DNA of 64,000 nucleotides from contig NC_088297.1 in the NCBI RefSeq assembly GCF_032854445.1, forward strand, positions 24,875,127-24,939,126. Direction: 5' to 3'. The stretch's first letter is position 1; each line of letters begins with the position of its first letter. This DNA is from Liolophura sinensis (taxonomy: Eukaryota; Mollusca; Polyplacophora; Chitonida; Chitonidae). A program made the translations under genes and the position numbers. This document shows positions 1 through 64,000 of this stretch, piece by piece. The notes beneath the pieces are model-generated. The model searched no databases and was not told the origin of the DNA. It worked only from the letters and a program-made list of their open reading frames with translations.

Positions 1-343
1 GAAATAGAGTACATGAAAAGCTTAATTATAGGTGAAAAAATTTAATATTTAAGACAGGAAAGACACAAATTTTGGCACCCAGCGAAATTCATATCCTGAA
101 GAGGGGCCCAAATCAACACTTAACTCTAATACACCTGAAGTGGAAAAACTTTACGTGCCTAAAAGTACACCAAAGTATCCTCTCGTTAGTGTCCATGCCA
201 AAGTCAGTTTCGGAAATTTTTTAGAAAAGCTAACAAAGTGTTTAAGTTTTGTTAAAATATGCCCAGTGAAAGATGTTGAGATGTGAGTTCAAATCCCAGT
301 GCGACCAAGATGAAACCCTTCTAAACCCTCACAAAAAGCTTAC
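1..343. other. WDR35 intron, no feature seen
   Basis: AT-rich sequence downstream of the exon 31 donor on the minus strand. No cysteine-rich reading frame, tRNA or repeat is evident. Confidence 0.5.
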
Positions 344-1443
344 CAATCGGGCAAATCACATCCACATCCGCTACATTCCATCATATTGGTTCTCCCGTCC
401 TTGGGGCTATGTCTGAAATTCACGAGAGTGAAGAGAGAAATTGACAGCAAGCTCTTCTGGATAAATAGTATGAACCTTGTAAAACAAGATAACCACGTCA
501 TTTGAAAGCAAATTAACTGATAAAGCCAAGAGTTATCAAGCTTATCATCTGAGCTTTGTGTCATCAGTAAGATCTGACAACCATAAACAAATGTCGTACA
601 TATGCACCTGACAAGCAGTCTGGAAAATTTTACAGCAGTTTGGAGTAAAAGATCGAAAGATTAAATAACTCAATTCTACTCTCTAAATGTCATGTTCTAC
701 GAAAGGCTAGGGGCCAATAACCAATGGTGCTAGACTTGCAAAACTTTATACCACTTCTGCTAGCCACACTAAGCCTGGTTCTTGCTGCTAAGCACATTAA
801 GCCTGGTTCTTACTGCTAGCCACACAAAGCTTGGTTCTTACTTGGTGAAGATTTCCAAGGCCAGTTCTTCAAACTGCTGCTTCTGTTCCTGAGGCTGAGG
901 CTCGTAGGACTCCAGCCTGATGAAGGCATTAGAACAGGTGCCGAATGCTCGATTAGCCGCTGCTGTCAAGGCTGAAACAACAAAAACATGCCACACATTA
1001 ATTACTGACATTTTACCTCGCATGTATCTTTTGTATTTGAGGACATTTTATTTATATCTATAACTGTGTTACCCATTGTATAAAATCTCCTTACAGAAAC
1101 ATGGCATCAGATTTATTCTGTATATCTTCCTTCATACACTCTAAAAGAATTGGGAACTAGAGTAGCTCTTTAAGACAGGCAGACATTCTCATGTGATGCT
1201 ACCCACTTCTGAGCAATTATGACACACATGTTCCAGGTATGCATACTTAGTACATGAGAAGATTGCTAGGATCAAAATGTTGGAATTCACATCTCTCTGA
1301 CATGTACACAACTGTCCCTATCATTTCACGTCTCACTGCATGTCTGAGGAACTCACCCAACAGGGAATAAATGTCCACCGGATTGAGAATATCATCGTAA
1401 TCTCGGAGATGAAGAGCAGTCTTCATGGCAGCATCCACGTAAC
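344..1443 (-). CDS. WDR35: WDR35 exons 29-31: C-terminal region (partial)
   Basis: Coding exons: 1357-1443 (residues like [18 protein letters not shown]), 842-971 ([16 protein letters not shown] and [16 protein letters not shown]) and 344-412 ([20 protein letters not shown], then LPDW). Exon 30 could be read straight into a TAA, but AA|GTAAGA is a good donor and exon 31 continues in phase with a cysteine-rich segment, as expected for the zinc-binding tail of this family. Exon 31 ends TG|GTAAGC, so at least one further exon completes a Trp codon. I see no candidate between 1 and 343, so it should lie left of the window. Confidence 0.85.
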
Positions 1444-4400
1444 CTACAGCAGCAGGAGAAACAACTGTACTCACTGACTGAGTGAATGAATGAGTGAATG
1501 AATGATTGATTTATACATTGGTGTTAAGTGCTGAGTTCAAAGTACTCTGTTTTGTGTGATGGCATTCACTTTCACAGGCAGCGCAAACCAGAATAAACCA
1601 CTTGCCTGTGGCAAGTGAGTTATTAGCTTTCTCACATGTGATGCAGAGACTTCCCCTCTGAGGAGAACAAGCTCAGTACACATGTCAAGAGATCTCCAAC
1701 AAACTGAATGTAAGGCCATCTAAGCAGCCTCACTGGGTATAAGGCCATCTAAGCAGCCTCACTGAATGTAAGGCCATCTAAGCAGCCTCACTGAATGTAA
1801 GGCCATCTAAGCAGCCCTCACTGAATGTGAGGCCATCTAAGCAGTCTCACTGGATGTAAGGCCATCTAAGCAGCCTCACTGCATGTAAGGCCATCTAAGC
1901 AGCCTCACTGAATGTAAGGCCATCTAAGCAGCCTCACTGGATGTAAGGCCATCTAAGCAGCCTCACTGAATGTAAGGCCATCTCAGCAGCCTCACTGAAT
2001 GTAAGGCCATCTAAGCAGCCTCACTGAATGTAAGGCCATCTAAGCAGCCTCACTGATGTAAGGCCATCTAAGCAGCCTCACTGGATGTAAGGCCATCTAA
2101 GCAGCCTCACTGAATGTAAGGCCATCTAAGCAGCCTCACTGGATGTAAGGCCACCTAAGCAGCCTCAATGGATGTAAGGTCATCTAAGCAGCCTCAATGG
2201 ATGTAAGGTCATCTAAGCAGCCTTAATGGATGTAATGCCATCTAAGCAGCCTCATTGGACGTAAGGCCATCTAAGCAGCCTCACTGGATGTAAGGTCATC
2301 TAAGCAGCCTCAATGCATGTAAGGCCATCTAAGCAGCCTCAATGCATGTAAGGCCATCTAAGCAGCCTCACTGAATGTAAGGCCATCTAAGCAGCCTCAA
2401 TGCATGTAAGGCCATCTAAGCAGCCTCACTGGATGTAAGGTCATCTAAGCAGCCTCAATGGATGTAAGGTCATCTAAGCAGCCTTAATGGATGTAAGGCC
2501 ATCTAAGCAGCCTCACTGGATGTAAGGTCATCTAAGCAGCCTCAATGCATGTAAGGCCATCTAAGCAGCCTCAATGCATGTAAGGCCATCTAAGCAGCCT
2601 CACTGAATGTAAGGCCATCTAAGCAGCCTCAATGCATGTAAGGCCATCTAAGCAGCCTCACTGAATGTAAGGCCATCTAAGCAGCCTCACTGAATGTAAG
2701 GCCATTCTAAGCAGCCTCACTGGATGTAAGGCCATCTAAGCAGCCTCACTGGATGTAAGGCCATCTAAGCAGCCTCACCAGCATGGTCGACCGTATATTG
2801 CCACCGAGGCTCAAGGCACAGAGATGGTACAGGATTCTTGAATATTACCATTTCTGGTTTTGAGACTGAAACAGCAACTCTTGTGACTGAACAGTTTAAA
2901 AAACAAACATTATAACTGTGTAGCCATCACCAACCCTGTAAAATAAACTGATAAGAAACTCTAATTAAACTGATGAACATACAGGGTTATAGCTCAAATT
3001 GACAGGGCCTGAGGAACCAGGAGAAACTTTCATAATAAGTCACACTGGTGCCTCTCAGAGCCTTCTCATGTACAGTGCTGACCCAAACAGCTGGTTTGCT
3101 GAGTCTACTCACAGGCATGCAGCTGTCTTTGAGCAAGCAGGTAGAAGTGGAAGAAGGCCTCGGCACCTCTCCAGGCGTTGTCTATCAGCTTGGTGTCTGA
3201 GATGGATGCTGCGTCCTCCTCGAGTAGCCCAGCCAGAGCAGAGGAGGCCTGAGGAGAGAGAACGAAATAATGAGGAATATATATTGTTAGGTTTAATCAA
3301 TTCATAGACTGATTGAATTAAGAGTTGCATTGGTCAATACACAATCTGCCTGTTAATATTAAACTAGAAGAAAAAGAATGCCTATCAAAACTGGGCCATT
3401 CACAATGCCCTGAACACTAATCTCCCCAAGTCCCTAAGACCCCCACTGACATACAAACAACAAGTACTACTAGTACTATAACTCCTGCCCTATGTACAAG
3501 GTTTATCGGAAAAAAAATCAAAAGAATTTCGCAGAACGTTCTATAAAAATGTCCTAAAACCATGTCAGAAACTAAGAACATCTCTTATTCGACCAGGACA
3601 ACCCATCAAAAGCAAGACAAGTGGTGTGGTGTATGAATTAAAATGTGGTGTATGAATTAAAATGTGGTGAAAACACGTGCAGGGATTCATATACTGGTGA
3701 AACACAGCAGCCACTAAGTAACCGAGTTAAACAACATCAAAAACCGGCATCTAGTGGTTATGATCCTGCTGTGTTCCAACACATATGTATTTCAGGTCAC
3801 AGTTTTAATGTGGATAACATAAATAGTTTATCTACGGAGCCCAATTGCTTTGAGAGAGGGGTTAAGGAAGCCATTTTCGTAAAGGTTAAAAATCCCACTC
3901 TCAACCGCACTGGAGGACTCAGGTTTAACTTATCACACACCTGAGACAAGGTATTGAAAAAATGTACCTCAGCATGGTGAAATTTGTTCACTCGTGTAAA
4001 ACTGTATTATATTCAAATTCTGTCGCTATATACCAGCTCCGGTTGTCGCATTATTTTAAATTTGTATACACCCATTCTATCTTTAACCGTGAATGTGACC
4101 TATGTTCACCATGAAACTTGTACATGCTTGTTTCTGTATGAATAGGAATTCTTTGTGTTTAACACCTTACTCTGTTGAAGGTGATAGGTTGTCACACAAC
4201 GTCAGTAAATAATATACATTGTCCAGTAGAACAGTTTTATAGTGTTATCTTTTATAGAAGAAAGAGTTCAAAAATGGTCTCTCTATCTTGTCCTATATTA
4301 TGGCTGATTGGTTAGGGTGAGGATGTGAGACATTCCACTCTATGGCAGTTTGGATACACTGAAAATAAACTTGATTTGCTTTCTTTTAGTCTAATTTGAT

Positions 4401-7400
4401 CTCATCACCTTTGGAGTTGGATTTTACTCAGATGTGTTGTAGACAACTTTTCATGGGTATGCCACATTAAACCCTCACCTCTGCGCCTCTCTTGCCCTTC
4501 ACCTTTGACCTGGACGTCAGTTTCATATGCTCGTGATAGTTTTCAACCATCAGACCCGCTAACACGTACAGTTTTTTCACCGCCAGGGGTTTGGCACGGG
4601 CTTTGCCTGATCCTCTGCCACCTGCCAAACAAAATACACATGAATGAGGATTACATGTCACAACAACAACAACGTACCAGTACAGCTGATTTCCTTCACA
4701 AAGCCAGTCGTAGCTACCACATGCACTTGCTACAGAACACATGTGACATTAACAAAATACACAATAATTGAGTGATACTGCAATTCTTCAACCTTTTCAC
4801 AAGTTTGCAAGGTGCTCATTCAAACATATTGTGAAGGTATTATTCTGTGTTGATTGATAATTATACTTTTTGTGAAGCCCTGAAACTGACCAATCCCAAA
4901 AATGTAAATTCGCATGTAAAATCTAATTAAAAATGTGCCTTAATTCCACTGAAAGTTGTTCTTTCATATGTGAAAAAGTTGAATTAGGGTAAAATCAGTG
5001 GTAGGAAAAAAATACATTTGCTAGCTGTTCATAGTCAGTGTGATCACCACCAACTGCCCCAAAATGCTTTTAACCAATTTTAAGAACATAAAATGTTTAA
5101 CAACTCAGAGAAGGCCAGTGAATACATTAGGCTTACTTTGAACAACAGCTTTGCCGCCTCCAGGAAGTTGCCCGCTTTCCTGTAGAGCTCTATTGCATTG
5201 ATGATTTTTTTCTTCTGTAAGAGATGCTGTGCATACTTTGTCAGCAAGGCATCTATTTCCTTCACATTGTGGCTCTTTGCCAGCTCTATGGCTGTTGTCC
5301 ACTGGTTCAACTGGACACAGCAGTCAATGGCAGCCTTCACGCGGTTACACTGAAAATAAAAGACAATTTTAACATGAAAATCAAGTGACTAGTAAGGGGT
5401 CAGTTCCACAAAGCCATTTCTAACTTCAGTGAACATTTTAAATACAATTTAAGACCTCATTCTTGGACCAAAAATTTAGAGGACTTTATAAATGTAACCT
5501 TATAAAAGTTTCAATTTACAGTGCCGAAAAATAAGCATTTTCATGAGATTTAAAAGGACTCAAATCAATAAACCAAACAATCACATTTTAAGCAACTACA
5601 TATAAGTTATTTGCAAGATAAATTCTAAAACCTTTTTTAATGAACCAAACCGTACTTGAGGCATACTTCACAAAAAGTTATGAGTGACAACTCAAAATTT
5701 ACACGAATGCCTAATTTTTAATAATTACAAGATCAGATTCTAGCCCACATGTTAAGCCAAGACTACTACGTCGGAATCTGAGCATTCAAACACACTAACC
5801 ATTACAATGAAATTCAATCAAATTTTGATTTAGTCAGGGAACTTTTGTGAAGAAGTGGAGTAACTCCACTAAATAACTTTGTATCTGACTGATGACCCAC
5901 ACATGGCGATGCTCTAGATGGGTTAGTAATTGTTACAAATTTTCATTAAGTTATACAAATCAACATATTTCATATTTCATTCAACTCACTACTGCATTTT
6001 TTGTGCATTATTTGTTGTTGTTGACTGACCTTAATGAAGGCATCCACAGCCTGTTCACACATGCCCACTGTCACAAACATCGCGGCTATCTCCTGAAAGA
6101 TCAACAAGACCAAGTTGACAAAACAGTGTTTTCTGTTCTTTTCTTTACAAACTCACCACAATATGGCTCAAATAAAACTGAGATGGTGCAAAGCCATAAT
6201 TATTCAAAACATCGTCTAAAATTATTGAGAAGGTAAGGTACTTACAGGAAGGAGTTTGTGGTTCTCTGGCAACGCTTGCACCATCTTCTCCAGGCCAATG
6301 TAATCCTCCAGCATGTAGTAACACTCTGACAGTCTCTCCTGATTCCTGCCCTGGACATAGTACGTCACTGCCTGCTGCCTGTAAATGGACAAACATACAG
6401 AAATTAGTGTAGTAACACTCTGACAGCCTGTCCTGATTCCTGCCATGCACGTGCTATGTCACTGCCTGCTGCCTGTAAATGGACAGACATACAGACATTA
6501 GTGTAGAAACACAGCCTGTAGTAACACTCTGACAGCCTGTCCTGATTCTTGCCCTGGACATAGCGTGTCACCGCCTGATGTCTGTAGATGGACAGATATA
6601 CAAAAAGACATTAGTGTAGTAACACTCTGACAGCCTCTCCTGATGCCTGCCCTGTACGTAGTACGTCAGTGCCTGCTGCCTGTAAATGGACAGACTTGAT
6701 GTCCACGTCAGCTTGCCCCTACTGTATACATGTTCCCTAGGGGCATCCATCGCCAACTGGTTAGCTCGCTATCACAGTACACTGACTCAGGTGCCTGTCT
6801 GCAACGTGGTCGCTGCTCATACTGGCTTCTTCTCTTGTCGTACAAGAGGAGGTCTGGCAGCTCCCCGCAGATGGTCGTGGTTTCTCTTGCGCTCTGCCCA
6901 ATTAGCTCGCTATCACAGTACACTGACTCAGGTGCCTGTCTGCAACGTGGTCGCTGCTCATACTGGCTTCTTCTCTTGTCGTACAAGAGGAGGTCTGGCA
7001 GATTCCCGCAGATGGTCGTGGTTTCTCTTGCGCTCTGCCCAATTAGCTTGCTATCACAGTACACTGACTCAGGTGCCTGTCTGCAACGTGGTCGCTACTC
7101 CTACTGGCTTCTTCTCTTGTCGTACAAGAGGAGGTCTGGCAGCTCCCCGCAGATGGTCGTGGTTTCTCTTGCGCTCTGCCCAATTAGCTTGCTATCACAG
7201 TACACTGACTCAGGTGCCTGTCTGCAACGTGGTCGCTGCTCATACTGGCTTCTTCTCTTGTCGTACAAGAGGAGGTCTGGCAGCTCCCCGCAGATGGTCG
7301 TGGTTTCTCCCGGGCTCTGCCCAATTAGCTCGCTATCACAGTACACAGACTCAGGTGCCTGTCTGCAACGTGGTCGCTGCTCATACTGGCTTCTTCTCTT

Positions 7401-10400
7401 GTCGTACAAGAGGAGGTCTGGCAGCTCCCCGCAGATGGTCGTGGTTTCTCTTGTGCTCTGCCCAATTTCTTCCCACCACAATCCTTACTCCAGTTGTAAA
7501 AGTGAAATATTCATGGGCATAGCATAAAACAAGAATCAAATAAAATAAATGTTAATGTTTCTTAAATAATCTGGCAGGATAAAGGTTAAATATTGCAAAA
7601 AACACGCAGTACATATTATAACCAGACACCATACAAGATAACTAGAACTATGAAAAGTCTATGAAGTATCTGTCTGGCGTAGATTTGAAACCCCTGACCA
7701 AAGTGACAAGAGAAATCACCACTTCTGACGATCAGCATAGTAATCCCCAATGGCATTCCATGCCTCCTCCAGCTGAATGTCATCCCCTCCTGCCCCGGTC
7801 TTCAGAAGCTGAACCACACGGAACCAATCACCAAGCTTCTTTCTCAGGCTCACGGCGAGGTCTCTAAAGTAACATCAAAGTTGATTGGTTCAACAGTTTG
7901 TACAACCAAACCACGGAAAGAAAGCTGATGATTGGCTGACAGTTTTTGATTTTCATATTCATGACTCTTTTATCATTACTTGATAATGTCCAATGACAGA
8001 CAAAATCTTCTGACTTAATCCAGTAGCTGATCAAGGGGACTGAAGCCTGCAAGCTTGTGATGATTGGTTATGATGAGAATCACACCAAATGACGGTATGG
8101 TAGTGTCAGGTCAAACTGCAAACTTGTGGAGTGTGGAGCGTCTGAACTAACCTTCTGTCCATGTCTAAATACATCCTCTCCGCCTCCTCAAACCTCCGGA
8201 AGTACGCTGCTACCTCAGCCTGCTTCATCGTCTCATTCTGAAAGTGGTGTGCATGGGTGAACTACGTTTATAGTAGGCAACCTAAGAATCATATCTAACG
8301 ACCCAAGAACCTCTCATCAATGCGGTGGTTGTGAGTTCAAGTCCAGCTCCTGCTGGTTTCGCAGGTTACTGCCAAACCTTCCCACGTATGATCGTGGATT
8401 TCACCCTGGCTCTGCCTAGTTTCCTCCCACCATAATGTTGGCTGCCAACACATAAGTGAAATTTTCTTGAGTACGGTGTAAAACACCAATCAAAGAACTA
8501 AATAAGCATCATGTCTGATTGGTTTAGTAGCATCAATCCCATCACCGAACCAAAAACTCACACATGGGGCAACTGTTGACAATTTCATATTTAAAGCTGC
8601 CGTAAGCCCTCGCATCAGTCACTTAATTTTAAATTCTCAACATCACTTAGATTAAATATGTCAATATCTGCCCTCAAGGTTATCTCCCCAAACATTAACA
8701 CTAAGCAGATTTTAGGAAAGGGCCATTTTGGCCTATCAGCAATGAAATCCATAGACCAGCCCTCGCCATTTGGCAAAAGCCGTCATAAATGCTGTGAATT
8801 TTGCTCAGCCCCCAAAATAATGGTGACTACAAAAATGTGATGTCCGGTAAAATATATGTATGTTGTACGTCTCACATTACAACCACCAGTCACTGTGATC
8901 CTCGTCTGGCGCTACCTTGTTCTGAACATGAACGAATACCGTCATGGGATTTTTGTTCTACCGTTATGTTGCACTGTGGCTCATGTTTACGATATAATGT
9001 GTGTATGTGCACCAAGACAAACCTTCAATCCTGAGTGGCTTTCTCCAAGAGAGAGGGTTGGCTCATGTTTACGATATAATGTGTGTATGTGCACCAAGAC
9101 AAACCTTCAATCCTGAGTGGCTTTCTCCAAGAGAGAGGGTTGGCTCATGTTTACGATATAATGTGTGTATGTGCACCAAGACAAACCTTCAATCCTGAGT
9201 GGCTTTCTCCAAGAGAGAGGGTTGGCTCATGTTTACGATATAATGTGTGTATGTGCACCAAGACAAACCTTCAATCCTGAGTGGCTTTCTCCAAGAGAGA
9301 GGGTTGGCTCATGTTTACGATATAATGTGTGTATGTGCACCAAGACAAACCTTCAATCCTGAGTGGCTTTCTCCAAGAGAGAGGGTTGGTTCATGTTTAC
9401 GATATAATGTGTGTATGTGCACCAAGACAAACCTTCAATCCTGAGTGGCTTTCTCCAAGAGAGAGGGTTGGCTCATGTTTACGATATAATGTGTGTATGT
9501 GCACCAAAGACAAACCTTCAATCCTGAGTGGCTTTCTCCAAGAGAGAGGGTTGGCTCATGTTTACGATATAATGTGTGTATGTGCACCAAAGACAAACCT
9601 TCAATCCTGAGTGGCTTTCTCCAAGAGAGAGGGTTGGCTCATGTTTACGATATAATGTGTGTATGAGCACCAAGACAAACCTTCAATCCTGAGTGGCTTT
9701 CTCCAAGACAGAGGGTTGGCTCATGTTTACGATATAATGTGTGTATGTGCACCAAGACAAACCTTCAATCCTGAGTGGCTTTCTCCAAGAGAGAGGGTGT
9801 TGTGAATGATGCATACCTAATTCTATAGTCAAATCTGCTTGATCCAAAAAAAAAGGGAGAGTTGACTAACAGACAACTGAGGGTGTACATGTACGCATGA
9901 TTGAGTAATATAAGAGATGGCTCCACAAGGTTTACAGTGTTTTAGTCTATATAGGTGTTTTAAAGGGTGGTGAAGTAAATTTAAGTGAATAAACTTTCTT
10001 TTTAAGACTTGTGGTCATGATATTTGATGAAATTTATTGATGGAGACGAAGGAAATAAAATTTAGTCCACAGAACCCACCAATGTGACCCTCTCCCTCGA
10101 AATCCTTTTGCTCAGCTGCAAGGATGACGATGTACACATAAAGAGTAAATATTTCAACAAGGGTATGTGTGACAATCTACCATACAACATGGTTAAAGTC
10201 CAAACAGTAGATGAATGGAGGCAGTATAATTGTTTTCCTATAGTGAAAGATGTGCATGAATTACTACTCCCGCTTGTCACTTGTCAGATGTTCAGCGACC
10301 ATGTGCATTGTGTTGTTCATCTTGCACAGTATGCAGGTACACCTAGCTGTTACCAACATAATTACTACTCCCCCTTGTCACTTGTCAGATGTTCAGCGAC

Positions 10401-13400
10401 CATGTGCATTGTGTTGTTCATCTTGCACGGTATACAGGTACACCTGGCTGTTACCAACATAATTACTACTCCCCCTTGTCACTTGTCAGATGTTCAGCGA
10501 CCATGTGCATTGTGTTGTTCATCTTGCACGGTATGCAGGTACACCTGGCTGTTACCAGCATAATTACTACTCCCCCTTGTCACTTGTCAGATGTTCAGCG
10601 ACCATGTGCATTGTGTTGTTCATCTTGCACGGTATGCAGGTACACCTGGCTGTTACCAGCATAATTACTACTCCCCCTTGTCACTTGTCAGATGTTCAGC
10701 GACCATGTGCATTGTGTTGTTCATCTTGCACGGTATACAGGTACACCTGGCTGTTACCAACATAATTACCACTCCCCCTTGTCACTTGTCAGATGTTCAG
10801 CGACCATGTGCATTGTGTTGTTCATCTTGCACGGTATACAGGTACACCTGGCTGTTACCAGCATAATTACTACTCCCCCTTGTCACTTGTCAGATGTTCA
10901 GCGACCATGTGCATTGTGTTGTTCATCTTGCACGGTATGCAGGTACACCTGGCTGTTACCAGCATAATTACCACTCCCCCTTGTCACTTGTCAGATGTTC
11001 AGCGACCATGTGCATTGTGTTGTTCATCTTGCACGGTATGCAGGTACACCTGGCTGTTACCAGCATAATTACTACTCCCCCTTGTCACTTGTCAGATGTT
11101 CAGCGACCATGTGCATTGTGTTGTTCATCTTGCACGGTATGCAGGTACACCTGGCTGTTACCAGCATAATTACTACTCCCCCTTGTCACTTGTCAGATGT
11201 TCAGCGACCATGTGCATTGTGTTGTTCATCTTGCACGGTATACAGGTACACCTGGCTGTTACCAACATAATTACCACTCCCCCTTGTCACTTGTCAGATG
11301 TTCAGCGACCATGTGCATTGTGTTGTTCATCTTGCACGGTATACAGGTACACCTGGCTGTTACCAGCATAATTACTACTCCCCCTTGTCACTTGTCAGAT
11401 GTTCAGCGACCATGTGCATTGTGTTGTTCATCTTGCACGGTATACAGGTACACCTGGCTGTTACCAGCATAATTACCACTCCCCCTTGTCACTTGTCAGA
11501 TGTTCAGCGACCATGTGCATTGTGTTGTTCATCTTGCACGGTATACAGGTACACCTGGCTGTTACCAACATAATTACTACTCCCCCTTGTCACTTGTCAG
11601 ATGTTCAGCGACCATGTGCATTGTGTTGTTCATCTTGCACGGTATGCAGGTACACCTGGCTGTTACCAACATAATTACCACTCCCCCTTGTCACTTGTCA
11701 GATGTTCAGTGACCATGTGCATTGTGTTGTTCATCTTGCACGGTATGCAGATACACCTGGCTGTTACCAACATAATTACTACTCCCGCTTGTCACTTGTC
11801 AGATGTTCAGCGACCATGTGCATTGTGTTGTTCATCTTGCACGGTATGCAGATACAACTGGCTGTTACCAACATAATTACTACTCCCGCTTGTCACTTGT
11901 CAGATGTTCAGCGACCATGTGCATTGTGTTGTTCATCTTGCACGGTATACAGCTGTAACCCAACAATGTTACAAGATTTTCAACCTATTTCCCTTCAGCT
12001 TTACAGCCACTGTAACAAGTATTGTTGTTACAGTAACTAATTATCCTTTTGTTTTCTGATTTACCTTGTTAGCCAGAGTGTCATTTTCAAAGTCTTTGAA
12101 TCTCACCTGCAAATTGGCCAGTCTTTTGACAAACTCAATCCCCTGAAAGTCTCGGCACCTGACAAAAGCTTGCTCAGCCACCTTGAGATTCAGGTGTTCT
12201 AGAGCAGACTCTGCTAATAGCCTCCTACAGGTGAAAAAAAGTGAAAACACTGTGAGAAATATACACATACATTTCAATTACCAAACTACAAAATCAAGAG
12301 CTACATGCACAATAAGACAGAGATTTTCTAGATTTCCTTGCTTTCAATTATCACTAAGCAATAAGCAATAACGACAGTGCACATATGGCTATTGGTATTC
12401 TACAAGAAATGGTCTTTTCACACCTGGAAAATTGATCAGTAACTTGCCAAAGGCCAGTGGTTTTCCCCAAGCACCATGGTTACCTCCACCCATAAAACCG
12501 ACTGCACAAAAGCCCGGTTGGGTCCAAGAGGGCGATTCCACAAATACATTTCTGACTTAAGTCAAAACTTACAACACTGTCACAATGTTTAGTTTTCAGT
12601 TACGGAAGATGAAATTTTGACACGTATATCTTAATATAACATTGATGAGCTGATCAAAATTTTCATTTACAGGGCTCTAAAATCAAATTTTAAATTTTTG
12701 ACATAAGTCCAAACTGGCTTTGCGGAATCAGGCTAAGATGTCCAACTGGACACATCAGGGATGAGTACCTTCCCACCTGGCAATATCTCTTTTTGGTTTC
12801 TGTTTGCCAGCCACACAACTCACCAGAGTCTTGGGTGAGGGTTGTCTTCAATGAACTGCTGAGCATCGTGAATACCCACTTTGTCCAAGAGGTCGCGCGT
12901 GTCACGTAATGACTGCAAGAACACAGCACAAACACATCAGAGCAGGGAATAGAGTTTATGGTTACAAACACACAGCGCTGGCTGTGACGTCTCTGTTGAT
13001 GGCACAGCAGGGCTATGGAGAGCTCTGACAGGCTATATGAAGAGGTCCAAATCCCACAAAACACACTGCTTTCTTGTATAAAGTTGCAGTGCATATGTAC
13101 TCCCAAAGTGTTTTGTGAGCACAGTCCTACTCCAAAAAGAATGATAAACTACACAAAAGAGCTAAACAGCCAATCTGAAGCATTCCATTACTAAACTGGG
13201 AAACACTTTTAGCAGTTTTCCATTACCTACATTATATAAAAGGGTCATTCCACATCAAATCAGCCAAAAAAATTTTTTTTTGTGGTGACCCTCTTGGATT
13301 TTGCTGAAAGAATTCTTAAAAATTCCTTAACATATATGAGGAAGGTTTCCCAAGTTAAAGCCCCAAATTCCAAGTGGTTTTTGAGATATGACCATCTAAC

Positions 13401-16400
13401 AACACCCTGTAAAGTTCATTTTCAACAGTCGCAAAGGATATCCATTCTGGAGGCATTTGGATAACCATGACTTCCAATTCAATGCGCCTAGAAGTTTGAA
13501 AATCTACCTACGGGGAATTTACTACCCTGGCTTTCAGAATATGGAAAAAATAAATAGCTTCAATATTTTTTGAGATATATGCCCCTAAAAATTGTGTTTC
13601 GTTCAATGCACTTTCTTATTTTCAGTAAGCTGCCATAGGTCATGTGATAGATTTAGGAGATATTTGTTGCCTGATTAATATTATTGATGTATATGACAAT
13701 TTGCAGAAGAAAGTCTGACCATTTTGAGGTATTATTATTCATCTAGTTGGTGTCCAGGACAAAAGAGCAGACATTTTACCTCGTTTTTGTCTTAACTGAT
13801 CCCCATGTTGACAGCTGAACACCTCTTTGACATTTTTTCCACATCTACATACATCTATTAGCCAACTATGGTAGAAAATTCAAGAGTTTTTCTGAACTCC
13901 TACTTCTACCACATATTTTGTGTTCTTGTGGCAGGGGACTTGCTTCAGGGACCACTGAAGTATCATGCTGAAGACACCAGACATGACACCTCACTCAGTC
14001 ACAGGGCCAATTTGTCCTGTTTCCTTGCTCTAACCCCTCAGTGCTGAGTGCAAAGCGATGCAGGCCCAAGTACCATTTTTGAAGTCTTTGTTATGACCCC
14101 ACCCGGGTTTGATCCCAAGTCTCCCGAATTTAAGGCAGACACAATATCATGGATAACCTAAAATGTGTTAGAACAACTCTTATGCCGTAACTTCTAAATT
14201 CTGTATTTGTTCTAATTTAATTTAAGGATATCGCTAACCCATAAAAATTCACACTCTACAAGTAAAACCCATGTCTACGTTATGGACAAGGCAGTAAATT
14301 AACCCCTAAACTGCCGTTCATTTATATGAAATAATATACTGTCTATAGCAAAATCGCCACACTACTCAACAACTCTCTTGTCATAACTTCTAAATTCTGC
14401 ATTGACAGTTCATCAATAAAACACATTTTTGATTAAATCTTGACACTGAGCCTGAGACTTCATTATAATTTATGTGTATATTGAATTTTAATCAGCGTGA
14501 CTGCTCTTTGTACACATGATAAAAGCACAAGTACTCACCTTAATTTCCATTTCTATGACGTTCTCTTTCGTGGGATTCTCTGGGTCTTTCATTATCTCAT
14601 CTAACAAAACAGCCTTGATCTGAAGATCATTGAACTGGCAGATGTAACTGCTGCTGACAATTGGCTCCTGAAATAAACCAAAGATTAACCAGTCAAAATT
14701 GAGTTAAAAATTCCAAAATATTGAGGGTTTCTATGGGAAACTTAAAGAGTAGTCAAACATTGAAGTACATACATGTCTCATACTTTCACACATACTTTCT
14801 CAAATGGGTACAGAATCAATGCTGACTGGCTGGCTGGCAGTAGAAATAGGGTTTCCTGTGTTAAACCCTGCAGCCTTGGTCAAGCTTGCATAACTGGCTG
14901 GCAGTAGAAATAGGGTTTCCTGTGTTAAACACTGCAGCCTTGGTCAAGCTGGAATAACTGGCTGGCAGTAGAAATAGGGTTTCCTGTGTTAAACACTGCA
15001 GCCTTGGTCATGCTTGCATAACTGGCTGGCAGTAGAAATAGGGTTTCCTGTGTTAAACCCTGCAGCCTTGGTCAAGCTGGAATAACTGGCTGGCAGTAGA
15101 AATAGGGTTTCCTGTGTTAAACCCTGCAGCCTTGGTCAAGCTTGCATAGCTGGCTGGCAGTAGAAATAGGGTTTCCTGTGTTAAACACTGCAGCCTTGGT
15201 CAAGCTTGCATAACTGGCTGGCAGTAGAAATAGGGTTTCCTGTGTTAAACACTGCAGCCTTGGTCAAGCTTGCATAACTGGCTGGCAGTAGAAATAGGGT
15301 TTCCTGTGTCAAACCCTGCAGCCTTGGTCATGCTTGAATAACTGGCTGGCAGTAGAAATAGGGTTTCCTGTGTTAAACCCTGCAGCCTTGGTCAAGCTTG
15401 CATAACTGGCTGGCAGTAGAAATAGGGTTTCCTGTGTTAAACCCTGCAGCCTTGGTCAAGCTTGCATAACTGGCTGGCAGTAGAAATAGGGTTTCCTGTG
15501 TTAAACCCTGCAGCCTTGGTCATGCTTGCATAACTGGCTGGCAGCAGAAATAGGGTTTCCTGTGTTAAACCCTGCAGCCTTGGTCAAGCTTGCATAAATC
15601 TGCCAACTAAAATTCAACTTCGGCAAGGCATAGCCTATCACATCAGCCAATGAGAATGGATGCTGTATCTCTTTTTATTTTAGATAGCAAACGTCACCAA
15701 AACAGTGAAAGTATGTTAAAGAGATTAACAATTGTTTACAATATCATATTAATTGGCAGATGTAACTGGTAAACGTAACAAAAAAGATTTTTTTTTTTTT
15801 TAAATCTTCCAGGTATAACACAGAGCATGTTATGGATGAGATTTATCACCAATGACAAAACATTTTTGTTCTACAATATAATACAAGTTTGTGGAGTTAT
15901 TTCCCCTTACCTCAGGATCCAGTCCCCTGAATATGTACATCCTAGTCTTCTCCATCATGGCAAACAGCTCAGCATTATCCTGCAACAACAGCAGCACCAT
16001 AAACATTTACTGATTTACCCACGAGCTTTCTTATTCCTATAATGTTGAACTGAATGAGAACGGTACTCATGATTATTTCAGCTTGTAGACTGACGGCATG
16101 CATTTAACCTTAGTTGTTCATTACACGCCTGTTTTTGCTGAATAGCTATAGTGTCGTTCTACACGACAACAACAACAACAGCAACAACACATCACCACCT
16201 AACATGACATGCTGGAAAAAGGCCATGGTTGGTGTACAGTCCAGACCACCAGCCCTTGACCTCAAGGGTTGCCAGTTCAAATCCATCTCTTGTTGGTTTG
16301 TCTACAGCCTGTTTTCACAATGAAGACTACAACCTGGGGACGTATTGGGCAACTAGAGACAACACTTACATCTGCCCAGCGCATGTCCCACACGTCTTTG

Positions 16401-19400
16401 CGTTCAAACTTGAGGTGTTCCCCGGTGACCTCCTTCCCATCCGCATCATGAACCCGTGACTCAAGATCAAAGAACGTCAAAACCCCAGCAATGTCGATGA
16501 TAGCAAGGCGCCTGAAACACAAAACCAGTAGAGATTCAAACTTTGAACATACATGTAGTTTCATGCTTAATTCTTTTTCTTCTGTTCAATGATCAATCCC
16601 AGTGGCACAGTTTTAATCAACAATGTGCTCTTTATACAAATAATTCATGATACAACAGAAACTATTATTTTTCATACTAGTCTTCAGTCTGCAATGAATC
16701 AAGAGTTTTCTTTCTTAGTGAATTTCACCTTTGGACAGCAGACAGCCAGACACCAACAGACTAACTCCTCTCTACTTAAATCTCTATTCCCTCCTCAAAA
16801 TACATGCAGTACCACTATCAAGTTCCATCCACTTGCCCTGTTGTCATGGTATGTCGATACAGAGGGCTGGTTCATAACCAGCCAAACACCTTTACAACAT
16901 CTCCACAAGCTAGCAGTCCACCACTAGCCTGCCAGTGGTTTGCCTGTGGTGTACTCGTTGAATGAACGGTTCTAAGACACTTAAACTGCAACAACGTTAC
17001 ATTTAGTTGATGACCACATCAAGATCTTTCTGCCCTCATCGGATGAGGGCTAAATGAATGGTAATAACGGATGGTACAATGCATGCATGGCTCTGCTGTT
17101 GCAATACTGAGCTAGTGGCTGGCTGATACAGTATGTATCCAACCCAAGGCCTGTACTTACGTGGTGTTACAATTGATGGAGAGCTGATGAGGACGGCAGT
17201 TCAGCAGATGCTTGTTTGTCAGATTTACCATCGGCAAGCCGTAGCGATTCACTGTCCCTGATTCACGACCCTGTAAACCACACATTCACTGTTTACTATC
17301 ACCATCCAGTACAGGCTTGTATTTGAACATGCATTTCGTTGTCATCAACCACTTCTGTAAAGTAGTACAGCAAATAACCTAAAATTTTGCCTCCAAAAAT
17401 TACATTTTAGGTGAAAAAATAAATGCCATAATATATTACTTTTGATACTGAAACCTACACTTTTCCCATGGTTGTAATCCTGCCTTCCAAATGTTCCAAA
17501 GATCACCAGACCTTTCAGAATCACGCAACGTGCATCTCAACCATGCGTGAAATTACAGGTCATTTACCGCACCGTACATGGTGCGTATTTTCTATTTCCT
17601 CTCATGAACAAAAATGATAACTAAACATGTACTGTAACATTCAAAACATGAAAACATGAAAACAAGAGAAATACCTCTTCACGAAATTCTGTCATCGAAC
17701 CTGTCACATGAATAGCTTAGTCATGTTTTCCCCAATTCTAATGCATTCCATCAATGATCTTAGCTTCTCTAATAAGGGCAACTGCCTTGGGTCAACTCAC
17801 ATATAAACTTGCAGACTACACAGAGAGATCTCACAATAAACTGTAAATTTTCAACCTTTTCCATTGCTAAAGCATGTTTTTCAGTGGAATTTCTGAATAC
17901 ATTTATTATGAAAATGACCATAAGAAATGATTAATTTGTGTTATTAAAGATCCAAGCTTGATTAATCTGTGCAAATGGTTTCTCTACAGTCCACAGTCCT
18001 CTCAGAATGTTTCAAAATATTGGTGGCAGATGGGGTTGAAAATGTTGAGGAATTAGGGTACTTACAACAATGAGAGCCTTATCAGAGGCACATATACAGG
18101 AGATTGGATCCTCTGTGTTCTGTAAAACCAAAAACCATGTATCAAAAGACAGAGCACAATAGCCAGTAAATCCATTTCATATTATCATTTTGAATCAAAT
18201 TAGATTTTGTATTTACCTGTTGGTTTACATGCATAAGAAGGTAGGTGGACATAAGTTAAATGTTACAGTTAAGAAAAATCCTCATGCAAAGTTACTGATC
18301 CATACTGAAAACAGTGGCCATACATGTACCCTTGTCACTTGAAAACATTAAATATATCTTTACAGTCTCCTATAATTTGTTTTGTTATGCATTTGCAAGT
18401 ATTTCGATATTTTTTGTTCATGGATTGAAATGATAATAAAAAATATTTCCTTTTGTTCATGGCATGAAATGATAATAAAAATATTCCTTTATTTATTTAT
18501 TTTTATTCCTGACTTGAAACGATAATGGTTGCCACTAATATATAAACTTTGCCTAACAACAACCACACTGTATCAGGGTCATATTTAAACAACAACTGGC
18601 TTTAAACTCACCACAAAGGCTTTGCTGAAATCTATAGTATCCTGTGGCCCACCTGTGGGCAAGTCATCAATGTGATATAACCTGGAAAATAAGGAGGACA
18701 GAGACTAAAACAGGAGGAAAACTACAGTATACCTACAGGTTAGTTTCGAGTTTGAGTGAGTGAGTGAGTGAGTGCGGGATTGTGGTTTAACATCGTACTT
18801 AACAATTCCTCAGTCATATGACGACGAAGGAGTGCTTAGAGTGCATGTAATGTGCCTACTTGTTGCAGGTTGCATTTCCACTGCTCTTTTGCCTAGTGCT
18901 GCCGCACTGAGACAACTTACCAAAGGCAAGTAAGCTGCCCCACCCCAACCATATACTGATACAGGTCAACCAGTCGTTGCACTTCCCCCTTAATCCTGAA
19001 TGCCTAGCGAGGAAGCTGCAACTTCCTCTTTTAAGGCCTTAGGTGTGAGCTGACCCTGCATCCCCTGAAGTGCCATAAGTGGTAATGTCACGGCACAAAA
19101 GGATGTCACGATGTCAAATCAAGCAATTCCCTCATTGCACATGTGGATCACAAACAACTAAAGAGTTAAACTTAATAAATAAATAAAGAAAAAAACATAC
19201 ATGCACACTTATAAACGCAAAAAAAAAAATAAGCACATTATATTTGATCGTGATGAAAAATGCAGTCCTTTATGTGCTCAATGATATTTTAATGTGATAA
19301 TTTCAGTTTACATGTGAATGAATAATTTCAGAGAATGTTGTACATTCCATAATGTCACACGGATTAATGACAAACGCATCTCCACAAGGGAACACTAACA

Positions 19401-22400
19401 CACACATACAAGTAAGCACACTACACAACAGAGTACATGATAGCCTCCGCCACTAACCTCTCTGTTCCAGTTTTTCGTTTGCCGGACATTTCCAAAGCCA
19501 CCATTTTCTTGGGATTTTTGAATTGCCAGGTGTAAAAGGCTTCTTTTGACGCTGCGATGATGTGCGACCGTGTCATCGTCAGGTAGGCGGGGTCAATCTC
19601 AATGTACTTAGAGTCCAGAGGCGTGCCAATTGAGTTACACAGCACTAGTACATACTGTCAATAAAGAGAAATAAATCATTTACCATCAATCTGGCTTTAC
19701 ATTTCAAAGTGATACAGTTGCTGATTGGCTGGTGTGAGAAACAGGCATCCATGCCTAGGCTAAGCTCCATATAAGGTAGGGTTGGTTTATCCATGTGTGA
19801 CCGAGACTAGCCTTTAACCACGAAAATCCTATCTCAACTGTCAGCATGGCTTCAGCATTGGTTTAAAAGAAATGCAATTTCTGTAACCCTGTAAGGTGGC
19901 ATCAGCGTGAAGCATCACCTCAAGTCATTGTTACCTCAAAACTTTACTCTAGCACAATGTCTGCAGTGTCACAATACGTCAGTTTTTTTCTGTTGCTTTT
20001 ATAATGACATTATTATGACGAGTTTAGAAAAGAGCATCTAACATCAATATAATGGCATCCTGGGCCTGCAGACGAGGGTTTGACAGGTCCCAGTAAGAGC
20101 CGGTTAACATTTAAACATACCATATGAGCATTTTTTGTAATAAACAACACATTCAAAAGTTTGTTTTATTTTAGACACAACACTAATTTTTCCACACTTT
20201 AAAACGGCAAAAAATTACAAATGAGTATGATGAAATCACACCTGTCCAGGAAGTTCATCTGCTTTTGTTGCCAGGCAACAGTAATCACCACACGCTGTTA
20301 TAGAGATCAGGTTCTTCACGTACTTGACATATTTCTGAAAATAGAAAACCATGTAGAGTCAGGAATGTCCCTTTAAGATTTCATAATCAAACCATTCCTT
20401 GTTATCAGAGCTTGACATATTTCTAAAAACAGAAAACCATGTAGAGTCAGGAATGTCCCAGGAAGATTTCATAGTCAAACCATTAGGTGTTATCTGAGCT
20501 TGACATATTTCTGAGAGCAGAAAACCATGCAGAGTCATGAATGTCCCAGGAAGATTTCATAATCAAACCATTCCTTGTTATCAGAGCTTGACATATTTCT
20601 CACAACAGAAAACCATGTAGAGTCAGGAATGTCCCAGGAAGATTTCATAATCAAACCATTCCTTGTTATCAGAGCTTGACATATAATAATATTACTGTTA
20701 CAATTACTGCATTTCACCTAAAGCTTGGTATGTAACACTGCTCTTTCAGATTCACATAAATGCCTTAAAAAGATAATTTTCATGATAACACCTGATTTGT
20801 ATCAAAAAGAAATTAATCAAACTTCACAAAAACCTCTTAAATGGCCCCATAAGGTGGGTAAATCAATCAGAATCATGCAAAATGTGTCACTTACTGCAAA
20901 ATGCAAAACTTAACAGAGAAGAAAATTTTAATATCAAACAAATACCACTCAAAAGAGTATGCATTTTCTCACATATGCATGCCATAAAAAAATTCTAAAA
21001 AAATTTGTACTTCACACTGATAAATTATAAATAAAGTCAGCGCCAAAATCCACTGTGCGCATCTCCATTTTGCCTAAGAACTATTCCTGAATTCTTCTGT
21101 GTTAGCAGGAGAATTTCTGTCGGCAACCACCGAAGTACATTTCCAGTAGAAAATGTGCATGACCTGCCAACTGCTCATACTTCACATTGCTTTGGTGATT
21201 TCTGCTTGACGATCGGGAAACCAAAATCTTGGGTGTAGGTTCCTAGTTTACACGAACAAGCCAGCAGTTTTATCGACTTTCACTGGCTGAGAGGCAACAC
21301 ACCCCAGGTTTAAATTCCAGGGTGTTAAAGATGGACGATGCAATGGACTCAGAGATTTATGCCAGCTTTGCAAAAATATTCAGCAGGCACCACCAGATAG
21401 AAAAAAATGTGGTCTTTCAGCCTGTGGTGTCATTTTTAAAATTTTCTTCTCCTTTAAGATCGAATACAGCAGAAAATTTCACGAAATTTGATGTATCACT
21501 AAATTTTTACAGCAATGACACGTGACACTTCAACATAAAACTAGAATGATTTTATCCTTTAAGGCAGCAGAGACCTACAGCTGCATGTCAAATTCTTCCG
21601 TTCTTGTCTGTGAACGTGAGTACACTTTTGCATTAATAACTAGTGCAGTGCTCACTGAAAATAATTCATGCGTGGGCTTTTCTTTAGGGCCAATATGAAG
21701 TCAATGGGATGAATGGTCGTGGAGAAAGTCAAAGGGAGAACAAACACACTGAGAGATTTCTTCCTTTACAGTTCAGTAGCCAAATGTAACTCATAAGATA
21801 ACTTCTGACTTATTTATGTGATTGGTTTTATGGCATACTTGAGAATATTTCATTTATCCAACGGCAGCCAGCATTATGGTAGAAGGGGGGGGGGGGGGAA
21901 CCCACGACCATCTGCAGGTTGCTGGCATACTTTCCTACGTACAGCTGGAGAGTAAGCCAGTGAAGCGACCACACTGGAGAGCGGCTCCTGGGTCATTGTG
22001 CCATGCTAGCATGCTAACCTCGGCCACAATAATTTCTTATTGGAATCAAACTTGAAATTCGACCGTGACATGAAATCAATTCTGAAACCCCTTTACTTTC
22101 CGTATGATAAGTTTGTTATTCCACAAAGTACAACACATGACAACTTACCTCTCCATTTTTTGTGTCCCAGAAAATGACGCAGTGCTCAGATCTGTCAGGT
22201 TTGGTGAAGGAATACACCACAGTGTTGGAGCAGTAACCCCACTGGAAGTAAAATTCAAAATCAAACATTCTGTAATTTGATTGGTGTATAATTCCAAACT
22301 CTTTTTGTATTACACAAATACAGCCAGTTTTAAGGGTCTAGGAAACAAGAGTGCCCATTGCAAGTACCTGACTAATTATCAATATAACAAAAACAACTTC

Positions 22401-25400
22401 ATGTACCCTAAATGATCTAAAATTTGACTGTCAAAGGTGCATTTTTAGAGGCAAATAAATATCACATCATTATCCCATGCTCATGGCAAAACCTCAAAAT
22501 GCCTTTCTAGAATCAACAGAACTCTCTGAATCAGGAAAAAAATGACCAAGTTAGTCATGGACGAAACTGATGGTCATTTAGAGTACATCATGTCAGTGGG
22601 AAGCAAAGTGAAAGCCCACAAACTTCATGTCAGACTACATCAACTCTCGTATCAGCACTGTCTACTGCTTAGGTGTTGGAAATAACTTTCCAAATAACTT
22701 TCAAAACTGAAATATCTTCCAAAATTGAAACACCTTTCAAAATTGAAATAACTTTCAAAATAATGTTACACATGGAAAGTTTCCTGATGGTAGTCCAAAT
22801 TACACTGCCAAACCACAGAAACTGTGCTGTCCTACAACACTGACACATGAAATGCGATCTAAGGGATGCTTTCACACAACACGCTTTTACAACAACATTG
22901 CCAAGGCATCATAATGTAGACAAAACAAAGAAATGAATTTGTCATCCTACCTGTCATGTGGGTAAGTTAGATACGTTATTCTCCAAATCTAGAGAGGATT
23001 TATACGTTCAGACACAGCTGCTCTGGAGAATGAATTGACTTGTAAAATGTAAATGGATTCACAAGGTCGTGAGGGTTGCCCAATTTCCTTACAGTACGCA
23101 CCTTGTAGTCTGGTCGAATGTTAGCAAAGTAGATGAAGGAGTCGACGGCGAGGGCTACTCTTAGACTTCCCCCCTCCCAGGAACAACTGAACATCTGCTT
23201 ACCAGGCACCTTCAGCGTCCGCAGGTGCTGGTGGAAAGATAAAGATTAGTTTATTTATTTTTTTTTATTTATTTTGATTGATGTTTTTTTTACGCTGCAC
23301 TCAAGAATATTTCACTTATACGACAGCGGTCAGCATTACGGTGGGAGGAAACTAGGCAGAACCCAAGGGAAACTCACAACCATCTGCAAGTTGCTGCCTG
23401 ACCTTCCCGCATATGGTTAGGGAGGAAGGCAGCATGAGCTGGACTTGACTGAATTCACAGAAACCTCACAGGTTAGAGGCTCCTGGGTCATTGCACCACC
23501 CTGGTATGCTAATCACCTTTGTCACAGAGACCCCATGATATAATTTATTGTTAAATGCCATAATCATGAATTTTTCACGGATATGACGTCCGTCAGAATT
23601 GTCAATGTGTTAAGGATAAATCATCACCCTTTGACAGGTATCAGACAAATCTTTGGACTTCAAGCAAGTAAATAGCCAGCCCCTTGGCTGGATTTGACCC
23701 TTCTTGCTACCTCACAAAATATCAATTCAGGCATGACTAGCTTTTTCATTTATTTCGCTGTTGTTTAATGCAATACTCACACGATAATTTTTTCACTTCA
23801 TACACGTACAATGGCAGTCAGTACAATGGATGAATTATGCCCAGGGTAAACCACCAACCTTTTGGCAAGTTACTGATAAACTTTCTCACGTGATGTGCAG
23901 ATCAGATATGCACACTATACTGTAGGAAGAAGAGTGGTTTTCAACATCTAGACTAAGCAAACACTAACGGAGTTAGGCAGAATTATAATACAATGTAGCT
24001 AGCTAGGCAGTCATGACTCATATGGCTGAGATATTTTATTATAGGCTTCTGCAATGCCAACAGCCAAAAGGAATGACCAGATATTATCTTACCTCTCCAA
24101 ATGGGGTGTAAAACTGTACAACATTGACGTCCTTCTCCTGCCCTGAGGTCTTCTGTGACCCAGCCACGGCTAAGACAGAGCCCGAGTGATTCCACCCCGT
24201 CTGTGCCACCTGCATCCCTGTGTCTATGAGGATTGGGTCTGTGGGGGGGAAACAGTTGAGGTTAGGTGTGGGGAGTGCTATAATCGTGCCTGTCTGTGTC
24301 ACCAGGAGGGTTTTCATGAGACAGAGCTTACTGTAGGTCATTCTCCTAAATACAATATCTCCAGCCATTGAAATCCACTGAAACATTTGCACAAGGATGC
24401 AATTACGTTTTCTTTTTCGTCCAGTACTTTGTCACAAATACCCAGAATTATGATATGTAAGTCAAGAAATAAAAAAATTTATGTTGCAAAAAGAATTTTG
24501 ATGGGAATTTTTTTTAGATACTTTCAGAATTTAAAAGACACATCATTAAAATCGATGAATAAATTTATCATAATTCAGGTGATTAAAACCAAATTATATG
24601 TAATTAAATACATAGATCAATCAAAATTAAAAGAAATTTATTAAATTGAAAACAATATAAACAACACATAGACTGACACACAGAGTTATACAAATGATCA
24701 GATATTTCAAATGCTTTTCACAAATGAGATCAAAAAGGTGGCTTACTTTCATCATTCTCGTGCTTCATGATCTGGCATCGTCCGTTGTCGAAGCAGACAG
24801 AGAGGGAGGGGCAGTTAGGCTCCAGGTAGCCGTGCATACCATTGTACCACTCCAGTCCTGAGATGTGGATAGACCCTGACACACTGCCCAGGCAGTACAC
24901 CTGTAGCTTGGACTGTAACAAACCATGGCTGTCATTTAGTACAGATAGAGAGGGAGGGGCAGTTAGGCTCCAGGTAGCCGTGCATACCATTGTACCACTC
25001 CAGTCCTGAGATGTGGATAGACCCTGACACATTGCCCAGGCAGTACACCTGTAGCTTGGACTGTAACAAACCATGGCTGTCATTTAGTACACACAGAGAG
25101 GGAGGGGCAGTTAGGCTCCAGGTAGCCGTGCATACCATTGTACCACTCCAGTCCTGAGATGTGGATAGACCCTGACACACTGCCCAGGCAGTACACCTGT
25201 AGCTTGGACTGTAACAAACCATGGCTGTCATTTAGTACACACAGAGAGGGAGGGGCAGTTAGGCTCCAGGTAGCCGTGCATACAATTGTACCACTCCAGT
25301 CCTGAGATGTGGATAGACCCTGACACACTGCCCAGGCAGTACACCTGCAGCTTGGACTGTAACAAACCATGGCTGTCATTTAGTACAGACAGAGAGGGAG

Positions 25401-28400
25401 GGACAGTTAGGCTCCAGGTAGGCGTGCATACAATTGTACCACTCAAGTCCTGATATGTGGATAGACCCTGACACACTGCCCAGGCAGTACACCTGTAGCT
25501 TGGACTGTAACAAACCATGGCTGTCATTTAGTACAGATAGAGAGGGAGGGGCAGTTAGGCTCCAGGTAGCCGTGCATACCATTGTACCACTCCAGTCCTG
25601 AGATGTGGATAGACCCTGACACATTGCCCAGGCAGTACACCTGTACCTTGGACTGTAACAAACCATGGCTGTCATTTAGTACAGACAGAGAAGGAGGGGC
25701 AGTTAGGCTCCAGGTAGCCGTGCATACCATTGTACTACTCCAGTCCTGAGATGTGGATAGACCCTGACACATTGCCCAGACAGTACACTTGTATCTTGGA
25801 CTGTAACAAACCATGGCTGTCATTTAGTACAGACAAGGAAGGAGGGGCAGTTAGGCTCCAGGTAGCCGTGCATACCATTGTACCACTCAAGTACTGAGAT
25901 GTGGATAGAACCTGACACATTGCCCAGACAGTACACCTGTATCTTGGACTGTAACAAACCATGGCTGTCATTTAGTACAGACAAGGAAGGAGGGGCAGTT
26001 AGGCTCCAGGTAGCCGTGCATACCATTGTGCCACTCAAGTCCTGAGATGTGGATAGAACCTGACACATTGCCCAGACAGTACACCTGTATCTTGGACTGT
26101 AACAAACCATAGCCGTCATTTAGTACAGATAGAGAAGGGACAGTTAGGCTCCAGGTAGGCGTGCATACAATTGTACCACTCAAGTCCTGAGATGTGAAAA
26201 GACCCTGACACACTGCCCAGGCAGTACACCTGTAGCTTGGACTGTAACAAACCATGGCTGTCATTTAGTGCACTATTTTGGTCTGATTGGTGTTAAATAT
26301 CATGCTCCAAAATAATTCACTTATATGACACAGCTTACCTGCGCTGGTTCAAATGACTCTATCAAACGTATTTCTTATCTCTGACATCCATGTTATTCAA
26401 TGATCATGTTTCCTTGGTCTGAGATTTCCACTTTTTCATTTCTCGTAAGCTGGTGATCAGGTTATGGTCCAATTATAAGGCAGTATGATTCATGAAACAA
26501 TGGAATTACCATTGTAATTATAAAATCTTATATGGACGTGGCTTGAAAATGAAGTTCAGATGTAACTACTTTGCATTAAAAGAAGTGATGTTAAGTTAAT
26601 ACTGATTTGTTTAAAATTTTAGTTTAAATGACAGTGGGGTTGGAAAAAAGAAACCAGACGAAGCCAAAAGTACACAAGCACTCCTCGTTAGGAACTTCAC
26701 AGCTTTTTGGATGTATCCACATAGTTATCACATCTGTTAACACCTTACTCAAGAATTTGCCACGTATACAATGGTGGTCAGCTTTACTGGGTGGAGGAAA
26801 CTGATGAGCCAGAAGTAAACCATCAGCCTCTGGCAAGTCACTGATAAACTTTCCCACCAGGCAGATATGCTACAGACAGATGCATATCCCACTCAGTAAG
26901 ACAAATGGTCTTCAACTAACACTGTAGTATTTAATATTGTGTACTCATGATAACAGTAGGCCTTTATGTGCGAAGGTCTTCCAGCAACTGGAAGGTCGGG
27001 GGTTTACACTGGACCCCGTTTCCTCCCACCATAATGCTGGCAGCCATCATACAAGTGAAATACTCTTGAGTACGCCGTAAAACACCAATCAAACAAAAAT
27101 AAACAAATCATGATAATAGTATGTGTTTATAACTTACAATAAAATTGCCCAGGTTGTCAAAGATGTGGATCTCGCCATTAGTCATTCCAAACAGGAGTAT
27201 TTTACCATCAGGTGACCACTGAAAGAGACACAGCAAACAAATCTTACAGAAATGTATCTACTGTCTCCTGTTTCATTAAGGTAGATATACATCCAATAAG
27301 TGCCAACTGTAAGGATGATATCAGATAATAGCTTTATGCCATTTGAGCAATTTTTCAGTCATGTTGTCCTGAAACCATGTTAGAATCTCCAAGCAGTACG
27401 GTTTTAATTCATGAAAGATGGAAAAATCAAAATTCATACATAGTCCATATAAAAACATAAAACATTTATCAATGCGTTTTGATTTACATGACACATTTGT
27501 TTTGACTCGGGCACATATGTAACCTAATATCCGAAGCAAATTACTACATGACACATTTGTTTTGACTCAGGCAAAAATGTAACCTAATATCCGAAGCAAA
27601 TTACTACATGACACATTTGTTTTGACTCAGGCACATATGTAACCTAATATCCGAAGCAAATTACTACATGACACATTTGTTTTGACTCAGGCACATATGT
27701 AACCTAATATCCGAAGCAAATTACTACATGACACATTTGTTTTGACTCAGGCACATATGTAACCTAATATCCGAAGCAAATTACTACATGACACATTTGT
27801 TTTGACTCAGGCACATATGTAACCTAATATCCGAAGCAAATTACTACAGGACACATTTGTTTTGACTCAGGCACATATGTAACCTAATATCCGAAGTAAA
27901 TTACCACATGACACATTTGTTTTGACTCAGGCACATATGTAACCTAATATCTGAAGCAAATTACTACATGACATATTTGTCTTGACTCAAGCACATAAGT
28001 AACCTAATATCAGAAGCAAATTACTACACGATATATTTATTGATATCACTTCATGTAGTTCATCATTTTCCATCAGAGGAATAGACATACATGTGTCCGT
28101 TACACGAAGTTCACAGTATTAAAATTCAGGCTTACCTCCACATGAGCCAGCTGGAGCCCTCTCAGCTCTTTGCCCCAGATTCTGTTCCCATCCACTGATC
28201 CCACAATAACTGCTCCTGCGTAGACAGAAAAACAGAATTAGCTTGATATCCAGTAAATGCATTTCAATTTAAACCATTAAATCGTAAGGTCCAACTTTTG
28301 AGATAAATATTGAAGCATGGAATTTCAAATACCTCATTGCCAATTTTTGGGGACTCAATCAAAACACTGAGAAACAGTCTTCGAGATGCTATTTTTTACA

Positions 28401-31400
28401 TGTTTAATTTAAATACTGAGGCACAGACTTGAGATAAATGGTAACTTCTTTACTCGTCACCACAACTCACCATCTTCATAGACAATACAGATTTTCTGTC
28501 CATCAGAATTCCATTTCATGCTGCGGACGACAGACTTGTTCCTGTTGTTGATCATTTCCTCGTACCAGGATCCTGAAAATAAACCACTCCTCAAGTTGAA
28601 GGAAACCAAAGTAAATCAATAAATATGGGATAGCTCCTACAGCTGAACTTACAAAAGGCCTGAAATTTCGTTCACAAAAGCGCATTTTTAGAGGCAAATA
28701 AATGTCACAATATATAATTTTTTGCTGAAACTTATAGTTTTCCAGTAGAATATCATCCCATGCTCCAAGAAAATCTCAGAACACCTTTCTAAAATCAACA
28801 GAACTCTCAGAATCAGGAAAAATAGGGAAATTAGTCACGGGCCAAATTTATGGTTACTTTGGGTAATTCCACATTCACAAATAACCTTACAAAAGGTGTA
28901 ATTTTAAAAAATGACAACTTCACTTGGACTCAATACTTCAGCTTTTAACTTTGTTTATTTATTATCTGATGGGTGTTTTATGCCGTACTCAAGAATATTT
29001 CACTTATACAACGGCGGCCAGCATTATGGTGAGCATTATGGCAGAGCCCGGGGGAAACCCACGACCATCCGCAGGCTGCTGTCCGACCTTCCCAAATACG
29101 GACGGAGAGGAAGCCAGCATGAGCTGGACTTGAGCTCACAGCGACCGTATTGGTGAGAAACTCCTGGGTCATTACACAATTTTACTTTGTCATCATCAGA
29201 TGTATTAGGTAAAACTCATCAGTGGTACAAGCCGAGATCAGAACTAACCCTTGTACAGCATCCAGACGATGATCAGCCCATATTGGTCACTTGTGGTCAG
29301 CTTCTGGTAGTTCTCATTCCATGTCACCACTTGGACATTACCTGACAAACACAAAGCACATGTGAACCAATGGTGTACAGCTGAATGCATTCATCTAGAA
29401 GACACACAAAATCAGTTTATGGGGAACAGGAGTGAGTTGGCGTGTGTCGCCACAAATGATTTACTTTAGTCACCCACTGAATCATTTTTATATTCACAAA
29501 CAGTCCTTATTAAAGGCAATGAAAACATTTAAAATGGAGTATGTATCATGTGAAAGACCATTAAAAACTGTCCTGGAAAACAGCTGGATTTTGTTTTTTT
29601 CTTACAATTTTACAGTTTAACCTTACAAAATGCATTGGAACATTTTATTCTGTGGTGGCCTTTTCTGACTGCAATGGGACCAGTGCGGTCACAAAAGGTT
29701 TTTGCTACTTAACACACATTAGACTGCTACATCTCATAATTCAAAAAATGCACATACATATAATTTGCTGATTTGACCTTGAAATGAATTATTTAAGGCA
29801 AAAGAAGAAAGTGAGTTTTAACGTTGTACTTAACACTTTTTCAGTCATATGACAACGATAGGCAAAAAGGATAGATGTGACGTGATTGATAGTGTCTTGG
29901 TCATAACACTACACTGTAGAATATGATATTTTATCTTTTAATCTTACTTGGTTGGAAAAAATCAAAAAAAAATAAATCCAACTATTTTCCTGGACAGTTT
30001 TTAATGGTATTTGATCTGATGCCTACTTTCATTTTAGACTGGCCATTTATCTAAAGTTGGAGAGAGAGGTTGCATGGCTGAAGCAGTTTATAGAAGACTT
30101 ACTCAAAGACAGCTGTATATTAGTTTGCAAAACCTGTATTGTTTACAGAGACAACACCGGCCATGCTTCAACCCACCCACCCACTCAACCCAAAACCTGT
30201 ATTGTTACACTCATGTTACATCAACCATTCAGCCATATGCATGTCATCCCAGCTACACATACACATACTGTAAAACACTATGCCATGTGTGTAAGAGACA
30301 ACAACGGCCATGCTTCAACCCAAACACCCACTCAACCCCAAAACCTGTATTGTTACACTCATGTTACATCAACAATTCAGCCATAAGCATGTCATCCCAG
30401 CTACACATACACGTATTGTAAAACACTACACCATGCATGTAAGAGACAACAACAGCCATGCTTCAACCTACCCACCCACTCAACCCCAAAACCTGTATTG
30501 TTACACTCATGTTACATCAACCATTCAGCCATATGCATGTCATCCCAGCTACACATACACGTACTGTAAAACACTACACCATGCATGTAAGAGACAACAA
30601 CAGCCATGCTTCAACCCACCCACCCACTCAACCCCAAACCTGTATTGTTACACTCATGTTACATCAACAATTCAGCCATAAGCATGTCATCCCAGCTACA
30701 CATACACATATTGTAAAACACTATGCCATGTGTGTAAGAGACAACAACAGCCATGCTTCAACCCACCCACCCACTCAACCCCAAAACCTGTATTGTTACA
30801 CTCATGTTACATCAACCATTCAGCCATATGCATGTCATCCCAGCTACACATACACGTATTGTAAAACACTATGCCATGTGTGTAAGAGACAACAACAGCC
30901 ATGCTTCAACCCACCCACCCACTCAACCCCAAAACCTGTATTGTTACACTCATGTTACATCAACCATTCAGCCATATGCATGTCATTCCAGCTACACATA
31001 CACGTATTGTAAAACACTATACCATGTGTGTAAGAGACAACAACAGCCATGCTTCAACCCACTCACCCACTCAACACCAAAACCTCCATGTAACCTGTAA
31101 GACAAATCAACTTCTTAAACTCAATAATAAAGAGATAGAATATACCCACCACTGTGGCCTTCCAGAGTCTGGTTCATGGACAGGTTACTAGGAGCTGCCA
31201 GGCCTTTCACCTTCACATCTTTTCCTGAAACATATTTTACATGACTCTAAATTACATTGGGGGAAGTTACAATTGGTTGAGTAGTATGTTAGTGGGAAGG
31301 CAGCATACATTTCGTTCCCGAGGTGGCGCTAGTGTGAAGCCTGACCTCAAGCTAAATTTATGTCCAAAATGGCTTTCAGCACAGCGTCTTTACTGTTAGA

Positions 31401-33896
31401 ATGTATCAGTTTCAACTGTAACATCGTACTGTCTTTAATGTGAAGTCATTATGATGAGCTGTGACAAAAAGGCTTCATTTGAATAAAACGCTGTCAAGGT
31501 ACTGCTGCCAGGCATGTCATGGTCCCCATTAAACTTCAAAATTACAGTCATGTACATGCTACAGATTTTGTACATATTTATGTAATCATGTAAATGGGAT
31601 AAGCAATCTGTTTCTGATAAAGATAGGAAATTTAATTTTGACTCAACAAACCTATGATACTTTTACTGCTCTTGAGACCTTGTAGTAATAAATGGTTAAC
31701 AGTACACCTTGGGCAACTAAACTGCCCCGGCTTTTTTGGCAGCCACTAGTACACATCTACATGTAGCTTTACAGCTCAAATCTTTGTTCTACACGTTGCA
31801 AACTACGTCAGTTACTTGCCAAAGTCACGCAGGTTTACTCCCAGAATTCAAGTTTTTCTCCACCCATGAAAGGTATCCACCTTGATGTTCTTAGCGACAG
31901 TGTTAAACACGAATCAATGAATCTCATTCTGACACAATCTCTCGTCTGTGTGTGTGACAAGCTTCATGGTACATTACCTGTTTGCGTCTCCAGTTTTAAC
32001 ACCTTCAAAAGTCCATCTTCTCCACCGCAGGCTATGTATCCTTGATCTTTGTTCCAAGAAACACATCGCAGTCTGGTGTTATTGGGAATGGCAATCTACA
32101 AAACAAATGACGAGTCTTTACCATTCTTTAATGAATGAATGTTTGGGTTTATACGTTTTACCTAACAATTTTTTAGTCATGTGACAAAGAAGAGTGATTA
32201 GGTGTGTGTACTGTGTATTCTCTGTAGCACACCGAGTCCATGTCGCCAAAGTGCTGCTGCCACTAAAGTATCATACTGCAGACACCAGACACATTATCCC
32301 ACCCAGTCCCTTAACACTCACAACGGGCTAACAAGTCCTGTTTTCTTGCTCTAGCCTCTCAGTGACAAGTATCATTTCCCAAGTCTTTGACATGCCTTAA
32401 TGTCACAACTGGCAAAGTGGTAATCACAAGGAATATCCTGTTGTGTTCTAGAGTTAGACAAATGCTGGGCTTTGAACATATTCAGTAAGCTAAATGTTCT
32501 CCCTACATATGCAATTAGATGGTAATGAACAACACTCCTGACCTGATAAATTTTACCTAACAAGATATGGCGCTTTACCCCTGTGATTAGGTTAATGTAA
32601 ACACCACTGACTCAAGGGACATCGGTGTCAGTATACACCCCTCCAGTATCAAACTTCAACAGTATCTATTTCTTGAATCGGTGAATGCTGCTTAAGTGTT
32701 TCCAAGAAGGATTGTTAATTAGGCCACTAACGTTTTACAGATGGTTTTACGGATGGCAACTTCCATTTATTCTGTAAGTGACATTTCTCAGTATAGATAA
32801 TAATAATAAACAATAATGATATAAGCATCTATACCAAATAAATAGACCTCATCTATGTCCTATAGAAGTTTTCATTCATGATCTTTTTAAGATATCTACA
32901 GTGATCCGCCTTAGTTTGATCTAAATCTCAATGCTATTGAAAGAGGTCAGTGAAGTTACTGCATTATCTATGGTTCTTGTGTAGCTTAATAATTAGACGT
33001 CGTACGCCAAACGAAGCTTTAATTACACCACAATCTGCTCCTGTTATGATCATATGAAGTATTTCTAGTTCATGACCCCATAAAAACTTGGAATAGGCAG
33101 CCATGCTCACCATTTCTAACCTTTGCAGAGTGGGCTATTCTCCACGATGTGGATTTTTTGTCTGTGATGCACAGCAGATGAGTTTCATATGTGACAAACA
33201 GCCATGTGCTTAACAAAAAGTCTCCATCGCGGAAAATACTCAGCAAAGAATCAAGACGGGCACATGCCTGCCTGTTCAATGTTTTGCCGTCTTTTCAGTC
33301 TTATGTTCAGTGTGGGCAAAACAGAAGTCAATATTGGTCCAACAAAAGTGCAATCCCCTCACCTCGGGATTGCTGATTAAGGTAAAAAATTCTAGAGGTT
33401 CCAAATGCGGATAGGTAGATACCCAGCCTTTTGGCAAGGGACCTGTCAGACACTGCATCGTTAGCATACATTGACTAATTCATTAGGCTAGTTCTTGCGC
33501 CGTGGATTGATAGGTGTTTTACACATAATACGGATCGTAAATGCCAACTGGTATTTTATCTTGTGTAGAAATATGGAGAAAAACAAATATTTTTAATTTG
33601 GTCGTCTGTATCACTCAGTTAAATTAGTAAGTAGATAACGGTATATATCTAAATGGTCACAATAATCCTGTTGATTCATTATATTTTAGCAATGTTCACG
33701 TTCAGGAAAATTCTGAAAACATGCACGAAATGAAATAATAAAGAGATCCCGGATGAGAAGTGTCAAAAGTAGGAAACTCGCATTTGGCTTCATTAGCAAC
33801 GGCCGAAAATTACGGACAAATTAAACATTCGGAACAAGCCAGTCAGTGACATAATACTGAAGCATACATTACCTTTTTACTTAAATACACAAACAT
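344..33896 (-). CDS. WDR35: WDR35 / IFT121, intraflagellar transport complex A subunit (31 coding exons, 3' end outside window)
   Basis: Encodes a core IFT-A protein that supports retrograde intraflagellar transport and delivery of membrane proteins into cilia. I identified it by recalled similarity to vertebrate WDR35 along almost its whole length: two N-terminal WD40 propellers, then a TPR-like helical solenoid, then a cysteine-rich tail. The start ATG is at 33894-33896 and the protein begins MFVYLSKK, as in the family. All 31 exons have GT donors and AG acceptors, and phases agree from one to the next, with one exception in exon 27. The joined coding length is 3,380 nt, about 1,126 residues, against roughly 1,170-1,180 in vertebrates, so only the final exon(s) are missing beyond the left edge. 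Exon coordinates are in the four block entries below. Introns range from about 150 nt to over 4 kb and hold most of the tandem repeats in this half. Confidence 0.95.
1706..2778. repeat. 29-bp minisatellite, about 37 copies (WDR35 intron 28)
   Basis: A unit close to 'aaggccatctaagcagcctc' plus 'actgaatgt' is repeated head to tail. Variants differ mainly at the bases between 'cact' and 'tgtaagg'. Several longer sub-blocks recur inside the array, which suggests higher-order duplication. Confidence 0.95.
3113..12912 (-). CDS. WDR35: WDR35 exons 20-28: TPR-like helical solenoid, with apparent frameshift in exon 27
   Basis: Coding exons: 12824-12912, 12107-12224, 8152-8237, 7720-7863, 6246-6378, 6030-6092, 5137-5349, 4479-4621, 3113-3248. 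They give residues 657 to about 1031, the helical-repeat arm that contacts other IFT-A subunits. Recognisable strings are [13 protein letters not shown] (exon 20), [20 protein letters not shown] (exon 21), [20 protein letters not shown] (exon 24) and [20 protein letters not shown] (exon 26). Exon 27 enters in phase 0 (VAEDQAK), but its second half ([15 protein letters not shown]) is in another frame. One base appears to be missing near 4600; read literally, a TGA follows at 4577-4579. Exon 28 starts in the phase expected if one base is restored. The exon 24 5' portion is repeated three more times in intron 23. Confidence 0.9.
3455..3945 (+). mobile_element. Penelope-like retroelement remnant (end of RT and GIY-YIG domain)
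   Basis: The frame reads [17 protein letters not shown], then [20 protein letters not shown], then [20 protein letters not shown], and ends [20 protein letters not shown]. This is the layout of the end of the reverse transcriptase followed by the GIY-YIG endonuclease of Penelope-like elements. It is truncated at the 5' side, and a 19-bp tandem duplication (3626-3644 and 3645-3663) breaks the frame inside the endonuclease start. It lies in WDR35 intron 27 on the opposite strand and is not functional. Confidence 0.8.
6310..6705 (-). repeat. Tandem partial copies of WDR35 exon 24 with its 3' splice site
   Basis: The true exon 5' part (to 6378) is followed, going upstream on the minus strand, by three further copies around 6409-6515, 6517-6615 and 6616-6700. 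Each carries the polypyrimidine/ACAG acceptor and coding sequence down to the SECYY codons. The copy nearest the intron start encodes [20 protein letters not shown] and then reads into intron sequence. The middle copies carry substitutions, one with an in-frame TAG. None has the second half of the exon or its donor. Confidence 0.9.
6740..7530 (+). mobile_element. SINE-like element with internal 141-bp amplification (5 units)
   Basis: The unit from 'ttagctcgctatcacagtac' to 'gctctgcccaa' starts at 6761, 6902, 7043, 7184 and 7325, exactly 141 bp apart and almost identical. It is followed once by the usual tail of this family ('tcttcccaccacaatc' through 'catagcataaaacaagaatc'). The head-side part has been amplified inside the element. 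The period is a multiple of three, so spurious open frames run through it on both strands. Confidence 0.8.
8310..8505 (+). mobile_element. SINE family A copy
   Basis: A tRNA-like B-box region ('ggttgtgagttcaagtccag') is followed by the family body ('cctcccaccataatgttggc') and tail ('gagtacggtgtaaaacacca'). In WDR35 intron 21. Confidence 0.75.
8977..9798. repeat. 82-bp tandem array, 10 near-identical copies (WDR35 intron 21)
   Basis: The unit starts 'gttggctcatgtttacgata' and ends 'ctttctccaagagagagg'. Copies at 9059, 9141, 9223, 9305 and 9387 are 82 bp apart. Two later copies have one extra A in 'caaagacaaacc'. Very low divergence implies recent expansion or gene conversion. Confidence 0.95.
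10259..11955. repeat. 101-bp tandem array, about 17 copies (WDR35 intron 21)
   Basis: The unit contains 'cttgtcacttgtcagatgtt' and 'catcttgcacggtatgcagg' and repeats every 101 bp. Only a few positions vary (cccc/ccgc, tactact/taccact, gtatgc/gtatac, agcata/acatag), and the variants are distributed in blocks. Confidence 0.95.
12531..12735. mobile_element. MITE-like element with imperfect terminal inverted repeats
   Basis: The left end 'gattccacaaatacatttct' and the reverse complement of the right end 'gattccgcaaagccagtttg' match at most positions and continue as gacttaagtcaaaa / gacttatgtcaaaa. It is about 200 bp, AT-rich and has no coding capacity. A related half-end occurs near 5,405-5,440. 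The target duplication is unclear. Confidence 0.5.
13915..14160 (-). mobile_element. SINE family B copy
   Basis: The reverse complement shows the tRNA-like head ('gggatcaaacccgggtgggg'), the middle ('ctcagcactgaggggttaga') and the 'gtcatgtctggtgtcttcag' segment that defines this family. In WDR35 intron 19. Confidence 0.7.
14539..23227 (-). CDS. WDR35: WDR35 exons 10-19: second WD40 propeller
   Basis: Coding exons: 23102-23227, 22149-22241, 20242-20334, 19458-19654, 18612-18681, 18066-18119, 17161-17270, 16370-16511, 15911-15979, 14539-14667. They give residues 296-656. Diagnostic strings include [17 protein letters not shown] in exon 10, [20 protein letters not shown] in exon 11, [20 protein letters not shown] in exon 13, [13 protein letters not shown] in exon 16, [18 protein letters not shown] in exon 17 and [19 protein letters not shown] in exon 18. 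Together they form the second propeller that holds IFT121 in the IFT-A core. Phases are continuous throughout. A short stretch of the exon 12 5' end, with its acceptor, is repeated several times in intron 11. Confidence 0.93.
14824..15597. repeat. 64-bp tandem array, 12 copies (WDR35 intron 18)
   Basis: The unit is 'actggctggcagtagaaata' followed by 'gggtttcctgtgttaaaccc' and 'tgcagccttggtcaagcttg' plus 'cata'. Variants are confined to a few sites (accc/acac, aagcttg/atgcttg/aagctgg). Confidence 0.95.
17385..17585 (+). repeat. Dispersed repeat copy (family with 22.4 kb and 28.7 kb)
   Basis: Shares the ordered blocks 'ctaaaattt', 'gaggcaaataaat'-like, 'cccatg', 'cctttc' and 'cagaatca' with 22,415-22,590 and 28,650-28,870 in the same orientation. 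It is the most diverged of the three. No coding potential. Confidence 0.45.
18755..19130 (-). mobile_element. SINE family B copy
   Basis: A (GTGA)n start, then 'aacatcgtacttaacaattc' and 'tcagtcatatgacgacgaag', the characteristic tail of the family read on the plus strand, followed by the middle segment through 'ccagtcgttgcacttccccc' and 'aatgcctagcgaggaagctg'. In WDR35 intron 13. Confidence 0.7.
19890..20110 (+). repeat. Dispersed repeat copy (family with 31.3 kb)
   Basis: Shares 'ggtggc', 'agcgtgaagc/agtgtgaagc', 'cacctcaag/gacctcaag', 'attatgacgag/attatgatgag' and a 'tcctgggcctgc / gtactgctgccagg' end with 31,310-31,540 in the same order. Confidence 0.4.
20322..20695 (-). repeat. Tandem copies (about 88 bp, 4-5 units) spanning the WDR35 exon 12 acceptor
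   Basis: The true exon 12 start (20334) lies in 'cttgacatatttctgaaaat'. The motif 'gcttgacatatttct' recurs near 20410, 20498 and 20586, each with the AG and the first 12-13 exon bases, plus a truncated copy near 20676. Units also share 'accatgtagagtcaggaatg' and 'aagatttcataatcaaacca'. The breakpoint lies about 12 nt inside the exon. Confidence 0.85.
21815..22035 (-). mobile_element. SINE family A copy
   Basis: Read on the plus strand: 'gattggttttatggcatact', 'cagcattatgg', a G-homopolymer, 'cccacgaccatctgcaggtt' and 'cggctcctgggtcattgtgc'. This is the reverse complement of the family. In WDR35 intron 11. Confidence 0.7.
22415..22590 (+). repeat. Dispersed repeat copy (family with 17.4 kb and 28.7 kb)
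   Basis: Contains 'gcatttttagaggcaaataa', 'tatcccatgctc', 'aatcaacagaactctctgaa' and 'gttagtcatgg', closely matching 28,650-28,870. Confidence 0.6.
22677..22762. repeat. Short AT-rich tandem repeat, about 18 bp x 5
   Basis: Variants of 'gaaataactttcaaaatt' in tandem with small substitutions. Confidence 0.7.
23250..23525 (-). mobile_element. SINE family A copy, with degenerate related copies to 23,930
   Basis: Plus strand shows 'acgctgcactcaagaatatt', 'cggtcagcattacggtggga', 'gcatgagctggactt' and 'gaggctcctgggtcattgca'. Two weaker relatives follow at about 23,560-23,700 and 23,740-23,930 ('aaaccaccaaccttttggca'). Confidence 0.7.
24093..33896 (-). CDS. WDR35: WDR35 exons 1-9: first WD40 propeller
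   Basis: Coding exons in gene order: 33873-33896, 31978-32095, 31150-31224, 29249-29341, 28471-28572, 28136-28215, 27138-27218, 24747-24912, 24093-24238. They give residues 1-295. Recognisable pieces are [20 protein letters not shown] in exon 2, [20 protein letters not shown] in exon 5, [20 protein letters not shown] in exon 7, [15 protein letters not shown] in exon 8 and [13 protein letters not shown] in exon 9. All match family positions as I recall them. Exons 2-5 end in phase 1 and exons 6-7 in phase 0. Exon 8 is odd: its acceptor and first ~115 nt are repeated nine more times upstream in intron 7 (separate entry). I chose the 24912 acceptor because only that copy continues into the rest of the exon. 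Confidence 0.93.
24797..26277 (-). repeat. WDR35: 148-bp tandem array (10 units) copying the acceptor and 5' half of WDR35 exon 8
   Basis: Units run from 'agacagagagggaggggcag' to 'aaaccatggctgtcatttag', every 148 bp, starting near 24797, 24945, 25093, 25241, 25389, 25537, 25685, 25833, 25981 and 26129. The first unit is part of the real exon. Each of the others carries the same TTTGTTACAG acceptor and codons for [20 protein letters not shown] through NCPSLSVC, then reads TK and a TGA. The period is not a multiple of three and no copy has a donor or the exon's 3' half. Copies are nearly identical; the three or four distal ones share private variants (for example 'gacaaggaaggagg'). Confidence 0.95.
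26740..26880 (-). mobile_element. Degenerate SINE-related copy
   Basis: Contains 'ctcaagaatttgccacgtat', 'tggtggtcagctttactggg' and 'aaaccatcagcctctggcaa', related to family A in reverse orientation but diverged. Confidence 0.45.
26955..27110 (+). mobile_element. SINE family A copy
   Basis: 'gaaggtcttccagcaactgg', 'tttcctcccaccataatgct', 'gtacgccgtaaaacaccaat' and an A-rich end. In WDR35 intron 7. Confidence 0.75.
27484..28028. repeat. 60-bp tandem array, 9 copies (WDR35 intron 6)
   Basis: Unit 'ttactacatgacacatttgt', 'tttgactcaggcacatatgt', 'aacctaatatccgaagcaaa'. The central copies are nearly identical and those nearest exon 6 are the most diverged. Confidence 0.95.
28650..28870 (+). repeat. 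Dispersed repeat copy (family with 17.4 kb and 22.4 kb)
   Basis: Contains 'gcatttttagaggcaaataa', 'catcccatgctccaagaaaa', 'aatcaacagaactctcagaa' and 'attagtcacgggcc', the most complete copy of this family here. Confidence 0.6.
28950..29185 (-). mobile_element. SINE family A copy
   Basis: Plus strand shows 'gggtgttttatgccgtactc', 'cggcggccagcattatggtg', 'gggggaaacccacgaccatc', 'gccagcatgagctggacttg' and 'aaactcctgggtcattacac', an almost complete reverse copy close to exon 4. Confidence 0.8.
29795..29880 (-). mobile_element. SINE family B tail fragment
   Basis: 'taacgttgtacttaacactt' followed by 'ttcagtcatatgacaacgat', the tail of family B in reverse orientation. Confidence 0.5.
30141..31083. 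repeat. 148-bp tandem array, about 6.4 copies (WDR35 intron 3)
   Basis: The unit contains 'gagacaacaacagccatgct', 'cccacccacccactcaaccc', 'acactcatgttacatcaacc' and 'cccagctacacatacacgta'. It has the same period as the exon 8 array but an unrelated sequence. It ends about 70 bp before exon 3. Confidence 0.95.
31310..31540 (+). repeat. Dispersed repeat copy (family with 19.9 kb)
   Basis: 'gaggtggcgctagtgtgaag', 'ctgacctcaag', 'gtcattatgatgagctgtga' and 'tactgctgccaggcatgtca' align in order with 19,890-20,110. Confidence 0.4.
32120..32430 (-). mobile_element. SINE family B copy (diverged)
   Basis: 'ttacctaacaattttttagt', 'catgtgacaaagaag', 'tatcatactgcagacaccag' and 'gctctagcctctcagtgaca' on the plus strand give family B in reverse. 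In WDR35 intron 1. Confidence 0.6.
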
Positions 33897-34243
33897 CTTG
33901 AAATGTGGAGATATATTCGATGAGTCCTGTAAAGCGTGCTGGAATCTGCGTCGACTACTATCAGGCCATGAACTTTACCGCCATGTTTCGTGTGGAATGC
34001 TGTCAAGGTCTCTCGAAATCTCGCGAGATTGCGATTTCAGGAAAATCTGACTAGCAGCGCCCTCTTTTTGTATAACGTGCTTGATCACACGGGTGGGTTG
34101 TGAATAACACTCTCTACAATATCTTCAGTTTTGAGTGCGTCAGAGTCGTTTTACGTTATGGACTGCATTTCTTACGTTGAATAAACATCTTATGTTGTGT
34201 TTTTATTACAATTTCAGGTCGATCAGCAAAGCAAACCTCCAAA
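33897..34243. promoter_or_regulatory. Bidirectional promoter interval, WDR35 / RPL30
   Basis: Only 347 bp separate the WDR35 ATG (minus) from the RPL30 ATG (plus). The interval holds a TCTCGCGAGA palindrome, a YY1-like CCGCCATGTTT at 33978-33988, a pyrimidine run 'cctctttttg' at 34061-34070 suitable as a TOP-type start for a ribosomal protein mRNA, and a 3' splice site (ATTTCAG at 34211-34217) just before the RPL30 ATG. No TATA box at a suitable place is seen. Transcription starts are inferred. Confidence 0.65.
34019..34028. promoter_or_regulatory. TCTCGCGAGA element
   Basis: Exact 10-bp palindrome in the shared promoter. In vertebrates this motif is bound by BANP at CpG-rich housekeeping promoters. 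Its placement between a housekeeping gene and a ciliary gene fits that role; binding in this organism is inference. Confidence 0.6.
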
Positions 34244-37200
34244 ATGGTTGCTACAAAGAAAGTGGTAAGGACAGTTTTGGTCCCGTAAGGATAGTGAAGA
34301 CCACGTGGTCATGTAGCTGTTGTATCAGACGTAGTAATGATTTTATTCTATTCTAGAAAACACCAGTTATTCTTGTTAAATATATTTATGTCTGAACTCT
34401 ACTGACATTCCCAGAACACACATGGACATGCCGTGTTTGGTCATTGTGTGAGCTAATCAAACAACGTGGTGAGGACATGATTAAGAATGGTTAGGCTTTC
34501 AGTATAAATACGCTCATTTGGCATAACTTCCACCGACCTACCAAACAAAGGGTCTGAAATATGAAGGTTTCATTGTGAAATTCCTTGTAATTCCTATTTT
34601 TTTAACTAGCCACAACTTAGCTTAAAAGTCAATAAATCATCATTTTTCTGCCTGTTATGTAATATATATGATACGATGAAGAATAGTGTGTCAAATCGGT
34701 AGATACAATAAAGTTTGTTTGGTTAAAACAGTCTCGTAGCCAGAAGTTCGAGGATGTCTAGCCTAATGAATTAGACGTATGCCAACGAAATAGTGTACGG
34801 AAATTTTAAACTTTAGGATGGTGTCATGTGGTAAAGTGACGTCAATGAATTTAACTGAACATCTGAGAAGGAGCTCATTGACTGACAGGGTCATCCTAGT
34901 CGTAACAAGTGCCATAACGTGAGTGGTCCATTCACAAAACCATTGGTATTTTCCTATCCACATTTGGAACTTCTGTAGCGTTCCCTTCCTGACATTTTCT
35001 CAATCAGTAACCCCTAACGAGAGGGATCACATTTCTGTTGGACCACAATCGGCTTCTGTTTTGCTCAGATTGGTCATTTAAGGTCAAAAGGACGGCAAAA
35101 GTTTGAAATGGCAGCCATATTTCTGTTCTCAATGCGTTCAAGATCTCGCCCCTTTGTATGTGTTTTTACGGTACCGAGACAAGGGTCATGTGCAGATGAG
35201 CACCATCAGTGTGGTGGTTTTGTCCAAAATGTGGGGATAGTTGTTGATAGACAAGTATCAGATATTTAATAAGTATTGTCAGATTCCTTGTGTTTCTAAC
35301 AATTTCTAACAATGGTATGAAAATCACACACCTACCTGTATCTCAATCAGAAACATCCAGGATGAATCTGAACTATTTACTCGCGTATTAGTTAATGAAT
35401 ATTAGGTTATTCAACATGGCGGCACCCATGAAAGCATGAAAAGAGTTTGAAGAAGTGATCGTGTATGCCTAGGGAAATGGTGGCTTTTCTACAGAGTTGA
35501 AGGCAAAGCAGTTCACCACGTTTTATGCAGCTTATGAGAGAAAAGATGTCATAGCTGTAGTTGACTGGGTTTGGTAAAAGTCTTGTTTATCTTCTTATGC
35601 CTTGGGTCATCCAACATTTAAAACACAGTGATTAACCTATGATAATTATTGTTGTATCCCCTCTGAATTCTGATACACAAAGTAAAGTCTGTAAATATGT
35701 TTAAATTGCTCAACAGTTTGCCACATTAACCATCACATTCAGTTGACCAAGGCGAAAATAGTCATCTCCGATCAGGCGACGTTATGCACAAACCTCGCTT
35801 TTGACATCACTGTTGTAAAAAACAATTCACCAGGCAACAGATAAAAATCTTCCGCTGTGCATGACAAATGAAAAATCCACATCGTGGAGAATAGTCCACT
35901 GGGCTAAGGTTGTGGCAAACATGGCTGTCAAGTGCAAAGTTTCGGTGGGCCGTGGACTAGAAAGAATTGATCTGATTGTAACTTGAGCTGATTTTGATCC
36001 GGTACAAGTATGAGGATTGGGATTGATGATTGAGAAAATATCGGGAAGGGCACGCTACAGAAGACCCAAATGCAAATAGGAAAATACCGATGGTTTTGTT
36101 AGACATTGTTTCGTCTACATTAAGTCAGAGAATTTCCTATTTTCATGTACTTTTGGATCGCATAAACTAGATGTTAAATTTACTACTGAAATGGGGAATT
36201 TAAAGTTGGGGTTGCTGTACTGTGGTAGAGCGACCGTGAGTTCATTTTTCACGAACATCTGAGAAGGGGCCTGTCGATAAACAGAAAGATCAACCTGCCT
36301 TAGAGCGAACGTAAAATTACATGTGAATGAAAACCCATTTATGAATGGTAAATAATTTTACACAATTTTACACAGGTGTGTAGCATACGAATTTAGTTGC
36401 AGAGAAGAGGTAACTCGAGAGTTGCAGAGGTAAACAGCCCCAAAATGGGCGGATTGTCTTCGACAAACATTTACTGACGAATTAAAACTTGCTTAGCCTG
36501 AAATTAAAATGTATTGTTAAATGTTTCCTTTTACAGAAAAAGGCGATTGAGAATATCAATTCTCGCCTTGCCCTGGTAATGAAGAGTGGGAAATGTGTCC
36601 TAGGGTACAAGGAGACACTGAAAACCTTACGACAGGGAAAGGCCAAGCTTGTGATCATCGCCAACAATGTCCCCCCTCTCAGGTATTGAACTATTCCAGC
36701 GGTAATTTGTGGGTTACTCTTTGTCAAAAACAACATGATACATTGTCGCAGATGAAAAGATGCTTATGGTTAATATTATTTGGTTATAAACAATATTATA
36801 GTATGATTTTTGATAACATATTCCTTATATTTTAAAGAAAATGATATTTGCATAAATAATACCATAATTAAAGGTGGGAAGGAAGACTTGAAATGTTGAC
36901 TTCGGAGCCCTTTGGGTACATGTATCCTGGAATTTAAAAGGATGATTTGAGGCAGGGCAAAGAAGAAGTCTTTGACCATTTTAATGTCTGGATTTGCTCT
37001 CTTTTTTTTTCCAAAGTTGTTTGTCTGCCGGTTGAATCACGTTGTTGCCATGGTGATAATGTGATTGTAATTGCGGAAATATAAGCAATGTTAAACATGG
37101 TTTTGTTTGCCAAGGTAAGATTGTCCAGAGAGGTTTTGGCAAATGAGCCTGAAGCTATCACTGTGATTAAAAGCTTAATGTTGTATTATGTTCTTATGAT

Positions 37201-39331
37201 GACCTTTTCAAGGAGTCAAACATTTATAATGACCTTTTCAAGGAGTCAAGCATTTATTATGACCTTTTCAAGGAGTCAGACATTTGTAATGACCTTTTCA
37301 AGGAATCAGACATTTATAATGACCTAATGACCTTTTCAAGGAATCAGACATTTATAATGACCTTTTCAAGGAGTCAAGCAAAATTTTACCTTTGATCTTT
37401 TTGGATGACATGCTAAAGTGTATTTACTCTTTCTGAACACATTCAGATATAAGTATTACAGGTTTTCTAAACTTAAATCCTCATTATACATTAAACAGAA
37501 CCTATTTATATACAGGCTTTTTTTTTTTATCCTTTACCAAAAAATGAAAAACACTTCACGAAAACTGCAGACCAGTTCTCTCTGTCATCCCATTACCTCG
37601 ACACGATGTAAAGTAGAGAAGCTCTTATCTGATATTGTAAATTGAGACCTCGTCTTAAGTGCAGATTAAATTCATCAGTCTCTGTAATATTTCAAAAATT
37701 GTATGTAGATTTTGTTAGGGCGGGAGTCCACTGTTAAATGGTAGTGTATTAAAAAAAAAAAACTTCTTAATTTGTCTATTTCAGCTGCAGTTTCCAGTAT
37801 ACATATATGTAAATATAAGTCCTCAAAAATACATAAATGTTCAGAATCCAGTGAAATTCTGACATTTCTTTGTAGTACAAATCCTCGATGACATTTTCTG
37901 TTTTTCCAACTAATTTGTGTTTGATTTTTTTGTGTCCAGGAAGAGCGAGATCGAGTACTACGCTATGTTAGCTAAGACCGGTGTCCATCACTACAACGGC
38001 AACAACATTGAGCTGGGGACAGCCTGCGGGAAGTACTTCAGAGTGGGCACACTCAGCATTACTGACCCAGGTACTGTAAAGTTCATACACAGTAGGATAG
38101 ATTTCTGCCTTGCATGCAGTGCAATATAATCACTAAATTCTGTGAGCTTTAGCCTTTGAAGCCGATGTTTAATGAGGCAGAAGATTTTAATATCATCAGT
38201 GTTGACACTTGTCTCAAAGTGATTAATGGCATTTACCAGTACTTGTCAACCTGATCTCTTCATACTGTAAAACAGCAACCGTGTTAAAAAAATGAGTTAG
38301 TCGGTTTCAACATTTTAAACTGGGTTAATAATGCTTTACACTTAATTTAAAAGCGGAGCACGGAACTTAATTAGGTTATAGCAATTATCCCTGTTCAACT
38401 TGTGTGTAGCCTGGAGACCAGGGATGTTGGCCTCCCTCCTATACCTATAGGAATTATCCCTGTACAACCTGTGTGTAGCCTGGAGACCAGGGATGTTGGT
38501 CTCCTGTATCTAAATCATTTATCCCCGCACAACCTGTGTGTAGCCTGGAGACCAAAGGTCTTGGCCTTCCTCCTACACCTATAGCAATTATACCTGTACA
38601 ACATGTGTGTAGCTTTGAGACATGAGATGTTGGCCTCCCTCCTACATCTATAGGAATTATCCCTGTACAACTTCTGTGTAGCCTGGAGACCAGGGATGTT
38701 GGCCTCCCTCCTACATCTATAGGAATTATCCCTGTACAACTTGTGTGTAGCCTGGAGACCAGGGATGATCTCCCTCCTACATCTGTAGGAATTATCCCTG
38801 TACAACTTGTGTGTAGCCTGGAGACCAGGGATGATCTCCCTCCTACATCTGTAGGAATTATCCCTGTTCAACTTGTGTGTAGCCTGGAGACCAGGCATGA
38901 TCTCTCTCCTACATCTGTAGGAATTATCCCTGTACAACTTGTGTGTAGCCTGGAGACCAGGCATGATCTCTCTCCTACATCTGTAGGAATTATCCCTGTA
39001 CAACTTGTGTGTAGCCTGGAGACCAGGGATGATCTCCCTCCTACATCTGTAGGAATTACCCCTGTACAACTTCTGTGTAGCCTGGAGACCAGGGATGATC
39101 TCCCTCCTACATCTGTAGGAATTATCCCTGTACAACTTGTGTGTAGCCTGGAGACCAGGGATGATCTCCCTCCTACAGCTGGGTGCTAATTGTATGTAAG
39201 TGAAGTATAACTGTAAACTAACCTACCCGTGAAGTGATGTACCCATGTAGTAAGGTGTGATTTGATTTTTGATTTCAGGGGACTCTGACATTATCAGAAG
39301 TATGCCCACAGAGAGCCAGTCAGCTGCCTAA
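34244..39331 (+). CDS. RPL30: Ribosomal protein L30 (eL30), four coding exons
   Basis: Large-subunit ribosomal protein of the L7Ae/L30e RNA-binding family. Coding exons: 34244-34264, 36537-36682, 37940-38070, 39279-39331; 351 nt give 116 aa plus TAA. The protein starts [20 protein letters not shown], continues [40 protein letters not shown] and [20 protein letters not shown], and ends [16 protein letters not shown]. This matches the recalled human protein (115 aa) almost throughout. Phases are continuous and all introns are GT-AG. An upstream 5'UTR exon boundary is visible (acceptor ending at 34217), so a non-coding first exon is expected. It is head to head with WDR35. Intron 2 holds a 30-bp repeat and intron 3 a 66/69-bp array. 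Confidence 0.97.
37044..37057 (+). promoter_or_regulatory. X-box-like RFX motif (weak)
   Basis: GTTGCC-AT-GGTGAT in RPL30 intron 2 resembles the RFX X-box (GTTGCC-AT-GGCAAC); the second half-site is imperfect. RFX factors drive ciliary genes, and WDR35 starts about 3.1 kb away. Confidence 0.2.
37198..37378. repeat. 30-bp tandem repeat, 6 copies (RPL30 intron 2)
   Basis: Unit 'atgaccttttcaaggagtca' plus 'gacatttata'. One copy junction has an extra 'atgaccta'. Confidence 0.9.
38396..39180. repeat. 66/69-bp tandem array, 12 copies (RPL30 intron 3)
   Basis: The unit contains 'gtgtagcctggagaccaggg', 'ctccctcctacatctgtagg' and 'aattatccctgtacaacttg'. The first six copies are 69 bp (with 'gttggcctc') and the last six are 66 bp (with 'gatgatctc'), so a 3-bp deletion variant spread across half the array. 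Both periods are multiples of three, giving spurious open frames on both strands. Confidence 0.95.
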
Positions 39332-39375
39332 CCCCTCAGCCATGCCACACGGGCAGAACTATAACTGGACTTCAT

Positions 39376-39381
39376 AATAAA
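39376..39381 (+). terminator. RPL30: RPL30 polyadenylation signal
   Basis: Canonical AATAAA 45 nt after the RPL30 stop, the expected spacing for the very short 3'UTR of a ribosomal protein mRNA. Confidence 0.8.
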
Positions 39382-39594
39382 CCATCAGAATTATCAAGCT
39401 CACCTTGTTCTGTGTTCCTGTGGAATTTGTTGACTTGCACATAATATAAGTAGGACTTGGAAGAATGCGTGAGAAAGAAGGCACAGTGTTTGGTGTGGGT
39501 GTTACACATTTTGACTGAATGTGGTGTCTGAGGTGTAATATTGGTGTCTTCTATGAACACAGTCTTGTGACTGTAGCTTAACCTGATTCTTCAG

Positions 39595-39945
39595 TAATGT
39601 AGCATTATAATTACGAGTGAGTAAAGGCTTAAGGCTTGAGTTTATTAATGTGGTGTCAAGACTGAGGTGGTGTCAGGTCTGGTGTTGCATTTTGCGTGCA
39701 AAATATGTCTTATAACTGGAAATTTTGTCATGTCTGGTGTCTGTCCCAGATTCTTCAGTGAGGCAGCATTGTAATTATGAGGATGTTGAGGTCAATCCAG
39801 CAATACGACGGCACCTGTCGTGGACGTCAGACCTGAACCTTGTGGCGCACAGCCTGAATCCTGCAGTACCGAGACCTGTTACAGTACATGTAGCCAAGAG
39901 TACTGTTGTCTCCCCTTTGATAGGACTCGAATAGTTTGTATCGCT
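39595..39945 (+). mobile_element. SINE family B partial copies
   Basis: 'tgtcatgtctggtgtctgtc', 'cttcagtgaggcagcattgt' and an upstream second, more diverged 'cttcagtaatgtagcattat' suggest two overlapping fragments of family B. Confidence 0.5.
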
Positions 39946-40299
39946 AACGCGGAACGAAATGCCGTATATCGGCATTAAGTCTTCTCTACCATATGACCAA
40001 ATGTCATTCACGGTAAACAAATGATCTTGTAAAAGAATTCAGCCAAACCGTTACAGGTTCTTTCAACATGTAAACATTACTTGTTGGATTTGAATTTCAA
40101 AGTGAAATGTTAAACGTTGTTAAAAAATTAACTGGCGTTGAGAATCTTCCGGGTAACAGAAGTGAATTGCTTGTTCGAAGTATTTGTTGGATGATCGTCT
40201 TTGAAAGAAACTTCAGTATTCAAGACATTACGATGTCCGACTTGACGCTTTGACTCCACTGATAAAAACAATATATAGTCCACATGGCTTGCAGAGCAT

Positions 40300-40520
40300 A
40301 ATTTCGGTGGCCGAGTGGTTTGAGCGTCCACCTGAAATCGGAGGCCTGTTATCAAACCCGAGAGGGCTCGTACCTTTGACTTGTGTGTATATAATAGTCC
40401 CAGCTCAAACCAAAGACATTGAAAATGGATCATGTTGCTGTCCCATTTGGAGCTTAGCACTGAGGTTAGAGCATTGAAAACATGACTGGTTGGCCAGGTG
40501 TCCGTATTATGGTAAGATAC
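40300..40520 (+). mobile_element. SINE family B copy with tRNA-like head
   Basis: 'ggtggccgagtggtttgagc', 'gtccacctgaaatcggaggc' and 'atcaaacccgag' form a degenerate tRNA-like A/B-box region. It is followed by 'gcttagcactgaggttagag' and 'gactggttggccaggtgtcc' of the family body. The arms do not pair as a functional tRNA. Confidence 0.65.
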
Positions 40521-40662
40521 ACGATGTGATAAACGATTGCCGTACTTAACCAACAGAAAATGGTATTAGCAAGCACACATTCTTGTTGGTTAAAGATTCA
40601 TTTGTCGACAGTGAAAATATTTTGGACCGTGGTGAAAGTTTAACCGCCTGAGAGATTGCCTA

Positions 40663-42787
40663 GGGGAAAGTGGGGCAAAATGGACCCTTGGGGCAAAATA
40701 GGACAGTTCTCAGAAACGCATAATACTGGTGCTGTCACCTATGATGTCGCGTCCAGAATCAGAACGAGGCCGATTTATAACAACAAGGTCGTCATTAAAA
40801 GCTCACGCGGACATGAAGTCATTTTAGCTGGAGTTTATGAATTTTGACCCGTTTGATCTAAGGTAAGCATGTTTTTAAGCTCGGTATGAGCATAACTTAT
40901 CCTAAGAAATACTACCTTAAACATATCCATTTGAAACTTTGCATAATTAGCTCCCACAAACAAGTAAATAATGTGAACTCAGCAACGAATTTTAGCCCGT
41001 GATGGCGATGATTCAATTTTAACAGTTGGGGGCAAAACGGGACACACTGGAATGGGGCAAAATGGGACATGTGGACCATTTTGCCCCACACTGTGTCCCG
41101 TTTTGCCCCATATAATAATCTGCATTATTTTACAGTATAACTCAAACTAGTTCGAGGCTTTATTAAAGTTATAATACTTAACGTTTATTTGGGATTTATA
41201 AGGATGCTTTACACCCTACATCAACCTAACTATATTTAGGTAAGTTCTTCAAACAAAGGATATATTCACAACATGGTTCCAGCACTTTATTCGAGCTTCT
41301 GGCGCTTCCAAAGACAACCGAGTTCTACTCATTCTGGATGGACATGCAACTCACACTAGAAACATACAAGTGATTGATTTGGCCAGAGAGAATGGCGTGG
41401 AAATACTATGTGTACCACCACACTGCTCCCATAAAATGCAACCATTAGATGTGAGTTTCATGAAGCCACAATCAACCTATTACGACCAGGAGTTAGAGAA
41501 ATGGCTGCGAAACAACCCCGGTCGAGTGATTACCACCTTCCAACTTGCTGATCTCTTTGGCCGAGCCTATGTCAAAGCAGTCACAGCTGTGGTTGGATAT
41601 TTTCCAACCACACGAGTTTGCTGCCGCAGAACCTACAGATGTTCCAAATCCAAACTCCCAAACGGTCAACCCATTGATTGATTTAGATGATCATGGCATC
41701 CAAACAGATGCAATTGTTGATGAGCCAACATCTGACAGACAAGTGGAGTCCGTTTCAGGCGTGAGCGCAATCCAGGAAGCTTTGGTTGAGCCGCAGCCGT
41801 CAACATCTGGCATACATGCCGAGGAGACTATTTTACATGTAGGCCTACCCACGATCCCGGAAGCTTCAGAAACCGAAAGTCCGAAAATCCAACCTGTTCT
41901 ATTTCTCCGCCGCTGTCTACGCCTGTGTCGTCTTCCACCAGTAAGTCCTCGGATGGTAATTCACTTCCGCCAGGCTACATGTCACCATTTGACATTTCAC
42001 CCCCACCCAGAGTCACCGTCAGGCAAACTCGGAAGTCAAATGTCCGCCGTGGCAAGGCATCTATTCTCACCAGCAGCCCGTACAAATCCTCACTTCTTGG
42101 TGATAAAGTACAGCCTCTCAGGGCAACATCTAGTTCACGACATGAAGTCGTCCGCAAAGCACAAACATCAACCCAAGGTAAAGGAAAGCGTAGGCCTACA
42201 CGAAACCACCTTCCAAAATCAGTGATTGTGTCTAAAGTTGCCAAAACCCCTGAAGTTGCAGATGTAACGCACCCTTCGCTCGAAACTGATGAAGCCGATA
42301 CAGAATGTATCTATTGTTCTGAACTGTGGAGCAAAGGCACCGATGGAATGATCCAGTGTACAACATGTTTACTGTGGGCACACCCAGCTTGCGCTGGCAT
42401 AGATGATGACGATGATGCTTTTATTTGCGAACTGCGTAACTAACCAATGAAACTGTAAACAATACTATATCATCTTGAACGGTGTGTTTTGTTTGAGGTG
42501 GCAATACATAGGCCTACAACTACCAAAATTTCAATTCATGTACGTTGGGGTAAAATGGGACATGTGGGTCCATTTTGCCCCACCCAGTGGGGCAATATGG
42601 GACATACCGAACAGAAAGTATTTTTATTTTCTATTGGAATAGTCCGCGTATACAAACCAAAAATGATTAAAAAATTAAAGATATTATAACCCTTCATCAC
42701 AAACCCTCTGTTTTTACACACCAGCTTTATAGTTTAGCTACACACAAGTACATGAAGTTAAGTGTCCCATTTTGCCCCACTTTCCCC
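40663..42787 (+). mobile_element. pogo/Tc1-mariner-like DNA transposon, complete ends, decayed
   Basis: Both ends read GGGGAAAGTGGGGCAAAATG (left 40663-40682; right as reverse complement ending 42787) and both are flanked by TA (40661-40662 and 42788-42789), the target duplication of this superfamily. The 2,125-bp interior carries the C-terminal part of a DDE transposase plus a PHD-like finger. Copies of 'ggggcaaaatgggac' recur in both orientations near 41,030-41,105 and 42,545-42,610. Near 41,067-41,105 they form an inverted pair able to fold. No N-terminal DNA-binding domain remains, so the element is non-autonomous. Confidence 0.85.
41241..42443 (+). pseudogene. DDE transposase (pogo/Jerky-like) C-terminal fragment with PHD-like finger, frameshifted
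   Basis: The first frame reads DIFTTWFQHFIRAS, VLLILDGHATHTRN (catalytic Asp codon at 41337-41339), VIDLARENGVEILCVPPHCS and HKMQPLDVSFMKP (last catalytic Asp at 41448-41450), then EKWLRNNPGRVITTFQLADL. Near 41,590 the matching sequence shifts to another frame (DIFQPHEFAAAEPTDVPNPN), and near 41,920 to a third, which ends with ECIYCSELWSKGTDGMIQC, CTTCLLWAHPACAGIDDD and a stop at 42443. C-x2-C, C-x2-C and H-x2-C are visible. A C-terminal zinc finger is usual for invertebrate members. The first catalytic Asp and the HTH domains are absent. Confidence 0.8.
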
Positions 42788-43079
42788 TACTTCCGGTAGC
42801 CACGCTGGGAGTATGGCCGATGTACAGAGGTTATACCAGCCTACCTTAGATGGACTCAAATATGGCCAACTGCCCATTGTTCTGCTAAGGTGAGGCAAAT
42901 CCTCTATTTTCACGGCGGTTGAAATATTTTTATAACATGAATGTTTCATGTGCTATAGTAAAATTCCACGTTTAATGTCTCTCTTCCCACGAAAGTATGA
43001 TTTAGTGCTGAGTATTGTCAAATGTCTGTTAAAAATCCACCAAAGGTAAAAATGATATCGCAAGGCACTGAAAAGCCAT

Positions 43080-43280
43080 TGAGAGACTTGATTGGCCGAG
43101 CGGTCGCTGTGAGTTCGAGTAAAGCTCACGTTGGCTTCCTCTCTGGCCGTCGTGAGAATGTCTTCCAGCAACTTGGACATGCTTGTAGGTTGCCCCGGGC
43201 TCTGCCCGGTTTTCTCATGCCACAATTTCTGGCTGACGTGCATAAGTGAAATATTTTTGGCGTAAACAACCAGTGAAATA
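43080..43280 (+). mobile_element. SINE family A copy
   Basis: tRNA-like head ('gattggccgagcggtcgctg', 'gtgagttcgagtaaagctca'), then 'gcaacttggacatgcttgta', 'gggctctgcccggttttctc' and 'ggcgtaaacaaccagtgaaa'. Confidence 0.7.
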
Positions 43281-46200
43281 AAAGAATAAAAATGACCAGC
43301 GCCTGAAGGTAAAATTGTTGAGCCTATTAACAGCTTTAAAATTTAGCTTGGTGAACGTTTCAATGAAGCAGGGTTTTCGGGCATAAATGAAACCTGCAAT
43401 TTCAGGATATAACGAATAGCTACATTAAAATCCACAAAATTGGCCATGCACAACGTGAAAGGCCACGTGGACACCCGCGCATGTACAAAACTCACCACGT
43501 GAGCTAAGGGTCTTACTTAAGCTCAACATTTAGTCACCTGTAAAGGAATATACCCTTGTCATCTGAAAGTTACAAGGTTATCCAACCCGAGAGTTAACTG
43601 AGACGGGTACCACGGGCTGTAACTAGGAGAAATGAACACGTTGTCTAAACTGCCACACAAGCATCTGAAACCCGACCGAACCGTCCTAAATAACCATGGC
43701 TTGTATGTACCTATACAGGACAGTGTCCCATATTGGCCTACATACTCTTATGATGTACAATAGTAATGAATGCGTCTTTCTGCTCTGTTTACGAGACAAG
43801 GATAGGATATCATCAGAAAATATGGAGCAATGATTTAACGTATTGGAACGAGGGAGGCTTGATGTGTGTATATACATACAGGCATATGCTTCATTACACA
43901 CCTTTCCTCTCGGAAGGTCAATGTAGAGGCAAAGTTATTCAATGATAGAATGGTGAAGAAAAAGCCGAAGCCAGCGATGGCGAAGGGTTATGTTCCCAGC
44001 AGTAAGATTTCTTCCACCCGTAAACCATCGTATAGCTGAAAACATTCTGAGCAAAGTGTTATTTTATTTTTTCGAATCCAAAAGAGCCTTTTTTGTAATG
44101 GGCAAATTCTTTTGCCTTTGCCAGATTCCTACTAGGCTAAACGAGAAATTCAAGTTTATATAATTTCATAGATAATGGATGTATCAAATTTGTCTCTATA
44201 CATTTTGAATTTCATCTTCATGTTTCGTAATTTTGCCACAAGATACAATTACATGCAGATAAAATTTGTACCTGTCCAAGAGAACCAATGGCTCATGCCG
44301 GAGGTTTCCCAAAGCCCTGACTTGTAAGAATATAGGAAAATCAAATTTCTTTATAAATTTAAAAAAACTTTCTTTTATTTCAAGATTTCAAGAACACATG
44401 TATAGGTCTATAGGTGTTACATTGTCACCTGTTGGGTAGTTGGGTATGATTTATATCCCGAGGTCAAAATCCTTACCACCCATACGCCTTAAAACGAGTC
44501 CCCCTGCGTGCCCTTGACATATTAAAATGCCCTGCTCACTACTGACCTACTAACCTAAACCCATACCGAGACGCTCTGATATCGTCTTTGTGTGTGATGC
44601 AAGATAATTAAATGGTGTGCCTGTGTAATGGCGGTTCGGGTCCATGCGGAACAGGCCATTGTTTTCACCTACAAAACGTCTCCGCAGAGGCAGGAATAAC
44701 CAATAGACTACACAACTTGGACCTGAATGTACTGTAGGGCGCGTTTGCACGGCGCGCATGTTGAGTCGATAAATCGTACGATAATAGGGCATGTGATATT
44801 TCATGCAACTATAGCATCGGAAAGATCGCGTCGTCTGAAGGTATAGCTTACCAAATGGATACGTATGAAATCATTTTTTTTTTCATCCATATCATAAATA
44901 CGATACAATGATTCAAGAGAAATAAGCTCAATCGACATTTTACGGGTCTCGGAAGTTAATGCAAATTTAGGGGAGAGAAAACGGAGACTCTCGCAAACTG
45001 CCGTGGCTAAAGATGTGATTTTACGACAGGTACTAACAGGCGCCGTTGAGTCCACAGGCAGATGTAGCAAATACTGTAAAATTACGTTATTTACCTACCT
45101 TAGTTTGCGAGAGTTATATTCATAATTTACTCGAAATCAGCCTGTCGTCTACCAAGTATAATATGGGAAACAAATCACTCTGAACATCCAGCCACAATCT
45201 ATTCTCTCTGCAAATTAGTGAGGCCGAGGTTGCAGTCCTCTGATGTTAGCATGAACAACGTCACTAGCTGGGCCATTCAGGATAGAATTTAATTACCAAG
45301 TTTGTTTTTTTTTTAATTATATACCTGTACGGCAATTTAGTTATAACCATGTATATATACAGTGAATGACAAACGATATGCATGACGGAAACCGTAATTA
45401 AAACCATACATAAATAACAAGCTTTGGAAGAAAAGTTAGTACACGGTTAGTACATGTACGTATGCTAGTTTCATTCTTGCTGCTTTCTAACACTGGGAGC
45501 CCTAAACGGTTCATCCAATAATATTCGACAAGGTTGTGGGAAGAACATTAACGACACGGTTTTAAAATTGGTTTAAAAAATAACGAAAATTACTAATATC
45601 CCACGAGGCTCCGGTTTTCTCCATCCAAGGACAAACTGACAGCCATTTTAGGTGCAACTTCTGCGTTAAGGCTTTAAAGTACAGTCAAATAAATAATTAA
45701 GCTCATCAAATAAATTTGAGAATCTGTTGAGAATAAATCCATGACGTAAAGCAGGAATGTCCGGTAGCTGTATTGATATGACTATGCTTTGGCCAGACAT
45801 TGGGAATAATAAAGACGTCGTCGCTGTGGTTTAAATAACACGGCTCTACCATTGTTTGCAGATATCAAAAAGAACCCCGTTTTCACCAGCATAAGTTTTG
45901 AATAACCGTGTCCTAGTATGAGGATTCACTCTAGTTAACCCTCAGGGTATCCCCTCTCAAAATAGTCATACCCCAATGCTGTCTCCCACACTCCCCCATG
46001 GTATCCTCTTCAGTCTCATGTTGTTTCATGTGACCCACTTCTTCACATGTACAGCATTGGACATTTGAAACCTGTCCCTCAATAATGTACCTTGTATTTT
46101 CGTACACTACACAAGATTGACAGATATCGCCAACGTCAAAATCGTCGATCCTTTCAGGTTTAAAAATCGGTGTATAGGTATCCACTTACTGTCTTTTAAT

Positions 46201-47420
46201 GCGTTCAAATACAAATGTATCACAGAAACTAAACTTTAACATTTGTAATACGCAGGATCGTATTTCTCCGGGACAAACTTCATGGGCGGATTAACTGATA
46301 TTTCTGAAACTGACACAAAAACCCTTTCTGTTACACAAATCCCTACTTGTGTGTGGTTATTGGAGCCGTAAAAATGCTTGTATGTTTTTGCATAGCCATT
46401 GTATAGCTATTTAAAGAAAAATGAAAATGAAATATAACTCGCCTTAATGCATGCACGCGCCCATTAGCTAATCTGAATGCTCGGTACATTTGTCCGGAAG
46501 CTGAGATTCAAACATAGTTCAAACGCTGTGCACGCTCGCAGCAAGCGACTTCAGCTATAAACACGTGTATGGCCATATTCTAGGATCACTGACATGCAGT
46601 ATTCACCAGATCAAATGTCTGCAACGATCCCTTCTCTAAGAATGCTAAACTTTCAATGATGACTGAAACAGGACACGCGACCGTGGGCGAATACTCTGAG
46701 GCTATATTTTTGTAGCCTCACTGAAATTCTGCCGTCAGATAAGTGCAAATAGGTTTTGATTTCACCGTTGAAAATTAATGAAATAAAGAAATATTAATTT
46801 AGCAAATATTAGAGCTGTAGTACATGGCTATTCAATATTTAGATCCGGAGGGTTTGAAATATTATTATACAGAGTATATCAACGTATTATGATGTTTTGT
46901 GTACTAGTAACTGAAGAAAGCTGAGCATACATACACCTTCAAAAAGATACAAAACCGTGCCTGGTAGGCGGCAGAACAAAGGGGAGAGACGAATGTTATA
47001 GGGTACACGTGGCTAATAAGGCATTGTCGATACTCGCCTTAATGCATGCACGCGCCCATCGGCTAATCTGAGTGTTCGGTACGTCTATCATGGCGGACGA
47101 TTGATTTATTCTGTCTGCTCATGTAAAATGCTTAGATAGAAGCAATTTACACAATCACTATAGTAGCGGGACTTAAGCTAAAAATACGCAGTGGTATTAA
47201 TAGCAATTTATTAGATATCATAGGTCCATTACTCAAAAGCAGCGTAGTCATAATAAGTAATATCCAACATCACGTGAGTAAGAAAATTAACAAATCAGAC
47301 CTCGAGGACCATGTGCTGAATCCACGGGCAAAATCCCGGTTAATGCAAGCTTACAAAAGCTCGGGGAGTAAAACAAGGGTACCGGCAACAATAGCTCTCA
47401 TTACCAAGAGGTACCACCGC
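43281..47420. other. Intergenic region, no supported gene
   Basis: AT-rich, without recognisable domains. Short open frames exist at 44,801-45,070 and 45,931-46,185 (minus) and a 29-codon frame at 43,950-44,039 (plus). None matches a family I know. A 53-bp direct repeat pair (46,437-46,490 and 47,032-47,083) is the only clear structure. Confidence 0.5.
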
Positions 47421-47424
47421 TTCT

Positions 47425-47645
47425 ATCGATGTCCTAATCGTTACAGAGCGTCCGCCTGGAAGTCGGGAAACCCAGGATTAAACCCGCGTCGGGTCATAAG
47501 AAAAGACCTTAAAAATGGTATTGTTGCAGCCTTGCTTGTCGCTCAGCACTGACAAGTTAGGGCAAGGAAAAAGAACTGGTTAGCCTGGTGTCAGTGTAAT
47601 GTGACTGGGTGGGGTGTCATGTCTAGTGCTTTCAGACTTAATTTT
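47425..47645 (+). mobile_element. SINE family B copy
   Basis: tRNA-like head ('gtccgcctggaagtcgggaa', 'ggattaaacccgcgtcgggt'), then 'gtcgctcagcactgacaagt', 'tggttagcctggtgtcagtg' and 'gactgggtggggtgtcatgt', the most complete plus-strand copy here. Confidence 0.8.
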
Positions 47646-47689
47646 TAGTGTGTTTTGCGTTAAACCACAAGAACGCATACACGCACCCA

Positions 47690-47735
47690 CGCACGCGCAC
47701 GCGCAGGCACACACACACACACACACACACATACA
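47690..47735. repeat. (CG/CA)n-rich microsatellite
   Basis: 'cacgcacgcgcacgcgcagg' followed by a (CA)n run. Confidence 0.85.
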
Positions 47736-49951
47736 TCCTTAATAATGACACCAGCGCTCCAGTCATCAGAACGGTGCATGATACTGGTTTCGTGGGCCAG
47801 AAAGTTACGTTAAGAATGCGTCACAGCCATGGACGTATTCATCTCACTGGTGCTCAGCGCCACATATACCATGAAGTGTTCACTCACTTGGCAACGGTCA
47901 GCTTAATGGGTGCAGAAGATCGAAGAAGGACCACCCGGAAGGAATCACTGACTTCCGGCTTAACGGTGCACCCACTCAAGCTATAGAACGACAATTTTCA
48001 TAGCGCGGATATAATTTGTTTGGAGCATATAAAAATGCTCTCAAACAACGCGTCCACATCCCGACGGTTATGTCAATGGCGATAAATGTACGATGCTACC
48101 TCACAAAATTACCATGTGGAAGACACAATGATGAGTGCATCCACAGTATAAGTATAATGACAACACGCATACCAATACTTACTGTATTAGCAAGCGAAGT
48201 TTTCAGTTTTAAAGCCAGAAGTATGACTTTTGTTGGATGGCACCCTTGTTTCGTTAAGACATAACGTGTATTACACGATCACGACCTGGTGTAACCGGAC
48301 AAAAAAAACAGTCCGATAATTCCTTACCATTTTTGAAATACTAGTAAAGATAGGTATAGGTAAACCTAATCAGCGGTGTAAAACATTTAAAAAGACGATT
48401 TTCTTTGCGTATTATTTTTAGACAGACCCTTTTATTTACACATAAATTCTACAATCTGTTATAAAATGATTTGATTTATTAAACAATGTACACGTTTTAA
48501 CTGAGCGAAGCAGTATGTTTTTACCGTAAACTTCCTAATACAGACCAATGACGCCATAAAACAAAACAAAGGAACAAGGAATTATGAAATAATGAAACAA
48601 AATATACTACAAAAAGTATTTTCTTATATAACAGTGACTTCATTGGTAAATTAGCACGAAAATTTACTCATTTCAGGAAACCTATTAAAAAGCCAACAAA
48701 GACAGGAGTGTGAAATCAATGTGAAACGGTAACAAACAAAATGTAAGTGTAGAATACTAGTATAACGTGCGAACCAAGTCATTCTGCTGTGAACCAAATA
48801 GTGCAAACATGAACCAGACGTTTGCTTCCACAAACAGGTCTACATATTCCCATTGCTAACTTTAGATTATTTTTATTATTGTCACATTGCACACTAAATA
48901 TGATGCAGAATGAAGTGTTACAGGCGGCAAATTAGTAGTGCTGGGAACGCTGTAACCTTACATATGCGTCCCATGCTCAGAAGAAAAAATTACGTAGTTC
49001 TTTGCTGTGAGGCTGCAATGTGTGTGTACTATGATCACAGCTAACCTCTATAAAAATGCAATGTATCACAAAAAAGGGATCAATATAATTTCCATAACGA
49101 CGATAAACACTGCAATGGCAAGATGGCGTATGCACAATGAAAGACTGAATAACATAATTTCTCTGAGTATACAAACACAATTTCTGATAGCTATACACTT
49201 CAGTCCGTCTTCAACCACTGCCGCGTCCTGTTTTACACGTATCTTTGTAAAACACTTCTACAAGATATTTAATTTGGAAAAATCCAGAAACACTTATTTT
49301 CCATAATTTAACAAAAATAGCCACTTAGTGACATACAATCGTCACCCTTGCATGAAATTCTTTCTTCTTGCATTTAGATTTTTAACAGAAAAAGTAAGAT
49401 ACTACGAGACAAATAAAGCGGTAATGTCTATACCCTACGTTCTGAGAATGTTCGCTCAGGGAGTAAACTACTTTCTGATGCAAACTTTTAAAAGAAACTA
49501 ACCAAGTTATGTCTAAAAACAGTTTCCCCAAAATTGGTGTATTTAGTATATTTCACAATAAATGAAAAGACAACTGAGAATTAGACAATAACGTATAGTT
49601 CAATGCGATGAAGGTATAGTTAACATCGTCAAATATAACTATAACTAAAATTATATATAATGCTTGGTAGGGTCTGTAAAATAAATTTAAAAAGTAATTA
49701 AATATTTTATGACAAATTTCTGCATTCATATTCAGGGTAATATATAGCTTTCCGAGTATTTGGCTTCCGTGAATATTGAGACACGGGCGTCTATCGCATC
49801 ATTATTATATGTATGAGAAAAAGATTATCATAACAAAACATCATGAAAGCTTCGCGGCAATGGTTATTACGAAATTCTGCTTTAAATTTTAAATTATTGG
49901 ACACTGAGAAGTGAATATAAAAAATAAACTAGAATAAAAATGGTGAGTGAC
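47736..49951. other. 3' flank of the otopetrin gene, nothing else recognised
   Basis: AT-rich sequence with short random frames. It probably includes the otopetrin 3'UTR near its right end, but I could not place a polyadenylation signal with confidence. Confidence 0.4.
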
Positions 49952-52900
49952 CTAAAGCAATGCTGCCCGCTTTTTCCAAGCTTGTTTCCAAATGTTTGAG
50001 AGACAAACTGTCGAATGGAAACGGAAGAAAATGGCGAGAGGAACAGAGATATGGGTGAGTATAGACCAAGACAGGTATCCGTAAAAATGAAGCTGGATTG
50101 GATTGTGTTCTGCCCTCTGCGTCTCGAACGTCGTCATTCCCCACATGGCGATATTGCTCACAAGCAGGAAGGTCACCATCTCTCGGCCGGGTTTCTCTCT
50201 TTCCTGCACCGATTTTGTGGCGTACATTCTCATACCGCTGACCATGAAGATTGTTTGAATCGTCGACTGTAGCATCAGCAGCAAATCGGCGAAGACGAAG
50301 AAGATTCCACCGTCCATCTCAGTGTCGTTGGTGGCGGCGATTATGCTAAAGATGGCAAAGACGTAGACACCGCTGAGAGATATCAGAATGAGGTTGTCTT
50401 CCAAGTTGCCGCCGCGCATGACGTAAGACAACGTCCGCATCCGGTGAAATGCCACCACGGTGGCAACTGTCCCTAAGGTGTACGTGGTGATCTCACACAA
50501 GTTCACGAAAATCACGGCAGTGTAGGTCATGCCGTCTTTCCGGATGAGCACGAAGAACGCTATAATTGAGATCACGGCGAAAACGAACAGGAAGATTCCC
50601 ATAAAGAGGCCTCGGTGAGAGTTAGAACAGTCCACGCTCATGCGGTGTTTGTAAAGTCCGATTTCCCCGTCGACGGCAGGAGGAAGATGACGAGAGTGGT
50701 CACGACCCACATTACGCCACATGACGTAGAGAATACCTGGCCAAAAAATATATACATAAAAAAATCACAACATTCACACATGTGCAAAAGAAACGTCCGA
50801 TTCTTAAGCATTTATTTCTACGAAAAAAAGTAATGTTAATTGTGCTAATCTGGGCGTCTGTACCATGACCATCATCCGACTGGAACAATTAACTGGTTCG
50901 GACATTTCTGGTTCAGCTGCTTGGGCGAAACCAAGCAGAATTTCTTTCAAGAAAACTTACAGCAAAAGTGACTTTCGCGAGTGTTCAAGAATCACGTCAT
51001 ATGACAAAGATAGGATCGATCATCAGACGAATAACTTGGATTTGACTTGCCTTAGTCCACAACGATTCCAATTCTCCCTATTCTTATCAACCATTACCTG
51101 TTCGATCGTTTTTATTGATTGATTCATTGTTGCAGTCCCGTGGGTGGAGGAAACCCAAGTTTTCGTGACAAGAGTATGTAGAACATCACAGCATTGTGTA
51201 GTCATTTGGGTCTTCAGATCGACGACTGTTACTTAATGAATGCAACAGGCAAGAAAAATCACCGACTTAAAACCTGTGGGTTGGGGCAGAAAGTTATATG
51301 ATGTGAAACACGAATCAAATACCTGATTAAATAAATAAATTTATTAATTAAACAGGCATGAAAAAAAAAACCCACCGAAGAGTGTATCGCAATTAAAACT
51401 TGTAGTTTTGGGCAGAAAACTTTTAAACTGTAATGAATAAAAACGTATCTAAAATAGGGATTTGACAACTCTTAGTAGTCTCCAAAACATGATCAGATTC
51501 ATCAAGGAACCTGGTACCGGGTGATTTCTTTAAAACAGGTGATATTTTCAGACGTTTTACCTGCGCATATTAGGCTGTACTCGATAGTACAGGGGTAAAG
51601 ATAGGGACCGGCCTGTTCTACCACCCGACCCATGACGTCATTAAAGTGACACGAGATTTCCGGCAGGTGGTAAGAGTCTCCGTTCGTCGCGACGTGATGA
51701 CTAAGGTTCTGGTCTGTACCTTGGAAACAAACATAATTTATTTTATGTATTTGTCTATCTTTTTAATAATTAGTTTATTTATTTCATTGTTGGTGTCGTT
51801 AGCAGAGTCCAAAAATTCAGAAAATGTCTAATTCCAGTCACTGTTTGAACACAACATAATCATGATTTGGTTTAACCACTGCCACGAAGGAGACATGCTA
51901 ACATTTTCTTGCGGGTATATCGGATCGGACTGTCCAACATGATGACAGCGCAACGTTCAACATATAAATATACTTACTTGCAGTGTCATAGGTTACGGAT
52001 CTATGGTGTATAGAGTGTGCAGATTTGTTGACGTCATAAGTTTTTGGGTACTGGACGGCATGTGCGGTGACGTCATGTTTGTTGGCGTCGCCGTGGATGT
52101 TATGAAGGCTCTCGTGCTGGTGAATCTCGTGCAGGGTCTCCACGATTATGTTCCGGAACCAAACACACATGTTTGTGCCGATCATGTGCATCAGACCGAA
52201 TCGAGCCACCGTCTGGAACTTGTTGATGCACATCTGAAGAGGAAACCGCGTTGTGAAAACAAAACATTTTACATAAATACTTTTAAGTCAAATATTTCGA
52301 TCATAAAACTGGAAATAGATAGATTCCTTTCTCTCAAAACTAAAGTTAGAAATGATTACCGTCAAATCATCTACATGGTTTTCTCTCACCAAGGCATATC
52401 TAAAACCAGTCTGTAATGACAAAACTAAAGTTATAAATGTTTGCCGTCAACGCATTCGAAATGGCTTTCACTATCTAAGCATTTCATCTTCGAAGTCCAG
52501 GGGTTGTCTTTAAAAAAAAACTTTACGGACTAGGGGCAAGAGCAGTTGTAAGTTATCTTCATGACCTGAATCATCGAACCTGGAAGGGGCTGCTAAATCA
52601 GTTTATAAGCAAACAATAACCTTAATGACGAAGTGAAATTCCCACCTTGGCGTTGAGGAAGATGAAGTAGAGCTGGACAAAGGTGAACATGAGATGGGTA
52701 ATGGGTTTGAGAGCCTGCAGAGGTCCGCTACACAACGACGGACCGGACAACACCTGGAAGTATTCGCCGAACTGAAGACCGCTGTGAATCATGCTGCCGA
52801 TACCGAATCCTGTGGGCGAAAACAGACTGAACTCACTGATTGATCTGACTTATTGATTGACAAGTTAATTATCTGGCTGACTGAAAGGCTGACTGAATAA

Positions 52901-55880
52901 ATGATTTATTCCGCGAATAAGCGGTTAGTTGATTGTTTGGCATGCTGGTAAATTCACTGGTTGAATGATTACATGATTCATTGATTGATTGATTGATTGA
53001 CTGACATGTGTCAGCAGGGAGAATGATGGGTGTGACACTACTGAAATCAAATCACAGGCAGGGAGACCGATGTGTGTGACACTACTGAAATCAAATCACA
53101 GGCAGGACGACCGATGGGTGTGACACCACTGAAATCAAATAACAGGCAGGGAGACTGATGTGTGTGACACTACTGAAATCAAATGACAGGCACGGAGACT
53201 GATAGGTGTGACACTACTGAAATCAAATAATAGGCACGGAGATTGATGGGTGTGACACTACTGAAATCAAATCACAGGCTGGGAGACCGATGGGCGTGAA
53301 ACTACTAAAACCAAATCACAGGTAGGGTGACTGACTGACCACTCGTGAAACGGAGAAACAACCAGATTGAAACCGGACTAGGCTTGACACAAGTAAGCTG
53401 ATTGATTTGTGGTTTTGTGAATACCTGTGCACCTAGAACTAGTAGCCAAGCGTCGCGCTGTTGTGCACTGTGCTGCCCATTCCAAATCCAGGAGAGGGGC
53501 ACAAAAAAACCGTCAACTTCTCTCACTGATTGCTGGAGGCTAATTATAACAGGAAAGGATGGGGTTTTAAAGGGAACGATTGATTTATTTATTTACTTGA
53601 TTGGTGTTTTACGCCGTAGTCAAGAATATTTCACTTATACGATGGCGGCCAGCGTTATAGTAGCAGGAAACCGGGCAGAGCCCGGGGGAAACCCACATCC
53701 ATCTGCAGGCTGGCAGACCTTCCCATGTGCAGCCGAAGAGGAAAACAGCATGAGTTGGATTTACAAATTTACAAAGGGAACAAGTGGTACTTTGGTGTAC
53801 TTTTATTGTGTTAAATTTCGTTCAGAAAATAATGTATGGAGTTCAAAGAAACACAATGTCGTGTAGAATGATGAGGCACGTGGAGAGTTGCAGCTGGTGA
53901 TGCTGCTGCTGATGATGACGATGTTGGTGATGGTCCTGATGCTGTTGGTGATGGCCCTGATGATGTTGGTGATGGCCCTGATGATGTTGGTGATGGTTCT
54001 GATGCTGTTGGTGATGGCGCTGATAATCTTGGTGATGGTTCTGATGATGTTTGTGATGGCGCTGATAATCTTGGTGATGGTCCTGATGATGTTGATGATG
54101 GCCCTGATGATGTTGGTGATGGCGCTGATGATGTTGGTGATGGCCCTGATGATGTTGGTGATGGCCCTGATGATGTTGGTGATGGTTCTGATGATGTTGG
54201 TGATGGCGCTGATGATGTTGGTGATGGTTCTGATGCTGTTGGTGATGGCCCTGATGATGTTGGTGATGGCCCTGATGATGTTGGTGATGGCCCTTATGAT
54301 GTTGGTGATGGCCCTGATGATGTTGGTGATGGTTCTGATGCTGTTGGTGATGGCGCTGATGATGTTGGTGATGGCCCTGATGATGTTGGTGATGGTTCTG
54401 ATGATGTTGGTGATGGCCCTGATGCTGTTGGTGATGGCCCTGATGATGTTGGTGATGGTTCTCATGCTGTTGGTGATGGCGCTGATGATGTTGGTGATGG
54501 CCCTGATGATGTTGGTGATGGCCCTGATGATGTTGGTGATGGCCCTAATGATGTTGGTGATGGTTCTGATGATGTTGGTGATGGCGCTGATGATGTTTGT
54601 GATGGCGCTGATAATCTTGGTGATGGTCCTGATGATGTTGGTGATGGCCCTGATGATGGCCCTGATGATGTTGGTGAAGGCCCTGATGATGTTGGTGATG
54701 GTTCTAATGATGTTGGTGATGGTTCTGATGATGTTGGTGATGGCGCTGATGATGTTGGTGATGCCCCTCATAATCTTGGTGATGGTCCTGATGATGTTGC
54801 TAGTTATGACGATAATTATGATGCCGATGATCTTGCTGCTGATAATGGTAACGCTGTTGTTGTTGATACTAATGTTGGTGATGTTGTTAGTACGAAATTG
54901 GTCATATTTCAACCGAACAAAGACAAGGTTGTTTAGCAGCAATGACTAGCAGTAATGACTCCAAAGACCTTAGAATACATGTGATGGTCTGACATTATCA
55001 GTCTGATAATATTTTATATAAACTCACATACTCTTTTGATTTACGTGAGTAATAATTGTTTACCAAATGTTTTTGTTTCATACCCGTCCATTTTTCACGT
55101 TTACTCAGTTACTCACCAACTGCACCGAGACGCAGATAAAAACTTCCGGTCTGTTTATTTTTGCGGATGTCCACAGAGATTCTGCGTCGGCGATGCCTGG
55201 CCGGTGACGGTAACGCTGCTGCGGACGCCTGTGAAGCCGAGGTCAGCAGCCATCCAGGAATCCAGGAAGAGTTTGACGGCTGTTTGCTTCTCAGCAGATA
55301 CAGATAGACATAACCCATGAACGCTATGCTGACCACATACAGGAACACGTAATAGCCCTAGATTATGTATACGAAGGATAAATGCACAATTAAAATCAAC
55401 CCATTTTTTAAATTTCGTTTTAACTATCAACATTACTGAAATCCACAGTTAATATGCACCAAAAAATCAGCAGTATTTCAGTGTTATTGTTTTGAACAAC
55501 ATCTGATTTGGGAAACAAAGTAAAGCCATCACAAAAAATGTCTGTACTGTTTTGGCATTCATAACAGCTGTTAGTACAACAAATTCCGAGTATTTAACAT
55601 ACATTTTCACTTTATTTACTTTCTTTCTCTATCAGCTTATCGTCATTTTTATTTGTTCCCCATGATTTATATACTTACCTGTTTTGTTTTATTTTTTAAT
55701 CATTCACTTTTCTTTATCTTTTGAAAGAATTAAAAAAATAGCTTTGGAAAAAGTGGCAATCTCACCTCTATATAGTACGTGTTCTCCGGGCCTTCAAAAA
55801 CCTCCGCGATTGGAAGCACGCCGCCAAGAACCACGATGATCATACCATATATACCACTCAGGACAATAAACAACCCATTC
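49952..55880 (-). CDS. OTOP: Otopetrin-family proton channel (6 exons; N-terminal exon(s) not found)
   Basis: Otopetrins are multi-pass plasma-membrane proton channels. Exons in gene order: 55766-55880, 55117-55357, 52646-52809, 51978-52233, 51561-51719, 49952-50736 (stop TAG at 49952-49954). Phases agree at every junction and all sites are GT-AG; about 572 residues. Visible landmarks: first membrane helix FIVLSGIYGMIIVVLGGVLP, then GSFYLRLGAVGFGIGSMIHS across an intron, FGEYFQVLSG, NKFQTVARFGLMHMIGTNMC, YLYPCTIEYSLICAGILYVM across an intron, VTFLLVSNIAMWGMTTFETQ and a C-terminal HFYGYLSWSILTHISVPLAI. The exon encoding the cytosolic N-terminus lies right of 55,880 or outside the window. The loop before the TDQNLSHHV segment is His-rich. 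Introns hold minisatellites; which paralogue it is cannot be decided. Confidence 0.92.
52960..53000. repeat. (GATT)n microsatellite
   Basis: 'cattgattgattgattgatt' tract in the otopetrin intron. Confidence 0.8.
53011..53325. repeat. 44-bp tandem repeat, 7 copies (otopetrin intron)
   Basis: Unit 'gggagaccgatgtgtgtgac', 'actactgaaatcaaatcaca', 'ggca'. The copies are moderately diverged. Confidence 0.9.
53575..53765 (-). mobile_element. SINE family A copy
   Basis: Plus strand shows 'gattggtgttttacgccgta', 'cttatacgatggcggccagc', 'gagcccgggggaaacccaca' and 'acagcatgagttggattt'. Confidence 0.8.
53890..54805. repeat. 21-bp minisatellite, about 43 copies (otopetrin intron)
   Basis: Unit 'gatgatgttggtgatggccct' with ccct/gct/ttct variants. 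The period is a multiple of three, so open frames of about 350 codons run on both strands (MLVMALM-type and NIIRAIT-type). They begin and end with the array and are not genes. Confidence 0.95.
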
Positions 55881-56079
55881 CTGGGGAAGACAATTTTGAC
55901 ATTTTTTTGTTTAACAATATATCTCGAAAGTCGACATAAAACCGTGTTACACATCAAAACATTATCAGCACTACAGAATGCCATTGGTAAACTAAAAGAA
56001 AACTAGTCAGGTTTGAAATTGTGGGAGGAGGCCTTTTTCATCTTTATATCTTTTTGTAGATCATATCATCTGTGGCTTT

Positions 56080-56235
56080 TTACGTAAGAGGGTTTTCCAG
56101 CAACCTGCGGATGGTCGTGGGTTTTATCCGGGATCTGCCCGATTTCCTCCAACTATAATTCTGACCGCTGTCGTATATGCCAAATATCCTTGAGTACGGC
56201 GTAAAACACCAATCAAATAATTAGATAAATAAATA
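56080..56235 (+). mobile_element. SINE family A copy
   Basis: 'ggttttccagcaacctgcgg', 'gatttcctccaactataatt' and 'gagtacggcgtaaaacacca' followed by an AT-rich end. Confidence 0.75.
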
Positions 56236-56559
56236 AATTTATGCCGTACTTTTTTTTAATGTCCTCCAAATAGATCGTCGTTGACAATGATGCATACTTG
56301 GGCTCTATGTAGGTTACCATTATGTCCTATCACATTCCTCCCCGCTATATATAGACATAGCTTTTTAAGCCGTATTTGTAAGTTCCAACAGACCACATAG
56401 CGTTAAAAATGTTCTGGTCTGGTGGCATTCTTCAGAAATCAGGCCAGAAGGGAAGGAGGACTGCAGGGTGAGTATAGTATCGCAGGGAGGGGGAAGTGGA
56501 AGGTTTGGCAGGGGTTACAGAAATAAGTACTCATATTCAACGGTATAGTGATGTATATG

Positions 56560-58100
56560 CATCTGGAGATATGAACATCTGAGCAGGAGGAGATATGAGC
56601 GCCTGAGTGGGAGGAGATATGAGCATCTGAGCGGGAGGAGATATGAGCATCTGAGCGGGAGGAGATATGAGCATCTGAGGGGGAGGAGATATGAGCATCT
56701 GAGTGGGAGGAGATATGAGCATCTGAGCGGGAGGAGATATGAACATCTGAGCGGGAGGAGGTATGAGCAACTGAGTGGGAGAAGATATGAGCATCTGAGT
56801 GGGAGGTATGAGCATCTGAGTGGGAGGAGGTATGAGCATCTGAGTGGGAGGAGATATGAACATCTGAGCGGGAGGAGATATGGGCATCTGAGCGGGAGGA
56901 GATATGAGCATCTGAGTGGGAGGAGATATGAACATCTGAGCGGGAGGAGGTATGAGCAACTGAGTGGGAGGAGGTATGAGCATATGAGTGGGAGGTATGA
57001 GCATCTGAGCGGGGGGAGATATGAGCATCTGAGTGGGAGGAGATATGAGCATCTGAGTGGGAGGAGATATGAACATCTGAGTGGGAGGAGATATGAGCAT
57101 CTGAGTGGGAGGAGATATGAGCATCTGAGCGGGAGGAGATATGAGCATCTGAGTGGGAGGTATGAGCATCTGAGTGGGAGGAGATATGAGCATCTGAGCG
57201 GGAGGAGATATGAGCATCTGAGCGGGAGGAGATATGAGCATCTGAGTGGGAGGAGATATGAACATCTGAGTGGGAGGAGATATGAACATCTGAGTGGGAG
57301 GAGATATGAGCATCTGAGTGGGAGGAGATATGAGCATCTGAGTGGGAGGTATGAGCATCTGAGTGGGAGGAGATATGAGCATCTGAGCAGGAGGAGATAT
57401 GAGCATCTGAGCGGGAGGAGATATGAGCATCTGAGTGGGAGGAGATATGAGCATCTGAGTGGGAGGAGATATGAGCATCTGAGTGGGAGGAGATATGAGC
57501 ATCTGAGTGGGAGGAGATATGAGCATCTGAGTGGGAGGAGATATGAGCATCTGAGCGGGAGGAGATATGAGCATCTGAGTGGGAGGAGATATGAGCATCT
57601 GAGTGGGAGGAGATATGAGCATCTGAGCGGGAGGAGATATGAGCATCTGAGCGGGAGGAGATATGAGCATCTGAGTGGGAGGAGATATGAGCATCTGAGT
57701 GGGAGGAGATATGAGCATCTGAGTGGGAGGTATGAGCATCTGAGTGGGAGGAGATATGAGCATCTGAGGGGGAGGAGATATGGGCATCTGAGCGGGAGGA
57801 GGTATGAGCAGCTGAGGGGGAGGAGATATGAGCATCTGAGCGGGAGGAGATATGAGCATCTGAGCAGGAGGAGATATGAGCGTCTGAGCGGGAGGAGATA
57901 TGAGCATCTGAGCGGGAGGAGATATGAGCATCTGAGTGGGAGGAGATATGGGCATCTGAGCGGGAGGAGATATGAGCATCTGAGTGGGAGGTATGAGCAT
58001 CTGAGTGGGAGGAGAAATGGGCATCTGAGCGGGAGGAGATATGGGCATCTGAGTGGGCGGAGATATGAGCATATGAGCGGGAGGAGATATAATCATGTGA
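56560..58100. repeat. 24-bp minisatellite, about 64 copies
   Basis: Unit 'gagtgggaggagatatgagc' plus 'atct', with gcgg/gtgg and shorter 18-bp variants ('gagtgggaggtatgagcatct'-type junctions). All lengths are multiples of three, so a 519-codon minus-strand frame (ISPPTQML repeats) and a 396-codon plus-strand frame (SGRRYEHL repeats) stay open. Neither has sequence beyond the repeat. Confidence 0.95.
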
Positions 58101-58229
58101 GAAGGAGGAGGACGAGGGGGTCTATTATTAAAACATCAGAATGTGTTGGTTGTGGAAGGGAGGGGGGTATTTAAATCATCGAGGAGGAGGAGGGAACACT
58201 GGTTGAAAAATTGTCACACTTAGCCGATC

Positions 58230-59440
<1,211 letters not shown>

Positions 59441-59559
59441 AAGTCTTGAATACTCTTTTCATAGTCATCATTAATGTCTCAGTGACCAGCTCTCATCTGG
59501 TTTCTTTACTGTCAAATTAGGTCAAAACGGATAGGGGCCTAGGAGTAATTGGTGTCGCT

Positions 59560-60790
59560 CAGCAAGTGTATGGAGGGGGAAGATAACTGGAGAGTGGAAG
59601 GGGACTCAGTAGACATTGCTGACATTCCACAAGGTTAGGGAGGGGGAAGTTAACTGGACAGGGATGAGGTGTAGCAGACATTGTTGGCGTTCCACAAGTG
59701 CAGGGAAGGTAGCTAGATGAAGAGGGGAAGGGGACTCAGTAGATATTGCTGGCGTTCCACAAGTGCAGGGAGGGGGTAGCTAGACGAAGAGGGGAAGGAA
59801 ACACAGTAGACATTGCTGGCGTTACACAAGTGTAAGGAGGGGGTAGCTAGTCGAAGAGGGGAAGGAGACACAGTAGACACTGCTGGCGTTCCAAAAGGGT
59901 AAGGAGGGGGTAGCTAGACGAAGAAGGGAAGGGGACACAGTATGCACTGCTGGCGTTCCACGAGTTTTAGGCTAAATGGAAAAGGGAAGGAGATGTAGCA
60001 GGCATTGTTGGCGTTCCAGAAGTGCAGGGAGGGGGTAGCTAGACGAAGCGGGGAATGGGACTCAATAGATATTGCTGGCCTTCCACAAGTGTAAGGAGCG
60101 GGTAGTTTACTGGAAAAGGGAAGAGGACGTAATGGACATCGCTGGCGATAAGGAGATGAAAGATGACTGAAGAGGGTAAGGAGACGTAGAAGACAACGGT
60201 TGCGTTCCACGAGTTTAGAACGGGACCAGATACCTGAAAAGGGACAGGGGACATAGCCGACAACGGGAGCGTTCCTCAAATTTAGGGCGGGGATAGATAA
60301 CTGAAGAGGGGAGGGTAACGTACGTGTATTAGATAATAGTGGCGTTCTACACCTCTAGGGAGAGGGTAGACAATTGAAGAGCTAACGCTGGCTAACAGAA
60401 AAGGGGAAGGGGGTGTAGGAAACAATTGCTGGCATTCCAGAAGTGTAGGGAGAGGGGACCTGATTGAAAAAGAGAAGGGGACGTAATTGACCACGTTGGC
60501 GATACGGAGATGATAGATAACTGAAGAGGGGAATAGTAGATAACGATAGCGTTCAACAAGTTTAGAGTGGGGATAGACAACTGAAGAGGGAAAGGGGCAT
60601 AGTAGACAATGATGGCGTTCCACAAGTTTAGAGCTGAGATAGATAACTGAAGAGGGGAAGGGGGTATAGTAGACAACGGTAGCGTTCCACAAGTTTAGAG
60701 CGGGGATAGATAACTGAAGAGGGAAAGGGGTATAGTAGACAATTCTACAACTCTAGGGAGGGGGTAGACAATTGAAGAGGGGAATGGGGC
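59560..60790. repeat. Diverged purine-rich minisatellite, unit roughly 60-75 bp
   Basis: Recurring 'gctggcgttccacaagtgta', 'gggagggggtagctagacga' and 'gaagaggggaaggggacaca' elements with many indels, later grading into 'gatagataactgaagagggg' versions. Confidence 0.85.
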
Positions 60791-62580
60791 GTGATGCTCG
60801 TTGCTGGCTTTCTATAAGTCCATCTAATCCCGAAATACCTTGTTACGTTTGCAAGGACGAGTGCAACTTTCACTAAGCTTTGTAGGTCAAATGTTCTTCG
60901 GATCTGATTGACCATTTGCCAACCACCACAGTTTGATCTCCATGCTGATGTATTTTGTATTGCATGAACTGCTGGTCTACTAGTTCTCAGGTTCTGGTCC
61001 ATATGCACTGTCTCCATGGAAATATGATGACATATCATTTAGAGAAATACTAGACCAGTAGCGCATAATAGTTCGCACGTGTCATCACTATATTGTCTTT
61101 ACCTAGTTCTGCTTCAACCATGGTTCTAGAATCTATGCATCTAAACGGACATTCGTATACCTGCCGTCAACCACGGTGGGCGTTCCCGGTCAATAATCAC
61201 AAGGCCAATTCCCAACACGTCGTTTAACACAAACTAACAAAGAATTAAGAAAGTATATAAAGCACGAAAATAGGACGGAATCATGTAAAAAGAAGCACTC
61301 AGCAGTTTCCACTGATGTTGGAAAGACATAAGGTATGTTTTAGGCGTATAAGTGAAATCACTATTTAAACCGTGTACCATGGTAGTATATAAGTAATCTA
61401 TTATGATATGTATCTCAGTTGCGCTTTGATTGCACCAGACCATATATCCAATGCGGCGGTCTAATTCAACACAATGAATATACAGTCCCTAGCCTAGGGT
61501 TAAGCGCAATTAGACACATTCATGAAGCAGAGTGCCAGAGATTATCCACGATCTTACAATTGAACATTAATCTTCATTTAACTTTAGAAACTTTGAGTGA
61601 GGGAGTTTGATGGAATAACCTTGACACACTAGTTTTTGCAGTAATTATTCAAGCAGGGTCTAACAAATGCTAGAAGGCGAGATAGGTACACGCCATATGC
61701 ACGACCCTTTGGTATATTGCTGTCCCAGTAAGGATAATTTACAATGTCAGAATTGAAACTATTCCTCTTGTCGTAAAGTCTGCAAGAAAAGAAACTGTTT
61801 TGATATTTGTACAAAAATAGGACCAGAAAAGATGTACGATCTGGAGAGTTTGTGGTTTTCTTTTAAATCCAGAGAAGGTGGGTAAATATCTTTAACAACT
61901 TTTCCTACATATGGGTTGTTTAAAGCTGGCCTATTAATAAGAACAACGCATTTTCTCTGAAAGTACCTTTCGCACAGTAGAACCGTTCAGAACTTGTTTG
62001 GCAGTCACATGAGATTTAGTACTGATACGGTGAATTCCAACCATTTTCTTTATCATCTCAAGCCAGATGTCAACGGCTTAAGGTTTTAGGGTCTTCTGTT
62101 TAGACCTTTTTTGGCGATGTTTTCAAGCGCCGACAGTTTTCTTATCAGCTCTCACATTTATGCTTCTCGGCTGTTTATACTTCGAACCCCTCACAAGCAG
62201 ACTTCGTAGATCATCGTTATTTACAATATTAGGGTTACCAGTTACGACATGTCCGAAAGTCCGACGATTCACATTCTTAACTGCATCCGCCAGAATTATC
62301 AGCAGATATCTCAAAATCAGTATTCAAACCGTGTACCATGCTAGTATATAAGTTGTCAATAATAATAGACGACGCGTAAGGGTATTATTTAAGTGTTTAC
62401 ATGAAGCGTTAAAACAGATATCTAATTGAGCCAAACTGACAAGAGGCCAGGTTTCACCGGTTACATGTGACCTCTTGTCAAATATCACATTATTTCGTGT
62501 CTGTTCTGGTTTTAATCTCTCTGCTCTAATCCTTTGTATTCGCATGCACCAGCAGCCTAGTAATATAAAAAGTCACAAGC
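60791..62580. other. No gene or clear repeat recognised
   Basis: Only short random frames. A short segment 'aaccgtgtaccatg.tagta' is present at 61,369 and 62,328 as part of the degenerate family described for 58-59 kb. Confidence 0.4.
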
Positions 62581-62589
62581 AGACATGTG

Positions 62590-63085
62590 GTCGTTTCTGG
62601 TGGTTCTTCCTAGCTTCCTAGGCTCATTCACACATGCAAACATGCAGTTACTTCTGGAGACTCTGTCTGGTTTCCCACACTCATGCACACATGGAGACAC
62701 GTGGTGGCTTCTGGTGGCTCTGTCTGGTTTCCCACTCTCATGCACACATACAAACATGCGGTGGCTTCTGGTGGCTCTGTCTGGTTTCCCAAACTCATGC
62801 ACACATGGCGACACGCGGTGGCTTCTGATGGCTCTGTCTGGTTTCCCAAACTCATGCACACATGGAGACATGCGGTGGCTTCTGGTGGCTCTGTCTGGTT
62901 TCCCAAACTCATGCACAAATGGAGACACGCAGTGGCTTCTGGTGGCTCTGTCTGGTTTCCCAAACTCATGCACACATGGCGACACGCGGTGGCTTCCAGT
63001 GGCTCTGTCTGGGTTCTTAGACACACTCTTATACAGACATGCAATGGTTTCTGGTAGCTGTGTGTGGTTTCCCACGCTCATACAC
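62590..63085. repeat. 57-bp tandem repeat, about 8 copies
   Basis: Unit 'ggtggctctgtctggtttcc', 'caaactcatgcacacatgga', 'gacacgcggtggcttct'. The period is a multiple of three, giving open frames on both strands. Confidence 0.95.
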
Positions 63086-63284
63086 TTGATTTCAGTCTCA
63101 AATTCTAAATGTTCATACGAACAGCGCACAGAAACAAACACGATACAAATACAATACAACAAACACGTGGAATACATTTCTTCAAACATGGGTTTGTTTA
63201 ACCACATCGCATTCTCGTCGCTGTTCTGGTTTACTCTCTCTGAGTTTTTCGTTATTCTGCCGCCTTATTTTCTAAATTTTCTGA

Positions 63285-64000
63285 ATGATCATCGTGGCTT
63301 CAATCAGTCAATGATGTCCCTGTGATCATCTTGGCTTCAATCAGTCATTTATGTCCCAGTGATCATCGTGGTTTCAGTCAGTCATTGATGTCCCTGTGAT
63401 CATCGTGGTTTCAATCACACTAATGTCCAAGTGTCATTGTGGTTTCAGTCAATCATTGATGTTCCAGTGATCATCGTGGTTTCAATCACACTAATGTCAC
63501 AGTGATCATCGTGGTTTCAATCAGTCACAAATGTCCCAGTGATCATCGTGATTTCAATCAGTCAATGATGTCTCAGTGATCATCGTGGTTTCAATCAGTC
63601 AATGATGTCCCTGTGATCATCGTGGTTTCAATCAGTCAATGATGTCCCTGTGATCATCGTGGTTTCAATCAGTCACAAATGTCCCAGTGATCATCGTGAT
63701 TTCAATCAGTCAATGATGTCCCAGTGATCATCGTGGTTTCAATCAGTCAATGATGTCCCAGTGATCATCGTGGTTTCAATCAGTCAATGATGTCCCAGTG
63801 ATCATCGTGGTTTCAATCAGTCACTGATGTCCCAGTGATCATCTTGGCTTCAATCAGTCACTAATGTCCCAGTGATCATTGTGGTTTCAGTCAGTCATTG
63901 ATGTCCCAGTGATCATCGTGGTTTCAATCAGTCAATGATGTCCCAGTGATCATCGTGGTTTCAATCAGTCAATGATGTCCCTGTGATCATCGTGGTTTCA
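63285..64000. repeat. 37-bp minisatellite running off the right edge
   Basis: Unit 'gtcccagtgatcatcgtggt' plus 'ttcaatcagtcaatgat', about 19 copies with shorter variants ('tcacactaatgtccaagt'). It continues beyond the window. Confidence 0.95.

Follow-up and report, generated by a model that had tools for sequence, protein, structure and literature searches.

Tandem copies of splice sites in a WDR35 gene, very probably tolerated "mirage" minisatellites

The WDR35 locus

The window analysed here, a stretch of 64,000 nucleotides, carries a gene for WDR35/IFT121, whose main features are collected in Table 1 together with the arrays found in other genes. The tblastn matches to human WDR35 span 32.1 kb to 0.8 kb of the window on the minus strand. 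Each exon of the resulting model, which comprises neither the start-codon exon nor the C-terminal end, is preceded by AG and followed by GT. The exon at 24912-24747 is entered in phase 0 and left in phase 1, and its 55-aa peptide (SKLQ...ENDE) matches human WDR35 (PDB 8bbe_E, E=4e-21). The first-pass annotation had named this gene WDR35 and this exon exon 8; both names hold, the exon being seventh in the model and hence eighth if a start exon, untraced, lies before the first modelled one. The left coordinate given at that stage, 24747, is the last base of the real exon.

Table 1. Features of the WDR35 locus and boundary arrays in sampled motor genes
Feature	Position	Strand	Details	Basis
WDR35/IFT121	842..32095	-	29 modelled coding exons	tblastn with human WDR35; splice sites set by hand
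Preceding exon (...GNFI)	27138..27218	-	donor GTAAGT	splice-site model
148-bp array	24794..26269	-	10 copies of acceptor and exon start	TRF
Nine decoy acceptors	25060..26241	-	first exon bases 26241, 26096, 25948, 25800, 25652, 25504, 25356, 25208, 25060	
Real arrayed exon	24747..24912	-	166 nt; donor GTAAGC	seventh in model; peptide match
Next exon (NPILIDTG...)	24093..24238	-	N codon split by intron	splice-site model
Second acceptor array	20323..20684	-	88-bp unit x 4.1; acceptor and first 12 nt of exon 20334-20242	TRF
Third acceptor array	6309..6695	-	94-109-bp units; acceptor and start of exon 6378-6246	TRF, tblastn
Donor array	757..842	-	28-bp unit x 3.1; starts at donor of exon 971-842, almost no exon in unit	TRF
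Kinesin L004, acceptor array			27-bp units, 43.7 copies	TRF
Kinesin L008, acceptor array			about 27-bp units	
Kinesin L010, donor array			71 bp, 46.1 copies	TRF
Kinesin L019, donor array			67-73 bp, includes last part of exon	
Kinesin L020, donor array			30 bp, 2.4 copies	TRF
Kinesin L027, donor array			34 bp, 31.4 copies	TRF
Myosin L030, donor array				
Myosin L032, donor array				
Myosin L033, two donor arrays				

The 148-bp array at the exon 8 acceptor

A tandem repeat crosses the boundary between exon 8 and the intron upstream of it. TRF gives a period of 148, 10.0 copies and a 95% match, and an array of ten copies at this level of identity is far beyond chance. In each unit the final 30 nt of the intron are followed by 118 nt from the start of the exon, reduced to 115 in copy 1; the order is TACTAAAT, which we take to be a branch-like motif, a pyrimidine-rich stretch, TTACAG and the exon part. 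The intron part runs from TACTAAAT to TTTGTTACAG, with CACTAAAT replacing TACTAAAT in copy 1. The first exon base behind the real acceptor is 24912, and the acceptors are spaced by 145 and then eight times by 148 nt, copy 1 being short by 3 nt. TTACAG is kept in all nine decoys, so that the repeat units hold the splice signal, and in eight of the nine the whole 23-nt acceptor window is the same as at the real site. Scored with a matrix from the 28 other WDR35 acceptors, the real site and eight decoys reach 6.75 and the decoy at 26096 reaches 7.44. It had been claimed earlier that nine extra copies of the acceptor, each with about 115 nt of coding sequence, lie upstream of the real exon, and nine decoys with 115-118 nt of exon each were indeed found. 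An in-frame stop is met from all nine when they are read on to the real donor. The TGA that had been predicted behind the decoys is present in eight of them, after ...CTK; in the ninth, copy 4, the stop is an earlier TAG.

A search of the 609-Mb assembly at the DNA level, skipping very common words, found no second locus for the exon 8 array.

Other boundary arrays in WDR35

Three further exon edges of the gene are arrayed in a similar way. Altogether, the boundary arrays number four (three acceptor, one donor) among the 14 WDR35 arrays with a period of at least 15. The decoys of the second acceptor array, at 20598 (GAG), 20510 and 20422, score 4.8, 10.0 and 9.9 against 14.7 for the real site, and those of the third, at 6679, 6581 and 6472, score 8.2, 5.5 and 10.8 against 12.4. 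The donor array holds copies at 814 (GTAAGA) and 786 (GCAAGA), with scores of 4.5 and -1.1 against 6.2 for the real donor. The three acceptor arrays together hold 15 decoys, six of them in the two smaller arrays, and an in-frame stop follows every one. A scan of all 29 acceptors and 29 donors with a 28-base window detected local copies at the three arrayed acceptors and at no donor; it missed the donor array because the unit there holds almost no exon.

Divergence and origin of the copies

In ungapped comparison, any two of the ten copies of the exon 8 array are separated by 1 to 22 differences over 148 places, the values for copy 1 (15 to 22 differences from the others) being overstated owing to its 3-nt deletion. 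Copies 5 to 10 are 1 to 8 bases apart, and the real exon is a member of this young group, one base from copy 8. Variable sites number 27 of the 148. This divergence bears on whether the array could be an artefact, that is, a repeat collapsed or inflated during assembly. The array is known from a single assembly, and one of the globin mirages of amphioxus was aberrantly assembled in the genome draft, according to the available part of the report (PMC3087553). Against such an origin stand the differences among the copies and the similar arrays that other genes carry on contigs as long as 96 Mb, and we consider it highly improbable. The exact copy number of the exon 8 array may still be wrong.

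Changes in the exon part comprise 15 nonsynonymous and 10 synonymous ones where about 24-30% synonymous changes are expected (p 0.10-0.28), and copy 4 carries an extra nonsense change, the TAG. Copy divergence is thus indistinguishable from neutral in what is a small test. Conservation of the decoy splice signals left no sign in the array, with 3 of 30 intron sites against 24 of 118 exon sites variable (Fisher p 0.29). Neither the substitution test nor the site-variation test on these ten copies, small as they are, gave a sign of selection keeping the decoys. Among the copies, 26 pairs of sites clash with a single tree, a count inflated by the 11 that involve a three-state site; such conflicts are what exchange between copies would give.

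The sequence 5' of copy 1 reads AGTGC|ACTAAAT and the real exon runs on as TCTGC|TTCGAC, both sharing TGC, and the junctions from copy to copy read like TCTG-TACTAAAT. Most likely a 148-bp segment was tandemly duplicated, with one end about 30 nt ahead of the 3' splice site and the other at nucleotide 118 of the exon. The duplication probably took place at a short microhomology, the 3-nt TGC, and would have been followed by one C-to-T change; a three-base microhomology would fit because TGC is common to both parental ends. Counting against it are its length of only 3 nt and the need for that later change. Unequal exchange or conversion would then have enlarged the array and made its copies partly uniform, while the last copy retained the donor and the remainder of the exon and would thus stay the real exon.

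Splice-site choice and tolerance

Signal strength cannot explain which acceptor is chosen, since the decoys are nearly identical to the real site from -30 to +118 nt. Exon definition is an established concept, and splicing most likely takes the last acceptor, which is the sole one at a normal exon length (166 nt) from the donor. Exons running from the decoys to the real donor would measure 314 to 1495 nt and contain stops, and any leak-through transcripts using decoys would be nonsense. The array is probably close to neutral.

It had also been proposed that the decoys are tolerated for want of a donor. They do lack a strong one: the best GT within a decoy scores 4.6, setting aside the GT that lies 11 nt before each AG. 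A weak GT is nevertheless present in six of the nine, at +73 (ATG|GTATGC), where its use shifts the frame. Its score is level with that of the weakest real WDR35 donor (4.6, leave-one-out), so that some decoy exons could be recognised; scores of at least 4.6 are reached by 182 of the 2192 GT sites in the gene.

Donors inside the units would be needed if the array were an intron gain under way, in which the donor in each copy pairs with the next acceptor and the copies are spliced as small exons. There is precedent for such a route: the authors of the amphioxus globin study have proposed it for mirages (PMC3087553), and in potato RdRp a two-copy duplication over a like boundary gained an intron (PMC4974935), as far as the accessible text of both papers goes. 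Use of a site at +12, CAG|GTGTAC, would keep the reading frame in eight of the nine decoys. The donor score of this site is 0.6, however, against 4.6-12.5 for real donors, and the better-scoring site at +73 shifts the frame, which makes this course very unlikely.

The decoys might instead form a poison or splice-competition device, in which they are used at a set rate, yield stop-bearing mRNA and let copy number tune WDR35 output. Nine full-strength acceptors, each followed by an in-frame stop, and the weak frame-shifting donor at +73 in six of them are what it could draw upon. Unrelated motor genes, however, have like arrays at their exon edges, copy divergence could not be told apart from neutral, a further nonsense change has arisen in one copy, and amphioxus mirages are reported to yield no aberrant mRNA in the available portions of two studies (PMC3087553, PMC3902484). 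We therefore regard a regulatory device as unlikely. The earlier suggestion of a device special to WDR35 is not supported by these comparisons, with three more edges of the gene and 10 of 143 kinesin and myosin matches arrayed alike, and with amphioxus mirages of like build described, in the same partly available sources, as free of splicing disturbance (PMC3087553, PMC3902484). The array is probably tolerated rather than functional.

Boundary arrays elsewhere in the assembly

Exon matches to the kinesin (PF00225) and myosin head (PF00063) domains served as samples picked regardless of repeats. The kinesin search gave 141 matches, of which 140 were used, in 47 windows. Twenty-eight of these windows, holding 112 matches, were read; 20 had been taken match-richest first and the other eight were hand-picked, and one of the 112 matches (L019 9420-9542) is itself a copy within an array. 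The myosin sample comprised 84 matches, and the 31 in six dense loci were read. In both samples the exon ends are match ends rather than mapped splice sites, and the boundaries were assigned by visual inspection of the sequence.

Exon-edge arrays were found at 6 of 112 kinesin and 4 of 31 myosin matches, together 10 of 143. With WDR35 included, 14 of 172 exon matches (about 8%) are arrayed at an edge, five at the acceptor and nine at the donor, so that both 5' and 3' exon-intron boundaries are affected in this assembly. An acceptor-only bias, as the three acceptor arrays against one donor array in WDR35 might have hinted, was rejected on the five against nine of the wider sample (binomial p 0.42). 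The host genome is rich in minisatellites, and some of them begin at exon edges. Counting WDR35, the sampled genes total 319,734 bases, of which 45,043 lie in tandem arrays. In the other 71 arrays, a search for hidden mirages detected no significant excess of splice-like sequence on the sense strand (donor p 0.12, acceptor p 0.95).

Whether the arrays favour exon edges depends on how random placement is modelled. With one unit per array placed randomly, 6.0 boundary hits are expected (1.79 + 3.20 + 1.04) and 14 were seen, a pooled excess with a Poisson p of 0.004, or 0.010 with 6.8 expected. By sample, four were observed in WDR35 (p 0.089), six in kinesins (p 0.098) and four in myosins. Units touching any exon number 16 against 11.0 expected (p 0.068). 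When whole arrays are placed randomly, 17.8 exon contacts are expected against the 16 seen (p 0.73). Neither of these two models supports an enrichment. The 16 contacts include two not counted as boundary arrays, L023 and L026 3281-4399. The match that the L023 array touches apparently runs past its donor; the L026 array ends 3 nt short of its match, and its unit is not clearly an exon edge. Arrays at least do not avoid exon edges, and a preference for them is no more than suggestive.

Relation to known mirages

Minisatellites spanning exon-intron boundaries have been described in amphioxus under the name "mirages"; the statements that follow are those of the available parts of the papers. They have been reported from Adh3 and from the globins BflGb6 and BflGb9 (PMC3087553), and further cases exist in PGBD5, Adh and TnC of amphioxus or lancelets (PMC3902484). 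The Adh3 units are 10-72 bp long, and the BflGb6 mirage consists of the 3' end of an intron and the 5' part of exon 2 in units of 150-160 bp; one haplotype has six copies and another three, and many copies hold splice signals (PMC3087553). These mirages are unstable in length, and RT-PCR suggests that regular splicing is undisturbed (PMC3087553).

The exon 8 array is classed as a mirage on three features, as it spans the boundary, holds the splice signal in its units and belongs to a set in which both boundary types are affected. It is very probably a minisatellite of this kind, which would have arisen by tandem duplication and unequal exchange and been tolerated. Like the amphioxus cases, as far as their published description is available, the WDR35 arrays are minisatellite-like copies of boundaries on the acceptor and donor sides. 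Whereas BflGb6 has six and three copies, ten are present here, and 43.7 and 46.1 were counted by TRF in two kinesin arrays. The present case also differs from those of amphioxus in its host, probably a mollusc, in having four arrays in one gene and in being known from sequence alone.

Related repeats exist in other organisms, again on the evidence of partly available reports. In humans, according to De Grassi and Ciccarelli (2009; PMC2812944), internal tandem repeats situated at exon-intron boundaries can alter splicing. These too are minisatellites at exon-intron boundaries, but they lie in segmental duplications, have a mean of 30-bp units in four copies and had been chosen for their variability between paralogues (PMC2812944). 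The potato RdRp case resembles the exon 8 array in being a tandem copy of the 3' end of an intron and the 5' part of an exon (PMC4974935). It has two copies, and its new intron is spliced according to RNA-seq (PMC4974935), whereas the array here has ten and is known from DNA.

Lineage and significance

Within 11.5 kb of the host genome (C8:37880506-37891931), one strand carries a tandem row of eight haemocyanin beta-sandwich domains (E 1e-28 to 3e-41). Eight functional units in one gene are the layout of molluscan haemocyanin. An amphioxus host is not supported; GFP, which is common in amphioxus, gave no match, although the control for that search matched nowhere either. The probable host is therefore a mollusc, and mirages are probably not confined to cephalochordates. 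No boundary arrays of molluscs appeared, by title, in the literature searched for "mollusc", and the search by the name "mirage" was confined to amphioxus. Mirages are likely to be new for molluscs; the kind itself is already known. If they do occur in molluscs, animals can bear such arrays at many exons. A broader proposal, put forward tentatively and with the balance of probability somewhat against it, is that mirages have come to fill the genes of a mollusc independently, at the rate seen in the sampled exons and seeded by tandem duplication at boundaries above random placement. This would amount to thousands of natural experiments in splice choice, with position as the sole difference between near-identical sites.

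The exon 8 array is of value as a natural experiment on how splice sites are chosen, and as an indication that boundary arrays are common in the genome. At WDR35 exon 8, ten 3' splice sites are almost the same, as are their neighbourhoods, and mainly the distance to the donor sets them apart; the proximity rule of exon definition is therefore directly testable in a native gene. Boundary repeats also call for care in annotation, where they can pass for exons. A lancelet PGBD5 gene model mistook mirage repeats for an exon, which the authors omitted, according to the available part of that study (PMC3902484).

Tandem Arrays in the Window and at Kinesin Exon Edges

Tandem arrays, 27 in number after the tandem-repeat calls were merged by hand, occupy 15,178 of the 64,000 bases of the window (1-64000). 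By eye, the 141-bp array (Table) looks like a piece of a SINE-like dispersed repeat that is present at several sites in the window, and minisatellites seem to have amplified pieces of dispersed repeats in addition to exon edges. In the kinesin sample locus L019 of the same assembly, the donor array includes a further exon copy at 9420-9542, which is longer and carries a donor-like site itself, making the array the mirror image, on the donor side, of the acceptor case in WDR35. The unit of the acceptor array in a second kinesin locus, L004, carries a pyrimidine tract and TGTCAG|GTATTTT.

Table. Location of arrays and coding pieces (L004 and L019, locus-internal positions)
Feature	Location	Strand	Detail
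Tandem array	window 6761-7467		141 bp x5
DDE_1 transposase piece	window 41244-42443	+	PF03184, E=1.5e-14
Otopetrin proton-channel exon	window 49952-50764	-	PF03189, E=8e-72
Kinesin acceptor array	L004 3622-4803		27-bp unit, 43.7 copies (TRF)
Kinesin donor array	L019 7799-9871

Other Coding Sequences

The DDE_1 piece is followed, in a different frame, by a cysteine-rich stretch that appears PHD-like by eye. For the WDR35 exon 4621-4479, two reading frames were observed at 4596-4625 of the window, one giving VAEDQA and the other an 11-residue peptide, with a short A run close by. Either an indel introduced in assembly or a genuine allele could account for this.
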